Shown: positions 1-64,000 of the stretch, piece after piece | How positions within the stretch are numbered: the first letter of the stretch is position 1 | Layout of the letters: each line of letters opens with the position of its first letter | From: Salinibacterium sp. | Lineage (GTDB): Bacteria > Actinomycetota > Actinomycetes > Actinomycetales > Microbacteriaceae | Reading direction: 5' to 3' | Assembly (NCBI GenBank): GCA_015234465.1 | Contig: JADGNA010000008.1 | Location: 992,001-1,056,000, forward strand | Length of the DNA stretch: 64,000 nt | Translations under genes and position numbers: made by a program | The notes under the pieces: generated by a model | Database searches by the model: none | What the model was told of the DNA's origin: nothing | The model's input: only the letters and a program-made list of their open reading frames with translations

Positions 1-1
1 G

Positions 2-34
2 CTCGCGCAGCGCGGCCCGATGGCAACCGCATGA
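2..34 (+). CDS. C-terminal end of an upstream CDS (partial), overlapping the next start by ATGA
   Basis: Open frame LAQRGPMATA* ending TGA at 32-34, overlapping ATG at 31. Confidence 0.3.
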   Translation, partial: LAQRGPMATA

Positions 35-1545
35 ACGCGCCCGTCGTCGAGACAACCGGGGGTCGCGTCGAGGGGGTTTCACTGGGAGGGGCACACGCGT
101 TCCTTGGCGTGCCATACGGCGCAAGTCCAGCGGGCGCGAACCGCTTCAAGCCGTCCGTGCCCGTGGCCCCGTGGGGCGGGGTGCGCGCGGCCGCTGAGCC
201 GGGGCCCCTCGCCCTCCAGTCGCGCACGGGCCCGGGAACGCGACCCGACAACCCCGCGCCCATGGACGAGGACTGCCTGTCGCTGAATGTCTGGACGGCA
301 TCCCTCACCGGGGCGAAGCCCGTGCTCGTCTGGTTCCACGGGGGAGGATTCTCGGCGGGCCAGGCCATCACGCCGTACTCGCACGGGGCCGCGCTGGCGT
401 CGCGAGGCGATGTCGTGGTTGTCAGCGTGACACATCGCCTCGCCCTCTTGGGATTCCTTAACCTTGAGGAGCTGGGTGGCGATGACTACGCCGGCTCTGG
501 CAATGCCAGCCTGCTCGACCTGCAGCTCGCCCTCGAGTGGGTGCGAGACAACATCTCTCGCTTCGGCGGCGACCCCAATGCGGTGACGATCCACGGCCAT
601 TCCGGAGGTGGCGGCAAAGTGGCTGCCCTGGCGTCGATGCCGGGCGCTCGCGGGCTCTTCCGCGCCGCGGTCGTGCATGGAGGCCCGCCCTTCGGGTTCA
701 AGGATCACGCCACGGCAACCCGCACGGCGGAGGAGGCGTTGTCGCTTCTAGGCGTGCGTGCCGATCGATTGGATGCCCTGCAGGACATCCCCGTGGGGCA
801 CCTGATGCACGTGCAGGAACAGCTCGCAGGAACGGGAGGCCCAGGCCCGAACGGCATGCGATTCGCTCCCGCCGTGGGCACGCCCGTGCTGCCGGCAGAC
901 CCCTACCAAGCATTCGCGGCGGGCGCCGCGAAGGACATCTCGTTCATGACGGGGACCGCCCGCGACGAGGCGAGGGCCGCGATACATGCCTTTCCCCACT
1001 ACCTGGACGATCCAGACCTGTCCGTCTCGCAGCTCGTGGACCGACTGCGTCCCGGCCTCGACCACCAGGACGACGCCGAGGTCCTCGTCGAGCGCTATCG
1101 GGACGTCGATCCGCAGGCCTCGAATACTCAGATCTTCTTCAACGTGCTGAGCGACCAGTTCACGATCAGGACGCGACGACTGGCTCAGATGAAGCGACTC
1201 GGCGACGGGCAGGACTCCTGGGTGTACCTCTGCTCGGTCAACCAGGGCACCCCGTACGGCGCCTACCACGGTGTCGAGATGCCGCTCTTCTTCAACAACG
1301 CCACGCCGACCACGCCTGGGGCGGCCGCGGCCTCGGAACTGAGCGCGGAGCTCGTGCGATTTGCCAGCGGCGATATGGCCGCGTCTGACGCCTGGCACCC
1401 ATCCGGAGGCGACATCTCTCGCATCTACGAGATCGACGACACGGGCGGTCGGACAGTCCCCGACCCGCTTGCGAACCGGCTGTCTGCATGGGACGGCATC
1501 ATCGTCACGCCGCGCACCGACCCGTGGACGACCCTTTGGCTGTAA
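31..1545 (+). CDS. Carboxylesterase/lipase family protein (type B)
   Basis: N-terminal GGRVEGV..FLGVPYG, PVLVWFHGGGF oxyanion motif, nucleophile GHSGGGGK. Confidence 0.9.
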   Translation: MNAPVVETTGGRVEGVSLGGAHAFLGVPYGASPAGANRFKPSVPVAPWGGVRAAAEPGPLALQSRTGPGTRPDNPAPMDEDCLSLNVWTASLTGAKPVLVWFHGGGFSAGQAITPYSHGAALASRGDVVVVSVTHRLALLGFLNLEELGGDDYAGSGNASLLDLQLALEWVRDNISRFGGDPNAVTIHGHSGGGGKVAALASMPGARGLFRAAVVHGGPPFGFKDHATATRTAEEALSLLGVRADRLDALQDIPVGHLMHVQEQLAGTGGPGPNGMRFAPAVGTPVLPADPYQAFAAGAAKDISFMTGTARDEARAAIHAFPHYLDDPDLSVSQLVDRLRPGLDHQDDAEVLVERYRDVDPQASNTQIFFNVLSDQFTIRTRRLAQMKRLGDGQDSWVYLCSVNQGTPYGAYHGVEMPLFFNNATPTTPGAAAASELSAELVRFASGDMAASDAWHPSGGDISRIYEIDDTGGRTVPDPLANRLSAWDGIIVTPRTDPWTTLWL

Positions 1546-1654
1546 CAGCCATTGACAGACGATCGGGCAATCAATACTGTTCATGCAACGTTGCGATCGT
1601 GGTAAGTAGTGAAATGCAAATCCGCGTCGCTCACAGCCATCAAGGGAGATAGCA

Positions 1655-3244
1655 ATGAATCACTCGAAGTCCCGGCGCCGTCGCGTCGGAGCCGCAGTCG
1701 CCATGGCCGTGGCCATGGCGCTCGTGGGAGCCGGATGCTCCAGCGACGCCGGCGACGGAGTCGAGGCCGGCGCCGTCAATCTCGCGTACCAGTTCGTGGG
1801 CCCGCCCCTTGCAGGCCTTAACCCTGCCAAGACCGGCGGCACGAACTCCTCCGCGATGTTCAATGTGCCTGCGTACAGCTCGCTGCTCTTCCAGCGACCC
1901 GACGGGAGCATCGTCGGTGACCTCGCGACCGAGTGGGGCTACCCCGAGGGCGACAACCTGACCTTCAACGTGACTCTCCGCGACGATGCCGAGTTCGCAG
2001 ACGGCGGTGCGGTGGATGCTGCCGCCGTCAAGAAGTCCCTCGAGTACGTGCGCGACGGAGGGTTCTACCTCAGCCCCCGCTTCGCGAACTTCGAAGACAT
2101 CCAGATCGTGGATGACTACGAGCTCAGCATCAAGCTGTCGGCTCCCGTTGCGGCGCTGCCGTTCGCGCTCACCCCTGCCGGTGGCGCGGGCTTCATCATC
2201 AGCCCGGAAGGTGTCGACAACCCTGACATGCTCGACAACGCGACGGCAGGTTCGGGGCCGTACGTCTACAACCCCGAGCGCAGCATCATCGACACGACGT
2301 ATGTCTTCGAGCGCAATCCGAACTACTACAACCCGGATGCGGTGAAGGCGGAGACCCTCACCGTCCAGGTGATCACCGACCCCAACACGGCGGTGTCGGC
2401 CCTCCAAACCGGCCAGGTGTCAGTGGTCTCAGGCCGAGCGACCACGGCCCCGGCGGCCGAGGCTGCGGGCATGGACGTCTACGCGGTCGGCGGATCAGCC
2501 CACGGCATCGGCATCATCGACAGGGAAGGCGCGGTCGTGCCGGCATTCGCCGACGTGCGTGTTCGCCAGGCGATCAACTACGCGATCGACCGTGAGGCAC
2601 TGACGGAAGCCATGCTGCCCGGCGGCTTCGGCACGCCCACGGAGCAGATCCTGGCTGAGGGCCAGCCGGGATACAACCCGGACCTCGTCGGAAGGTACGC
2701 CTACAACCTCGACAAGGCCAAGTCCCTCCTCGCCGAGGCCGGCTACGCCGATGGTTTCGCCTTCGACCTTCTCTGCTCCGAGACGGTCGGCAACTGCCCC
2801 GCCGCTGAGGCGGCCGCGGGTGACCTGGCCCGAGTCGGCATCACCGTGACCGTGGAGATGGTGGGAGTCAGCACGAGCGCCTTCGACGAGAAGGCCGCGA
2901 GCGGTCAGTACGGCGCAGCAATGCAGCGCCTCCGCACAGTCGCGTCTGAGTTTGCTCCGCTCCTGCTGCCCGACGCCGGCGGTTCCTCGAACCCGTTCGA
3001 GTCGGAGGACCCCGAGATCACGCGCCTGTGGGAAGAGGCGCTCGCCGAGACGGATCCCGATGCGCAGGCGGAACTGTGGTCGCAGATGTCGGAGCGGGTG
3101 GCGGAACTCGCCTGGTTCGCTCCCCTGTACATCGCGAAGTTCGTCTACTTCGTGGACCCGGACCTCAAGGGCTTCAAGGTGACGAACGAGAACGCCATCT
3201 ACAGCCCCTTCGACGTCACTGGTGAATACAGCTGGACCAAGTAA
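1655..3244 (+). CDS. ABC transporter substrate-binding lipoprotein, family 5 (peptide/nickel type)
   Basis: Lipobox LVGAGCSS; SBP_bac_5-like sequence (FADVRVRQAINYAIDREAL). Confidence 0.9.
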   Translation: MNHSKSRRRRVGAAVAMAVAMALVGAGCSSDAGDGVEAGAVNLAYQFVGPPLAGLNPAKTGGTNSSAMFNVPAYSSLLFQRPDGSIVGDLATEWGYPEGDNLTFNVTLRDDAEFADGGAVDAAAVKKSLEYVRDGGFYLSPRFANFEDIQIVDDYELSIKLSAPVAALPFALTPAGGAGFIISPEGVDNPDMLDNATAGSGPYVYNPERSIIDTTYVFERNPNYYNPDAVKAETLTVQVITDPNTAVSALQTGQVSVVSGRATTAPAAEAAGMDVYAVGGSAHGIGIIDREGAVVPAFADVRVRQAINYAIDREALTEAMLPGGFGTPTEQILAEGQPGYNPDLVGRYAYNLDKAKSLLAEAGYADGFAFDLLCSETVGNCPAAEAAAGDLARVGITVTVEMVGVSTSAFDEKAASGQYGAAMQRLRTVASEFAPLLLPDAGGSSNPFESEDPEITRLWEEALAETDPDAQAELWSQMSERVAELAWFAPLYIAKFVYFVDPDLKGFKVTNENAIYSPFDVTGEYSWTK

Positions 3245-3257
3245 CCCGGTAACCATG

Positions 3258-3293
3258 CGATGCCGCCGACCGGGCCTCCGGTCGGCGGCATCG
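3258..3293. terminator. Likely bidirectional terminator hairpin between convergent genes
   Basis: Perfect 16-bp stem CGATGCCGCCGACCGG-GCCT-CCGGTCGGCGGCATCG 14 nt after the stop of the SBP gene. Confidence 0.65.
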
Positions 3294-3314
3294 TCATGTG
3301 GAGCGAGCGCCTGG

Positions 3315-4625
3315 CTACCAGTGAGCCTCGGCGAGGTACTCATCGGCATCGGGCCGAAGCACGTAGCCCAGCTCCACGAGTTCATCGAGGCACGCGGCGA
3401 CGCGCATCCGATACGCGTCCTCGGTGCCGTAGAGGGCGCGTAGCTTGTGCGGAGGGAACGGCTGCTCGCAGCCATTGAGCCAGGCCGCACCGGGGCCGCT
3501 GATGGCAGAGATCGTGGAGGTCGGCACATCCACGTGTGGTGTCCGCAGTCCTCCCGTGACATTGCCGTGCTCGTCACGCGCGAGCTTCCCGTCGCGATCG
3601 AGGGTGAAGACCGCGCCAGGCGGCGGTTCATGCCCGTCGCGTGCCCAGCGGACGAGTGAGGCCAGCGCGGCCGCCACCACGTGGCTGCTGGGAAAGGTGC
3701 TCCAACGCTGGCCCGGCACGAGTTCGCCCGGATGCTGCGGCGGATGATCGCGAGTGTCGGCGTGCGACATCCCGGCCACCTCGTACAGACGGAACCGGTG
3801 CGAGTCCGCGCGTCGATGCGTGAACGCCACGGTCTGGCCGGGCAGCAGATGGCTCACGCGCAACTGCTCCATCTCGGACTCTGCGAGCAGCTCGATGATG
3901 GGCACGTCGAGATCGGGAAGGGCATCGCCGCCCGAGCACATCGGCAGGTAGCCGTCGAAGACGGGGTGCGTTCCCGACAGGGCTGCGTGATGTGCCATTG
4001 CAAAATTGCGGGTGAAGCCTCCCGTCTGGGAGAGCCCGGTCAGAAGAACCGTCGACACGGACCCCAGCGGACCTGCGCCGGAACGCAAGGCGTCGGCGAA
4101 CTGCCCGAGTATCTCGGGTGCCTGCACCGCGGCGGCGAACCATCGTCGCCTGAACTTCTCGGACTCGCGCCGCACATCGTCCATCGTGCGCCCGGTGGCG
4201 GCGTCTGTGCCGATGCTGGCCGTGCTCGGGGCATCCGGGCCTGCTCCATCGACAAGGGCGACCGAGGCGTAGCGATCAGCGTCGAACGAACTGAGGATGC
4301 CGACCGCGCTGGGCTGGCAGGACACCTCGGCCCATACATGCCCCGCGCGCACGGTCTCGCGCTGGATGACGGGCCAGGCGGAGCGGCCTCCTGCAAAGTG
4401 CATCGGCTCGACCACGGCCACGCCGCTCGCGCGGGAGAAGTCAATCGGGTGCCGCAGGAGTGCGCGCACCGTGAATGGCTCGTTCGCGGCGACTCCCGCG
4501 AGCAGCAGTTCGGTCTGTGCGTAGCCGGCGTCCATCAGGCGGTCCACGCCCCAGTCGTCGCCACCGAATGCCCGCGACGTGGTCGTCTCGGCGAGGGTCC
4601 TGATCTTCATGGCTGGGGTGGCCAT
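3315..4625 (-). CDS. Alpha/beta hydrolase domain-containing protein
   Basis: Long ORF; LLTGLSQTGGF nucleophile region resembling secreted/large alpha/beta hydrolase-domain proteins. Confidence 0.65.
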   Translation of the reverse strand: MATPAMKIRTLAETTTSRAFGGDDWGVDRLMDAGYAQTELLLAGVAANEPFTVRALLRHPIDFSRASGVAVVEPMHFAGGRSAWPVIQRETVRAGHVWAEVSCQPSAVGILSSFDADRYASVALVDGAGPDAPSTASIGTDAATGRTMDDVRRESEKFRRRWFAAAVQAPEILGQFADALRSGAGPLGSVSTVLLTGLSQTGGFTRNFAMAHHAALSGTHPVFDGYLPMCSGGDALPDLDVPIIELLAESEMEQLRVSHLLPGQTVAFTHRRADSHRFRLYEVAGMSHADTRDHPPQHPGELVPGQRWSTFPSSHVVAAALASLVRWARDGHEPPPGAVFTLDRDGKLARDEHGNVTGGLRTPHVDVPTSTISAISGPGAAWLNGCEQPFPPHKLRALYGTEDAYRMRVAACLDELVELGYVLRPDADEYLAEAHW

Positions 4626-4640
4626 GGCTCCTCCAGCCTC

Positions 4641-5861
4641 CTAGGCGCGTACGAAGTCGAGGGGCACGGAGCGGGTTCCCCATTCGGCCCAGATGGCCAT
4701 TTCGGGGTCGCCGGCGGCGGTGAAGCTGCTGCTGCGGGCGAGCGCTTCTTCCAGGGTGATGATCATCATCATGCGGGCGAGGGGGGCGCCGGGGCAGCTG
4801 TGGGTGCCGCGGCCGAAGGAGATGTGTTTGGCGATGTTGGGGCGGTTCAGCACGAATTTCTCCCCGTCGGGGAAGACGGTCTCGTCGCGGTTGGCGGAGG
4901 TGTAGACCAGGGCGATGGGGTCGTCTTTGCGGATGAGTTGTCCCTCGAGGATGACGTCTTCGCGGGCGGTGCGGGCCATGCCGCGGTAGGGGGAGTAGAG
5001 GCGCAGGAACTCCTCCACGGCGGCGGGGATCAGGGTGGGTTCTGCCCGGAGGGTCTCTTGCAGGTCGGGGTCGGCGGCGAGGTGGACGAACATGTTGCCG
5101 ATGAACACGCTGGGGGCGACCATGCCGGTGACGATGAGCTGGCGCACGGTGCCGAGGATCATGGCGTCTGGTAGGGGTTCGCCGTGGGGGCGGGCTGCCA
5201 GAAGCGCGGCGGTGAGGTCGTGCTCGGGGTCGTATCCACCGGCCTTGCGGTCGTCGATGATGCCCTGGGCGATCTCGTAGAGGCGGCCGCTGAGGCTCTT
5301 GACGACGTCGTGGTTGAGCACCTGGATGGCGTCGACGTAGGTGCCGGTGACCGACTTGATGGTCTGGGAGGTCTCCACGTCGAGGTTGAAGAAGTCGGCG
5401 AACACGTAGGCCGGGAACTTGTGGGCGTACTGGGAGCACACATCCGCCCAGCCGGCATCGATCAGCGGGTCCAGCAGGGAGACCGCCGAGGCCCGCACCC
5501 GCGGCTCCAGGGCCCGCATCTTCGGCGGGGTGAACGACTTGTTGATGATGCGCCGGTACTCGGTGTGCTCCGGCGGGTCCAGGTGCAGCGGCGGGCGCAC
5601 CCCGGTGAAGGCGAACTTGGGCACCGCGTTCTGCTTCGAGGTCGTGAAGTGCTCAATATCGGTGATCACCTTCAACACGGCGTCATAGCTCAGGGCAGCC
5701 CAGAACCCGTCATACTCCTGGCTGCGGGCGACCGGATGCTTCGGCCGCAACTGGTGGAACTCCTCGTGCGCACTCGTGAAGGTCTCACCCGGCCGCACTG
5801 GGTCAAAGTCGTGCGCAGTGCGCCGCTGGTCCGATTGCATCGAGGCTGCTGTCGTGTCCAT
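4641..5861 (-). CDS. Cytochrome P450
   Basis: I-helix region, ExxR-like (EEFLRLYSPYRGMAR), heme motif FGRGTHSCPGAPLAR. Confidence 0.95.
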   Translation of the reverse strand: MDTTAASMQSDQRRTAHDFDPVRPGETFTSAHEEFHQLRPKHPVARSQEYDGFWAALSYDAVLKVITDIEHFTTSKQNAVPKFAFTGVRPPLHLDPPEHTEYRRIINKSFTPPKMRALEPRVRASAVSLLDPLIDAGWADVCSQYAHKFPAYVFADFFNLDVETSQTIKSVTGTYVDAIQVLNHDVVKSLSGRLYEIAQGIIDDRKAGGYDPEHDLTAALLAARPHGEPLPDAMILGTVRQLIVTGMVAPSVFIGNMFVHLAADPDLQETLRAEPTLIPAAVEEFLRLYSPYRGMARTAREDVILEGQLIRKDDPIALVYTSANRDETVFPDGEKFVLNRPNIAKHISFGRGTHSCPGAPLARMMMIITLEEALARSSSFTAAGDPEMAIWAEWGTRSVPLDFVRA

Positions 5862-5949
5862 GGCGTAACCGTAACATCTTGCACCTCAAGTGTGACGAGA
5901 TATGTTATCTATGTGTCGCACCGGTGCGGCGCGGACCTGAGGGGCATAC

Positions 5950-7128
5950 ATGATTCGTTTCACAGCAGTTGGCGACGTCGGTCCTGAGCGTAGGGATGTC
6001 GACACGCTCTTCGAGAAGGTGGCAGGGCACATACGTGAGGCCGACGTGGCCTTCATGCAATTGGAGATGACGCTCACTGATCGAGGGCAACGGGTGCCGC
6101 AGACCAAGCACACGTCACGGACATCGCCCGAGGCCGCGCACGCGTTCCGACGTGCCGGGTTCACGCACGCGGGGTGGGCCAGCAACCACTCCCTGGATTG
6201 GGGTTACGAGGGCTTCTTCGACACGATCGAGGCGCTGGAGGGAGCTGGACTAGTTCCCCTTGGAGTCGGGCGCACCCTGGGCGAGGCCCGCGAGATCCGA
6301 GTGGTCGAGGTCGACGGCATTCGAGTCGCGATACTGGCGTACTGCAGCATCCTGCCCGCGGACTATTGGGCGACCCCGAACAGGGCTGGGGTCGCGCCGC
6401 TGCGCGCGTTCACGGTGCACGAGCCCGCCGAACCGGACCAGCCGGGCACTCCGCAGCGCATGTTCACCTTCCCGCATCCCGATGACGAGCAAGGCATGGT
6501 CGACGACATCGCCCGCGCCCGCGAGCTCGCCGACGCCGTCATCGTCTCCGCGCACTGGGGAATCCACTTCACCCATGCCCAGCTCGCCGACTACCAACGA
6601 ACCCTCGGCCATGCCGCGATCGACGCCGGCGCAGACCTTGTGATCGGCCACCACGCGCACATCCTGAAGGGAATCGAGGTCTACCGTGGCAAGGCCATCT
6701 TCCACAGCCTCGGAAACTTCGCGATTGAGCTGCCGATGGATGAGGAGCACGCGAACCGGCCCAGCTTCCGCCACCTGATGAGCCTGCATCCGGGCTGGGA
6801 GCCCGACATCGGTGGCATGTTCAACTTTCCGCCCGACTCCCGCAAGTCGATGGTCGTCAGTTGCGAGATCGATGCATCCGGCGTCTCTGGCCTGCGATTC
6901 CGTCCCGTGATGATCGACCGGATGGCTGTTCCCGAGATCCTGCCCTCGAGCGATCCGCGATTCTCCGAGGTGCTCGACTACGTGCGCACCATCACGGCGG
7001 ATGCCGGGCTCGACACCACCTTCACGGTCGATGGCGACGACATCCTGGTTGATACGGGGGGAGCGCCGGATGTAGCTGTCAGCGAACTCGGCCTGGGTGC
7101 TCTTGGCTGCGGGGTGCTCTTCCACTAA
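5950..7128 (+). CDS. CapA family protein (poly-gamma-glutamate biosynthesis-like metallophosphatase)
   Basis: [61 protein letters not shown]. Confidence 0.85.
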
Positions 7129-7129
7129 A

Positions 7130-7150
7130 GTTGAGTCAAGTCGACTCAAT
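7130..7150. promoter_or_regulatory. HAIR element (HspR-associated inverted repeat) upstream of clpB
   Basis: gTTGAGT-CAAGTCG-ACTCAAt; matches CTTGAGT-N7-ACTCAAG at 12/14 positions with exact 7-nt spacing. Confidence 0.8.
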
Positions 7151-7160
7151 TGGGAGAGAA

Positions 7161-9317
<2,157 letters not shown>

Positions 9318-9480
9318 CGCGGGCGGCACCGGGCGGCACGCCGCTGGCGCAGGCGGGGCCTCGCTCACGCGGCGGCGAATGCTGCGGCGGACAGCAACAC
9401 TTTCGGCCGACGCGCCGGGTGTGCGGTCCGTACCGCGGCGTGTCGCCGTAAGACGTTGCTCTTCGCCGCACGCCCCAGCG

Positions 9481-9514
9481 GGTTGAGTGGGCCCGCCAGG
9501 GCCGTATCGAAACC
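9481..9514. repeat. Dispersed Microbacteriaceae-type intergenic repeat (GGTTGAGTRGGCCCGCCAGGGCCGTATCGAAACC)
   Basis: Near-identical to sequence at 55012-55045. Confidence 0.85.
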
Positions 9515-9522
9515 CGGGCCGC

Positions 9523-11217
9523 TCAGCGACCTGCGAGCAGCTGCTGTTTCACCTCGCGCCGCAGCACCTTCCCGATCATCGACCGCGGCAGCTCGTCGAC
9601 CGCGACGACAATGCGCGGCACCTTGTAGGCGGTGAGGTGGCGTCGGCAGTGTTCGCGCACGCCGGCCACGTCGAGGGACGCCCCTGGTGCGAGCACGACG
9701 GCGGCCGCGACATCCTCACCGCCGCTCTTCGAGGGGATGCCGACAGCGGCGGCTTCGGCGATCGACGGATGCGAGAGCAGCGCTTCCTCGACCTCGGAGG
9801 GTGCGACGTTGAAGCCGCCCGTGATGATGAGTTCCTTCATGCGGTCGACGATCGTGATGTAGCCGTCGTCGGAGACGCTCACGATGTCGCCCGTGCGCAG
9901 CCAGCCGCCGGGGAGCAGCACGGCGCGGGTCTCGTCCGGCTTGCGCCAGTAGCCCTGGAAGACCTGCGGGCCACGCACGAGCAGCTCGCCCTCCGCGACA
10001 TCCGTCGACGTGTCCGAGGGGTCGACCACTCGGATCTCCGTCGAGGGGAACGGCACCCCGACCGTGCCCGGCCGCCGTGTCGGCCCCATGGGGTTGCCGG
10101 CCGCGACGGGTGAGGTCTCGGTCATGCCGTAGCCCTCGATGAGCAGGCCGCCGGTCGCCTTCTCCCACTTCTCGACCGTCTCGACGGGCAGGTTCATTGC
10201 ACCTGAGATGGCGAAGCGGATGCCACGGAGGCTCACCCTTTTCTTCGCCGCCGCGTCGGCCAGCCGGGCGTAGATGGGCGGCACGGCGGGCAGGAAGGTC
10301 GCGGGCGTGCGCTTCATGGCGTCGAGCACGAGCTTCTCGTCGAACTTGGGGAACAGCACGAGCCGCGCCCCGATGCTCATCGCGAAGGTCAGGCAGAGCG
10401 TGAGTCCGTAGGCGTGGAACATCGGCAGCACCCCGTAGACAACCTCGCGCCCCGGTTTGAGGCCCTGCACCCACGCCTCGCCCTGCATGGCGTTGACCCG
10501 CAGGTTCGCGTGGGTCAGCACGGCGCCCTTGGGGGTGCCGGTGGTGCCGCTCGTGTACTGCAGCACGGCGGTGTCGGTGAGTGACGGCGCCGGATGCGAG
10601 CGGCGCAGCGGGCGGGCATCCGTCAGTGTGCTCCATGCCACGGTGCCGGGCACGGCCCTGCCGACCGTGAGGGCCTCGCGCGACCTGCGGGCGGCGGGAA
10701 GGGGCAGCCGCAGGGCGAAGCGGGTCTTGCGGGGCATGGCGCGCGTGACGTCGACCGAGACGACGTGCTCGACCCCCATGTCCTTGGGGAAGTCGACGAC
10801 GGATGCCGCAACCTTGTCCCACACGATCGCGACGGTGGCGCCGTGGTCCTCGAACTGGTGGCGGAGTTCGCGCTGCGTGTAGAGCGGGTTGTGCTCGACG
10901 ACGACGGCCCCGAGGCGCAGGACGGCGTAGAAGGCGACGATGTGCTGGGGACAGTTCGGCAGCACAATGGCGACGCGGTCGCCCTTGCCCACGCCGAGCT
11001 TGCGCAGGCCGTTCGCGACGCGCTCGACCTGCTCCCCGAGTTCGCGGTAGCTCACGCTCGCGCCGAAGAAGTCGAGGGCGGGCCGTCGGCCGTGTCGCTT
11101 GATCGTGGCGGCGAGCATCTCGACGAGGGTCTGCGTCGGCGCCGCGACGTCGTGCGGCACGCCCTTCGCATAGGAGGTCAACCAGGGGCGGGCAGAGAGA
11201 TCAGTCATCGTGCTCAT
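9523..11217 (-). CDS. Long-chain fatty acid--CoA ligase / AMP-dependent synthetase
   Basis: YTSGTTGTPKGAVLTHANL, GYGMTETSPV, WLRTGD; alternative start 11208. Confidence 0.93.
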   Translation of the reverse strand: MSTMTDLSARPWLTSYAKGVPHDVAAPTQTLVEMLAATIKRHGRRPALDFFGASVSYRELGEQVERVANGLRKLGVGKGDRVAIVLPNCPQHIVAFYAVLRLGAVVVEHNPLYTQRELRHQFEDHGATVAIVWDKVAASVVDFPKDMGVEHVVSVDVTRAMPRKTRFALRLPLPAARRSREALTVGRAVPGTVAWSTLTDARPLRRSHPAPSLTDTAVLQYTSGTTGTPKGAVLTHANLRVNAMQGEAWVQGLKPGREVVYGVLPMFHAYGLTLCLTFAMSIGARLVLFPKFDEKLVLDAMKRTPATFLPAVPPIYARLADAAAKKRVSLRGIRFAISGAMNLPVETVEKWEKATGGLLIEGYGMTETSPVAAGNPMGPTRRPGTVGVPFPSTEIRVVDPSDTSTDVAEGELLVRGPQVFQGYWRKPDETRAVLLPGGWLRTGDIVSVSDDGYITIVDRMKELIITGGFNVAPSEVEEALLSHPSIAEAAAVGIPSKSGGEDVAAAVVLAPGASLDVAGVREHCRRHLTAYKVPRIVVAVDELPRSMIGKVLRREVKQQLLAGR

Positions 11218-11326
11218 TGTGCTCCGGCCCGCCGCCCGATTGTCTGGGAAAGCTGTGCCAAAGGGCCGCAGACACTCGCGCCCCAGCGGCATCCGCCGTC
11301 CCGTGCCGCTGGTACTGTGGCCCACG

Positions 11327-13381
11327 ATGAGCCACGCACTCGCCGAACGCCGGCGCCAACGACCCGCGCCCGCCAAGCACTTCGAGGCACACATCCAAGG
11401 CCTGCGCGCGGTCGCGGTGCTGCTGGTGGTGCTGTTCCACTTCTGGCCGGGGCGCCTCTCGGGCGGCTACATCGGTGTCGACATCTTCTTCGTCATCTCG
11501 GGCTTCCTCATCACGGCGCACCTCGTCCGTGAGCTGACGAACACGGGGCGCATCAGCCTGCCGCAGTTCTGGGCGCGACGCGCTCGCCGACTGCTGCCGG
11601 CATCCATCGCCGTGCTCGTATTCTGCTCGGTCGCGACCCTGCTGTGGCTGCCGCTCAGCGGCCTCGGCGACACGGTGCGCGAGATCCTCGCGAGCACCTT
11701 CTACTTCGAGAACTGGATGCTCGCGGCCGATTCGGTCGACTACCTCGCCGCGTCCAACAACGCGACCATGGCGCAGCACTACTGGACCCTCTCGCTCGAG
11801 GAACAGTTCTACGTGCTGTGGCCGCTCCTCCTCCTGCTCGGTGTCGGCGCAGGAGCCAAGTTCTTCGCGCGCGGCCAGCGCGCCGCCCTCATCGGCACTA
11901 TCGTCGTCGTCACGGTGCTCTCGCTCGTCTTCTCCGTCGTCTACACGGCGCTCGAGCCGGCGCCCGCCTACTTCGTCACCTTCACGCGAATGTGGGAGTT
12001 CGGCGTCGGCGCGATGCTGGCCCTCCTGCCGACCCTGCGACCGCGGAGCGCCTGGGCCAACTTCGTGCTCGGCTACGGCGGCCTCTTCGCGATCCTGGTG
12101 GCGGGCTACTTCTACGATGCGACGACGCCGTTCCCCGGCTACATGGCACTCGTGCCCGTGCTGGGCGCGGCCGCCGTGATCGCCGCCGGTCGTTCCGAGC
12201 GCTGGTGGGAGGCGGGCAGCATCCTGAGCCTGCGCCCCGCCCGCTTCATCGGTGACATCTCCTACTCGCTCTACCTCTGGCACTGGCCGCTCATCGTCAT
12301 CGCGCCCTACGTGCCCGGTTGGGGCCTGAGCACGGCCCACCGCCTGACACTCTTCGTGCTCTGCTTCGTGCTCGCCTGGCTCACCAAGAAGTTCGTGGAG
12401 GATCCGGGCCGCCAGTGGCGTTTCCTCACGAGCCGCCGCCCGCGCGTCACGGCCGCCTTCGCCGTCATCCTCATGGCGGTCTCGGCCGCCTTCGCGGGTG
12501 TCGCCTACATGGTCAACCAGCCCAAGTACGAGGCCGCGGCGGCCGAACTCGAGACGATCCGAGAGGACTTCCCCGAGTGCTTCGGCGCCCTCTCGCTCGA
12601 CGGCTGCGACAACCCCGAGCTGGCCGGCATGATCGTGCCGAGTCCCGGCTTCGGCAACGCCGACTCCCCCGAACACGAGGACTGCTTCGTGCAGCTCAAC
12701 AACTCCGGGCTTGTCGGCTGTGAGTTCGGCAGCGACGAGGCGGATGCCCCGCGCATCGCCCTCATCGGCGACAGCCACGCCTACCAGTACATCGAGGCGA
12801 TGATCCAGCTCGCCGACGAGCGCGGCTGGGCACTCACGACCTACCTCAAGGGCGCCTGCCCGTGGAATGCGGCCGAGGTGGGCGGGCCGAGCGCCGCCTT
12901 CACGGCATCCTGCGTCGCCTGGAAGCAGAACCTCAAGGATGAACTCGAGTCGGGCGAGTCCTTCGACGCGATCTTCACCGCGGCCCTCGCGACTACCCCC
13001 TACCCGGGCTCCGACGCGGACGCCCAGGCCGCCGGTTTCACTGAGGCCTGGGGCTGGGCGGGCGACACCCCCATCGTCACGATCGTCGACAACCCCGACC
13101 TCGCCGACGACCCCAACAAGTGCCTGCGCCAGAACGACGCCTCAGCCTGCACCGAGCCGCGTGACAGCGTGCTGGTCGAACGCGACCCCATCGCGCTGGC
13201 GGGGGCCGAGGCATCCGAACTCCTCGACCTGACCGAGCTCTACTGCGACGAGGAGGAGTGCTTTCCCGTCGTGAGCGGCGCCAACGTCTACCGCGACCAG
13301 GACCACCTCACCGTGACTTGGACGCTCAGCATGCGCGACCACATCGGCGACGCGATCGAGCGGGCGCTCAGCTCGCGCTAG
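11327..13381 (+). CDS. Acyltransferase family 3 (OafA/YrhL type) with C-terminal SGNH-like domain
   Basis: HIQGLRAVAVLLVVLFHFWPGRLSGGYIGVDIFFVISGFLIT; SGNH block ALIGDSHAYQY. Confidence 0.93.
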   Translation: MSHALAERRRQRPAPAKHFEAHIQGLRAVAVLLVVLFHFWPGRLSGGYIGVDIFFVISGFLITAHLVRELTNTGRISLPQFWARRARRLLPASIAVLVFCSVATLLWLPLSGLGDTVREILASTFYFENWMLAADSVDYLAASNNATMAQHYWTLSLEEQFYVLWPLLLLLGVGAGAKFFARGQRAALIGTIVVVTVLSLVFSVVYTALEPAPAYFVTFTRMWEFGVGAMLALLPTLRPRSAWANFVLGYGGLFAILVAGYFYDATTPFPGYMALVPVLGAAAVIAAGRSERWWEAGSILSLRPARFIGDISYSLYLWHWPLIVIAPYVPGWGLSTAHRLTLFVLCFVLAWLTKKFVEDPGRQWRFLTSRRPRVTAAFAVILMAVSAAFAGVAYMVNQPKYEAAAAELETIREDFPECFGALSLDGCDNPELAGMIVPSPGFGNADSPEHEDCFVQLNNSGLVGCEFGSDEADAPRIALIGDSHAYQYIEAMIQLADERGWALTTYLKGACPWNAAEVGGPSAAFTASCVAWKQNLKDELESGESFDAIFTAALATTPYPGSDADAQAAGFTEAWGWAGDTPIVTIVDNPDLADDPNKCLRQNDASACTEPRDSVLVERDPIALAGAEASELLDLTELYCDEEECFPVVSGANVYRDQDHLTVTWTLSMRDHIGDAIERALSSR

Positions 13382-14417
13382 CCCCGAAGGCCGAGCGGAT
13401 GTCGCGCGCGAAGGCGTCGACGTCGGCCTCCGTCGTGTCCCACGAGGTCATCCAGCGCACCTCGCCGCGGGCGGCATCCCAGTCGTAGAAGTGGTGCGTC
13501 TCGCGAAGTCGAGCCGCGGCATCCGTCGGCACAATCGCAAAGAGCGCGTTGGCATCGGTCGCCTGCGTGAACTCGACGACGCCCTCGAGCTGCTCGCGAA
13601 GTCGCGCCGCCATCGCGTTGGCGTGCTGCGCCGACCGCAGCCAGAGCTCGCCTTCCAGCAGCGCAATGAGCTGGGCCGACACGAAGCGCATCTTCGACGG
13701 CAACTGCATCGTGTACTTGCGGATGTAGGGGATGCCGACGGATGCCTCGGGGCTCAGCACCACGACGGCCTCGCCGAAGAGCAGCCCGTTCTTGGTGCCG
13801 CCGAAGCTCACGACGTCGACGCCCGCATCCGTCGTCAGCGCGCGGAGGGGAACATCGAGGGATGCTGCGGCATTCGCGAGGCGCGCCCCGTCGAGGTGCA
13901 CGCGCATCCCGAGTGAGTGGGCATGCTCGCAGACGGCGCGCAGCTCCTCCGGCGTGTAGACGGTGCCCAGTTCGGTCGACTGCGTGACGCTCACGACGAG
14001 CGGCTGGGCGCGGTGCTCGTCGCCCCGCCCGCCCGCCTGCCGGTCGATCAGTTCGGGCGTGAGCTTGCCGTCGGAGGTGTCGACCGTGAGGAGCTTGATG
14101 CCCGAGACGCGCTCCGGAGCACCGTTCTCGTCGGTGTTGACGTGCGCCGTGCCCGCCGTGATGACGGCGCCCCATCGGGGGAGCATGCTCGTGAGCGCGA
14201 CCACATTGGCACCCGTGCCGTTGAAGACGGGGAACGCCTCGGCGGTCTCACCGAAGTGGAGGCGCATGACGCGCTGCAGGTGTGCCGTGTAGGCATCCGC
14301 CCCATAGGAACTCTCGTGGCCGCCATTCGCCTCCGCGATCGCGGCGAGCAACTCGGGGTGCACCCCCGCGTAGTTGTCGCTGGCAAAGTGACGCTGCTCA
14401 GGGTCGTGGAGTCGCAT
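13368..14417 (-). CDS. Low-specificity L-threonine aldolase / beta-eliminating lyase family
   Basis: SDNYAGVHPEL, HLDGARLANAAA, VVSFGGTKNG (PLP lysine). Confidence 0.9.
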   Translation of the reverse strand: MRLHDPEQRHFASDNYAGVHPELLAAIAEANGGHESSYGADAYTAHLQRVMRLHFGETAEAFPVFNGTGANVVALTSMLPRWGAVITAGTAHVNTDENGAPERVSGIKLLTVDTSDGKLTPELIDRQAGGRGDEHRAQPLVVSVTQSTELGTVYTPEELRAVCEHAHSLGMRVHLDGARLANAAASLDVPLRALTTDAGVDVVSFGGTKNGLLFGEAVVVLSPEASVGIPYIRKYTMQLPSKMRFVSAQLIALLEGELWLRSAQHANAMAARLREQLEGVVEFTQATDANALFAIVPTDAAARLRETHHFYDWDAARGEVRWMTSWDTTEADVDAFARDIRSAFGASAS

Positions 14418-14434
14418 CCGTCAAGTCTGGCAGG

Positions 14435-15544
14435 TCAGCCCTTCAGCGCCTCCTTGAGCTTCACGCGCGAACCCATGCGCAGCAGCCCGTTCTCGTAGAT
14501 GCGCGCGCCCAGCATGATGATGAGGGCGGTCGCACCGAGCAGGATCGCGAGCGAGAGCAGCGGCTCCCACCATTCGGCCATGCCCATGAACACACGCATG
14601 GGCATGCCGACGGGTGCCGAGAAGGGCACGTACGACATGATGCCGAGCACGAGCGGGTTGTCGTTGAAGAAGATGACCAAGAAGTAGGGGATCATCACGA
14701 GGTAGACGAGCGGCGCGGTTGTGACGCCCATGTCCTCCTGTCGCGACACGAGCGCGGCGGCCGCGGCGAAGAGTGCGGCGAGGAGCACGAAGCCGAAGAG
14801 GAAGAACACCACGAACCACACGAGCGACGGCCCCACCTCGGCGAGCAGGATGTCCTGGCCCGATGCGAGCATCCCGATACCGGCCGCAGCCGCGATCAGC
14901 ACGATCTGGCCGAGCGCCAGGATGCTGTTGCCGATGACCTTGCCCGCGAGGAGCGCCTTCGGCGAGACGGTCGCCAGCAGGATCTCGACGATGCGGGTTT
15001 GCTTCTCTTCGACGACGCTCTGCGCGATGGCCATGCCGAAGGTCATGGCGGAGCTGAGGAACACGAAGCCGAAGGCGAACGCGACGAGGTAGACCAGGAA
15101 GCCGTCTGGGCCCTCGCTCTCCTCGAGCAGCACGACCTCTGGCGTGACACTGAGCAGTTGCAGCACGTCGCCGGGCGCCTCTGTGAGCGCGAGCACCTCG
15201 ACGCCGGTGGGGGCGTCGGCGGGGATCACGGCCGCCTCGACCTCCTCATTGCGCAGGAGCTGCTCGGCTTCGGCGCGCGACTCGACCTCCGTGACATCCA
15301 GTGCTCCGGAGGCCTCGGCCACGGCAACGCCCTGACCCACCGCCGCGACCCGGGTCAGTGACGGATTTGCGCCCATGACTCCGCCGACGACGACGGCCGC
15401 GACGATGCCGAGCACGAGGATCGCCGTGCTGATGAGGAACGCCTTGCTGCGCAGGCGCATCCTGATCTCCCGGTCGGCGATCAGCCAGGTGGCGCTCGCG
15501 ATGCCGAGGGGGCGGATGTCGCGGTCTGCGGTTGTCGCGGTCAC
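14435..15544 (-). CDS. ABC-2 type transporter permease (NatB-like)
   Basis: N-terminal TM, large extracytoplasmic loop, KTRIVEILLATVSPKALLAGKVIG motif. Confidence 0.88.
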   Translation of the reverse strand: MTATTADRDIRPLGIASATWLIADREIRMRLRSKAFLISTAILVLGIVAAVVVGGVMGANPSLTRVAAVGQGVAVAEASGALDVTEVESRAEAEQLLRNEEVEAAVIPADAPTGVEVLALTEAPGDVLQLLSVTPEVVLLEESEGPDGFLVYLVAFAFGFVFLSSAMTFGMAIAQSVVEEKQTRIVEILLATVSPKALLAGKVIGNSILALGQIVLIAAAAGIGMLASGQDILLAEVGPSLVWFVVFFLFGFVLLAALFAAAAALVSRQEDMGVTTAPLVYLVMIPYFLVIFFNDNPLVLGIMSYVPFSAPVGMPMRVFMGMAEWWEPLLSLAILLGATALIIMLGARIYENGLLRMGSRVKLKEALKG

Positions 15545-16425
15545 TGGATGACCTCCTTGAAGATCTGGGAGAGAGACGGATGCTGCGGGGTGAAGTTGGT
15601 GACGGGCCCGGCCGCCAGCGCGAGCCGGAGCACGCGCTGCGCCGTCTCGGCGGAGTCGGCGTCGAACACGGCAAAGCCGCCGTCGAACTCGGCGACCTCG
15701 ACGCCCGGCTCGTCGCGCAGCCAGCCGAGGTCGCCGTCGACCTGTAGCTCGAAGCGGTTGCCGGAGTGCTCGGCGCGCAGGCCCTCGCGGGAGCCGCTCG
15801 CGCGGATGCTGCCATCCGCGATCACGACGAGGTCGTCGCAGAGCCGCTCGACGATGTCGAGCTGGTGGGAGGAGAACAGCACGGGTGCGCCCTGCGAGGC
15901 GTAGTCCTTGAGTACGTTCAGCACGACCTCGACCGCGATCGGGTCGAGGCCCGAGAAGGGCTCGTCGAGGATGAGCACGCTCGGCTCGTGCACGAGGGCT
16001 GCCGCGATCTGCGCGCGCTGCTGGTTGCCGAGCGAGAGGCTCTCGACGGCGTCGTTGGCGCGCTCGCCGAGGCCGAGTCGCTCGAGCAGGCCATCCGTGT
16101 TGGCCTTCGCACGCTCGGTCGAGAGACCGTGCAGCCGGCCCAGGTAGGTGATCTGCTCGGCGACCTTCATCTTCGGGTAGAGGCCGCGCTCCTCCGGCAT
16201 GTAACCGAAACGGGTGCGGGCTTCCTTGCTGATGGGCTGGCCGTCGAGGGTGACGGTGCCGGAGTCAGGCGTGAGCACGCCCATCATGACGCGCATGGTC
16301 GTGGTCTTGCCGGCGCCGTTGCCGCCGACGAAGCCGGTCATGCGGCCGCGCGCGACCGAGAACGAGACGTCGTGCAGCACACGGCGCTCGCCGAAGGAGC
16401 GGGTAATCGAGTTGAGTTCGAGCAT
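15541..16425 (-). CDS. ABC transporter ATP-binding protein (NatA-like)
   Basis: Walker A GGNGAGKTTT, LSLGNQQRAQIAAALVHEPSVLILDEP; ATGA-type overlap with permease. Confidence 0.93.
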   Translation of the reverse strand: MLELNSITRSFGERRVLHDVSFSVARGRMTGFVGGNGAGKTTTMRVMMGVLTPDSGTVTLDGQPISKEARTRFGYMPEERGLYPKMKVAEQITYLGRLHGLSTERAKANTDGLLERLGLGERANDAVESLSLGNQQRAQIAAALVHEPSVLILDEPFSGLDPIAVEVVLNVLKDYASQGAPVLFSSHQLDIVERLCDDLVVIADGSIRASGSREGLRAEHSGNRFELQVDGDLGWLRDEPGVEVAEFDGGFAVFDADSAETAQRVLRLALAAGPVTNFTPQHPSLSQIFKEVIQ

Positions 16426-16501
16426 GGCTCCAAACTACGGATGCCGCGCGGCCGAGGCATCCGCCGCCCGGCTGGTTTCGCCTCTCCCCCGCGCGGATGA
16501 C

Positions 16502-16600
16502 CTTTCCCAATTCAGGAGTGGACCTTCCTAATTCAGGAGGGTGCACAGACGATTCGGCCTTCGGCCCTGACCGCCCGTGCACCCTCCTGAATTAGGAAAG
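16502..16600. repeat. AATTCAGGA-family palindromic element (locus A)
   Basis: L1 CTTTCCCAATTCAGGAG 16502-16518; L2 CCTTCCTAATTCAGGAGGGTGCAC 16523-16546; R GTGCACCCTCCTGAATTAGGAAAG 16577-16600; apex GGCC-TTC-GGCC. Confidence 0.9.
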
Positions 16601-16602
16601 TG

Positions 16603-17271
16603 CTACCCGGCGAGGCCGTGCTCGTAGGCGAAGATGACCGCCTGGATGCGGTCGCGCAGCCCCAGCTTCATGAGCACCTTCGACACGTGGGTCTTGACGG
16701 TCGCCTCGCCCACGTAGAGCCTGCCGGCGATCTCGGAGTTCGAGAGCCCTGCGGCCATGAGCTGCAGCACCTCGAGCTCGCGATCGGTGAGGTCGCGCAC
16801 GGCATCGGCGTCGATGGTCTTCGCGGGAGCCGCGGCCGCCGCCGGCGCCTCCGCCGCGAACCGCGAGATGACGCGCCGGGTCACGGTCGGCGAGAGCAGG
16901 GCATCCCCGCGGGCGACGATCGTGACGGCGTCGATGAGTTCCTCGGCGCGGGCGTTCTTCAGCAGGAACCCGGATGCCCCGGCCTGCAGCGCCTCGAACA
17001 GGTAGTCGTCGCGGTCGAAGGTGGTGAGGATGAGCACGCCGGCGGTGACGGATGCGTCGGCCACGAGCATCCGCGTCGCCTCGAGCCCGTCCATCCCCGG
17101 CATCTGCACGTCCATGCAGATCACGTCGGGCTGGAGTTCGCGCGCCCGCTCGATCGCGTCGGCGCCGTTGGCGGCCTCCCCGACGACCTCGATGCCGGGC
17201 TCGCTCTGAAGGATGGTCTTGAATCCGGCCCGGACGAGGTCCTGGTCGTCGACCAGCAGAACGCGGGTCAC
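16603..17271 (-). CDS. LuxR/NarL-family response regulator
   Basis: Receiver [57 protein letters not shown]. Confidence 0.95.
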
Positions 17272-18578
17272 GCGGTCGCCCCCGCGAGCACGGGCTGGGG
17301 TGCCGCGGTGCCGCCGAGGGGAACGACGGCGCGCACGAGGTAGCCGCCCCGCGAGCGCGGGCCGGTCTCGAGGGTGCCGCCGACCGCGGTGAGGCGCTCC
17401 CGCATGCCGAGGTGTCCGAGCCCTGAGCCACGCGCGCGGCTGAGCCCGCGGCCGAGTCCCGTGTCGGTGACCTCGAGTTCGACGCGGTCGCCGAGGTAGC
17501 GCAGGCGCACCTCCGCGGTGGCCCCGTCGCCAGCGTGCTTGCGCACATTGGTCAGCGCCTCCTGCGCGACGCGGTAAAGCGTGAAGCCGACGATGGTGGT
17601 GACGGGATGCGGTTGCCCGACGATGACGAGGGTCGTGGGGGTCCCCGCCGTGCGGGTGGACTCGACGAGCTGCTCGAGCTGCTCGAGGCCGCGCGTCGAG
17701 GAGGCTTCGGCCGCGACATCCGACTCTCCCGTCTCGGTGGAGCCGGGGTCGCGGAGGGTCGTGAGCAGGCGGTGGAGCTCGTCGACGGCGGAGCGGGCAC
17801 TCGACTCGATGACCTCGAGCGACTCGCTCGCCATGGCGGGGTCCCGCTCGAGCACGCGCCGGGCTGCGCCCGCCTGCACGCCCATGACGGAGACGTGGTG
17901 GGCGACGACATCGTGCAGCTCGCGGGCGATGCGCACGCGGTCGAGCGCGACGGCCTGGTGCATGCTGTGCTCTCGCTCCTCCGCCAGCTCAGCCGTGCGG
18001 CGCCGCAGCTCGGCCCGCTCGCGAGCGGCCGCCCACATGTGGTTGCCGAAGTACCAGGCGCCACCGAAGTAGAGCACGTTGGTCGCGAAGTTGATGAGCG
18101 CGAACGATGCGAACGCCGAGAAGACGCCCGAGCGCGAGACATCCGGGAGCAGTTCGGGGTCACTGACGGTGATGATGAGGTTGACGGCAACCCAGCCGAA
18201 CATGAAGACCACGATGAGCAGGCGCACGATGTTGGCGGCCCGGCGACTGCGTGACCACGCGCCGACGCTGTAGATCGCGACGAACATGACGATCTGGCTC
18301 ACGAGCAGTTCGGGCACCGCGAACTGCTGGCCGAGGTAGAACGCGATCGCGACGACCACGACGACCGCCTCGGGGTAGCGGCGACGCAGTGCGAGCGGCA
18401 GCGTGAGTGCCGCGATGACGATCACGCTGAGCCAGACGGGCGCCGGCTCCTCATAGAAACCAACACGCGTGTAGAGCATGAGGCTCAGCGTCGCGCCGAT
18501 CGCCATCGCGAGCGCCCCGAGGGCGTCCCGACGCACGCCGGTGCTGTCGGGCAGCGGCCGCACCCAGTCGTCAGTCAT
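17268..18578 (-). CDS. Sensor histidine kinase (HPK7/DesK-type)
   Basis: RVRIARELHDVVAHHVSVM H-box, GLGRGL..GSGLGHLGMRERL; ATGA overlap with regulator. Confidence 0.95.
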   Translation of the reverse strand: MTDDWVRPLPDSTGVRRDALGALAMAIGATLSLMLYTRVGFYEEPAPVWLSVIVIAALTLPLALRRRYPEAVVVVVAIAFYLGQQFAVPELLVSQIVMFVAIYSVGAWSRSRRAANIVRLLIVVFMFGWVAVNLIITVSDPELLPDVSRSGVFSAFASFALINFATNVLYFGGAWYFGNHMWAAARERAELRRRTAELAEEREHSMHQAVALDRVRIARELHDVVAHHVSVMGVQAGAARRVLERDPAMASESLEVIESSARSAVDELHRLLTTLRDPGSTETGESDVAAEASSTRGLEQLEQLVESTRTAGTPTTLVIVGQPHPVTTIVGFTLYRVAQEALTNVRKHAGDGATAEVRLRYLGDRVELEVTDTGLGRGLSRARGSGLGHLGMRERLTAVGGTLETGPRSRGGYLVRAVVPLGGTAAPQPVLAGATA

Positions 18579-18644
18579 CCCTCAAGGCTAGCGAGCAGCG
18601 GATGCCGCAGCATCCGTCACCCGGACTACGCCGCCCTGCTGACG

Positions 18645-18718
18645 TTCACAACTCAGGACTTGGCTCTCCTAATTCAGGACCTCCTGAATTAGGAGAGCCA
18701 AGTCCTGAATTAGGAGAG
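18645..18718. repeat. AATTCAGGA-family palindromic element (locus B), near-perfect long hairpin
   Basis: CTCAGGACTTGGCTCTCCTAATTCAGGA-CC-TCCTGAATTAGGAGAGCCAAGTCCTGAA; arms duplicated symmetrically with 4-nt spacers. Confidence 0.92.
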
Positions 18719-18727
18719 GGCAGGGGC

Positions 18728-19543
18728 TCAGAGGTCGTGCTCGGCGAGCCAGCGACACAGCACCCGCACGAAGTCCTCCGGCTTCTCGACCGAGGGCAGG
18801 TGCGCCGTGTCGGGGAACCGCGCCCCGTCCGCATTCGGCAGGGCCGACAACTGGTACTCGTAGTTGACGAGCACCTCGCTGAGATCGTGGTCGCCCACCA
18901 TGACGAGCGCAGGCACCGTCACGTCGACGAGCCGGTCGTAGGCGGGCGGCTCAAGCGGCACGGGCACGGGCTTCTCGAGCACGTGCGCGAGGTTCGGCTG
19001 GTTGAGCTGGTAGGCCGTGCGCACGAAGTCGGGGTCGAGCGAGCCCTGGTCGCGCCGCACCCCGAATGCCCAGAGCTCCACCTCGAGGCGGTTCAGCGTC
19101 TCCCATTCGGCCTGCTCGAAGGCCACGTCCATGCGGTCGACGACCTCGTCCTCCTCCGCCGTGAGCTCGATGTCGGGAAAGCCGCTGACGCCTCCGCCGA
19201 CCGTCACGACCCCGCTCACCCGGGACGGGTACTCGATCGCGGTGTCGAGCGCGATCTGGCCGCCCCGCGAGCATCCGATGAGCGTCGCCTTCTCTACCGC
19301 GACGTGGTCGAGCAGGGCGATCGCGTCGGCCCGGTTGGAGAACTCGACGTCTGGCGTTGTCGTCTCGCCGAAGCCCCGGCAGTCGAAGCGGATGACGTGG
19401 TGGTCGTTCGCGAGCGCCGGCACGATGGGGTCCCACATTCGAAGGGTCGCGATGCCCGCGTGGATGAGCAGGAGGGCTGGCGCGGCCGGATCGCCATCGG
19501 TCTCGTAGTAGAGGGAGGCTCCGTCAACGTCGAATCGCGCCAT
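18728..19543 (-). CDS. Alpha/beta fold hydrolase
   Basis: ALLLIHAGIATLRMWDPIV, FDCRGFGET, LIGCSRGGQIA. Confidence 0.9.
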   Translation of the reverse strand: MARFDVDGASLYYETDGDPAAPALLLIHAGIATLRMWDPIVPALANDHHVIRFDCRGFGETTTPDVEFSNRADAIALLDHVAVEKATLIGCSRGGQIALDTAIEYPSRVSGVVTVGGGVSGFPDIELTAEEDEVVDRMDVAFEQAEWETLNRLEVELWAFGVRRDQGSLDPDFVRTAYQLNQPNLAHVLEKPVPVPLEPPAYDRLVDVTVPALVMVGDHDLSEVLVNYEYQLSALPNADGARFPDTAHLPSVEKPEDFVRVLCRWLAEHDL

Positions 19544-19595
19544 GCCTCGAGGCTAGGCGCGAGGTGGGGCGAGCACCAGCCCTTTGCGCGGACGC

Positions 19596-20234
19596 TCAGT
19601 CGAGCGGGACCTGGATGCCCCTCAGCCCTTCGACGGCGGTAACCGCGGATTTGGTGTCACGCCGCCGAACGGCATCGAGCAGGTCGCGCTGCCAGCGGGA
19701 GAGCTGTGACACGTCGATGGCCTCGGGAAGGTAGAGGCTGCCGAGCCGCACCATGTGCACGACGCTCGTGAGCGAACGCAGGAGCACCTCATTGTTGCTG
19801 TGAGTGGCGAGGCGGTCGTAGAAGTCGAAGTTCGCCCTCGCCATGGCGGGGTAGTCCTCGCGTTCGAGCGCCGCCAGGAAGGCTTCGTGGTCACGCTCCA
19901 TGGCGTCGGCCGTCTCGCTCGCGGCGTTCTCGACGACCTCGTTGACGAGTGCGCAGAAGAGGGCGATCCACACCGTCATCGCCTTGGCGGTCTGCTCGGG
20001 TGCGACGACGGCGACCCGCGTGAAGCGGTTGGCGGATGCCTCGATCACTCCGATATCGCGCAGGCGCTGGATGGCCTCCCGCACGGGGGTGCGGGACACC
20101 CCGAATTCCTTCGCCAGCTCGGCGTCGCTGATACGGTCTCCCGGCTGCAGGTCACCCCTCGTGATGGAGTCGAGGAGGTGCTCGTAGACAGTCGCAACTA
20201 CCGGGCTCGTGGTCACTTCGGCGTCGCTGCTCAC
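19596..20234 (-). CDS. GntR family transcriptional regulator
   Basis: HTH LQPGDRISDAELAKEFGVSRTPVREAIQRLRDIGVI, FCD-like C-terminus; GTG start at 20234. Confidence 0.88.
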   Translation of the reverse strand: MSSDAEVTTSPVVATVYEHLLDSITRGDLQPGDRISDAELAKEFGVSRTPVREAIQRLRDIGVIEASANRFTRVAVVAPEQTAKAMTVWIALFCALVNEVVENAASETADAMERDHEAFLAALEREDYPAMARANFDFYDRLATHSNNEVLLRSLTSVVHMVRLGSLYLPEAIDVSQLSRWQRDLLDAVRRRDTKSAVTAVEGLRGIQVPLD

Positions 20235-20244
20235 GGCGCCAATC

Positions 20245-22242
20245 CTAGCGTTGCGTCCCGACCGGCGCGTGAGATTCGACGATCGCCACGATGGCCTGTG
20301 GAACGCTCGAATCCTGCAGCGAGGTGACGTCGCCGAGGGGTCGCCCGTCGATGATGTCGCCGAGGAGGCGGCGCATGATCTTGCCGGAGCGGGTCTTCGG
20401 CAGGTCGGGCACGATGACGATGTCGCGCGGTTTCGCGACGGGTCCGATCTCGCGCGCGATGTGCGCGCGCAGGGTTGCCGCGAGTTCGTCGTGATCGATC
20501 GTGCGGGCGGGCACGACGAAGGCGGCGATGGCCTCGCCCGTCGTCGCATCCGTCGCCTTGGTCACGCCCGCTTCGCCGACGAGCGGATGCGCGACGAGCG
20601 ACGACTCGATCTCGATCGTCGAGAGGCGGTGGCCCGAGACGTTGATGACATCGTCGACGCGGCCGAGCACCCACATGTCGCCCTCGGCGTCGGCCTTGCC
20701 GCCGTCGCCGGAGAAGAAGAATCCCTGCTCGGCGAAGCGGGCCCAGTAGGAGTCAAGGTAGCGCTGCGGGTTGCCCCAGACCGTGCGGGCCATGGACGGC
20801 CAGGTGCCCTCGACGACGAGGTAGCCGCCGGCGCCGGGCGCGACATCCGCACCGTGGTCATCGACGACGCGGGTGCTGAGGCCGGGCAGGGCGCGGCTGA
20901 CCGAGCCGGGCTTGAGCGTCGTCACGCCGGGGAGCGGCGCCATGATCGCCGAGCCCGTCTCGGACTGCCACCAGGTATCGACGATGGGGGCCTGCCCCGC
21001 GCCGATGTTCTCGCGGAACCACACCCACGCCTCCGGGTTGATCGCCTCGCCCACCGAGCCGAGCAGGCGGATGCTCGACAGGTCGTAACCCGACACGCCA
21101 TCCGGGAACCACGTCATGTAGGTGCGGATGAGCGTGGGCGCCGTGTAGTAGACGGTCACGCCGTAGCGCTCGATGATCTCGAAGTGCCGGCCGGGCGCGG
21201 GGGTATCGGGCGTGCCCTCGTACATGACCTGCGTGACGCCATTCGAGAGCGGGCCGTAGATCGCGTAGGTGTGGGCGGTGACCCAGGCGAGGTCGGCCGT
21301 GCACCAGTACACGTCGTCGGGCTTGCTGTCGAAGATCGCCCAGTGACTCCACGAGGTCTGCGCCAGGTAGCCGCCGCTCGTGTGCACGAGGCCCTTCGGC
21401 TTCCCCGTCGTGCCCGAGGTGTAGATGATGAAGAGCGGATGCTCGGAGTCGAAGTACTCCGCCTCGTGCACCTCGGGCTGCCGCTCGACCACGTCGTGCC
21501 ACCAGACGTCGCGGCCCTCGGTCCACGGGACATCCGCTTCTCCCGTACGGCGGACGACCAGCACGTGCTCGAGCTGGTTCTCGCCCGCGGCGGCCTCGTC
21601 TGATGCCGCCTTGACGGGCACGGCCTTGCCCCGGCGGAACTGGCCGTCGCTCGTGACGAGCAGCTTGGCCCCGGTGTCCTCGATGCGGAACCGCAGCGCC
21701 TCCGCGCTGAAGCCCCCGAACACAAGCGAGTGCACGGCGCCAACGCGCGCGATCGCGAGCGTGATGATGGTCGTCTCGGGGATTACCGGCAGGTAGACGA
21801 CGACGCGGTCGCCCGGCCCGATGCCGAGTTCGGTCAGCGCGTGCGCAGCCTTAGCCACCTCGCGCTGCAGCTCGGCATAGGTGATCGTGCGGGTGTCGCC
21901 CGGTTCGCCCTCGAAGTAGTAGGCGACTCTGTCGCCGGCTCCGGATGCCACGTGCCGGTCGACGCAGTTGACCGCGACGTTGAGGCGGCCGCCCGTGAAC
22001 CACTCTGCCTTGGGAGGCTGGAGCGTGCCGTCCTCCTGCAGCGCCGGCTCCCACGTGTGGGCCGTGTGCCAGGACTCGTGCCAGTCGAGCCTGCGTGCGG
22101 CGGCCTCCCAGAACGCGATCGGGTCGGCCGCGGCATCCGCCCATGCCTCGGCGGTGACGTTGGCGCTCGCCGCAATGTGCTCCGGCGCGGGGTAGCTGCG
22201 GGTTTCAACGAGAAGCTCGCGAATGTTGGTGCTGGTGCTCAC
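20245..22242 (-). CDS. acs: Acetate--CoA ligase (acetyl-CoA synthetase)
   Basis: Full-length ~665 aa; YTSGTTGKPKGLVHTSGGYL, DTWWQSETGSAI, KTRSGKIMRRLL. Confidence 0.95.
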   Translation of the reverse strand: MSTSTNIRELLVETRSYPAPEHIAASANVTAEAWADAAADPIAFWEAAARRLDWHESWHTAHTWEPALQEDGTLQPPKAEWFTGGRLNVAVNCVDRHVASGAGDRVAYYFEGEPGDTRTITYAELQREVAKAAHALTELGIGPGDRVVVYLPVIPETTIITLAIARVGAVHSLVFGGFSAEALRFRIEDTGAKLLVTSDGQFRRGKAVPVKAASDEAAAGENQLEHVLVVRRTGEADVPWTEGRDVWWHDVVERQPEVHEAEYFDSEHPLFIIYTSGTTGKPKGLVHTSGGYLAQTSWSHWAIFDSKPDDVYWCTADLAWVTAHTYAIYGPLSNGVTQVMYEGTPDTPAPGRHFEIIERYGVTVYYTAPTLIRTYMTWFPDGVSGYDLSSIRLLGSVGEAINPEAWVWFRENIGAGQAPIVDTWWQSETGSAIMAPLPGVTTLKPGSVSRALPGLSTRVVDDHGADVAPGAGGYLVVEGTWPSMARTVWGNPQRYLDSYWARFAEQGFFFSGDGGKADAEGDMWVLGRVDDVINVSGHRLSTIEIESSLVAHPLVGEAGVTKATDATTGEAIAAFVVPARTIDHDELAATLRAHIAREIGPVAKPRDIVIVPDLPKTRSGKIMRRLLGDIIDGRPLGDVTSLQDSSVPQAIVAIVESHAPVGTQR

Positions 22243-22320
22243 CCGCTCACGCTACGTGTACGCACAATCGGGCTCGAATCGGTCTGTCACACAACGCAAC
22301 GCACGGCATAGGGTGTCCGC

Positions 22321-23172
22321 ATGCTTGAGACAGTGCGCATCGGTGACCTCGAGTTCGACGTGCGGATGACCGGCCCCGACGACGGCACCCCGGTCGTGCT
22401 GCTGCACGGCTTTCCCGAGACCTCGCGCAGCTGGACCGGCGTTGCTGAGCAGCTCGCGGCCGACGGGATGCGCGTCATCGCGCCAGACCAGCGCGGCTAC
22501 TCCCCGGGCGCCCGGCCCGTCGGCGCGCACGAGTACGACATCAAGGAGCTCGTGGCCGATGTGATCGGACTGCTGGATGCGCTCGGGCTCGAGTCCGTGC
22601 ACCTCGCCGGCCACGACTGGGGTGCCTCGGTCGCGTGGGCGATGGCGGCGTGGCATCCGGATCGGGTCCGATCGCTCGTTGCGGTCTCGGTGCCGCACCC
22701 GGCGTCGCTCACGTGGGCGATCGACAACGACCCCGACCAGCAGCGGCGCTCGGACTACATCACGCTCTTCCGCGACCCGGGCAAGGCGGAGAAGACGCTG
22801 CTCAAGCTCAACGCGGCGGCGTTCCGCGCACTGTTCGGCACGCACATCGCGAAGGAGTCTGTCGACGAATACCTTGCCCACCTGAGCGAGCCGGGTGCCC
22901 TCCTCGCGGCTCTTAACTGGTACCGGGCGATGACGCGCGAGTTCGGCGAAATCCCCGCCGTCACGGTGCCGACGACGTACCTGTGGAGCACCAAGGACCC
23001 CGCGCTCGGCGAGGTCGCCGCTCGTCACTGCGAGAAGTTCGTCAGCGGTGACTACCGCCTGATCGTGCTCGACGGCGTCTCGCACTGGGTGCCAGAGGAG
23101 GCGCCCGCCGAGGTGGTCGCCGCGATCCGCAGCCGGGTCGCGGAGGTGCCACCGAATACGCTGCTGGGATGA
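22321..23172 (+). CDS. Alpha/beta fold hydrolase (epoxide hydrolase-like)
   Basis: VVLLHGFPETSRSW, APDQRGYSPGA, LAGHDWGASVAW. Confidence 0.92.
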   Translation: MLETVRIGDLEFDVRMTGPDDGTPVVLLHGFPETSRSWTGVAEQLAADGMRVIAPDQRGYSPGARPVGAHEYDIKELVADVIGLLDALGLESVHLAGHDWGASVAWAMAAWHPDRVRSLVAVSVPHPASLTWAIDNDPDQQRRSDYITLFRDPGKAEKTLLKLNAAAFRALFGTHIAKESVDEYLAHLSEPGALLAALNWYRAMTREFGEIPAVTVPTTYLWSTKDPALGEVAARHCEKFVSGDYRLIVLDGVSHWVPEEAPAEVVAAIRSRVAEVPPNTLLG

Positions 23173-23969
23173 GTTCTCACGCCTTCGACGACGCCGTCGC
23201 GCTCGAACCGCTCGGCGACGGACGCTTCCGCGGCCACACGCATCCCGCCTACGCCAACATGGTGGGCCCCTTCGGCGGCATCACGGCGGCGACCCTCCTC
23301 CGCGCGGTCGAACAGCACCCGGACGTGCTGGGCGCTCCCCTCTCCCTCACGGTCAACTTCGCCGGGCCGGTCGCCGACGGCGAGTTCGAGATCGAGGCGG
23401 TGCCCGTGCGCACCAACCGCTCGACCCAGCACTGGTCGCTGACCCTCACGCAGGGCGGCGCCATCGCCACGACCGCGACGGCCGTCTTCGGGGAACGTCG
23501 CGACACCTGGTCCGAGACCGAGACGCTGGCACCGGATGTCGCGGGGCCCGAGCAGCTCGAACAGCAGCGCATGCCCGACATCATCGTGTGGGCCCGCAAC
23601 TACGAGATGCGCTTCGCCGACGGCATCATGACGCCCGGCGCCGGGCAGGCGAGCTCCTCCTCGACGCTGTGGATGCGGGATGCTCCGCCGCGGCCCCTCG
23701 ACTTCGCCTCACTCGCGGCCCTCTGCGACGTCTTCTACCCGCGCATTTTCCTGCGCAGCGGCCAGATGACGCCCGCCGGCACGGTGACGCTCACGATCTA
23801 CTTCCACGCCGACGCGCAGCAGCTCGTGGCGCAGGGTGACGCCCACCTGCTGGCGACCGCCCGCGGGCACCGCTTCAACGATGGCTACTTCGACCAGTCC
23901 GCGACGGTCTGGGGCCACGACGGGCACCTGCTCGCGAGCACGCACCAGCTCGTCTATTTCAAGTCCTGA
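23169..23969 (+). CDS. Acyl-CoA thioesterase domain / hotdog family protein
   Basis: Double-hotdog features: YANMVGPFGGITAATLLRAVEQHP, RTNRSTQHWSLTLTQ. Confidence 0.75.
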   Translation: MSSHAFDDAVALEPLGDGRFRGHTHPAYANMVGPFGGITAATLLRAVEQHPDVLGAPLSLTVNFAGPVADGEFEIEAVPVRTNRSTQHWSLTLTQGGAIATTATAVFGERRDTWSETETLAPDVAGPEQLEQQRMPDIIVWARNYEMRFADGIMTPGAGQASSSSTLWMRDAPPRPLDFASLAALCDVFYPRIFLRSGQMTPAGTVTLTIYFHADAQQLVAQGDAHLLATARGHRFNDGYFDQSATVWGHDGHLLASTHQLVYFKS

Positions 23970-24005
23970 GCGCGCTCACTCCACCCTCATCCCGCACGCT
24001 CACCC

Positions 24006-24068
24006 GCGTGAGATCCGAGAAATGCATGCTCCTGCGCCTCTCGAAGCTGCACTAAGCGGATCTCACGC
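24006..24068. repeat. GTGAGATCCG-family hairpin between convergent genes
   Basis: GCGTGAGATCCG (24006-24017) ... CGGATCTCACGC (24057-24068); 12-bp perfect arms. Confidence 0.8.
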
Positions 24069-25084
24069 TAAGGGATGAGCACTAGGCGGATCGGGTTGCC
24101 CTCCTTGTGCTCGAGCATCCGGATGGCCTCGTGCGCCTCGGCGAGCGGCACGCGTGCGCTGACCGAGCGGGAGAACTCAACGCGACCCTGCGCGACGAGC
24201 TTCACGAGCTGGTCGACGTGGTGGTCCTCCGAGCCGTAGTGACCCAGGATGCTCTTGCGCATGTGAGTGAACTTGTTGCTGTTCGCGATCGTGATGGGCG
24301 TGCCGCTCATGCCGACGAGCACGAGCTTGCCGCCCACGCCGAGCGAGGAGATCGCCTGTGCTCGCACGGCATCAACGCCCGCGAAGTCGAAGGCGACATT
24401 GAGGCCGGTGCCCCCCGTCGCATCCCGCAGCTTCTGGCGAAAGTCAGGGTCGCCCGAGTCGAGCACGACATCGGCCCCGAACTCGGCGGCGCGGCTGCGA
24501 GCCTCCGCGAGCGGGTCGATCGCGATGATGGGCGCGGCGCCCGCGAGGCGCAGCAGCTGCACGGCGTGCGCGCCGAGCCCGCCGACGCCCCACACGCCGA
24601 CCGCCTGGCCGGGGCGCACCTGCGCCGTGTGGTCGATCGCGCTCCACGGCGTCGAGACCGCGTCGGGGATGATGGCGGCCTGCTCGAAGGGCATGTCGTC
24701 GGGGATCGCGACGAGGTTCTCCTGCGGCGCGACAAGGTACTCGGCCCAGCCGCCGTCGTAGTCGACACCCATCGTGTAGACCTCGGTGCCGCGGCTCATG
24801 CCCGCCTTGACGATGACGCGGTCGCCAGGCTGCCACCCCGCGACATCCGCCCCCAGGCTGTCGACCGTGCCCGCGACCTCGTGGCCGAGCGTGACGACAT
24901 CGCCCTGCAGGAGCGAGGGGGTGAGGATGCCGTCGATGAGGTGCACGTCGGAGAGGCACACCCCGGCGGCACCCACCTTCACCAGCACCTCGCCCGCCGC
25001 AGGGGTGGGCACGGGGATGCGCTCGAGCGCGAATTCCCGGGTCGAGATCGTCAGGCGGCCAGCGAGCATCGTCTTCTCGGTCAT
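24068..25084 (-). CDS. Zinc-dependent alcohol dehydrogenase (MDR family)
   Basis: GAAGVCLSDVHLIDG, GHEVAGTVDSLG, GVWGVGGLGAHAVQL; ATG at 25084 rather than upstream. Confidence 0.92.
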   Translation of the reverse strand: MTEKTMLAGRLTISTREFALERIPVPTPAAGEVLVKVGAAGVCLSDVHLIDGILTPSLLQGDVVTLGHEVAGTVDSLGADVAGWQPGDRVIVKAGMSRGTEVYTMGVDYDGGWAEYLVAPQENLVAIPDDMPFEQAAIIPDAVSTPWSAIDHTAQVRPGQAVGVWGVGGLGAHAVQLLRLAGAAPIIAIDPLAEARSRAAEFGADVVLDSGDPDFRQKLRDATGGTGLNVAFDFAGVDAVRAQAISSLGVGGKLVLVGMSGTPITIANSNKFTHMRKSILGHYGSEDHHVDQLVKLVAQGRVEFSRSVSARVPLAEAHEAIRMLEHKEGNPIRLVLIP

Positions 25085-25182
25085 GCGCCCATCCTGCCGA
25101 GCGGATGCTGCGGGGTGAACCTTTTCTCGGAAACCCACTGCATGGCGCCTCCCGCATGCAGGCCCCTCGTTCGCCCCCACGA

Positions 25183-25257
25183 CTTTCAGAATTCAGGACC
25201 GCACACGGGCGACTGGCCGTTCCGGCCTGATCACCGTGCGGTCCTGAATTCTGAAAG
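25183..25257. repeat. AATTCAGGA-family palindromic element (locus C) in a divergent promoter region
   Basis: Perfect 22-bp arms CTTTCAGAATTCAGGACCGCAC / GTGCGGTCCTGAATTCTGAAAG; apex GGCCG-TTC-CGGCC. Confidence 0.92.
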
Positions 25258-25341
25258 CACTCGATGACGAACTGTTTCGCGGCTGCTCGCACTTTGCGTG
25301 ACGGCGGCGCAGCATGGTGTCCCGAGCGAAAGGCCGAGCCC

Positions 25342-26724
25342 ATGACCCGACAGATCCGTTTCAACGCCTTCGACATGAACTGTGTCGCCCACCAGGCATC
25401 CGGCCTGTGGCGTCACCCGCAGGACCGCTCGCGCGACTACAACAAGCTCAGCTACTGGACCGAGCTGGCCAAGCTTCTCGAGCGCGGCCGTTTCGACGGC
25501 ATCTTCATCGCTGACGTCCTCGGCACCTACGACGTCTACGGCGGCAGCAATGAGGCGCCCATCAAGCACGGCGCGCAGGTTCCCGTCAACGACCCGCTCA
25601 TGCTCGTCTCGGCGATGGCATCCGTCACGGAGCACCTCGGCTTCGGGGTGACCGCCGGAACGGCCTACGAGCATCCGTACCCCTTCGCGCGCCGCATGAC
25701 GACGCTCGACCACCTCACGAACGGCCGCGTCGGCTGGAACGTCGTCACGGGCTACCTGCCGAGCGCCGCCCGCAACATGGGGCACGACGACCAGATGGAG
25801 CACGACGAGCGCTACGCCCACGCCGACGAATACCTCGAGGTGCTCTACAAGCTGTGGGAGGGCTCCTGGGAGGGTGACGCGGTCGTAGTCGACCGCGAGT
25901 CCGGCGTGTTCACCGACCCCTCGAAGGTGCACGACATCGGGCACGAGGGCAAGTACTTCACTGTGCCCGGCATCCACATCTCGGAGCCGTCGCCGCAGCG
26001 CACGCCCGTCATCTACCAGGCGGGTGCATCGCCCCGCGGCATCGAGTTCGCGGCGGGCAACGCGGAAGCCATCTTCGTGGCGGCACCGCACAAGACCGCC
26101 CTCAAGGAGACGGTCGGGCGCATCCGTGACGCCCTCGAGGCCGCCGGTCGCGACCGCCACTCCGCCCGCATCTACACGCTCCTGACAGTCGTGACGGATG
26201 CCACGCCCGAGGCCGCCCGTGCGAAGTACGAGGAATACCGTTCCTACGCGAGCCCCGAGGGCGCGCTCGTCTTCATGTCGGGATGGATGGGCGTCGACCT
26301 CTCGCAGTTCGACCTCGACGAGCCGATCGGCAATGTCAAGAGCAACGCAATCCAGTCGAGCCTCGAGAACGTGCGCCGCGCGGGCGAGGACGGTCGCGTG
26401 CGCACCCTCCGCGAGCTCGCCCTCGAGAACGCCATTGGCGGACTCGGGCCGACCATCGTCGGTTCGGGCGAGGAGATCGCCGACCAGCTGCAGGAGTGGG
26501 TCGAGGAGACGGATGTCGACGGCTTCAACCTCGCCTACGCCGTCACGCCCGGCACCTTCGAGGACATCGTCGAGCACGTGATCCCCGTGCTGCAGGCGCG
26601 CGGCGCGTACCCGACCGAGTACGTGGAGGGAACCCTGCGCAACAAGCTCTTCGGGGCGGGCGACGCGCTCCCCGAGTCGCACAAGGGTGCGGGCTACAAG
26701 GTCTCGGCGCGCGCCCTGGTGTGA
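25342..26724 (+). CDS. LLM class flavin-dependent monooxygenase (NtaA/SnaA/DszA-like)
   Basis: ADVLGTYDVYGGS, LTNGRVGWNVVTGYLPSAARNMG, VIYQAGASPRGIEFAAGNAEAIFV. Confidence 0.93.
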   Translation: MTRQIRFNAFDMNCVAHQASGLWRHPQDRSRDYNKLSYWTELAKLLERGRFDGIFIADVLGTYDVYGGSNEAPIKHGAQVPVNDPLMLVSAMASVTEHLGFGVTAGTAYEHPYPFARRMTTLDHLTNGRVGWNVVTGYLPSAARNMGHDDQMEHDERYAHADEYLEVLYKLWEGSWEGDAVVVDRESGVFTDPSKVHDIGHEGKYFTVPGIHISEPSPQRTPVIYQAGASPRGIEFAAGNAEAIFVAAPHKTALKETVGRIRDALEAAGRDRHSARIYTLLTVVTDATPEAARAKYEEYRSYASPEGALVFMSGWMGVDLSQFDLDEPIGNVKSNAIQSSLENVRRAGEDGRVRTLRELALENAIGGLGPTIVGSGEEIADQLQEWVEETDVDGFNLAYAVTPGTFEDIVEHVIPVLQARGAYPTEYVEGTLRNKLFGAGDALPESHKGAGYKVSARALV

Positions 26725-26747
26725 GTTCGGCGCGCAAGCGCCGCTCT

Positions 26748-26819
26748 CGCGGATTACTGGGTTTCGGACAAATGATCGCGCCGCGGCGCAGTCATCCGTC
26801 CGAAACCCAGTCATCCGCG
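26748..26819. repeat. Intergenic long imperfect hairpin
   Basis: CGCGGATTACTGGGTTTCGGAC (26748-26769) / GTCCGAAACCCAGTCATCCGCG (26798-26819). Confidence 0.85.
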
Positions 26820-26876
26820 TCGCGGGCTGGGGCGCTCGCGGCGAGCACCCCAGCGGTGCGGTGAGAGACTTGACCG

Positions 26877-27797
26877 GTGTCAGGGGTCTTGGTGGGGTTC
26901 GCGATCATCGCGGCGATCATCGCCACCGGCTACGTGCTCGGGCGCATCCGCCTGCTCGGGCCGCACGCACCATACGTGCTCGCCCGCCTCGTCTACTTCG
27001 TGCTGGCGCCCTGCCTGCTGTTCACGATCCTCGCGACGACCCCCGTCGAGCGGCTCTTCTCCGCTGAGTTGGCGATCGCGGCGCTCGCCGCCGTCGCATC
27101 CATCACCCTCTTCGCGCTGGTCGCGCGGCTCGTGTGGAGACGCCCCGTGCCCGAGACGATCATCGGTTCCCTCTCGGCGGGCTACGTCAACGCCAACAAC
27201 ATCGGCATCCCGGTGGCGGCCTACGTGCTGGGGGATGCCGCGGCCTCCGCGCCCGTCATCCTGCTGCAGCTGCTCATCCTCGCGCCCATCGGCCTCGCCC
27301 TGCTCGACATGACCACGAAGGGTCGCGGCTCGTTCTGGGCCACGATCGGGCGCCCCCTGCGCAACCCCATCCTCATCGGTTCCGCGCTCGGCGTGCTCGT
27401 CTCGGTGACGGGGGTCAGTATCCCGGCACCCGTCATGGAACCGTTCCTCATCGTCGGCGCCGCGACCGTGCCGCTCATGCTGCTCAACTACGGCATCTCC
27501 CTGCATGGGCAGCGCGTCCTCGAACCGAAGTCGGGGCGGCGCGATGTGCTGCTCGCCACCGTGATCAAGCTCGTCGCCATGCCGCTCATCGCGTGGGCAC
27601 TCGCCCGCTATGCCTTCGGCTTGGAGGGGCAGGAGCTCTTCGTCGCCGTCGGCCTTGCCGCGCTCCCGACGGCGCAGAACGTCTTCAACTACGCCCAGCT
27701 CCACGGCCGCGGTGTCATCGTCGCCCGCGACACGGTGCTCATCACGACGCTGGGAGCGCTGCCCGTGCTGCTGGTGATCGCGGCGCTCCTGAGCTAG
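26877..27797 (+). CDS. AEC family transporter (auxin efflux carrier-like)
   Basis: Multi-TM; VNANNIGIPVAAYVLGDA, LPTAQNVFNYAQ. Confidence 0.9.
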   Translation: MSGVLVGFAIIAAIIATGYVLGRIRLLGPHAPYVLARLVYFVLAPCLLFTILATTPVERLFSAELAIAALAAVASITLFALVARLVWRRPVPETIIGSLSAGYVNANNIGIPVAAYVLGDAAASAPVILLQLLILAPIGLALLDMTTKGRGSFWATIGRPLRNPILIGSALGVLVSVTGVSIPAPVMEPFLIVGAATVPLMLLNYGISLHGQRVLEPKSGRRDVLLATVIKLVAMPLIAWALARYAFGLEGQELFVAVGLAALPTAQNVFNYAQLHGRGVIVARDTVLITTLGALPVLLVIAALLS

Positions 27798-27828
27798 AAC
27801 ATCATCGGTGAGCTAGAAGATCATCGGC
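27791..27828. repeat. 19-bp tandem duplication spanning convergent stop codons
   Basis: GAGCTAGAACATCATCGGT / GAGCTAGAAGATCATCGGC. Confidence 0.9.
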
Positions 27829-28649
27829 CGGTCGTCGTCATCGCCCGCGAGTTCGAGGTCGACGACGACGGGCACGTGGTCGCTGGGGGCATCGCCCTTG
27901 CGCTCATCGCGGTGGATCGAGGCATCCGTCACCAGGTCGGCGAACTCCTCGTTGCCGAGGATGAAGTCGATGCGCAGGCCCTCGTTGCGGGGGAACTTGA
28001 GCTGCTTGTAGTCCCAGTAGGTGTAACCCTCGGGCACGATCGGCCGCACGACGTCACTGATGCCGACCGACTCGAAGGCGAAGAATGCCTCCCGCTCGGC
28101 GGGTGAGACGTGCGTCGTCACGCCGACCTGCAGCCCTGGGTCGCCCACGTCGGAGTCGAGCGGCGCAACGTTCCAGTCCCCCATGAGCGCGAGGGGAGTG
28201 CCCGGATGCTCGGCCATCCAGGCTTCGGATGCCTCACGCAGCCGCCCCAGCCAGTCCAGCTTGTAGACGTAGTGCGGGTCGGCGAGCGAGCGCCCGTTGG
28301 GAACGTAGAGGCTCCACAGGCGCAGGTCGTCGATCGTGACGCCGAGGGCGCGGGCCTCGAGCGGCTGGTCCGGTCCCTCGTGGCCCTTCAGGAAGCCGGG
28401 CTGGCCCGCGAAGGAGGTCTCGACGTCCGTCATGGGGAGCCGGCTCGCGAAGGCGACGCCGTTCCACTGGTTGAGGCCGTGCGCGATGATCTCGTAGCCA
28501 GCTTCCTCGAAGGCGGCGACGGGGAACTGCTCCGGCTTGCACTTGATCTCCTGCATGCCCAGCACGTCGATGTCTTCGCGCACGAGCCAGTCGACGACTC
28601 GGCCGTATCGGGTGCGGATGGAGTTGACGTTCCAGGTGGCGACACGCAT
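27813..28649 (-). CDS. xth: Exodeoxyribonuclease III
   Basis: MRVATWNVNSIRTR, DVLGMQEIKC, LMGDWNVAP, LRIDFIL, SDHVPVVVDLEL. Confidence 0.95.
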   Translation of the reverse strand: MRVATWNVNSIRTRYGRVVDWLVREDIDVLGMQEIKCKPEQFPVAAFEEAGYEIIAHGLNQWNGVAFASRLPMTDVETSFAGQPGFLKGHEGPDQPLEARALGVTIDDLRLWSLYVPNGRSLADPHYVYKLDWLGRLREASEAWMAEHPGTPLALMGDWNVAPLDSDVGDPGLQVGVTTHVSPAEREAFFAFESVGISDVVRPIVPEGYTYWDYKQLKFPRNEGLRIDFILGNEEFADLVTDASIHRDERKGDAPSDHVPVVVDLELAGDDDDRPMIF

Positions 28650-28696
28650 GCCACCACGCTACCGGCCCCGTCGGCATCCCCAAATCAGGATCAAGG

Positions 28697-28773
28697 CTTT
28701 CCCAATTCAGGAGTTTCCTTTCCCAATTCAGGACCATATGCCGCTCTGGGCACATGGTCCTGAATTAGGAAAG
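28697..28773. repeat. AATTCAGGA-family palindromic element (locus D)
   Basis: L1 CTTTCCCAATTCAGGAG 28697-28713; L2 CTTTCCCAATTCAGGACCAT 28718-; R CATGGTCCTGAATTAGGAAAG 28753-28773; right arm contains the neighbouring gene's TAA. Confidence 0.92.
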
Positions 28774-29529
28774 TCGCAGGTAGGCGAGCTGGGTGGCGAC
28801 GGATGCCTCGGCGGCGAAGCGCACGGCGGGATCCACGTCGGCATAGACGAGGTCGGTGACGGCCGAGACCTCGGCGGATGCGGCATCCGTCGACAGTTGC
28901 TGCAGTGCGTCCCGGATCTGCTGCAGCCGCTCGTGCCGGTGCTCGCGCAGTGCCCGGCATGCCGCCGCAAGATCGGGAAGCTCCGGGCCATGGGCGGGCA
29001 GCACGGGCACGGGTCCGATCGCCTCCAGCCGGTCGAGTGAGTCGAGGTAGGCGGCGAGGGAGCCATCGTCGTTCATGAGCACGGTCGTGCCGCGCCCGAG
29101 GATCGTGTCACCGGTGAGCACGCCGACCTGGCCAGCCGCCTCGACGACGAAGCTGAGCGAGTCGGCCGTGTGGCCGGGCGTCGCGAGCACGCGGATGCTC
29201 ACCCCGTCCACTTCGATGACCTCGCCGTCGGCGAGCGGCTCGGCGTTGTGGCAGTGGCTCGGGTCGAGGGCGCGGACGGGCGCCCCGGTTCGCTCGCGGA
29301 GGCCCGGGATACCGGCCGTGTGGTCGGCGTGGTGGTGCGTGATGAGGATGAGTGCGACGCTGCCCGCCGCCGCGAGCGCGTCCAGGTGGCCGGCGTCGTC
29401 GGGCCCGGGGTCGACCACCACGAGTTCATCGGGGCGTCCCAGGAGGTAGCTGTTGGTGCCGTCGAGCGTCATCGGCCCAGGGTTCGGTGCCAGCACGGGC
29501 CTCACGAGGTCGCTGAACTGAGTGTCCAT
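28765..29529 (-). CDS. MBL-fold metallo-hydrolase
   Basis: LILITHHHADHTAG, TPGHTADSLSF, LTGDTILG, PAHGPEL. Confidence 0.93.
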   Translation of the reverse strand: MDTQFSDLVRPVLAPNPGPMTLDGTNSYLLGRPDELVVVDPGPDDAGHLDALAAAGSVALILITHHHADHTAGIPGLRERTGAPVRALDPSHCHNAEPLADGEVIEVDGVSIRVLATPGHTADSLSFVVEAAGQVGVLTGDTILGRGTTVLMNDDGSLAAYLDSLDRLEAIGPVPVLPAHGPELPDLAAACRALREHRHERLQQIRDALQQLSTDAASAEVSAVTDLVYADVDPAVRFAAEASVATQLAYLRLS

Positions 29530-29538
29530 GGCGCGACC

Positions 29539-30282
29539 CTACAGCGGGAACTCCGTGATGCCGTAGCCGGCCTCCGCCGGAATGATGCTGACGCGCGTGC
29601 CGTCGGGCCGCGTCTCGGCGCGGGCGTGGACGGCGAAGCGGGGCCGCACTGCCGCCTGCCGGAGCGCATCCGTCGCCGTGCCGCTCTCCGCGAGCCGCAA
29701 CAGGTTCGCGTAGGTGGGGAACATGATGTTCCGCTCGCCCTGCTCCGCGCGCCGGATGAGGGCAGTGGGCGTCGCCCACTCGACGTTGACCGCCTCGGTG
29801 CCGTCCGCCGTCGCGGTCTGGTTGCGCGGCGCGCGCGCGAGGAGGAAGTGGGTGTCGAAGCGCTTCGGGTTGGTGGGCGGGGTGATCCAGTGACCGAAGT
29901 GCACCACCTCGTCGAGGCGAAGCCGGCCGCCCGATTCGCGCACCGTGTCGATGAAGCGGGGCGCCGCGGCATCCGGTTGCTCGACATGCTCGCCGTCAGG
30001 GCGCTGCGCAAGAAGGAGGCCCGTCTCCTCGAAGGTCTCGCGGATGCCCGCGATACGGATGGCGCGCTCGAAGCGATCGAGGTGCTCGGCGCCCGTCACG
30101 AGCGGCAGCCACTCCTCGTCGCTGTCGTCGGGGTCGACGACGCCGCCCGGGAACACGATCGCCGACGCGAAGGTCGCGCCGGCGTGCCGCTGCACCGTCA
30201 GCACCTCAAAGGGGTCGTCACTGACGAGCAGGATCGTCGCGGCGAGCCGCAGTGCGGCATCCGTCGATCCGTCTCTCGTCAC
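29539..30282 (-). CDS. NUDIX hydrolase domain protein
   Basis: FPGGVVDPDD..., AGIRETFEETGLLL Nudix-like box. Confidence 0.85.
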   Translation of the reverse strand: MTRDGSTDAALRLAATILLVSDDPFEVLTVQRHAGATFASAIVFPGGVVDPDDSDEEWLPLVTGAEHLDRFERAIRIAGIRETFEETGLLLAQRPDGEHVEQPDAAAPRFIDTVRESGGRLRLDEVVHFGHWITPPTNPKRFDTHFLLARAPRNQTATADGTEAVNVEWATPTALIRRAEQGERNIMFPTYANLLRLAESGTATDALRQAAVRPRFAVHARAETRPDGTRVSIIPAEAGYGITEFPL

Positions 30283-30298
30283 GACACCAACCTACGGT

Positions 30299-30366
30299 CT
30301 TTCCCAATTCAGGAGGTGCCTTTCACAATTCAGGACCGGGGCAGGCCCGGTCCTGAATTGTGTGAG
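30299..30366. repeat. AATTCAGGA-family palindromic element (locus E)
   Basis: L1 CTTTCCCAATTCAGGAG 30299-30315; L2 CTTTCACAATTCAGGACCGGG 30320-30340; R CCCGGTCCTGAATTGTGTGAG 30346-30366. Confidence 0.92.
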
Positions 30367-30369
30367 CGG

Positions 30370-30843
30370 TCAGCGGCCGGCGAGGAGGTTGACGCCGAGC
30401 ATCCCGAGCACGCCGAAGGCGATGCCCCACAGGATGATCGAGATCGTCTGCCAGAAGATGACGGCGCTGCGCGAGGCGCCCCAGCCGACCATCGCGCCCG
30501 AGGTGATCTGGCTTGGCAGCACGGTCTGGCCGAGGAGGCTGACGCCGGCGACGCCGAACTTGTCGAAGCGTTCCTTGAACTTCTGCTTGCGCGGGGTGAG
30601 CGGCTTCTCGTCTGAACCGCGGCGCTCGCGGATCTTCTTGAAGAGCAGCACGACGAGCACCATCGAGATCCAGTTGCCGACGACGGCCGCGATGATCGCG
30701 ACGATGACGGGCACGCCCGCCAGCACGCCGACGAGCGCGCCGCCGTAGGACTCGACGAAGGGGATGGCGCTGATCAGGATCACCGCCGCCCACTGCCAGA
30801 ACGGGTGTACGGACTCGGTGAACGCCTGGAGCGCGTCGATCAC
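30370..30843 (-). CDS. Small multidrug export / DedA-adjacent integral membrane protein
   Basis: AVILISAIPFVESYGGALVGVLAGVP; GTG start at 30843. Confidence 0.65.
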   Translation of the reverse strand: MIDALQAFTESVHPFWQWAAVILISAIPFVESYGGALVGVLAGVPVIVAIIAAVVGNWISMVLVVLLFKKIRERRGSDEKPLTPRKQKFKERFDKFGVAGVSLLGQTVLPSQITSGAMVGWGASRSAVIFWQTISIILWGIAFGVLGMLGVNLLAGR

Positions 30844-30985
30844 GGGTGGTGCCTTTCGTTGGGGGTGTGCCCCCACGGTATCCAGTGCGAAAAGCGCCGC
30901 ACATCCACCCGATGGCCGACGCCGCTCGGGGGAGAGGAGCGTGGCTGTACACATTCATGCAATACGGCGGGAGTAGGGTCTGGCC

Positions 30986-31990
30986 ATGCTGAAACTGGGT
31001 CTCAAGGCGTCCGCTGAGCAGTTCGCCCCGCGCGAGCTCGTCGAGTTGGGGGTGCTCGCGGAGCAGCGCGGATTCGACAGCGTCACGGTGAGCGACCACT
31101 TCCAACCGTGGCGCCACAAGGGTGGCCATGCGCCGTTCTCCCTCGCATGGATGACCGCCGTGGGCGAGCGCACGGAGCGCATCACGATCGGCACCTCCGT
31201 CATGACGCCGACGTTTCGCTATAACCCGGCCGTCGTCGCGCAGGCCTTCGCGACCATGGGGTGCCTCTATCCGGGGCGGATCTTCCTCGGTGTGGGAACG
31301 GGTGAGGCCCTCAACGAGATCGCGACGGGCTTCGATCGCGAGTGGCCCGAGTTCAAGGAGCGTTTCGCGCGCCTGCGCGAGGCGGTCGACCTCATGCGAC
31401 AGCTGTGGGTCGGTGACCGCGTCGACTTCGAGGGCGAGTACTACCGCACGGTGGGCGCCTCCATCTATGACGTGCCGGATGGCGGCATCCCCGTCTATGT
31501 CGCGGCGGGCGGCCCCCTCGTGGCTCGCTATGCGGGCCGGGCCGGCGACGGCTTCATCTGCACTTCGGGCAAGGGCATGGAGCTCTACACCGACTCCCTC
31601 CTGCCGGCCGTTGCCGAGGGTGCCGCGAAGGCCGGCCGCAGCGTGGACGAGATCGACCGGATGATCGAGATCAAGCTCTCCTACGACACCGACGCGGATG
31701 CCGCGCTGGAGAACACGCGCTTCTGGGCGCCGCTCTCGCTCACGCCCGAGCAGAAGCACTCGATCGATGACCCCATGGAGATGGAGGCGGCGGCGGATGC
31801 CCTGCCGATCGAGCAGGTCGCGAAGCGTTGGATCGTCTCGAACGACCCCGAGGAGGTCGTCGAGCAGGTGCGTCCCTACGTGGAGGCGGGGCTCAACCAT
31901 CTTGTGTTCCACGGGCCCGGCCATGACCAGCGCCGCTTCGTGGAGCTCTTCGAGCGTGATCTCGCGCCGCGGATCCGCGATCTCGCGTGA
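30986..31990 (+). CDS. fgd: F420-dependent glucose-6-phosphate dehydrogenase
   Basis: 334-aa LLM-fold protein; [79 protein letters not shown]. Confidence 0.9.
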
Positions 31991-32190
31991 GCCCCGCGCG
32001 AATTCCGGGCACTGAGAGGTCGACTTCGTCAACCCCCGCGCGATGCAATACTTTGATCGGCGGCACAGAAACTGTGTACGCAGGGACGCCCACAGCCGAG
32101 ACATCCCACAGATGATCAGGTGCTGCATCGCGGGACGGGTAGTTTTGTATCCGGAGATGCCCCTGGGGTGACGACGACAAGGAGATATCA

Positions 32191-32964
32191 GTGAAGATTG
32201 CCGTGCTCATCAAGCAGGTGCCTGACACGTATGGCGAGCGCAAGCTGACGCCAGAGGGTTTGGTTGACCGCGACGCTAGTGACGCGATCATCGACGAGAT
32301 CAGCGAGCGCGCGATCGAGGTGGCGCTGCAGCAGAAGGATGCTGACAAGAGCGTCGAGGTCGTTGTCGTCTCGATGGGTCCGGCTGAGGCGAAGGATGCC
32401 CTCCGCAAGGCACTGTCGATGGGTGCCGACTCGGCCATCCACGTGCTCGACGACGCGCTCGTCGCATCCGACACCGGTTGGACGGCCACGACGCTGGCTG
32501 CGGCTATCCGCCACATCGGCGGTGTCGACCTGATCGTCGCCGGTGACTCCTCGACCGACGGCCGCGGCGGTGTCGTCCCCGCGATGATCGCCGAGCACCT
32601 CGGCATCTCGTGCCTCAACGGTGTCGACAGCCTCACGATCGGCTCCGACGTGAGCGGTTCGCAAGCGACCGAGTCCGGCACCCGTGCCGTGCACGCTCCG
32701 CTGCCGGCGATCGTCTCGATCACCGAGAGCGCCGACGAGGCTCGCTTCCCCAACTTCAAGGGCATCATGACGGCCAAGCGCAAGCCGCTGACCGTGGTCT
32801 CCCTCTCCGAGCTCGGTGTCGACCCGTCGTTCCCGGGCCTTGCTCGCTCGGTCGTCGTGAGCACCTCCGAGCGTCCCGCGCGCGCCGCTGGCCGCAAGGT
32901 CGTCGACGAGGGCCAGGCCGCCGAAGAGCTCGTCGAATTCCTCGCCGCCCAGCGCCTGATCTAG
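32191..32964 (+). CDS. etfB: Electron transfer flavoprotein subunit beta
   Basis: MKIAVLIKQVPDTYGERKLTPEGLVDRDASDAIIDEISERAIE; RBS AAGGAG. Confidence 0.95.
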   Translation: MKIAVLIKQVPDTYGERKLTPEGLVDRDASDAIIDEISERAIEVALQQKDADKSVEVVVVSMGPAEAKDALRKALSMGADSAIHVLDDALVASDTGWTATTLAAAIRHIGGVDLIVAGDSSTDGRGGVVPAMIAEHLGISCLNGVDSLTIGSDVSGSQATESGTRAVHAPLPAIVSITESADEARFPNFKGIMTAKRKPLTVVSLSELGVDPSFPGLARSVVVSTSERPARAAGRKVVDEGQAAEELVEFLAAQRLI

Positions 32965-32991
32965 TCACGACCTCATCTAAGGAGTATGCAG

Positions 32992-33963
32992 ATGTCGAAC
33001 ATCCTCGCTTTCATCGAGGTCTCCACCACTGGCGAGATCCGTGGTTCCGCCCAGATGCTGCTGAAGGCAGCCGCCGACATGGGCACGCCCGTCGCGGTTG
33101 TCGCGGTTGCGCCCGGCACGGGTGCCGGCCTCGTCGAGCAGCTGGGCAGCCTCGGCGCCCAGCAGGTCTACGTCGCTGAGACGGATGCCGCGACCACGAC
33201 CGTCGCAGCCGGCCAGGTTGCCGCGCTCGAGGCCGCTGTCGCCGAGTTCAGCCCCGCCGCCGTGCTCGCCGCGCACTCGCCTGACGGTCGCGAGATCGCC
33301 GGACGCCTCGCGGTGCGCACCAAGGGCGCCCTCCTCGTCGACGCGGTGGGCGTGACGGCTGACGGTGACCGGGTCGTCGCGACCCACTCCGTCTTCGGTG
33401 GCGCCTACACGGTCGAGGCAACGGTCGAGGGCGGCCTGCCTATCGTCACGCTTCGCCTCGGCGCGATCGACGGCCAGGCTGCTGCCGGCTCGGCGACGGC
33501 GCAGACCGCGCAGGTCACGCCCGACACGAGCGTCGCGGCCACGATCGACTCCGTCAACGACGAGACCGTCACCTCCACCCGTCCCGAGCTGCGCGGTGCG
33601 CAGAAGATCGTCTCGGGTGGTCGCGGCCTCGGCTCGAAGGAGAACTTCGTGCTCGTCGAGCAGCTCGCCGACGCCCTCGGCGCAGCCGTGGGTGCCTCGC
33701 GTGCCGCGGTCGACGCCGGCTACGTGCCGCACTCCTACCAGGTGGGCCAGACCGGCATCACGGTCTCCCCGCAGCTCTACATCGCCCTCGGCATCTCGGG
33801 CGCGATCCAGCACCGCGCGGGTATGCAGACGGCCAAGACGATCGTCGCGATCAACAAGGACGAGGACTCGCCCATCTTCGAGATCGCCGACTTCGGCATC
33901 GTCGGTGACGTCTTCGAGGTCGTTCCGAAGGTCATCGAGGCGATCGAGGCTCGCGGCAAGTGA
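32992..33963 (+). CDS. etfA: Electron transfer flavoprotein subunit alpha
   Basis: C-terminal FAD motif [56 protein letters not shown]. Confidence 0.95.
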
Positions 33964-34898
33964 GTACCTCCACCTCCAAGGCGACGCCGTCCAAGAAGGG
34001 TGGGAACCGCAGCAAGTGGTTCCCGCTCGTCTGGGTCATCCCGGTCGCCGTCGTGCTGCTGGCCGCCGCTGTGCTCGGCGCCCAGTGGCTGCGCACCCTG
34101 CCCGAGGTCCAGTCGTTCTTGAGCGACTACCCCGGCCATGTCGAACGCGATGAGGCCCAGGGCTTCCCCGTGTGGGTGCAGTGGTCGCACCTGTTCAACA
34201 TCCTGCTGATCGTGCTGATCATCCGCTCCGGATGGCACGTGCGCACGCGGCAGCGCCCGCCAGCACACTGGACCCGCAACAACACGGGCCTGATCAAGAC
34301 CAAGGGCAAGCCGACCAAGATCAGCCTCGATCTGTGGCTGCACCTGAGCCTCGACGCCCTCTGGGTGATCAACGGCCTCGTGTTCTACATCATGCTGTTC
34401 GCCACCGGCCAGTGGCAGCGCATCGTGCCGGCGTCGTGGGAGCACATCCCCAACGCGCTGTCCGCTGGGCTTCAGTATGCGTCGCTGGACTGGCCGCACG
34501 AGAACTCGTGGGTGTCGTACAACAGCCTGCAGATCATCGCCTACTTCGTGACTGTCTTCATCGCGGCGCCGCTGGCGATCGCGACGGGCATCCGGATGTC
34601 GGGCGCGTGGCCGAAGGATGCGGCGATCAACAAGGTCTACCCGGTCGAGGTCGCCCGCGCCATCCACTTCCCCGTCATGCTCTACTTCGTGGTGTTCATC
34701 ATCGCGCACGTCACGCTCGTCTTCACGACGGGTGCCCTGCGCAACCTGAACCACATGTTCGGTGGACGCAACGAGGAGTCCTGGTTCGGCTTCGGAATGT
34801 TCGCCATCACCATGGTCGTGCTGATCGCACTGTGGTTCGCCGCACGACCGCTCATCCTGCGCCCGATCGCCAACCTCATGGGCAAGGTCAGCAAATAA
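33960..34898 (+). CDS. Cytochrome b/b6 domain-containing membrane protein (formate dehydrogenase gamma / Ni-Fe hydrogenase b-type-like)
   Basis: Multi-TM with His in helices ([36 protein letters not shown]); 4-bp GTGA overlap with etfA. Confidence 0.8.
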
Positions 34899-34916
34899 CC
34901 TCTGGAGGTCCCCGCC

Positions 34917-36716
34917 GTGGCTGTACCCGCGCTTTCCCGCCGCGACCTGGACTTCCTGCTCTACGAGTGGCTTGACGTCGAACGTCTCACGGAGCGCCCG
35001 CGCTTTGCGGAGCACTCCCGTGAGACGTTCGACGCGGTCCTCGACCTGAGCGCCGACGTGGCGACGAAGCACTTCGCGCCACACAACAAGAAGTCCGACG
35101 CCAACGAGCCCGTCATGGCGGAGGACGGTACCGTCACCCTCGTGCCGGAGATCGCCGAGGGCCTCGCGGCCTTCACCGAGTCGGGCCTCTTCGCCGCCTC
35201 CTTCGACGAGGAGATCGGCGGCCTCCAGCTGCCCATGTCGGTTATGCGGGCATGCATGGCCTGGTTCCAGGCGGCGAACGCGAGCACCTCCAACTACGCC
35301 TTCCTCACGATCGGCAATGCGCACTGCATCGTGGCGCACGGGTCCGAGGAACAGGTCGACGAGTGGGTGCAGCCCATGCTCGAGGGTCGCTACTTCGGCA
35401 CCATGGCGCTCTCGGAGCCGCAGGCAGGCTCGTCGCTCGCCGACATCACGACCATGGCGGTGCCCCAGGACGACGGCACTTTCCGCCTGACGGGCACCAA
35501 GATGTGGATCTCGGGCGGCGATCACGAGCTGAGCGAGAACATCGTGCACCTCGTGCTCGCGAAGACACCCGGGGCTCCCGCGGGCGTGAAGGGAATCTCG
35601 CTCTTCATCGTGCCCAAGTACCTCCACGCATCCGATGGTTCGATCGGCGAGCGCAACGACGTGGTGCTCGCGGGACTCAACCACAAGATGGGCCAGCGCG
35701 GCACGACCAACACCCTCCTGAACTTCGGCGAGGGCAAGCACACGCCGGGCGGCTCCGCCGGCGCCGTGGGCTACCTGCTCGGGGAGCTGCACAGCGGACT
35801 CGCCTACATGTTCCACATGATGAACGAGGCGCGCATCGGGGTCGGGATGCTCGCGACATCCCTCGGCTATGTCGGCTACCGGCAGGCGCTCGACTACGCG
35901 AAGGTGCGCACGCAGGGCCGCGCGCTCGGTGTCAAAGACCCGAGCACGCCACCGGTGCCGCTCATCGAGCACGCCGACGTGCGACGGATGCTGCTCGAGC
36001 AGAAGGCCTACGTCGAGGGCGGCATGGCGCTCGGGCTCTACTGCTCCACGCTCGTCGATGAGGAGCAGACGGCGGAGAGCGAGGAGGAGCGCACGCAGGC
36101 GACCCTGCTGCTCGACATCCTCACGCCGATCGCGAAGAGCTGGCCCTCGCAGTGGGCGCTGCGCGCAAACGAACTCGCCATCCAGGTGCACGGCGGCTAC
36201 GGCTACACGCGCGACTTCGACGTCGAGCAGTTCTACCGCGACAACCGGCTGAACCCCATCCATGAGGGAACCCACGGCGTGCAGGGCCTCGACCTGCTCG
36301 GCCGCAAGGTCACGATGAAGGGTGGCGCGGCACTTGCGCTGCTGCTCGGCCGCATCAACGAGACCGCGGCGCGAGCAATCGAGGCCGGCGGCGAGGCTGC
36401 AGAACAGGGGCGGATGCTGCAGGCCGCCGCCGCCCGCATCCAGCAGAGCACCGAGCGGCTGTGGGGTCAGGGTGACCCGGCCGTCGCACTCGCCAACTCA
36501 TCCGTCTACCTCGAAGCGGTCGGGCACGTCGTGGTCGCGTGGCTGTGGCTCGACCAGGCGCTCGCGACCGGCGACAAGGTTGGCGAGTTCTACGACGGCA
36601 AGCGGCGCGCGGCATCCTTCTTCTTCGCGTGGGAGCTGCCCAAGACGGGGCCGCAGTTCGACCTGCTCGACAGCCTCAACCGCGACACCCTCGACATGGA
36701 GCCCGGCTGGTTCTGA
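34917..36716 (+). CDS. Acyl-CoA dehydrogenase, ~600-aa class (DmdC/FadE5-like)
   Basis: MALSEPQAGSSLADI, KMWISGGDHELSENIVHLVLA, QVHGGYGYTRDFDVEQFYRDNRLNPIHEGTHGVQ. Confidence 0.93.
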   Translation: MAVPALSRRDLDFLLYEWLDVERLTERPRFAEHSRETFDAVLDLSADVATKHFAPHNKKSDANEPVMAEDGTVTLVPEIAEGLAAFTESGLFAASFDEEIGGLQLPMSVMRACMAWFQAANASTSNYAFLTIGNAHCIVAHGSEEQVDEWVQPMLEGRYFGTMALSEPQAGSSLADITTMAVPQDDGTFRLTGTKMWISGGDHELSENIVHLVLAKTPGAPAGVKGISLFIVPKYLHASDGSIGERNDVVLAGLNHKMGQRGTTNTLLNFGEGKHTPGGSAGAVGYLLGELHSGLAYMFHMMNEARIGVGMLATSLGYVGYRQALDYAKVRTQGRALGVKDPSTPPVPLIEHADVRRMLLEQKAYVEGGMALGLYCSTLVDEEQTAESEEERTQATLLLDILTPIAKSWPSQWALRANELAIQVHGGYGYTRDFDVEQFYRDNRLNPIHEGTHGVQGLDLLGRKVTMKGGAALALLLGRINETAARAIEAGGEAAEQGRMLQAAAARIQQSTERLWGQGDPAVALANSSVYLEAVGHVVVAWLWLDQALATGDKVGEFYDGKRRAASFFFAWELPKTGPQFDLLDSLNRDTLDMEPGWF

Positions 36717-36724
36717 GCCAGTAC

Positions 36725-37369
36725 TCAACCCACCGGGCGGCGCACCCGCAGCACCGTGTCGGCGATCGTCATCCGCGTGCCCTTCCAGGTCATTGTGCGT
36801 TCGAAGATCCCGTTGGTCTCGACGGCCCAGTCGGCTGGAAGCGCCAGCGAGGTAAGCACTTCATCAGCCGTCGGCGGGACCTCGTGATCGTGCTTCCCGT
36901 CGGCCATGCCGGGCGGCGGGGCGCCGTGTCCGACGATGAGAAGGCGGCCGCCCGGCGCCACCGCAGCCACCGCGCGGCGGAGGATCTCCTCGCGCGGGAG
37001 CTCGACGGGCGAGTGGAGGAACGCCGCCGTCACGAGGTCGAACTCGGCACTCGGATGCCACTGCGCCAGGTCGGCCTGCAGCCACGTCACGCGGTGCGAG
37101 AGTCCGCGAAGCTGTGCTTCCTCGGCGGCGACCGCAAGGGCATTGGCGGAGATGTCGATCGCGGCCACGGTCCAGCCGTGACTCGCGAGCCACAGGGCGT
37201 CGCCGCCTTCGCCGCTGCCGAGTTCGAGGGCGGTGCCGGCAGGGAGGCCGGCCACCTCGTGTTCGACGGCGGCATTCACGCGACCGCTCCACATCCGCCC
37301 GCTCTCGCCGCGGTGACTGACGTAGCGCTCCTCCCAGAGTGCGGCGGGGTCGTGCCCGTGCCCGGTCAT
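36725..37369 (-). CDS. Class I SAM-dependent methyltransferase
   Basis: ALELGSGEGGDALWLASHGWTVAAIDIS; ATG at 37369 overlapping upstream stop. Confidence 0.9.
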   Translation of the reverse strand: MTGHGHDPAALWEERYVSHRGESGRMWSGRVNAAVEHEVAGLPAGTALELGSGEGGDALWLASHGWTVAAIDISANALAVAAEEAQLRGLSHRVTWLQADLAQWHPSAEFDLVTAAFLHSPVELPREEILRRAVAAVAPGGRLLIVGHGAPPPGMADGKHDHEVPPTADEVLTSLALPADWAVETNGIFERTMTWKGTRMTIADTVLRVRRPVG

Positions 37370-38352
37370 GCCGCACCCGCCTCGACGACGCGAGCGGATG
37401 CCGCGGCGACCTCTTCCGCGATGATCTCGCCGTTGATCGCGAGTGCCGCCGTCGCGCCGGACCCCGCGGCGATGGGAACGAGGGCCGCAGGGTTGCCCGT
37501 GTTGCCGACCGCCCACACGCCGTCGACACTCGTCTTGCCGGTCGCGTCGACCGTGGCCCAGGGCCCGAAGGGGGTCTCGGTGCGGGCCGCGCCGAGCTGC
37601 CGCAGCGGTGCGTCGAGGGGCACGGGCGTGGGCTCCGCGAACACGACGTCGAGCGGCGCCACCGTGCCGTCGGCGAGCTCGAGCCCGGTCAGCGTGTCGC
37701 CCTCCGTGACGAGGCGGACGACCGCGCGGTGCTCCAATCGGATGCCGCGGGCCTCGAGCACGTGCCGCTCGGCCGCCGGGATGTCGCCGGCAAGCGCCGT
37801 GAACACGGTCACGTCGTTCGAGTAGGGGCGAAGCATGTGCGCTTTGTGCAGGCCCATGACGGATGCGGCGAGCACCCCGATCGCGCGCCCCCTTGCCTCG
37901 TAGCCGTCGCAGTAGGGGCACGCGACGACGCCGCGTCCCCACTGCTCGGCGAGGCCCGGGATGTCGGGGAGTTCGTCGCGGGCGCCTGTCGCGACGACAA
38001 GGCGGCGGGCCGTCATCCGTGTGCCGAGGTCGGTCACGACCTCGAAGCCCTCGGCGACGGCGCGGGTCTCGATGACGCGCGCGTGCTCGATCACGCCGTC
38101 GGCGTCCCGCACTTCGCGGTATCCGTCTGCGACGAGTTGGAGGGGCGAGTAGCCGTCGCGGCTGAGCACCCCGTGCATCCGGGGCGCGAACCTGTTGCGG
38201 GGTTCCTGCGCGTCGAGCACGAGCACGCGGCGGCGGGCCCGGGCGAGGATGAGTGCCGCGCTGAGGCCGGCGGTGCCGCCGCCGATGACGATGACGTCCC
38301 ACGGCTCGGAACCTGGCCGGCTCGTCGGTGGTGAGGAGAGTTGTCCGTTCAT
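37366..38352 (-). CDS. NAD(P)/FAD-dependent oxidoreductase (thioredoxin reductase-like)
   Basis: VIVIGGGTAGLSAALILARARRRVLVLD, CPYCDGYE, WAVGNTGN. Confidence 0.92.
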   Translation of the reverse strand: MNGQLSSPPTSRPGSEPWDVIVIGGGTAGLSAALILARARRRVLVLDAQEPRNRFAPRMHGVLSRDGYSPLQLVADGYREVRDADGVIEHARVIETRAVAEGFEVVTDLGTRMTARRLVVATGARDELPDIPGLAEQWGRGVVACPYCDGYEARGRAIGVLAASVMGLHKAHMLRPYSNDVTVFTALAGDIPAAERHVLEARGIRLEHRAVVRLVTEGDTLTGLELADGTVAPLDVVFAEPTPVPLDAPLRQLGAARTETPFGPWATVDATGKTSVDGVWAVGNTGNPAALVPIAAGSGATAALAINGEIIAEEVAAASARVVEAGAA

Positions 38353-38381
38353 GGTTCCAGCGTGCGGCGTGCTAGCTTGAC

Positions 38382-38408
38382 TGGCAACTATCCGTGCTGA
38401 ATTGGCAA
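38382..38408. promoter_or_regulatory. Candidate operator: TGGCAA direct repeat, 21-bp spacing, in divergent promoter
   Basis: TGGCAA at 38382-38387 (+/-1) and 38403-38408, between oxidoreductase and XRE-cupin regulator. Confidence 0.4.
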
Positions 38409-38420
38409 GAAGGGGAGGCC

Positions 38421-38999
38421 ATGCCCGAGAACTCCGTCAAGCTCGTGGGGCCGCGACTCAAGAGCTGGCGCGAGAAGCGCAGCATGACGCTCGCCGAACT
38501 GTCGCGCATCACCGGCATCTCCGCCAGCACGCTGTCGCGGCTCGAGGCAGGCAAGCGCGCGCCCAACCTCGAGCTCGTCGTGCCCATCGCGCGAGCCCTT
38601 CGCCTCGAGCTGGACGACATCGTTCCGCAGGCCGCACCCGACCCCCGGGTGGCCCGCACGAAGAAGCGAGTGGGCGAGATCCAATACGAGACGCTCTCGC
38701 CCGAGTCGAGCCCCGTGCAGACCTACAAGGTCACCCTCCCGGCCAACCCGGATGGCGCGACGGCCGTGCCGGATCCGCGGGTGCACGATGGCCACGAGTG
38801 GCTCTATGTGCTCTCGGGGAGGCTGCGCCTCGTGCTGGGCGACCAGGAGGTCACGCTCGGCCCGGGCGAGGCTGCGGAGTTCGACACGCGGCTCCCGCAC
38901 TGGCTCTCGGCGACGGGCGCCGGGCCCGTCGAGATGCTGTCGATCTTCAGCAAGGAGGGCAAGCGCATCCACCTGCGTGCCCGCCCTGCGGCGAAGTAG
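38421..38999 (+). CDS. XRE family transcriptional regulator with C-terminal cupin domain
   Basis: HTH MTLAELSRITGISASTLSRLEAGKRAPNLELVVPIARAL; cupin HDGHEWLYVLSGRLRLVLGDQ; RBS GGGGAGG before ATG 38421. Confidence 0.93.
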   Translation: MPENSVKLVGPRLKSWREKRSMTLAELSRITGISASTLSRLEAGKRAPNLELVVPIARALRLELDDIVPQAAPDPRVARTKKRVGEIQYETLSPESSPVQTYKVTLPANPDGATAVPDPRVHDGHEWLYVLSGRLRLVLGDQEVTLGPGEAAEFDTRLPHWLSATGAGPVEMLSIFSKEGKRIHLRARPAAK

Positions 39000-39023
39000 C
39001 CCGGGGGCTGGCAGGATTCACCT

Positions 39024-40022
39024 ATGACTCGCGCGCGCATCGGATACGCCGCCATGCTGGAACAGTTCGCGCCCTCCGAGGCGGTCGCGCTCGCCGCGCA
39101 CGCCGAGGCGCACGGCTTCTCGGGGGTCATCGCCGCAGACCACTTCCAGCCGTGGGTGCCCGCGCAGGGTGAGTCATCCTTCGTGTGGAGCGTGCTCTCC
39201 GCGCTCGGGGAGCGCACCGAGGGCAGCTTCGGACCCGTGACCTCGCCGACCTTCCGGATGCACCCGGCCGCCGTGGCGCAGGCATCCGCGACCCTCGCAA
39301 GCATGTACCCGGGACGGCACTGGCTCGGCGTGGGCTCGGGCGAGGCACTCAACGAGCACGTCGTCGGCCAGTACTGGCCCGAGGCGCCCGAACGCATCGA
39401 CCGGATGTTCGAGGCTGTCGAGGTCATCGGCAAGCTCTTCGCAGGTTCGCTCGCGGGCCGTGACGTGCGGCACAGCGGCACGCACTTCCGCCTCGAGTCG
39501 GCGCGCCTGTGGACCATGCCCGAGGTCGCGCCCCAGGTGCTCGTCGCGACATCCGGACCCGTGACCGCGAAGCGCGCGGGACGGGTCGCCGACGGCATCA
39601 TCACGACCAATGCGCCGCTCGAGAAGCTCGAGCAGCTGCTGCGCCGCTTCGAGGAGGGGGCCCGCGCGGTCGGCCGGGACGCGACATCCGCCCCGCGCGT
39701 GCTGCGCCTGCACCTCAGCTGGGCCGACACCGACGAGCAGGCCATGGCGAACGCGCTGCGGGAGTGGCCCAACGGCGCCATGCGGTTCTCGCAGGCCGAC
39801 GTGCGGTCGCCCTACGAGTTCGAGCAGCTGGCCAGGCTCGTGCGGCCAGAGCACTTCGAGGGGCGGATGCTCGTGAGCGCCGACCTCGACGCCCACCGCG
39901 AGCACATCCAGCGTCACCTCGACCTCGGGTTCACTCACATCCACCTGCACAACGTGGGTCGCAACCAGCGCGAGTGGATCGAGGCCTTCGGGCGCGATGT
40001 GCTGCCGAAGTTGGTGGCGTGA
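39024..40022 (+). CDS. LLM class F420-dependent oxidoreductase (G6PDH-like family)
   Basis: [61 protein letters not shown]. Confidence 0.9.
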
Positions 40023-40807
40023 TGGGGCTCGTTCCAGGACTCGCGGTCCTCGGCGTGGCGGGCATCCCCGAGGTCCGGCCCGGCGACGACATTGCGGCGC
40101 TCATCCTCGCGGCAGGCGCCGAACTGGAGCACGGCGACATCCTCGCCGTGACGAGCAAGGTCGTGTCGAAGGCCGAGGGGCGCATCGTCGCGGCGGCCGA
40201 CCGAGAGCAGGCGATTACTGACGAGACCGTGCGCGTGGTGGCATCCCGCGAGCATCCCGGCGGCGTCACCCGCATCGTCGAGAACCGGCAGGGCCTCGTG
40301 ATGGCGGCGGCCGGCGTCGACTCGAGTAACACGGATGACGGCACCGTGCTGCTGCTCCCCGAGGATCCGGATGCCTCGGCCCGCGCACTCTGCGCCGCGC
40401 TCCGCCGCGCGACCGGCCTGCGCCTCGGCGTCATCATCACCGACACGGCGGGGCGTCCCTGGCGGCAGGGACAGACCGACATCGCGATCGGTGCGGCGGG
40501 GGTGCGGGTCATCGACGACCTGCGGGGCGCCACGGATGCCGCGGGGCGGCCGCTCACCGTCACGGCGGCGGCGATCGGGGATGAGGTGGCTGCGGCATCC
40601 GACCTCGTCAAGGGCAAGACCAGCGGCATGCCCGTCGCGGTCGTGCGGGGACTCGGCCGCTACGTCACCGAGCTCGACGCGCCGGGCGCGCGATCCCTGC
40701 AGCGGCACGGCGACGCCGACATGTTCAGCCTGGGGACTGCGGAGGCACGGGCGGAAGGCTACGAGGCGGGGCGGGCCTCGCTACTCAAGCCGCCGCCGTC
40801 GGCGTAG
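40022..40807 (+). CDS. cofE: Coenzyme F420-0:L-glutamate ligase
   Basis: [65 protein letters not shown]; start ATG 40022 (ORF track start 39509 is out of frame with the upstream LLM gene). Confidence 0.93.
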
Positions 40808-40816
40808 CGTGGGGGC

Positions 40817-41257
40817 ATGCCACTCAGCGGAGACTACGAACCCAGCACATCGAAGCGCACCGCCGACCAGGTTGCCCTCTATGAGCGCTCCGGCGGCACG
40901 GAGGGCACGACCCTCGGCGGCAGGCCGGTCGTGATCGTCACGTCCGTCGGCGCGAAGTCGGGCAAGCTGCGCAAGATCGCGCTCATGCGGGTCGAACACG
41001 AGGGCGAGTATGCGCTCGTCGCCTCGATGGGCGGGGCGCCGAAGCATCCGGTCTGGTACTACAACCTCGTCAAGGAGCCGCACATCGAGCTTCAGGACGG
41101 CGCCGAGCGCGCCGACTACGAGGTGCGGATCGTGGAGGGCGAGGAGAAGGCGGCGTGGTGGGAGCGGGCCGTCGAGGCGTTTCCGCCCTACGCGGAGTAC
41201 CAGCAGCGCACGGAGCGGGAGATCCCGGTGTTCGTGGCGCGGCGCATCGCAGGGTAG
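40817..41257 (+). CDS. Nitroreductase family deazaflavin(F420)-dependent oxidoreductase (Ddn-like)
   Basis: [62 protein letters not shown]. Confidence 0.93.
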
Positions 41258-41276
41258 CAAGCCCATGGTTGCCGAG

Positions 41277-41342
41277 CGATGTGCGGGTTTGGTGGCGATG
41301 CGCGGGCTCTAGCGTGCGCATCGCCACCAAACCCGCACATCG
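41277..41342. repeat. Perfect 27-bp-stem hairpin between convergent genes
   Basis: CGATGTGCGGGTTTGGTGGCGATGCGC / GCGCATCGCCACCAAACCCGCACATCG, 12-nt loop. Confidence 0.92.
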
Positions 41343-41353
41343 TCGGCGGCTCA

Positions 41354-41800
41354 CTACACGTCGTCGGGCGTCGCCTCGTGGTGCGGGGCGCCGTGCGTGC
41401 GGCGGTCCTCCTTCATCTCCGCCTCGAAGAGGTGGCGTCGGCCGCCTGCGAGCTGGTCGCGGGCATCCTTCTCCACCTGCTTAAAGGCGGCGTAGTAGTT
41501 GTCGTCGTAGTCCTCGACGATCTGGAACGTCCAGCGACCGCCGACGACGTTGCGGCCCACGATCTCGCGGTCGATGCGCTCGGCGAGCTCGTCGTGCCCG
41601 GCCTTGCGGAGCGCCTCGACCGCGTCGCCGAGGTGCAGGTCGGCCGTGCCGGTCAGCCGGTGGAAGCCGTACAGCAGCCCCCGCGCATGCTCGACGACCT
41701 CGAGCGCCTCCGACAGTTTGCCGAGTGCCTCGACGGTCGCGTCGTCGAGTCCGTCTGGGCGCTGGTGGGCGGCATCCGGTCCGTCATGCGTCTCACTCAT
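41354..41800 (-). CDS. Hypothetical protein
   Basis: MSETHDGPDAAHQRPDGL... coding-like ORF; start at 41800 avoids the repeat. Confidence 0.7.
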   Translation of the reverse strand: MSETHDGPDAAHQRPDGLDDATVEALGKLSEALEVVEHARGLLYGFHRLTGTADLHLGDAVEALRKAGHDELAERIDREIVGRNVVGGRWTFQIVEDYDDNYYAAFKQVEKDARDQLAGGRRHLFEAEMKEDRRTHGAPHHEATPDDV

Positions 41801-41858
41801 GCCCCGGATGTTGCCCCCGCCGCCCGAGAATTCGCCCAGTTGCGTGAGCCGGTCTTGA

Positions 41859-41917
41859 GTGAGATCCGACAAGTGCACCTTCCCGACGGCGCGGAAGGTG
41901 CACTTGTCGGATCTCAC
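41859..41917. repeat. GTGAGATCCG-family perfect 25-bp-stem hairpin
   Basis: GTGAGATCCGACAAGTGCACCTTCC / GGAAGGTGCACTTGTCGGATCTCAC, 9-nt loop. Confidence 0.92.
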
Positions 41918-41945
41918 GCGAGGAGAAGGGAGGGGATGGGGGCGA

Positions 41946-42725
41946 CTAGGAGAAGACGATGACCGGATGCCCCGTGCGCGGGTTGGTGAGCACGTCGCAG
42001 TCCACGCCGTAGACGGCGCTGATGGTGGCGGGCTGCAGCACCTCGGCGGGGGTGCCGGCGGCCACGAGGCATCCGTCGTCGAGGAGCAGGATGCGGTCGC
42101 AGTGGGCGGCCGCGAGCGTGAGGTCGTGGAGCGCCATGACGGCCGTGACGCCGAGCCCGCGCACCTGCCGCAGGAGCGACAGTTGGGCGTGCACGTCGAG
42201 GTGGTTGGTGGGTTCGTCGAGCAGGAGCACGCCCGGCTCCTGGGCGAGGGCCCGGGCGACCTGCACGCGCTGCTGCTGGCCGCCGCTCAGGGTGTGCCAG
42301 TGGCGCTCGGCGATATCGGTCGCGCCCGCGGCGGCGAGGGCGGCGTCGACCGAGGGGGCATCGGTGGGGCTGAGGAGTCCGCGGCGGTGCGGGATGCGGC
42401 CGAGCTGCACGACTTCACGGGCGGTCAGGTCGGTCGAGGGGGTGGCGTTCTGTTCGAGGAGGGCGATGCGGCGGGCGCGCTCGCGGCGCGGGAGGGCGGC
42501 GAGGTCGGTTCCGTCGATTGCGACCGTGCCGGCATCCGGGGCCGTGATGCCGCCGATGATCCGTAGGAGTGTGGACTTGCCGGCGCCGTTGGGGCCGAGC
42601 AGGCCCGTCACGAGGCCGCTGGGGGCACTCGCCGTGATGTCGCGCAGGATCGGACGGCCGTCGATCGAGACGGAGACGCCGCTGAGCTCGAGCCCCGCAA
42701 GCCGGACCCGTGTCGTCACGCCCAT
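41946..42725 (-). CDS. ABC transporter ATP-binding protein, FecE-like; candidate F420-0 transporter ATPase
   Basis: GLLGPNGAGKSTLLRIIGG, LSGGQQQRVQVARALAQEPGVLLLDEPTNHLD; context with cofE and F420 enzymes. Confidence 0.9.
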   Translation of the reverse strand: MGVTTRVRLAGLELSGVSVSIDGRPILRDITASAPSGLVTGLLGPNGAGKSTLLRIIGGITAPDAGTVAIDGTDLAALPRRERARRIALLEQNATPSTDLTAREVVQLGRIPHRRGLLSPTDAPSVDAALAAAGATDIAERHWHTLSGGQQQRVQVARALAQEPGVLLLDEPTNHLDVHAQLSLLRQVRGLGVTAVMALHDLTLAAAHCDRILLLDDGCLVAAGTPAEVLQPATISAVYGVDCDVLTNPRTGHPVIVFS

Positions 42726-43744
42726 GTTGCCCCCCTCTTCCGCACGAAGAGCAGCACGAACACGGGCACGCCGATGACGGCGGTGATGATGCCGACGGGC
42801 AGCTCCCGCGGGTCGAAGACGGTGCGGGCGAGGGTGTCGGCGATGACGAGGAAGAGGGCGCCGGCGACGACCGTGAGGGGGAGCATCCGTGCGTGCCCCG
42901 GACCCGTCACGCTGCGCACGACGTGAGGAAGGATGAGCCCGACGAACCCGATTGCCCCGCTCACCGCGACCATCGCGCCGGTGAGGAGCGCGACGCCCGT
43001 GAGCAGCAGCCAGCGGGTGGCCTCGACGTTGATGCCGAGGGACGCGGCGGCCGTGTCACCGAAGGTGAAGGCATCGAGCCGGGGGGCGGCGAGTACGAGC
43101 GCGGTACCCACGACGGCGAGGGCAATGCCCGAGATGGCGACGGTCGACCAGTCGCTGCCCGCGAGGGACCCGAGCAGCCAGTTGAGAATCTCGCGGTAGG
43201 AGTCCCCCTTCGCCGACCAGAAGATGATGAAGGATGTCGCGGCGCCAGCCAGCTGGGCGATCGCGAGCCCGGCCAGCACGGCGCGTCCCGGCGTGATCGC
43301 CCCTCCTGCCCGTGCGATTGCGAGGGACGCGACGAGCGCGAGGAGGGCGCCCGCGAAGGCGGCGGGGGGCAGCATGATGCCGACCCCGAGGATCAGCACG
43401 GCGACCGCGCCGAGGGAGGCGCCCGAGGAGAGCCCGAGCAGGTAGGGGTCGGCGAGGGGGTTGCGGGTGACGCTCTGCATGACGGCGCCGCTCAGGGCGA
43501 GCCCGGCACCGACGGCGGCGGCCGTCAGCACGCGCGGCAGACGCAGCTCCCACACGATCGTGTCGGTCAGGGGCGGCACGGCGGCGACGGGGAGGCCCAG
43601 GTGCCCGGCGACGCTCGCGAGCACATCACCGACGCGGATGTCGGCGGGCCCGATCGTGATGGCGACGCAGCAGACGATGAGGAGGGCCACGATCGTGCCG
43701 AGGAGCGCGGCCGCGTGGGATACGCGGCGGCGGGGGCCGCGCAT
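42716..43744 (-). CDS. FecCD-family ABC permease; candidate F420-0 transporter permease
   Basis: LRLPRVLTAAAVGAGLALSGAVMQSVTRNPLADPYLLGLSSGASLGA; GFVGLILPHVVR. Confidence 0.93.
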   Translation of the reverse strand: MRGPRRRVSHAAALLGTIVALLIVCCVAITIGPADIRVGDVLASVAGHLGLPVAAVPPLTDTIVWELRLPRVLTAAAVGAGLALSGAVMQSVTRNPLADPYLLGLSSGASLGAVAVLILGVGIMLPPAAFAGALLALVASLAIARAGGAITPGRAVLAGLAIAQLAGAATSFIIFWSAKGDSYREILNWLLGSLAGSDWSTVAISGIALAVVGTALVLAAPRLDAFTFGDTAAASLGINVEATRWLLLTGVALLTGAMVAVSGAIGFVGLILPHVVRSVTGPGHARMLPLTVVAGALFLVIADTLARTVFDPRELPVGIITAVIGVPVFVLLFVRKRGATWA

Positions 43745-43776
43745 CCGCTTCTCCGCCTGCGGGCGGGTGTCGAGGG

Positions 43777-44757
43777 CTACCAGCCGAGCCCCCTGAGCTG
43801 TTCGATGGCGGATGCCGCGGCCTCCACATTGCGGATGCCCGCCTCGGTCGCGGCGAACGGCAGCACGACGTAGCGGCCCTCGCGCACGGCCTCAAGGGAG
43901 GCGGTCGCGGGATGCCCCTCGAGCACGTCGATCTTGGATTCGGCGGTGTTCCAGGCGGAGTCGACGAGCACGATCATGTCGGGGTCGTGGGCGACGACGG
44001 TCTCCCAGCTGACGGAGCTCCACGTGTCGTCGAGGGAGGAGAAGATGTTGTCGAGCCCCGCCGCATCCATGATCATCTGCGGAGCACCGATGCCAGCGCC
44101 GACGTAGGGGGTGTCCCGACCGCTCGAGTACCAGAGGGCGGTCGGGGCGTCGTCGACGGGGCGAAGCGCCGCGAGTGCCGCACGCTGTTCGGCCAGGAGC
44201 TCGGTCGCGGCGCCCTGCGCGTCGAAGATGAGGCCCGCCTCGGTGATGCTGTCGAAGACCGTCTCGAAGGTCAGAGGCCGCGGCATGTGGGCCTCGCCCT
44301 TGCACGCGGGTGGCGCGACGTAGCTCGCGATGCCGAACTGCGCCAGCCGGTCGCGCTCGCCGGCGCCCTCGACACTGAAGTTCGACTCCCAGCCGGCGTA
44401 GACGAGATCGGGCTCGAGGGCGAGCACGGCCTCCTGCCCGGGCACCGAGTCGCTCAGCACCTCGACCTCGGCACCGTCCGGGAGGGGCCCGTCGAGCGCG
44501 GAGGCGCCGACGATCCGGTCTCCCAGACCGAGCGCGAGCAGCAGCTCGGTCGTGCTCGACTTGATCGTGACGACGCGCTCCGGCGGGCCGTCGAGCGTGA
44601 GCTCGAAGCCGCAGTTGTCGACCGTGAGGGGGTAGGCGGCGGCTGGCGCGGGCGCAGCATCCACGTCATCCGCAATGGATCCGGCGGTGCATCCCGCGAG
44701 CAGGAGGAGCACTGCGGATGCGGCGGCGAGGGTCGCGGGGCGACTGCGAGTTGTCAT
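43777..44757 (-). CDS. FecB/BtuF-type substrate-binding lipoprotein; candidate F420-0 binding protein
   Basis: Lipobox LLLLAGCTAG; VVTIKSSTTELLLALGLGDRIVGAS; ALEPDLVYAGWESNF. Confidence 0.88.
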   Translation of the reverse strand: MTTRSRPATLAAASAVLLLLAGCTAGSIADDVDAAPAPAAAYPLTVDNCGFELTLDGPPERVVTIKSSTTELLLALGLGDRIVGASALDGPLPDGAEVEVLSDSVPGQEAVLALEPDLVYAGWESNFSVEGAGERDRLAQFGIASYVAPPACKGEAHMPRPLTFETVFDSITEAGLIFDAQGAATELLAEQRAALAALRPVDDAPTALWYSSGRDTPYVGAGIGAPQMIMDAAGLDNIFSSLDDTWSSVSWETVVAHDPDMIVLVDSAWNTAESKIDVLEGHPATASLEAVREGRYVVLPFAATEAGIRNVEAAASAIEQLRGLGW

Positions 44758-44814
44758 GATGGTCGGCCTCGATCGGGAGCGGCCCGGGCGCGGTTGCGCG
44801 AGGGCTTCGTGGAG

Positions 44815-44920
44815 GCACGCCGACATGGGCGTGCGGGCACGGCATGACGCCGATCGACAGTCCGCCCAATGCCCGGACGGCTCGACCCGGTCACAGCCGA
44901 CCGGGGGTCTGCCAGCAGAC
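44815..44920 (-). promoter_or_regulatory. Candidate structured 5' leader of the F420-0-type transporter operon
   Basis: Consecutive hairpins: 44815-44834 (7 bp), 44840-44852 (4 bp), 44860-44878 (5 bp), 44886-44905 (7 bp), 44907-44920 (5 bp). Confidence 0.35.
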
Positions 44921-46290
44921 TACGCCCATCTGGCACCCGGCGCGCGGTCTGCGGCTGATCTCGGTGCGGCGGTCGCGGCGAGGGCGGCGGCGATCTCGCG
45001 CACCTCGCCGCGGATCGCGCCGACGGTGACGCGCACGTGGGGTTGCTGGTTCTCGTCGACGGCGAGAAAGGGCGTGCCTCCCGCGACCCGGATTCCGGAT
45101 GCCGCGAGCTGGAGCATCGCCTCATGCTCGTCCTCGACGGCAAGCCAGGTGTTGATGCCGTCGGCGGGGCCCGTGGTCACCCCGAGCTGGCTGAGGGCCT
45201 CGGCGAGTTCGTGCTGCCGGGTGGCGTATTCGTCGCGGGCGCGCGCCACCTGGGCGACGCTGCGCTCGTCGACGAGGAGGTCGTGGAGGATGGTCTGCAG
45301 CATGCGGCTCGTCCAGCCGGGCCCGAGCATCCGTCGAGCGACGACACGGTTCACGAGGGCGGCGGAGCCGCCGAGTGCCGCGATCCGCAGGTCGGGCCCG
45401 TGGGACTTGGAGTAGCTGCGCACGTGCAGCACCCGCTCGGGCAGCCACTGGCCGATGCTGACGTCGTCGGCCGTGCTGATCTGTCCTGAGTGGTCGTCTT
45501 CGATCACGATCGTCTTGGCCGCCCGCGGGTCGTCCTGCAGCATCCGCGCGAGCTGCTCGGCGCGGGCGGCGGTCATGGATGCGCCCGTGGGGTTGTGTGC
45601 CCTCGGCTGGAGGATGACGGCCGAGGGGCCCTTGGCGAGGGCGGCCGCGAAGGCGCTCGGCTCGAGGCCGTGCTGGTCCACGGGCACGGGCAGGCGCTCG
45701 ACGCCGAGTTGGTCGAGCAGGTCGTAGAACGGCGGGAAGGTGGGGTTCTCGATGATGACCCGGTCGCCGAAGCGCACGACCTCGTCGAGGCTGCGGGAGA
45801 TCGCGTCGAGGGCACCGTTGACGACCGTGATGGAGTCGACGGGATACGGCCACGATTCCTGCAGCACGTCCAGGAGCCCGGGGATGACGGGAAGGTCCTG
45901 GTAGCTGGAGGTGACGGCGCGTTCCGAGATGCGGGAGAGCGCCGGGCCGAGGGCTGGGAGGAGCTCCGGGTCCGGGATGCCGCGGGAGAGGTCGATCCGG
46001 GAGTCGACCCGTCGTCCCGCCATGACCTTGCTGCGGGCGGGCAGCCACTCCTGGGCGCGCTCCGACACGAAGGTGCCGCTGCGTCCCCGCGACACGATGA
46101 GGCCCGCGGCACTGACGGCCTGCCAGGCGTGGCTGACGGTGGCGGGGCTCACTCCGAGGTCGCCCGCGAGCTGGCGCACGGTGGGGAGCCGGGCGCCGGG
46201 GGCGAGGCGACCCGAGCTGATGAGCCTGCCGAGCGCGGCCGAGATGCCCGCGGGCGTCGGCTCATCGATCTCGTCGACCAGAGGATTCAT
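44920..46290 (-). CDS. MocR-type (GntR HTH + aminotransferase class I/II fold) transcriptional regulator
   Basis: HTH SGRLAPGARLPTVRQLAGDLGVSPATVSHAWQ; PLP domain IEDDHSGQIST, YSKSHGPDLRIAALGG. Confidence 0.93.
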   Translation of the reverse strand: MNPLVDEIDEPTPAGISAALGRLISSGRLAPGARLPTVRQLAGDLGVSPATVSHAWQAVSAAGLIVSRGRSGTFVSERAQEWLPARSKVMAGRRVDSRIDLSRGIPDPELLPALGPALSRISERAVTSSYQDLPVIPGLLDVLQESWPYPVDSITVVNGALDAISRSLDEVVRFGDRVIIENPTFPPFYDLLDQLGVERLPVPVDQHGLEPSAFAAALAKGPSAVILQPRAHNPTGASMTAARAEQLARMLQDDPRAAKTIVIEDDHSGQISTADDVSIGQWLPERVLHVRSYSKSHGPDLRIAALGGSAALVNRVVARRMLGPGWTSRMLQTILHDLLVDERSVAQVARARDEYATRQHELAEALSQLGVTTGPADGINTWLAVEDEHEAMLQLAASGIRVAGGTPFLAVDENQQPHVRVTVGAIRGEVREIAAALAATAAPRSAADRAPGARWA

Positions 46291-46487
46291 GGGTCAACCT
46301 TGGCCAATCTCTTGCCCCTGGGGGGATTGCTCGTCAGGATGATTAACGAATGCGTCACCCAGAGAAACACAACAGAAATGTTTACGTCGAAGAATAACAA
46401 AACCGGACGACGTGGTCCTGGTTTTTCGACTCAGTAGCTCGGTGCCTGCGTAGTTGGTGGGCCCGACCCGTTTCGTGGAGGTTCACC

Positions 46488-47336
46488 TTGACCGTAGTTC
46501 GAGCCGCCATCACCCAGACCACCTGGACCGGCGACAAAGAATCCATGCTCGACAAGCACGAGCAGTTCGCGCGGGATGCCGCGGCCGAGGGAGCGCAGAT
46601 CATCTGCTTCCAAGAGCTCTTCTACGGCCCGTACTTCGGCATCACCGAAGACAAGAAGTACTACCGCTACGCGGAGCCGGCCGATGGCCCCATCGTGCAG
46701 CGCTTCGCCGCGCTCGCGAAGGAGCTCGGCCTCGTCATGGTCCTCCCCATCTATGAGGAGGACATCACGGGCGTCTACTACAACACCGCCGTTGTGGTCG
46801 ACGCCGACGGCACGATCCTCGGCAAGTACCGCAAGCACCACATCCCGCACCTCGACCGTTTCTGGGAGAAGTTCTACTTCCGGCCCGGCAACCTCGGCTA
46901 CCCAGTCTTCGACACGGCCGTCGGTAAGGTCGGCGTCTACATCTGCTACGACCGGCACTTTCCGGAAGGGTGGCGCGAGCTCGGCCTGAACGGCGCCCAC
47001 ATGGTCTTCAACCCCAACGCCACCAAGCCGGGTCTCTCGAACCGGCTGTGGGAGGTCGAGGGGCCCTGCGCCGCCGTCGCGAACGGATACTTCGTGCTGC
47101 AGCCCAACCGGGTCGGCCGTGAGGACAACGAGTACGGCGAGCTCGCCGTCGACTTCTACGGCACGAGCCAGGTCATCGACCCCCGCGGCAACTTCGTCGG
47201 GGAGAAGGGCTCGGGCGACTCGGAGGAGCTCATCATCCGTGACCTCGACCTCGACATGGTGCAGCAGATGCGCGACGACTGGCAGTTCTACCGCGACCGC
47301 CGACCCGACTCGTACACGAGCATCCCGAAGCCGTAG
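46488..47336 (+). CDS. Carbon-nitrogen hydrolase (nitrilase superfamily), likely beta-ureidopropionase / N-carbamoyl amidohydrolase
   Basis: ICFQELFYGPYFGI, KYRKHHIPHLDRFWEKFYFRPGN, VGVYICYDRHFPEGWRELGLNGAHMVFNPNAT. Confidence 0.92.
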   Translation: MTVVRAAITQTTWTGDKESMLDKHEQFARDAAAEGAQIICFQELFYGPYFGITEDKKYYRYAEPADGPIVQRFAALAKELGLVMVLPIYEEDITGVYYNTAVVVDADGTILGKYRKHHIPHLDRFWEKFYFRPGNLGYPVFDTAVGKVGVYICYDRHFPEGWRELGLNGAHMVFNPNATKPGLSNRLWEVEGPCAAVANGYFVLQPNRVGREDNEYGELAVDFYGTSQVIDPRGNFVGEKGSGDSEELIIRDLDLDMVQQMRDDWQFYRDRRPDSYTSIPKP

Positions 47337-47346
47337 GGAGACGACC

Positions 47347-48780
47347 ATGAAGACCCTCATCAAGAACGGCACCGTCGTCTCGGCGACCGGCCGCGTGCAG
47401 GCCGACGTGCTCATCGACGGCGAGACGATCGTCGCCGTGCTGACACCGGGCTCGACGCTGCTCGGCACCGACCTGGCCGCGAACGTCGACACGGTGGTCG
47501 ACGCGGCGGGCAAGTACGTCATCCCCGGCGGGATCGACGCCCACACGCATATGGAGCTGCCGTTCGGCGGCACCGCGGCATCCGACACCTTCGAGACCGG
47601 CACGCGCGCGGCCGCCTGGGGCGGCACGACGACGATCATCGACTTCGCGGTGCAGACCTACGGCCAGCGGGTCATGGACGGCCTGGCCGCCTGGCATGAG
47701 AAGGCGGCGGGCAACTGCGCGATCGACTACGCCTTCCACCAGATCATCGGCGACGTCACCGACGACTCGCTCCAGGCCATGCGGGCGCTCCCCGACGAGG
47801 GCGTCTCGAGTTTCAAGCTCTTCATGGCCTACCCGGGCGTCTTCATGTCGGATGACGCGCAGGTGTTCAAGGCGATGCAGGTCTCCGCCGGCACGGGGAT
47901 GATGACGATGATGCACGCCGAGAACGGCCCCGTCATCGACGTCATGGTCAAGCAGCTGCTCGAGCAGGGCAAGTCCGACCCGTACTACCACGGGGTCGCC
48001 CGCGCCTGGCAGATGGAGGAGGAGGCGACGCACCGCGCCATCATGCTCGCCAACCTGACGGGCGCACCCCTCTACGTCGTGCACGTCAGCGCCAAGCAGG
48101 CGGTCGAGCAGCTGGCAGCGGCCCGCGATGTCGGCCAGAACGTCTTCGGCGAGACCTGCCCGCAGTACCTCTACCTGTCGCTCGAAGACCAGCTCGGCGC
48201 ATCCAGCGACGAATTCGGCGCCTTCGAGGGGGCCAAGTGGGTGTGTTCGACGCCGCTGCGATCGAAGCATGAGGGACACCAGCACCACATGTGGCAGAGC
48301 CTGCGCACCAACGACATCCAGATGGTCTCGACCGACCACTGCCCCTTCTGCATGAAGGGCCAGAAGGAGCTCGGCCTCGGCGACTTCTCCAAGATCCCCA
48401 ACGGCATCGGCTCGGTCGAGCACCGCATGGACCTGCTCTACCAAGGGGTGGTCGACGGCCAGATCACCCTTGAACGCTGGGTCGAGATCACCTCGACGAC
48501 GCCCGCCCGCATGTTCGGGCTCTACGGCACGAAGGGCGTCATCCAGCCGGGGGCCGACGCCGACATCGTCGTCTACGACCCCAACGGCCACACGTCGATC
48601 GGCGTGGGCAAGACCCACCACATGAACATGGACCACTCGGCGTGGGAGGGCTTCGAGATCGACGGCCACGTCGACACCGTGGTCTCCCGCGGCAAGGTCA
48701 TCGTCGACGAGAGCGGCTACATCGGCACCAAGGGTGACGGTCAGTTCGTCAAGCGCGGCCTGAGCCAGTACCTGATCTGA
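47347..48780 (+). CDS. hydA: Dihydropyrimidinase / D-hydantoinase
   Basis: VIPGGIDAHTHMELPFGG, SFKLFMAYPG, HAENGPVIDVM, YVVHVSAKQAVEQ, VSTDHCPF. Confidence 0.95.
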   Translation: MKTLIKNGTVVSATGRVQADVLIDGETIVAVLTPGSTLLGTDLAANVDTVVDAAGKYVIPGGIDAHTHMELPFGGTAASDTFETGTRAAAWGGTTTIIDFAVQTYGQRVMDGLAAWHEKAAGNCAIDYAFHQIIGDVTDDSLQAMRALPDEGVSSFKLFMAYPGVFMSDDAQVFKAMQVSAGTGMMTMMHAENGPVIDVMVKQLLEQGKSDPYYHGVARAWQMEEEATHRAIMLANLTGAPLYVVHVSAKQAVEQLAAARDVGQNVFGETCPQYLYLSLEDQLGASSDEFGAFEGAKWVCSTPLRSKHEGHQHHMWQSLRTNDIQMVSTDHCPFCMKGQKELGLGDFSKIPNGIGSVEHRMDLLYQGVVDGQITLERWVEITSTTPARMFGLYGTKGVIQPGADADIVVYDPNGHTSIGVGKTHHMNMDHSAWEGFEIDGHVDTVVSRGKVIVDESGYIGTKGDGQFVKRGLSQYLI

Positions 48781-48790
48781 GAGGCGATCA

Positions 48791-49819
48791 ATGGATTTCG
48801 GAGCAGTACTGCAGACCAATCCGCCGTCGGCACGCACCGTGCAGCTGGCGAAACTGGCGGAGGCGCACGGCTTCAGCCACGTGTGGACGTTCGACTCGCA
48901 CCTGCTGTGGCAGGAGCCCTATGTGATCTACAGTCGCATCCTCGCCGAGACCGACAAGGTCATCGTCGGGCCGATGGTGACGAACCCGGCGACCCGCGAC
49001 TGGACGGTCACGGCATCCACCTACGCGACGCTCAACGAGATGTACGGCAACCGCACGATCTGCGGCATCGGCCGCGGCGACTCGGCAGTGCGGGTCACGA
49101 ACGGTGCCCCGACGACCCTCAAGACGCTGCGTGAATCGATCCACGTGATCCGGGAGCTCGCCAACAGCCGGCCCGTCGAATACAACGGCGCGACGCTGCA
49201 GTTCCCCTGGAGCAAGGGGTCGAAGCTCGACGTGTGGGTCGCCGCGTATGGTCCCCTCGCGCTCAAGCTCACGGGCGAGGTCGGCGACGGCTTCATCCTG
49301 CAGATGGCCGACCTCGACGTCGCCGAATGGATGATCAAAACGGTGCGGGATGCCGCCGCCAACGCCGGCCGCGACCCCATGTCGATCAAGTTCTGCGTCG
49401 CGGCGCCCATGTACATCACCGACGATGCGGATGCTGCGCGGGCGCACATGCGCGACCAGTGCCGCTGGTTCGGTGGCATGGTGGGCAACCACGTCGCCGA
49501 CATCGTGGCGAAGTACGGGGAGGGCTCGGCCGTGCCGAAGGCCCTCACCGACTACATCAAGGGCCGGGAGGGTTACGACTACAACGAGCACGGGCGGGCG
49601 GGCAACACGCACGCCGACTTCGTGCCCGACGAGATCGTCGACCGCTTCTGCGTGCTAGGCACGGCATCCGATCACATCGAGAAGCTCAAGGCACTCGCGG
49701 AGCTCGGTGTCGACCAGTTCGCCGGGTACCTGCAGCATGACAACAAAGAGGAGACGCTGCGGGTCTACGGCGAGACCGTCATCCCCGCGCTCTCCGAGCA
49801 CATCGTCGCGAAGGCGTAG
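48791..49819 (+). CDS. LLM class F420-dependent oxidoreductase (TIGR03842-like)
   Basis: MDFGAVLQTNPPSARTVQLAKLAEAHGFSHVWTFDSHLLWQEPYVIYSRILAETDKVIVGPMVTNPATRDWTVTAS. Confidence 0.88.
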   Translation: MDFGAVLQTNPPSARTVQLAKLAEAHGFSHVWTFDSHLLWQEPYVIYSRILAETDKVIVGPMVTNPATRDWTVTASTYATLNEMYGNRTICGIGRGDSAVRVTNGAPTTLKTLRESIHVIRELANSRPVEYNGATLQFPWSKGSKLDVWVAAYGPLALKLTGEVGDGFILQMADLDVAEWMIKTVRDAAANAGRDPMSIKFCVAAPMYITDDADAARAHMRDQCRWFGGMVGNHVADIVAKYGEGSAVPKALTDYIKGREGYDYNEHGRAGNTHADFVPDEIVDRFCVLGTASDHIEKLKALAELGVDQFAGYLQHDNKEETLRVYGETVIPALSEHIVAKA

Positions 49820-49828
49820 GGCGCGAAG

Positions 49829-50767
49829 ATGGCCGACGGGCTCAGCCGCACAGGGCAGATCGCGACCCCGGGCCTGCGTCGTCGCCGTGGAGCGCCCGCC
49901 CGCGAGCTCGCCCGCTGGGGTGCCGGGGCGCTCGGCATCGTCGTGCTCGTGGGCATCTGGGAGCTCTACAAGCTCCTCGGTCCCGCCGACGGGCTCGTGC
50001 TCTTCGGTAACCGCGTGCTGCCGCGCACGAGCGACCTCGCCATGCCGCACAGCTGGGACATGCTCGCCCGGCTGCTCGAACCGGTCACGCGAGCGGACGG
50101 CGCGCGGCCGCTCTGGCTCGAGGTCGCCGTCGCGGCGACCCTCACGCTCGGCATCGCCGCGGCGGGCTGGCTCACGGGGCTCGTCGTGGGCGTCGGCCTC
50201 GCGCTCGTGATGCAGCGGTGGAAGCTTGCCGAATGGGGCCTGCTGCCCTGGATCATCCTCAGCCAGACCATCCCCCTCATCGCCTTCGCCCCCGTCGTGC
50301 GCAGTTGGGGCTCGCGCATCGAGATCGGCGCCTTCGAGTGGCAGGACTGGATGTCGGTGGCGCTCATCGCCTCCTACCTCGCTTTCTTCCCCATCGCTGT
50401 CGGCGCGCTCAAGGGCTTGCAGTCGCCCGACACGATCCACGTTGAGCTCATGAAGACTTACGCGGCCGGGTGGTGGAAGACCCTCGTGCGCCTACGCCTG
50501 CCCGCCGCCGTGCCCTACCTGCTGCCCGCGCTCAGGCTCGGCGCCGCCAACGCCGTCATCGGTGCCGTCGTCGCCGAGGTCTCGACAGGGCTGCAGGGCG
50601 GCATCGGGCGCATCCTCATCCAATACGCCGGCCAGGCGAGCGGAGACCCGTCCAAGGCGTGGGGGCCCATCTTCGGGGCCATCGTGCTGGGGCTCGTCGC
50701 GGCCGGATCAATCGCACTGCTCGGCGCCATGCTGGGCCGCTACAGGAGAGTGGAGATCAGCGGATGA
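49829..50767 (+). CDS. ABC transporter permease (nitrate/taurine/pyrimidine-type BPD)
   Basis: BPD loop LKTYAAGWWKTLVRLRLPAAVPYLLPALRLGAANAVIGAVVAEV. Confidence 0.92.
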   Translation: MADGLSRTGQIATPGLRRRRGAPARELARWGAGALGIVVLVGIWELYKLLGPADGLVLFGNRVLPRTSDLAMPHSWDMLARLLEPVTRADGARPLWLEVAVAATLTLGIAAAGWLTGLVVGVGLALVMQRWKLAEWGLLPWIILSQTIPLIAFAPVVRSWGSRIEIGAFEWQDWMSVALIASYLAFFPIAVGALKGLQSPDTIHVELMKTYAAGWWKTLVRLRLPAAVPYLLPALRLGAANAVIGAVVAEVSTGLQGGIGRILIQYAGQASGDPSKAWGPIFGAIVLGLVAAGSIALLGAMLGRYRRVEISG

Positions 50768-51588
50768 CGCAGATGACCGGTGGTACGGATGCCGTCAGCA
50801 TCGCGGGGGTCGACAAGGTCTTCGAGACCCGCAGCGGGCAGGTGCAGGCGCTCTCGGGCATCGACCTGACGGTGGCGGCGGGTGAGTTCGTGTCGCTCAT
50901 CGGCCCCTCCGGCTGCGGCAAGTCCACGCTCATGCGCCTCATCGCCGACCTCGACCAGCCGAGCACGGGCACCGTGTCGGTGTTCGGCAAGCCGGCGAAG
51001 GATGCCCGCATCGCCCAGGACTACGGCATCGCCTTCCAGCAGGCCGGCCTGCTGCCGTGGCGCACGGTCGAGGAGAACATCGAGCTGCCCCTCTCCCTCC
51101 ACGGAGCGCCGAAGGCCGAACGTGCGGCACGCGTCGCCGAGCTCGTCTCCCTCGTGGGCCTCGGGGACTTCGCCGACCGCTACCCCGACCAGCTCTCGGG
51201 CGGCATGCAGCAGCGCGTCGCGATCGCCCGGGCGCTGGCGGAGAAGCCGCGCCTGCTGCTCATGGATGAACCCTTCGGCGCCCTCGACGAGATGACGAGA
51301 GAACGGATGCAGTCGGAGCTCGTGCGCATCTGCGCCGAGACCGGCGCGGCCGTCGTGTTCGTGACGCACTCCATCCCCGAAGCCGTGTTCCTCTCCGACC
51401 GGGTCGTCGTCATGTCGCCCCGGCCGGGTCGCATCCAGGAGATCGTGACGATGCGGCTCGCCGCCACCGCCGACCGCGAAGAGGGTCTGCGCGAGCAGCA
51501 CGAGTTCTTCGACATGATCACGGCCGTGCGCGAGGCCCTCCACCAGGGCTCGCCGGTCGCCGCGGTGCGTGGAGTGGAGACGCGCTGA
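50764..51588 (+). CDS. ABC transporter ATP-binding protein (SsuB/TauB/ThiZ-like)
   Basis: LIGPSGCGKSTLMRLIADL, LSGGMQQRVAIARALAEKPRLLLMDEPFGALDEMTRERMQSEL. Confidence 0.95.
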   Translation: MTQMTGGTDAVSIAGVDKVFETRSGQVQALSGIDLTVAAGEFVSLIGPSGCGKSTLMRLIADLDQPSTGTVSVFGKPAKDARIAQDYGIAFQQAGLLPWRTVEENIELPLSLHGAPKAERAARVAELVSLVGLGDFADRYPDQLSGGMQQRVAIARALAEKPRLLLMDEPFGALDEMTRERMQSELVRICAETGAAVVFVTHSIPEAVFLSDRVVVMSPRPGRIQEIVTMRLAATADREEGLREQHEFFDMITAVREALHQGSPVAAVRGVETR

Positions 51589-52370
51589 TGGGCCGGGCCG
51601 TGACGATGAACCCGCGGACGGAGGTCGCCGCTCGCACCATCGCGCCCATCGTCGTGGGCCTCGTGGTGCTCGGCGGCTGGCAGCTCGCCGTGACCGTCGG
51701 GGGCGTCGACGACTACCTCCTGCCAGCGCCCGCCTCCATCATCGACCAGCTCGTGGAGTTCGCCCCCTCGATGCTCAGCGCCGGGCTCATCACGGGCACC
51801 AACGCCCTCATCGGCCTGCTCGTGGGGGCCGTGCTCGGCATCGTGGTCGCCCTCTTCGCGGCATCCGCTCGCCTCGTCGACTGGATGGCCGCGCCCGTCG
51901 TCGCGGCGCTCGCCGTCATCCCCATCGTTGCCCTCGCACCCGTGCTCAACACGATGTTCGGTGCCGACTCGCAGTTCGGGCGCCAAGCCATCGCGGCGCT
52001 CGCCGTCTTCGTGCCCGTCTTCATCAACACTCTGCGCGGCCTGCGGCAGGCGCTCCCCGTGCACCGCGACCTCATGGCCGTGTACGCCGCGAAACCCGGC
52101 CAGGTCATGCGCACCGTGACGCTGCCGACGGCGACGCCCTTCGTCTTCACGGGCATCCGCATCGGCTCCTCGCTCGCCGTCATCTCAGCGCTCGTCGCCG
52201 AGTACTTCGGCGGCCCGCGTGGCGGTCTCGGCGGCCTCATCTCCACCTCTGCGGCATCCAGCGCGTACCCGCGTGCCTGGGCCTACGTCATCATCTCCAT
52301 CGTGCTCGGCCTGGCCTTCTATCTCGTGACGCTCGGCGCTGAGCGACTCGCGGTGCGGAGGCGTAGCTGA
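51588..52370 (+). CDS. ABC transporter permease (second permease of same system)
   Basis: BPD loop MAVYAAKPGQVMRTVTLPTATPFVFTGIRIGSSLAVISALVAEYFGG. Confidence 0.92.
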   Translation: MGRAVTMNPRTEVAARTIAPIVVGLVVLGGWQLAVTVGGVDDYLLPAPASIIDQLVEFAPSMLSAGLITGTNALIGLLVGAVLGIVVALFAASARLVDWMAAPVVAALAVIPIVALAPVLNTMFGADSQFGRQAIAALAVFVPVFINTLRGLRQALPVHRDLMAVYAAKPGQVMRTVTLPTATPFVFTGIRIGSSLAVISALVAEYFGGPRGGLGGLISTSAASSAYPRAWAYVIISIVLGLAFYLVTLGAERLAVRRRS

Positions 52371-52440
52371 ACCCGACGTCCTCCCGTCCTCCGGGCGAGA
52401 TGGCCGACCACACAGGCACCAACGACAGGAAGGCACCGAC

Positions 52441-53589
52441 ATGAAACACAGCACACGTCGTGCGGCGAGCATCGCCGCGACAGCACTCGCGGCAGGGCTC
52501 GTGCTCTCGGCCTGCTCAGGCACCGGGGGCGACACCGATTCCGACACGGGTGGCGATGAACTCACCGAGGTGAAGCTGCAGCTGCAGTGGCTGCCGCAGG
52601 GGCAGTTCGCGGGCTACTTCGCGGCGCAGGAGCAGGGCTTCTTCGAGGAGGCAGGCCTCGACGTCGAGATCATCCCGAGTGGCGGCGACATCGTGCCGCA
52701 GGATGCCCTCGCCAACGGTGACGTCGACTACGCGATCGCCTGGGTGCCGAAGGTGCTCGGCTCGATCGAGGCCGGTGCCAATGTGACCAACATCGCGCAG
52801 ATCTTCCAGCGCTCCGGCACCCTGCAGGTGTCGTGGGCCGACTCCGGCATTGAGTCGGTCGCCGACTTCGAGGGCAAGAAGATCGGCAGCTGGGGCTTCG
52901 GCAACGAGTGGGAGATCTTCGCCGCGATGGCGGAGGAGGGCCTCGACTCGACGACCGTCGAGATCATCACGCAGGACTTCAACATGAACGCCTTCCTCTC
53001 GGGCGACATCGACGCAGCCCAGGCGATGACCTACAACGAGTACGCGCAACTGCTCGAGGCGGTCAACCCCGACACGGGAGAGCTCTATACGCCGGAGGAC
53101 TTCACCGTTATCAGCTACGAAGACACGGTCGGCGCGATGCTGCAGGACGCAGTCTGGGCCGACACTGAGCGCCTCGAGAGCGACGAGGAGTACCAGGAGA
53201 CGACCGTCGCCTTCCTCAAGGCGGTCATCAAGGGCTGGGCCTACGCCGCCGACAACCCCGAGGAGGCGTCGGAGATGACCATCAACGCCGGCTCCGGCTG
53301 GGGTGCGAGCCACGAACTGTGGATGGTCAACGAGACCAACAAGCTCATCTGGCCGGCAGAGAACGGCATCGGCTACATCGATGAGGCCGCATTCGAGGCC
53401 ACCGTTGCGGCCGCGCTGAGCGCCACCAACGAGACCGGCGCGAGCCTCATCACCGAGGAACCGCCCGCCACCGCGTGGACCAACGAATACATCGAGCAGG
53501 CACTCGCCGAACTCGAGGAGGAGGGCGTCGACGTGAAGGGAGACGACTTCGAGCCCATCGAGGTCGAGCTGCTCGAGGGCGGCGCCTAG
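52441..53589 (+). CDS. NMT1/THI5-like ABC transporter substrate-binding lipoprotein
   Basis: Lipobox LVLSACSG; VKLQLQWLPQGQFAGYFAAQEQGFFEEAGLDVEIIPSGGDIVPQ. Confidence 0.93.
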   Translation: MKHSTRRAASIAATALAAGLVLSACSGTGGDTDSDTGGDELTEVKLQLQWLPQGQFAGYFAAQEQGFFEEAGLDVEIIPSGGDIVPQDALANGDVDYAIAWVPKVLGSIEAGANVTNIAQIFQRSGTLQVSWADSGIESVADFEGKKIGSWGFGNEWEIFAAMAEEGLDSTTVEIITQDFNMNAFLSGDIDAAQAMTYNEYAQLLEAVNPDTGELYTPEDFTVISYEDTVGAMLQDAVWADTERLESDEEYQETTVAFLKAVIKGWAYAADNPEEASEMTINAGSGWGASHELWMVNETNKLIWPAENGIGYIDEAAFEATVAAALSATNETGASLITEEPPATAWTNEYIEQALAELEEEGVDVKGDDFEPIEVELLEGGA

Positions 53590-53663
53590 CAAGCACCGGC
53601 CGGGCGGCCGAGCACACCTCGGCCGCCCGGCCACCAACGTCAACAGAAAGAAGGCGTGAACCG

Positions 53664-54986
53664 ATGAACGACCGCACCAGCATCCCCAATGAGCGCATCG
53701 TCGCGCTCGACCGCGCCCACGTCTTCCACTCCTGGTCTGCGCAGGGCGCCCTCGCGCCCCTCGTCATCACGGGAGGCTCGGGTACCCGCGCCTGGGATGA
53801 CGAGGGCACCACCTACCTCGACTTCTCGAGCCAGCTCATCAACCTCAACATCGGCCACCAGCATCCGGCGGTCATCGCGGCAATCGCGGAGCAGGCGCGC
53901 CAGCTCACGACGGTCGCCCCCGCCACCGCCAATCTTGCCCGCGGGGAGGCCGCCGAGCGCATCGTCGCGCGGGCACCCGAGGGCTTCAACAGGGTGTTCT
54001 TCACCAACGGTGGTGCGGATGCCAACGAGAACGCCATCCGCATGGCCCGCCTGCACACTGGGCGTGACACCGTGCTCTCGACCTACCGCTCGTACCACGG
54101 CAACACGGGCGCCGCGATCGTCGCGACAGGGGACTGGCGACGGATGCCCAACCAGTACGCCCGCGGGCACGTGCACTTCTGGGGGCCCTACCTCTACCGC
54201 TCCGAGTTCTGGGCAACGACGCCCGAGCAGGAGTCGGAGCGGGCGCTGCGACACCTCGAGCGCACGATCCAAGGGGAGGGACCGCAGACGATCGCGGCGG
54301 TCCTCCTCGAGACGGTGCCGGGAACCGCGGGCATCCTGCCGCCGCCCCCCGGCTACCTGGCCGGCGTGCGGGAGCTGTGCGACCGCTTTGGGCTCGTGCT
54401 GATCCTCGACGAGGTCATGGCGGGCTTCGGCCGCACGGGTCGCTGGCTCGCGCTCGACGGCTACGACGTCGTGCCCGACCTCATCACCGTCGCCAAGGGG
54501 GTCAACTCGGGCTACGTGCCGGTCGGTGGCGTCATCATCTCCGACGAGATCGCCGCAGACTTCGACGAGACCGTCTTTCCCGGCGGGCTCACCTACAGCG
54601 GGCATCCGCTCGCCATGGCGTCGATCATCGGTGCGCTCGACGCGATGGAGCGCGAGGGCATCGTCGACAACGCCGCCCGCATCGGCGCGGAGGCAATCGG
54701 GCCGGCGCTCGAAGCGCTCGCGCAGAAGCATCCGATCGTCGGCGAGGTGCGGGGTGAGGGCGTCTTCTGGGCGATCGAACTCGTCGCCGACCGGGAGACC
54801 CGCGAACCCCTGCCAGCCGAGACGATGGGCCGCATCAAGAGCGAACTGCTCGCCCGTCGCCTGCTCGCGATCGTGCAGGACAACCGCATCCACGTCGTGC
54901 CCCCCTGCGTCGTCACCGATGACGAGGTGGCGGAGGCCGTCGCGATCTACGACGAGGTGCTCGCCCTCGTCGGTACCGCGGGTTGA
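53664..54986 (+). CDS. Class III aminotransferase (beta-alanine/omega-amino acid type)
   Basis: FFTNGGADANENAIRMARLHTGRDTVLSTYRSYHGNTGAA, LILDEVMAGFGRTGRW, ITVAKGVNSGYVPVGGVIIS; ATG 53664 with RBS. Confidence 0.93.
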   Translation: MNDRTSIPNERIVALDRAHVFHSWSAQGALAPLVITGGSGTRAWDDEGTTYLDFSSQLINLNIGHQHPAVIAAIAEQARQLTTVAPATANLARGEAAERIVARAPEGFNRVFFTNGGADANENAIRMARLHTGRDTVLSTYRSYHGNTGAAIVATGDWRRMPNQYARGHVHFWGPYLYRSEFWATTPEQESERALRHLERTIQGEGPQTIAAVLLETVPGTAGILPPPPGYLAGVRELCDRFGLVLILDEVMAGFGRTGRWLALDGYDVVPDLITVAKGVNSGYVPVGGVIISDEIAADFDETVFPGGLTYSGHPLAMASIIGALDAMEREGIVDNAARIGAEAIGPALEALAQKHPIVGEVRGEGVFWAIELVADRETREPLPAETMGRIKSELLARRLLAIVQDNRIHVVPPCVVTDDEVAEAVAIYDEVLALVGTAG

Positions 54987-55045
54987 GTAGGCCCGCCATG
55001 CCGTACCCGCGGGTTGAGTAGGCCCGCCAGGGCCGTATCGAAACC
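54980..55045. repeat. Two tandem copies (one truncated) of the GGTTGAGTAGGCCCGCC(A) repeat
   Basis: CGGGTTGAGTAGGCCCGCCATGCCGTACCC then CGGGTTGAGTAGGCCCGCCAGGGCCGTATCGAAACCC; aminotransferase TGA lies within the first copy. Confidence 0.9.
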
Positions 55046-55075
55046 CCCAAGATTTCTCCGAACAAAGGAACCACA

Positions 55076-56569
55076 ATGACCACCACGCTCAACCACTGGA
55101 TCAACGGGGCCGACGCCGAGGGCACCTCCCCGCGCACCTCACCCGTCTTCAACCCCGCCCGCGGCGAGGTCAGCAAGAACGTGCGGCTCGCGAGCGTCGC
55201 GGATGTCGACTCCGCCGTCGCCGCCGCGCGCGAAGCCTTCCCCGCGTGGCGGGCCGCATCGCTCGCCAAGCGGCAAGGCATCCTGTTCACCTTCCGCGAG
55301 CTGCTCAACCAGCGGCAGGGCGAACTGGCCGACATCCTCACCTCCGAGCACGGCAAGGTGACCTCGGATGCCCTGGGCGAGATCGCGCGCGGCCTCGAGG
55401 TCGTCGAGTTCGCGCTCGGCATGCCGCACCTGCTCAAGGGTGACTACAGCGAGAACGTCTCGACGGGGGTCGACGTCTACACGCTGCGGCAGCCGCTCGG
55501 CGTCGTGGGCATCATCAGCCCCTTCAACTTCCCCGCCATGGTGCCGCTGTGGTTCTTCCCGATCGCGCTCGCGGCCGGCAACACCGTCGTGCTGAAGCCG
55601 AGCGAGAAAGACCCCTCGGCGGCGAACTGGATGGCGTCGCTGCTCGCCGAGGCCGGCCTGCCGGCGGGGGTGTTCAACGTGGTCCACGGTGATAAGGAGG
55701 CGGTCGATGCGCTCCTGGAGCACCCGGATGTCGCCTCCATCTCCTTCGTCGGCTCCACCCCGATCGCCAAGTACATCTACGAGACCGCGTCGTCGCACGG
55801 CAAGCGGGTGCAGGCCCTCGGCGGTGCGAAGAACCACATGCTGGTGCTGCCGGATGCCGACCTCGACCTCGCCGCGGACGCCGCCGTCAACGCCGGCTTC
55901 GGCTCGGCGGGCGAGCGCTGCATGGCGATCAGCGTCATCCTCGCGGTCGAACCGGTCGCCGACGAGCTCATCTCCCGCATCACCTCCCGCATGCAGGGCC
56001 TCAGGGTCGGCGACGGGATGCGCGGATGCGACATGGGTCCGCTCATCACGGAGGCGCACCGAGACAAGGTTGCCTCGTACATCGACATCGCCGAGAACGA
56101 CGGGGCAACCGTCGTGGTCGACGGGCGCGGCGTGGAGGTCGACGGTGAGGCATCCGGATTCTGGCTCGGCCCGACCCTCTTCGACAGGGTCTCGACCGAC
56201 TCAGCCGTCTACCGGGACGAGATCTTCGGCCCCGTGCTGTCGATCGTGCGGGTCGCCTCCTACGACGAGGGGCTCGACATCATCAACGGCTCGCAGTACG
56301 GCAACGGCACCGCCATCTTCACGAACGACGGCGGGGCGGCGAGGCGCTTCCAGAACGAGGTGCAGGTGGGCATGGTCGGCATCAATGTGCCCATCCCCGT
56401 GCCCGTCGCGTACCACTCCTTCGGCGGATGGAAGGACTCACTCTTCGGTGACGCCAAGGCCTATGGCCCCTCGGGCATCGCGTTCTTCACGCGCGAGAAG
56501 GCCGTGACGTCACGCTGGCTCGACCCCTCCCACGGCGGCATCAACCTGGGCTTCCCGCAGCATGACTGA
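55076..56569 (+). CDS. mmsA: CoA-acylating (methyl)malonate-semialdehyde dehydrogenase
   Basis: HWINGADAEGTSPRTSPVFNPARGEV, GIISPFNFPAMVPLWFFPIALAAGNTVVLKPSEKDPS, GFGSAGERCMAISV. Confidence 0.95.
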   Translation: MTTTLNHWINGADAEGTSPRTSPVFNPARGEVSKNVRLASVADVDSAVAAAREAFPAWRAASLAKRQGILFTFRELLNQRQGELADILTSEHGKVTSDALGEIARGLEVVEFALGMPHLLKGDYSENVSTGVDVYTLRQPLGVVGIISPFNFPAMVPLWFFPIALAAGNTVVLKPSEKDPSAANWMASLLAEAGLPAGVFNVVHGDKEAVDALLEHPDVASISFVGSTPIAKYIYETASSHGKRVQALGGAKNHMLVLPDADLDLAADAAVNAGFGSAGERCMAISVILAVEPVADELISRITSRMQGLRVGDGMRGCDMGPLITEAHRDKVASYIDIAENDGATVVVDGRGVEVDGEASGFWLGPTLFDRVSTDSAVYRDEIFGPVLSIVRVASYDEGLDIINGSQYGNGTAIFTNDGGAARRFQNEVQVGMVGINVPIPVPVAYHSFGGWKDSLFGDAKAYGPSGIAFFTREKAVTSRWLDPSHGGINLGFPQHD

Positions 56570-56588
56570 CCGCCGATAGAATCGCCGG

Positions 56589-57143
56589 GTGACCGACGCC
56601 AGGCAGCAGCTCATCGAATACATCAAGACCGACGCGGTCTTCCACGGGGACTTCACCCTCACGAGTGGCAAGAAGGCGAGCTACTACGTCGACCTGCGCA
56701 AGGTCAGCCTCGACCACCGCGTCGCGCCCCTGATCGGCCAGGTCATGCTCGACCTGATCGCCGACATCCCGGATGTCGCAGCCGTCGGCGGCCTCACCAT
56801 GGGCGCTGATCCCATCGCATCCGCGGTGCTGCACCAGGGTGCCGCACGCGGCGCCGCCTACGACGCCTTCGTCGTGCGCAAGGAGCCCAAGGACCACGGT
56901 CGCGGCCGCCAGGTCGAGGGGCCGGATGTCGCGGGCAAGCGCGTCATCGTGCTGGAAGACACCTCCACCACGGGTGGCTCCCCGCTCAAGGCGGCTGAAG
57001 CCCTCGAGAAGGTCGGGGCGATCATCGCCGGCGTCGCGGTCGTCGTCGACCGGGACACGGGCGCCAAGGAGATCATCGAGAAGGCCGGCTACCCGTACTA
57101 CGCGGCCATCACGCTTGGCGACCTGGGCCTCACGAAGGAGTAA
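56589..57143 (+). CDS. pyrE: Orotate phosphoribosyltransferase
   Basis: FTLTSGKKASYYVDLRKVSLDHR, VVRKEPKDHGRGRQVEGPDVAGKRVIVLEDTSTTGGSPLKA. Confidence 0.95.
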   Translation: MTDARQQLIEYIKTDAVFHGDFTLTSGKKASYYVDLRKVSLDHRVAPLIGQVMLDLIADIPDVAAVGGLTMGADPIASAVLHQGAARGAAYDAFVVRKEPKDHGRGRQVEGPDVAGKRVIVLEDTSTTGGSPLKAAEALEKVGAIIAGVAVVVDRDTGAKEIIEKAGYPYYAAITLGDLGLTKE

Positions 57144-57146
57144 GCC

Positions 57147-58094
57147 GTGGGCAAGCGCGAAGAGGACGACGCCGCCGGCGGTGGGCTCGACGACCTCTTC
57201 GGCGCCGAGAAGTTCCGCGAATACGACGACAGCATCAACCCCTTCGTCGCGCCGCCACCCACCGCGCCCGTGAGGGTCGTGACCCCGGACCATCCGCTCC
57301 CCGCGGAGGAGCGTGGGCCGATTCACGACCGCTTCTCGGAGACCGTCGCGATGCCCACTGTGGGCGAAGAGCGTGGGCCCGTGCACGACCGCTTGTCGCC
57401 GACCGTCGCGATTCCCTTTGTCCAGGCGGGCGGAGCTCCCTCCGGTGAGGAGACCCTGGCGATGCCGGTCGCGGCGCGCGCGGATGCGGCGCCAACGACT
57501 GGCGCCAGCCCCACAGCAGGGGGCAGCGCCGCGGCCGCGCGAGCCACCGGCAGTCTCTGGGCGCGCCTCGGCACCCGTGCCCGCGTGCTCGTCGGCGTCG
57601 GAGGCGGCGCAGCGCTCGCCCTGCTCCTCGTGGGGCTCTACGCGCTCGGCACCGCGCTCGGCGGCGGCCCGGATGCGGCGACCGCCGAGGGTGCCGGAGA
57701 CGAGGCATCCGTCACCGCGCTCGAGCCAGGCGTGCACCCCTGGGCCGCACTGCAGGGCGGCGAATGCCTTGAGCCGCTTGAGAGCGTGTGGGCCGAAGAG
57801 TTCACGGTCGTCGAGTGCGACGCGCCCCACGCCGGCCAGTTCCTCTACCGCGGGGAGGTTGGCCCCGAGGTCACCGTGTACCTCGACGCCGAGGGCTGGC
57901 AGGGGCTCACGACCACCCTGTGCGACGCGGGCGAACTGCTCGACCTCGACGCGGCATCCGCCATCACCGACCTGCAGTGGCAGCTCACCTACGCGGGGGA
58001 TGCGACCGAGTGGGCGAACGGCGACCGAAGCTACGGATGCTTCGTCAGCCGCACCTCGGGCGAACCGCTCACGGGGTCGCTGCTCGCGGGGTAG
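57147..58094 (+). CDS. Membrane protein with C-terminal septum-formation-like extracellular domain
   Basis: Single TM (VLVGVGGGAALALLLVGLYALG), GECLEPLESVWAEEFTVVECDAPHAGQFLYRGEV; tandem ERGPIHDRFSETVAMP / ERGPVHDRLSPTVAIP repeats. Confidence 0.7.
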   Translation: MGKREEDDAAGGGLDDLFGAEKFREYDDSINPFVAPPPTAPVRVVTPDHPLPAEERGPIHDRFSETVAMPTVGEERGPVHDRLSPTVAIPFVQAGGAPSGEETLAMPVAARADAAPTTGASPTAGGSAAAARATGSLWARLGTRARVLVGVGGGAALALLLVGLYALGTALGGGPDAATAEGAGDEASVTALEPGVHPWAALQGGECLEPLESVWAEEFTVVECDAPHAGQFLYRGEVGPEVTVYLDAEGWQGLTTTLCDAGELLDLDAASAITDLQWQLTYAGDATEWANGDRSYGCFVSRTSGEPLTGSLLAG

Positions 58095-58164
58095 CTCGGC
58101 TCGCGTCTTGTCGCTCCGCGGTTCTCGCTGTCTTGCCGCGCCTCGACACCTAGCGGCTCGGGGC

Positions 58165-58222
58165 GCTCACTTTCCGGCGGGATGCTCATGCTGCGACGTG
58201 AGCATCCCTCCGAAAAGTGAGC
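58165..58222. repeat. Intergenic ~24-bp imperfect hairpin between convergent genes
   Basis: GCTCACTTTCCGGCGGGATGCTCA / TGAGCATCCCTCCGAAAAGTGAGC. Confidence 0.88.
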
Positions 58223-58318
58223 GTGCGCGCCCTCACTGCTGGAGCGCGCTCCGACTTGTCAACGACGCTGGGGTTTGCGTTCTACGGGGTGCTACTGGTT
58301 GCCGTGGCATCCGCCGCC

Positions 58319-58381
58319 GCAGTTTCCTGCACTCGCGCCAGAAATCCCTGTAGCGTCACGCCCAAACCTGTAGCGTCACGC
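58319..58381. repeat. Direct repeat CCTGTAGCGTCACGC x2 (20-bp period) within a degenerate CAGTTTCC...CTGTAGCG element
   Basis: 58347-58361 and 58367-58381; upstream GCAGTTTCC resembles element at 59355. Confidence 0.75.
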
Positions 58382-59226
58382 TATCGCAGCGGGTCTTCGG
58401 CCAGGTCGCGCACGTAGTAGAACTCGTTGTCCCAGAGGGCGTAGATGAGCCAGGTGGGCAGGATGTAGGTCTCCTGCATGTAGTTCTCCTGCGAGGCGTG
58501 GATGGCCCAGCCCTCGTGCTTCTTGCCCACCTCGGCCGGCATGGAGTGGGTCGGCGCGGGCTGGTTCTCGGCGACGAACGCCCCTGCTTCTCCGCCGAAC
58601 ATCGTGAGCGCCTTTGTGGGGCTGATCGTGTAGACGATGTGCTCGGGCCCCTTGTATGCCGCGTCGTCCTCCGCGACCTCGAGGATCGCCAGCTCGGTGA
58701 TGCGGCCCATCTCCATGTGGTCCTTGTGGCCGGTGGCTCCGCTCTCGGGCCAGAAGGCGACCACAACATCCGGCTTCTGCTGGCGCAGCACGTCGGCAAC
58801 GCGCTCGACGAGCTCCTCCTCCTCGGACTGCGGCACCCCGCCATCCGGGTAGTCCCACACCTCGTGGCCGTCGACGCCCATGTTGAAGCTGTTCTTCAGT
58901 GACTCGGCCATCCGCACCGTGCCGAGGTCCTTCTGCCGTGCGACGACGGGCACCTGCGTGCCCGCCTCGCCCCGCGTTGCCGTGACCATATAGGTGTACG
59001 CGTCGTCGTGCGTCTTGGCGCGGGTGAAGAGGCCGTTGACGGTCTGCTCGTCATCCGGGTGCGCGAAGATCCCGACAACCCGCGTGCCGCCCACCTCGCC
59101 GATCACCGAGTCGACGCCCTGCGCACTCGGCTCGTGGAACAGGCTCCGCCCGAACCAGTACACGCCGCCGACAGCGACGATCAGGATGCTCGCGACGATG
59201 ATGAGCGCGACGGTGCGCTTGCGCAT
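58381..59226 (-). CDS. PIG-L/LmbE family deacetylase
   Basis: VVGIFAHPDDEQTVNGLFTRA, ATRGEAGTQVPV, DVVVAFWPESGATGHKDHMEM; N-terminal TM. Confidence 0.9.
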   Translation of the reverse strand: MRKRTVALIIVASILIVAVGGVYWFGRSLFHEPSAQGVDSVIGEVGGTRVVGIFAHPDDEQTVNGLFTRAKTHDDAYTYMVTATRGEAGTQVPVVARQKDLGTVRMAESLKNSFNMGVDGHEVWDYPDGGVPQSEEEELVERVADVLRQQKPDVVVAFWPESGATGHKDHMEMGRITELAILEVAEDDAAYKGPEHIVYTISPTKALTMFGGEAGAFVAENQPAPTHSMPAEVGKKHEGWAIHASQENYMQETYILPTWLIYALWDNEFYYVRDLAEDPLR

Positions 59227-59354
59227 GGGTGACTCCGTTGTCTCGGGATGTCCGCCCATCCTGCCAGCGCGGGCGCGCATGCGGCAGGCCCTCGAAGGGG
59301 TGCGGGCGGCGTGGCGTGGCGCGTGCCTGCGGTCGCCGTTGCGGGTCTCGAGGG

Positions 59355-59410
59355 CTACAGTTTCCGCCGCGCGCTACAGAAGTTGCTGTAGCGCGCGGCG
59401 GAAACTGCAG
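59355..59410. repeat. 25-bp-stem hairpin (CTACAGTTTCCGCCGCGCGCTACAG)
   Basis: CTACAGTTTCCGCCGCGCGCTACAG-AAGTTG-CTGTAGCGCGCGGCGGAAACTGCAG (24/25 paired). Confidence 0.92.
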
Positions 59411-59507
59411 CGCCAGCGTTCAGGTGCGAGCAGGGATACGCCCTCGCGGAAACGCAGGAGGGCCCGCCGCGCCGAAGCGCGAGCGGGCCCTCCCGGAGTG
59501 GAGTGCG

Positions 59508-62401
<2,894 letters not shown>

Positions 62402-62517
62402 CCTGCAGACACTGGCCGAAGTCGACACGAAGGGCCGCCGATCGCGCAGACCCTGTGGAGAACACGCTCGACTCTCGACTGGGGAGGAGACATCCGGGTT
62501 CGCGGTAGCGTCGAGGG

Positions 62518-63153
62518 GTGACCGAGCCGAACCCCACACACGAGCTGTCGACCCATGGTGTCGGGCCGTGGCAGGGAGAGTGGCCCACCGAAGAGCACTA
62601 CGACCCCGAGCTGCTCGAGCGCGGCGACACCCGAAACGTCATCGACCGCTACCGCTATTGGCGCATGGAGGCGATCGTCGCCGACCTGGACGAGCACCGG
62701 CATCCGTTCCATGTGGCGATCGAGAACTGGCAGCACGACATGAACATCGGGTCGATCGTGCGCAGCGCCAACGCCTTCGCCGCCGACACCGTGCACATCA
62801 TCGGCCGCCGCCGCTGGAACAAGCGCGGCGCCATGGTCACCGACCGCTACCAGCACGTCCTGCATCACGAGGATGTCGCATCCTTCGTCGACTGGGCCCG
62901 CGGCGAGGGCCTGCCGATCATCGCGATCGACAACGTCGAGGGCAGCGTCATCATCGAGACCTTCGACCTGCCGGAGCGCTGCGTATTGCTGTTCGGGCAG
63001 GAAGGGCCGGGCCTGTCGGAGCCCGCGATCGAGGCAGCGGATGCCGTGGTCGAGATCTCGCAGTTCGGCTCGACTCGGTCGATCAACGCGTCGGCTGCGG
63101 CCGCCGTCGCGATGCACGCGTGGGTGATGCAGCACGTTGAGTTCCCCGGCTGA
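62518..63153 (+). CDS. TrmH/SpoU family RNA methyltransferase
   Basis: NIGSIVRSANAFAADTVHIIGRRRWNKRGAM, VLLFGQEGPGLSEPAIEAADAVVEISQFGSTRSINASAAAAVAMHAW. Confidence 0.93.
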   Translation: MTEPNPTHELSTHGVGPWQGEWPTEEHYDPELLERGDTRNVIDRYRYWRMEAIVADLDEHRHPFHVAIENWQHDMNIGSIVRSANAFAADTVHIIGRRRWNKRGAMVTDRYQHVLHHEDVASFVDWARGEGLPIIAIDNVEGSVIIETFDLPERCVLLFGQEGPGLSEPAIEAADAVVEISQFGSTRSINASAAAAVAMHAWVMQHVEFPG

Positions 63154-63219
63154 CTTTCCCAACTCAGGAGTGTCTGGCCGGGCCGACCGTCACGGCACCT
63201 GACTCCTGAGTTATGAAAG
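63154..63219. repeat. AATTCAGGA-family palindromic element (locus F, ACTCAGGA variant)
   Basis: CTTTCCCAACTCAGGAGT / ACTCCTGAGTTATGAAAG (16/18); begins immediately after the TGA at 63151-63153. Confidence 0.85.
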
Positions 63220-63225
63220 CTGGGC

Positions 63226-64000
63226 TTAGGTGCCGCAGAAGGTCTGGTAGGTGCCGAAGTCGTCGGCGCCGGGGGCCGCATAGTGCTCGAGCCCGGCGCG
63301 CTCCGTGTAGGGATCGGACACTGCAGCGAGGAGACCTTCCAGGGCCGCGAGGTCGCCGTCGGTCGCCGCGGCCAAAGCCTGCTCGACCAAATGATTGCGG
63401 GGGATGTAGAGCGGGTTGACCCGGCGCATGAGCTCGGCATCGGGCCCGAGCATCCGCCACTGCTCCACCCAGGCGTCGAAGGCCGTGGGGTCGAGGAAGA
63501 GCTCGCGCGCCGGCCCGACATCACCGCTGGCGGCGGCGCCGAGGCGGCGGAAGAACGAGGTGTACTCCACCCGGTGCGCGCCCAGGATGCCGTGGAGTTC
63601 CGCAACGAGCGGCGTCGGCTCGCTGAGTCCCAGCTTCTGCAGCATGCCCGCCTCCCACGCGGCCGTGTACTCGCCGCGGAACGCGCCGAGCGCCTCGACG
63701 GCGAGCTCGATCGCGCGCTCCTCCTCCTCGTGGAAGAGCGGCAACAGCGCCTCGGCGAAGCGGGCGAGGTTCCACTCGCCGATCGCCGGCTGGTTGCCGT
63801 AGGCGTAGCGGCCCTGCTGGTCGATCGAGCTGTAGACGGTCGCGGGGTCGTACGCCCCCATGAATGCGCACGGGCCGAAGTCGATGCTCTCGCCCGAGAT
63901 GGTCATGTTGTCGGTGTTCATGACGCCGTGGATGAAGCCCACGAGCATCCACCGGGCGATGAGCGAGGCTTGCGCCGACACGACGGCGCGATAGAGGGCG
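63226..64000 (-). CDS. selO: SelO/YdiU family protein (protein adenylyltransferase), N-terminus outside window
   Basis: [58 protein letters not shown]-terminus TFCGT*. Confidence 0.93.

Follow-up and report, generated by a model that had tools for sequence, protein, structure and literature searches.

A predicted F420H2-dependent LLM oxidoreductase as first enzyme of a reductive pyrimidine catabolic operon in Salinibacterium

Which enzyme begins the pathway of an operon that carries recognizable genes for the second and later steps of reductive pyrimidine degradation, and none for the canonical first enzyme? The operon lies in a window of 64,000 nucleotides from Salinibacterium sp. (the whole stretch of DNA analysed), in which an initial annotation had read an LLM oxidoreductase as a substitute for PreTA/DPYD. 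That reading is supported on computational grounds, because its computable predictions held: the absence of PreA and RutA, linkage with dihydropyrimidinase, anti-occurrence with PreA, fold and cofactor-site residues, and linkage with F420 genes.

Gene content of the operon and its flanks

The operon genes first named all lie where they had been placed, on the plus strand and with short or overlapping junctions (Table 1), and family models bear out their annotations, with TIGR02033, TIGR03842 and TIGR01722 exceeding their cut-offs alongside matches to PF00795, PF00202, PF09084 and PF00528. The ABC importer was correctly described as having two permeases and an NMT1 substrate-binding protein, while its ATPase had been overlooked. 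The dihydropyrimidinase matches hydantoinases and dihydropyrimidinases of the PDB with E about 1e-137, and the nearest solved structures to the amidase include human beta-ureidopropionase and Drosophila CG3027, which we take to be the fly beta-ureidopropionase. A dihydropyrimidinase and a beta-ureidopropionase-like amidase, the pair by which a Pyd pathway is recognized, are encoded together in the window.

We considered pyrE as a pathway member and rejected it; most clusters have no pyrE alongside, and it is treated here as flanking sequence. A divergently transcribed MocR-type gene likely encodes a local regulator, and 70 of the 155 cluster loci carry such a regulator, as compared with 0 of 24 control loci.

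Table 1. Operon, flanking and F420-supply genes in the window
Feature	Position	Strand	Evidence or remark
Fgd	30986-31990	+	TIGR03554, 685 bits (cut-off 420)
CofE, coenzyme F420-0:L-glutamate ligase	40022-40807	+	TIGR01916, 239 bits (cut-off 181)
F420-0 ABC transporter ATPase	41946-42725	-	TIGR03873 best match, 333 bits (below cut-off 372)
F420-0 ABC transporter permease	42716-43744	-	TIGR03869, 476 bits (cut-off 437)
F420-0 ABC transporter substrate-binding protein	43777-44826	-	TIGR03868, 439 bits (cut-off 392)
MocR-type regulator (HTH and aminotransferase-like), likely local regulator	44920-46290	-	NCBIfam MocR-like matches; divergent
Carbon-nitrogen hydrolase, putative nitrilase-type beta-ureidopropionase/N-carbamoyl-beta-alanine amidase (third step)	46488-47336	+	PF00795; TTG start
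Dihydropyrimidinase, D-hydantoinase type, predicted second step	47347-48780	+	TIGR02033, 539 bits (cut-off 393)
LLM oxidoreductase, predicted F420H2-dependent uracil/thymine reductase (first step)	48791-49819	+	TIGR03842, 588 bits (cut-off 295)
ABC permease	49829-50767	+	PF00528
ABC ATPase, same importer	50764-51588	+	PF00005; ntrCD/taurine-type models
ABC permease	51588-52370	+	PF00528
NMT1/THI5-like substrate-binding protein, predicted pyrimidine-base binder	52441-53589	+	PF09084, 137 bits
Class III aminotransferase, predicted beta-alanine/3-aminoisobutyrate transaminase	53664-54986	+	NF004718, 728 bits; PF00202
CoA-acylating (methyl)malonate-semialdehyde dehydrogenase (MMSDH)	55076-56569	+	TIGR01722, 691 bits (cut-off 449)
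pyrE	56589-57143	+	3' of MMSDH

The first enzyme and its cofactor

The lack of PreTA/DPYD and of a complete Rut set, remarked on initially for the window, extends to the entire 2.8 Mb genome, which is 99.97% complete. A genome-wide search for PreA elsewhere returned nothing over cut-off (best 27.5 bits, cut-off 335), and no gene reached the cut-off for RutA (TIGR03612; best 70 bits against 498, at a gene other than the LLM gene). Among Actinomycetota, PreA was detected in 3 of 397 genomes and in 0 of the 84 that carry TIGR03842.

The LLM protein is the sole TIGR03842 member in the genome and spans the full model (1-329 of 329) of this NCBIfam family, to which no function is assigned. Its nearest families are F420 enzymes rather than monooxygenases, and when its AF2 model (pLDDT 92.4) was compared with solved structures by Foldseek, the best 17 matches were all F420 enzymes, with Mer (F420-dependent methylene-H4MPT reductase) first. 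Mer is the closest solved relative in both sequence and fold. The GPxVTNP loop, the cis-peptide loop of the F420 site, appears to be kept in TIGR03842, its valine invariant in 62 of 62 sequences; comparison with Mer also indicates conservation of Asp96 and of the carboxamide at position C, with Asp97 and Gln171 likewise kept at the cofactor site. In contrast, where Mer has its catalytic Glu6, the window protein has Val6 and TIGR03842 as a family has V, T or C, and Mer is without the invariant insert of this family (R259, Y262-D263-Y264, H267). Asn233 and His234 are further invariant residues of TIGR03842 that Mer lacks. By modelled fold and cofactor-site residues, the protein would belong with the F420-dependent LLM TIM-barrel group (Mer/Fgd/Adf). 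The case for F420 rather than FMN as its cofactor is indirect and comes from linkage with F420 genes, which also disfavours an LLM that uses FMN only.

Conservation of the cluster and F420 supply

The survey that the initial annotation had proposed found the LLM family co-occurring with dihydropyrimidinase. In 54 diverse actinobacterial loci, dihydropyrimidinase is near the TIGR03842 gene in 45, compared with 1 of 24 control LLM loci; dihydropyrimidinase together with a carbamoylase is again found in 45 of 54, compared with 0 of 24. The operon arrangement is far beyond chance: of 155 related loci, 146 again carry dihydropyrimidinase beside the LLM gene, with both genes on one strand in 142 and dihydropyrimidinase immediately upstream in 120. 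Other pathway parts are exchanged for non-homologous equivalents while the LLM gene remains: the carbamoylase is nitrilase-type in 36 and Zn-type in 15 of the 54 loci, and the importer is an NMT1 ABC system in 92 and an NCS1 nucleobase symporter in 15 of the 155, the two types never occurring together in either case. Three loci of one family (L140, L141, L143) have no dihydropyrimidinase within the stretch read, a point against the preferred explanation. The genome scan covered Actinomycetota, and the proteobacterial sample consisted of plasmids.

In Leisingera, a cofG-H-D-C-E-npdG-LLM operon adjoins a homolog of RutR whose nearest solved structures are E. coli RutR. The neighbourhood also holds pntAB and divergent genes for an aminotransferase, a Zn carbamoylase, a dihydropyrimidinase and an NCS1 transporter, the cof-LLM operon separating these pathway genes from the RutR-like regulator; no PydA is present at this locus.

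Fgd and a probable F420-0 uptake system had been reported for the window, and both are real, the substrate-binding protein and permease of the importer exceeding their cut-offs and the ATPase having its best match below cut-off. A gene for CofE, overlooked at first, lies nearby. From its gene complement the organism looks like an F420-0 scavenger, because FbiC/CofH for FO synthesis was found nowhere in the 99.97% complete genome, yet an F420-0 importer, CofE and Fgd are all encoded in the window. Across 180 Microbacteriaceae the LLM gene and the F420-0 importer co-occur (Fisher p about 7e-15, a value that overstates independence because the genomes are related), with the importer at most 20 kb from the LLM gene in 42 of 50. 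FbiC occurs there only in LLM-bearing genomes, at most 15 kb from the LLM gene in 8 of the 8 cases on the same contig, and never in the same genome as the importer. Another 25 LLM-bearing Microbacteriaceae seemed to be without an F420 source, but in most of those examined homologs of CofG, CofH, CofD, CofE or Fgd, overlooked under a strict CofH threshold, lie beside the cluster. In the phylum-wide sample, 10 of the 84 TIGR03842 genomes gave no CofH match, excluding four importer-bearing Microbacteriaceae; several of the 10 are fragmented. Three of the 10, from one family (G169, G351, G363), are not obviously fragmented, and count against the preferred explanation.

Proposed pathway, alternatives and known systems

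We consider it very probable that the cluster is a reductive uracil/thymine catabolic operon in which the LLM protein, dependent on the rare cofactor F420 in its reduced form, replaces the iron-sulphur flavoenzyme PydA/PreTA/DPYD as first enzyme. We infer the reaction, hydride donor, substrate range and direction of the LLM step, the substrate from neighbouring genes. The NMT1-type importer would bring uracil or thymine into the cell, and reduced F420, bound in the Mer-like cleft, would pass a hydride to C5=C6 to yield dihydrouracil or dihydrothymine. Dihydropyrimidinase would open the reduced ring, and the nitrilase-type amidase would release CO2 and NH3 to leave beta-alanine or 3-aminoisobutyrate, which the aminotransferase and CoA-acylating dehydrogenase would convert to acetyl-CoA or propionyl-CoA. 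The host presumably does not synthesize F420; F420-0 would be imported (41946-44826), extended by CofE and reduced by Fgd.

Hydantoins too are substrates of D-hydantoinase-family enzymes, and the range of NCS1 transporters includes hydantoin and allantoin, a breadth that counts against uracil/thymine as the assigned substrate. The cluster might instead degrade another N-heterocycle (a hydantoin bearing substituents, a base derived from a purine or another base resembling a pyrimidine) whose exocyclic or ring C=C the LLM protein reduces with F420H2, much as an F420-type LLM has been proposed to reduce yanthine in uric-acid clusters of Chloroflexota (PMC12507026). We regard this as improbable: the beta-ureidopropionase-like amidase, aminotransferase and MMSDH suit beta-alanine and 3-aminoisobutyrate, and the Leisingera regulator is of the RutR type, a family of pyrimidine regulators.

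RutA is likewise of the LLM superfamily and acts on uracil, and a RutR-like regulator adjoins the Leisingera LLM gene; a RutA-type FMN monooxygenase that opens uracil oxidatively, leaving dihydropyrimidinase to serve something else, is nonetheless highly unlikely. RutA yields ureidoacrylate, which requires RutB, whereas the conserved LLM partners are dihydropyrimidinase and carbamoylase, and we reject this reading on these downstream genes together with family score (no RutA-level score in the genome) and fold, the linked F420 genes also speaking against it. Equally hard to credit is action at another step, such as malonate semialdehyde to 3-hydroxypropionate, with uracil reduced by an enzyme encoded elsewhere: a malonate-semialdehyde reductase, PydE, does exist in other pyrimidine pathways (PMC7332683), but the LLM gene keeps dihydropyrimidinase and carbamoylase as neighbours in loci that show neither an aminotransferase nor MMSDH (L126, L127, L138, L145, L147), and elsewhere coexists with MMSDH, itself a consumer of malonate semialdehyde; PreA, moreover, is absent from the host genome and from every TIGR03842 genome sampled.

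The predicted reductase role would explain in concrete terms why bacteria unable to make F420 take up F420-0, and F420 synthesis or import genes lie beside the LLM-pyrimidine cluster across many bacteria. It is tempting to speculate, with slightly more doubt than confidence, that uracil/thymine reduction by TIGR03842 is a chief reason for the retention or import of F420 in many Micrococcales and some Alphaproteobacteria. On this view the F420-0 importer and compact cof operons would be, in effect, accessory parts of a pyrimidine-catabolic module, and F420 therefore a scavenged vitamin for uracil use.

The importer resembles the known F420-0 cassette (TIGR03868/TIGR03869/TIGR03873) in having all three subunits, alongside CofE, where the genome itself lacks FbiC; it differs in its linkage to the LLM-dihydropyrimidinase cluster, demonstrated here across Microbacteriaceae. 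In the open-access literature we found no paper proposing an F420-dependent LLM as first enzyme of pyrimidine reduction. The Chloroflexota yanthine reductase, itself a prediction only, is similarly an F420-type LLM that would stand in for a PydA/YgfK-type enzyme in dearomatizing an N-heterocycle, but it belongs to a urate pathway in another phylum (PMC12507026). The ferredoxin-dependent PydAc of Clostridium chromiireducens (FMN, Fe-S) is an earlier case of a changed electron donor in reductive pyrimidine degradation; it is still a PydA homolog, whereas TIGR03842 is an unrelated TIM-barrel family (PMC7332683). As in the Pyd pathway, dihydropyrimidinase, beta-ureidopropionase, aminotransferase and CoA-acylating semialdehyde dehydrogenase are encoded in one operon; unlike it, the operon has an F420-type LLM with linked F420-supply genes and no PydA/PreA as first enzyme, and is a new variation on the reductive pyrimidine pathway.

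Operon content and conserved partners

The initial annotation had described a co-oriented run of hydrolase, dihydropyrimidinase, LLM oxidoreductase, importer, aminotransferase and dehydrogenase genes followed by pyrE, and this arrangement was recovered on the + strand, with pyrE directly 3' of the run. The LLM protein belongs to NCBIfam TIGR03842 (588 bits; cut-off 295), a family without known function ('hypoth_equivalog') of which it is the only member in the Salinibacterium genome. Between the aminotransferase and MMSDH genes (54986-55050), a GGGTTGAGTAGGCCCGCCA-type repeat occurs twice and resembles a dispersed REP-like element.

Features of the proposed pyrimidine run and of predicted F420 supply
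Feature	Position	Strand	Family
Fgd	30986-31990
CofE	40022-40807
F420-0 importer	41946-44826
Nitrilase-type carbon-nitrogen hydrolase	1st gene of 46488-56569 run	+
Dihydropyrimidinase	2nd gene	+
LLM oxidoreductase	3rd gene (48791-49819)	+	TIGR03842
Permease, ATPase, second permease, NMT1-type substrate-binding protein	genes 4-7	+
Class III aminotransferase	8th gene	+
CoA-acylating (methyl)malonate-semialdehyde dehydrogenase (MMSDH)	9th gene	+

The window was previously said to lack PreTA/DPYD and a complete Rut set. Genome-wide, with the best few candidates scored per genome, neither PreA (27.5 bits vs 335) nor RutA (70 vs 498) exceeded its cut-off in the Salinibacterium genome (2.8 Mb, 99.97% complete). 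PreA exceeds its cut-off in 3 of the 397 Actinomycetota genomes sampled, none of which is among the 84 bearing TIGR03842, and neither PreA nor PreT was matched at any LLM locus examined.

The co-occurrence with dihydropyrimidinase that the initial annotation had proposed to survey was assessed across genomes. The genome collection contains at least 589 TIGR03842-like stretches; at 54 loci spread over Actinomycetota, dihydropyrimidinase lies near the LLM gene in 45 (1/24 around other LLM genes), and together with a carbamoylase also in 45 (0/24). In a larger set it occurs at 146 of 155 loci, on the LLM strand in 142 and directly upstream in 120. Nitrilase-type and Zn-type (hydantoinase/carbamoylase family) carbamoylases replace each other and never share a locus; the same holds for the transporters, an NMT1-type ABC importer at 92 loci and an NCS1 nucleobase symporter at 15. 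That unrelated proteins are exchanged while LLM and dihydropyrimidinase stay paired is easier to reconcile with a pyrimidine pathway than with inherited synteny, a reading limited by the broad substrate ranges of the hydantoinase and NCS1 families. A MocR-type regulator like that at 44920-46290 accompanies 70/155 loci and 0/24 controls. At three loci of one family (L140, L141, L143) the LLM gene lies near MMSDH, with dihydropyrimidinase absent from the stretch read.

On the observed gene content, linkage, co-occurrence and fold class, we propose that the LLM protein would pass a hydride from F420H2 to uracil or thymine, and that ring opening, decarbamoylation, transamination and a final oxidative acylation to acetyl-CoA or propionyl-CoA would follow. 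Because dihydropyrimidinase is the conserved partner, the gene content argues for a dihydropyrimidine as the probable LLM product and disfavours a RutA-like oxidation.

F420 supply

Fgd and a probable F420-0 uptake system, also predicted earlier, are indeed in the window. The Salinibacterium genome gave no match to CofH/FbiC but carries the importer, Fgd and CofE, so that it is probably unable to make the F420 deazaflavin core and appears equipped for F420-0 import, glutamate addition and reduction. Beside the importer, one run (39024-41257) encodes a second Fgd-like LLM (TIGR03557 family), CofE and a TIGR00026 deazaflavin-dependent nitroreductase-family protein, candidates for further F420 users. 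Downstream of Fgd (32191-36716) lie EtfB-EtfA-like genes and one for a 599-aa acyl-CoA-dehydrogenase-like protein, and 25264-26724 encodes an NtaA/DmoA-family FMN monooxygenase (TIGR03860, 561 bits).

The LLM gene is present in 85 of 180 Microbacteriaceae genomes; of the 180, the importer permease is over cut-off in 53 (48 with LLM) and FbiC in 10 (all with LLM), never together. The importer lies within 20 kb of the LLM gene in 42/50 pairs (strict and slightly weaker matches), and FbiC within 15 kb in all eight same-contig pairs. Twenty-five LLM genomes have neither; most of the 18 loci read there carry CofG, CofH, CofD, CofE and/or Fgd homologues beside the cluster, so thresholds rather than biology account for much of this gap. 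In the phylum sample CofH exceeds its curated score in 66/84 LLM genomes vs 136/313 others; p values for such co-occurrence are inflated by genome relatedness, and physical linkage is independent of them. With the best few candidates scored per genome, some LLM genomes yielded no F420 source. G169, G351 and G363 (loci L146, L139, L145) combine TIGR03842, dihydropyrimidinase and carbamoylase with neither CofH nor importer over cut-off, and would have either another F420 source or a changed cofactor.

Proteobacterial plasmids and the literature

In Leisingera and Paracoccus alcaliphilus the LLM gene is plasmid-borne and terminates a cofG-cofH-cofD-cofC-cofE-npdG run. In Leisingera, divergent genes encode PntAB, an aminotransferase, a Zn-type carbamoylase, dihydropyrimidinase and an NCS1 nucleobase symporter, and no PydA is annotated at the locus. 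Directly after LLM comes a gene for a RutR homologue, which scores 194 bits with TIGR03613 (under the 368 cut-off) and 147 bits with PF08362, and for which E. coli RutR supplies the nearest solved structures. The Leisingera locus comes near to being a self-contained F420-plus-pyrimidine module. In P. alcaliphilus an NMT1-type ABC importer follows LLM, and locus L010 (16683-23839) continues from the F420-LLM operon and importer into a formate dehydrogenase-N operon with selA. On a Caballeronia plasmid (NZ_CP049322.1, 93154-93537), a TIGR03842 homologue is represented by no more than its C-terminal 128 aa, which are 75% identical to Leisingera and lie beneath a sulfatase gene annotation.

For Oligotropha and Paracoccus, F420 was judged in a 2021 review to have a 'minor or niche-specific' role (PMC8498797). 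A ferredoxin-dependent PydA variant was described in 2020 (PMC7332683), and an F420-type LLM of Chloroflexota urate clusters was suggested in 2025 to act as a yanthine reductase (PMC12507026). Among open-access papers, none was found that links F420 in the present sense to dihydropyrimidinase, pyrimidine catabolism or the degradation of uracil, so any claim to priority is tentative.

Comparison with Mer

By sequence, the closest solved structures to the LLM protein are Mer enzymes, F420-dependent methylene-H4MPT reductases (E 5e-35). Foldseek with its AlphaFold model (pLDDT 92.4) likewise places Mer first (E 1.5e-23, TM 0.77), and the first 17 matches are all F420 enzymes. When 62 homologues are mapped on jMer (PMC11094777), the Mer features kept without exception are the valine of the cis-peptide loop, Asp96 and the carboxamide position. 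In contrast, TIGR03842 homologues have V, T or C in place of Mer's catalytic Glu6, and N233, H234 and D237, as well as an insert with R259, Y262-D263-Y264 and H267, are invariant in TIGR03842 and missing from Mer. Sequence and model thus suggest that the LLM protein may share the cofactor site of Mer while acting on a different substrate.
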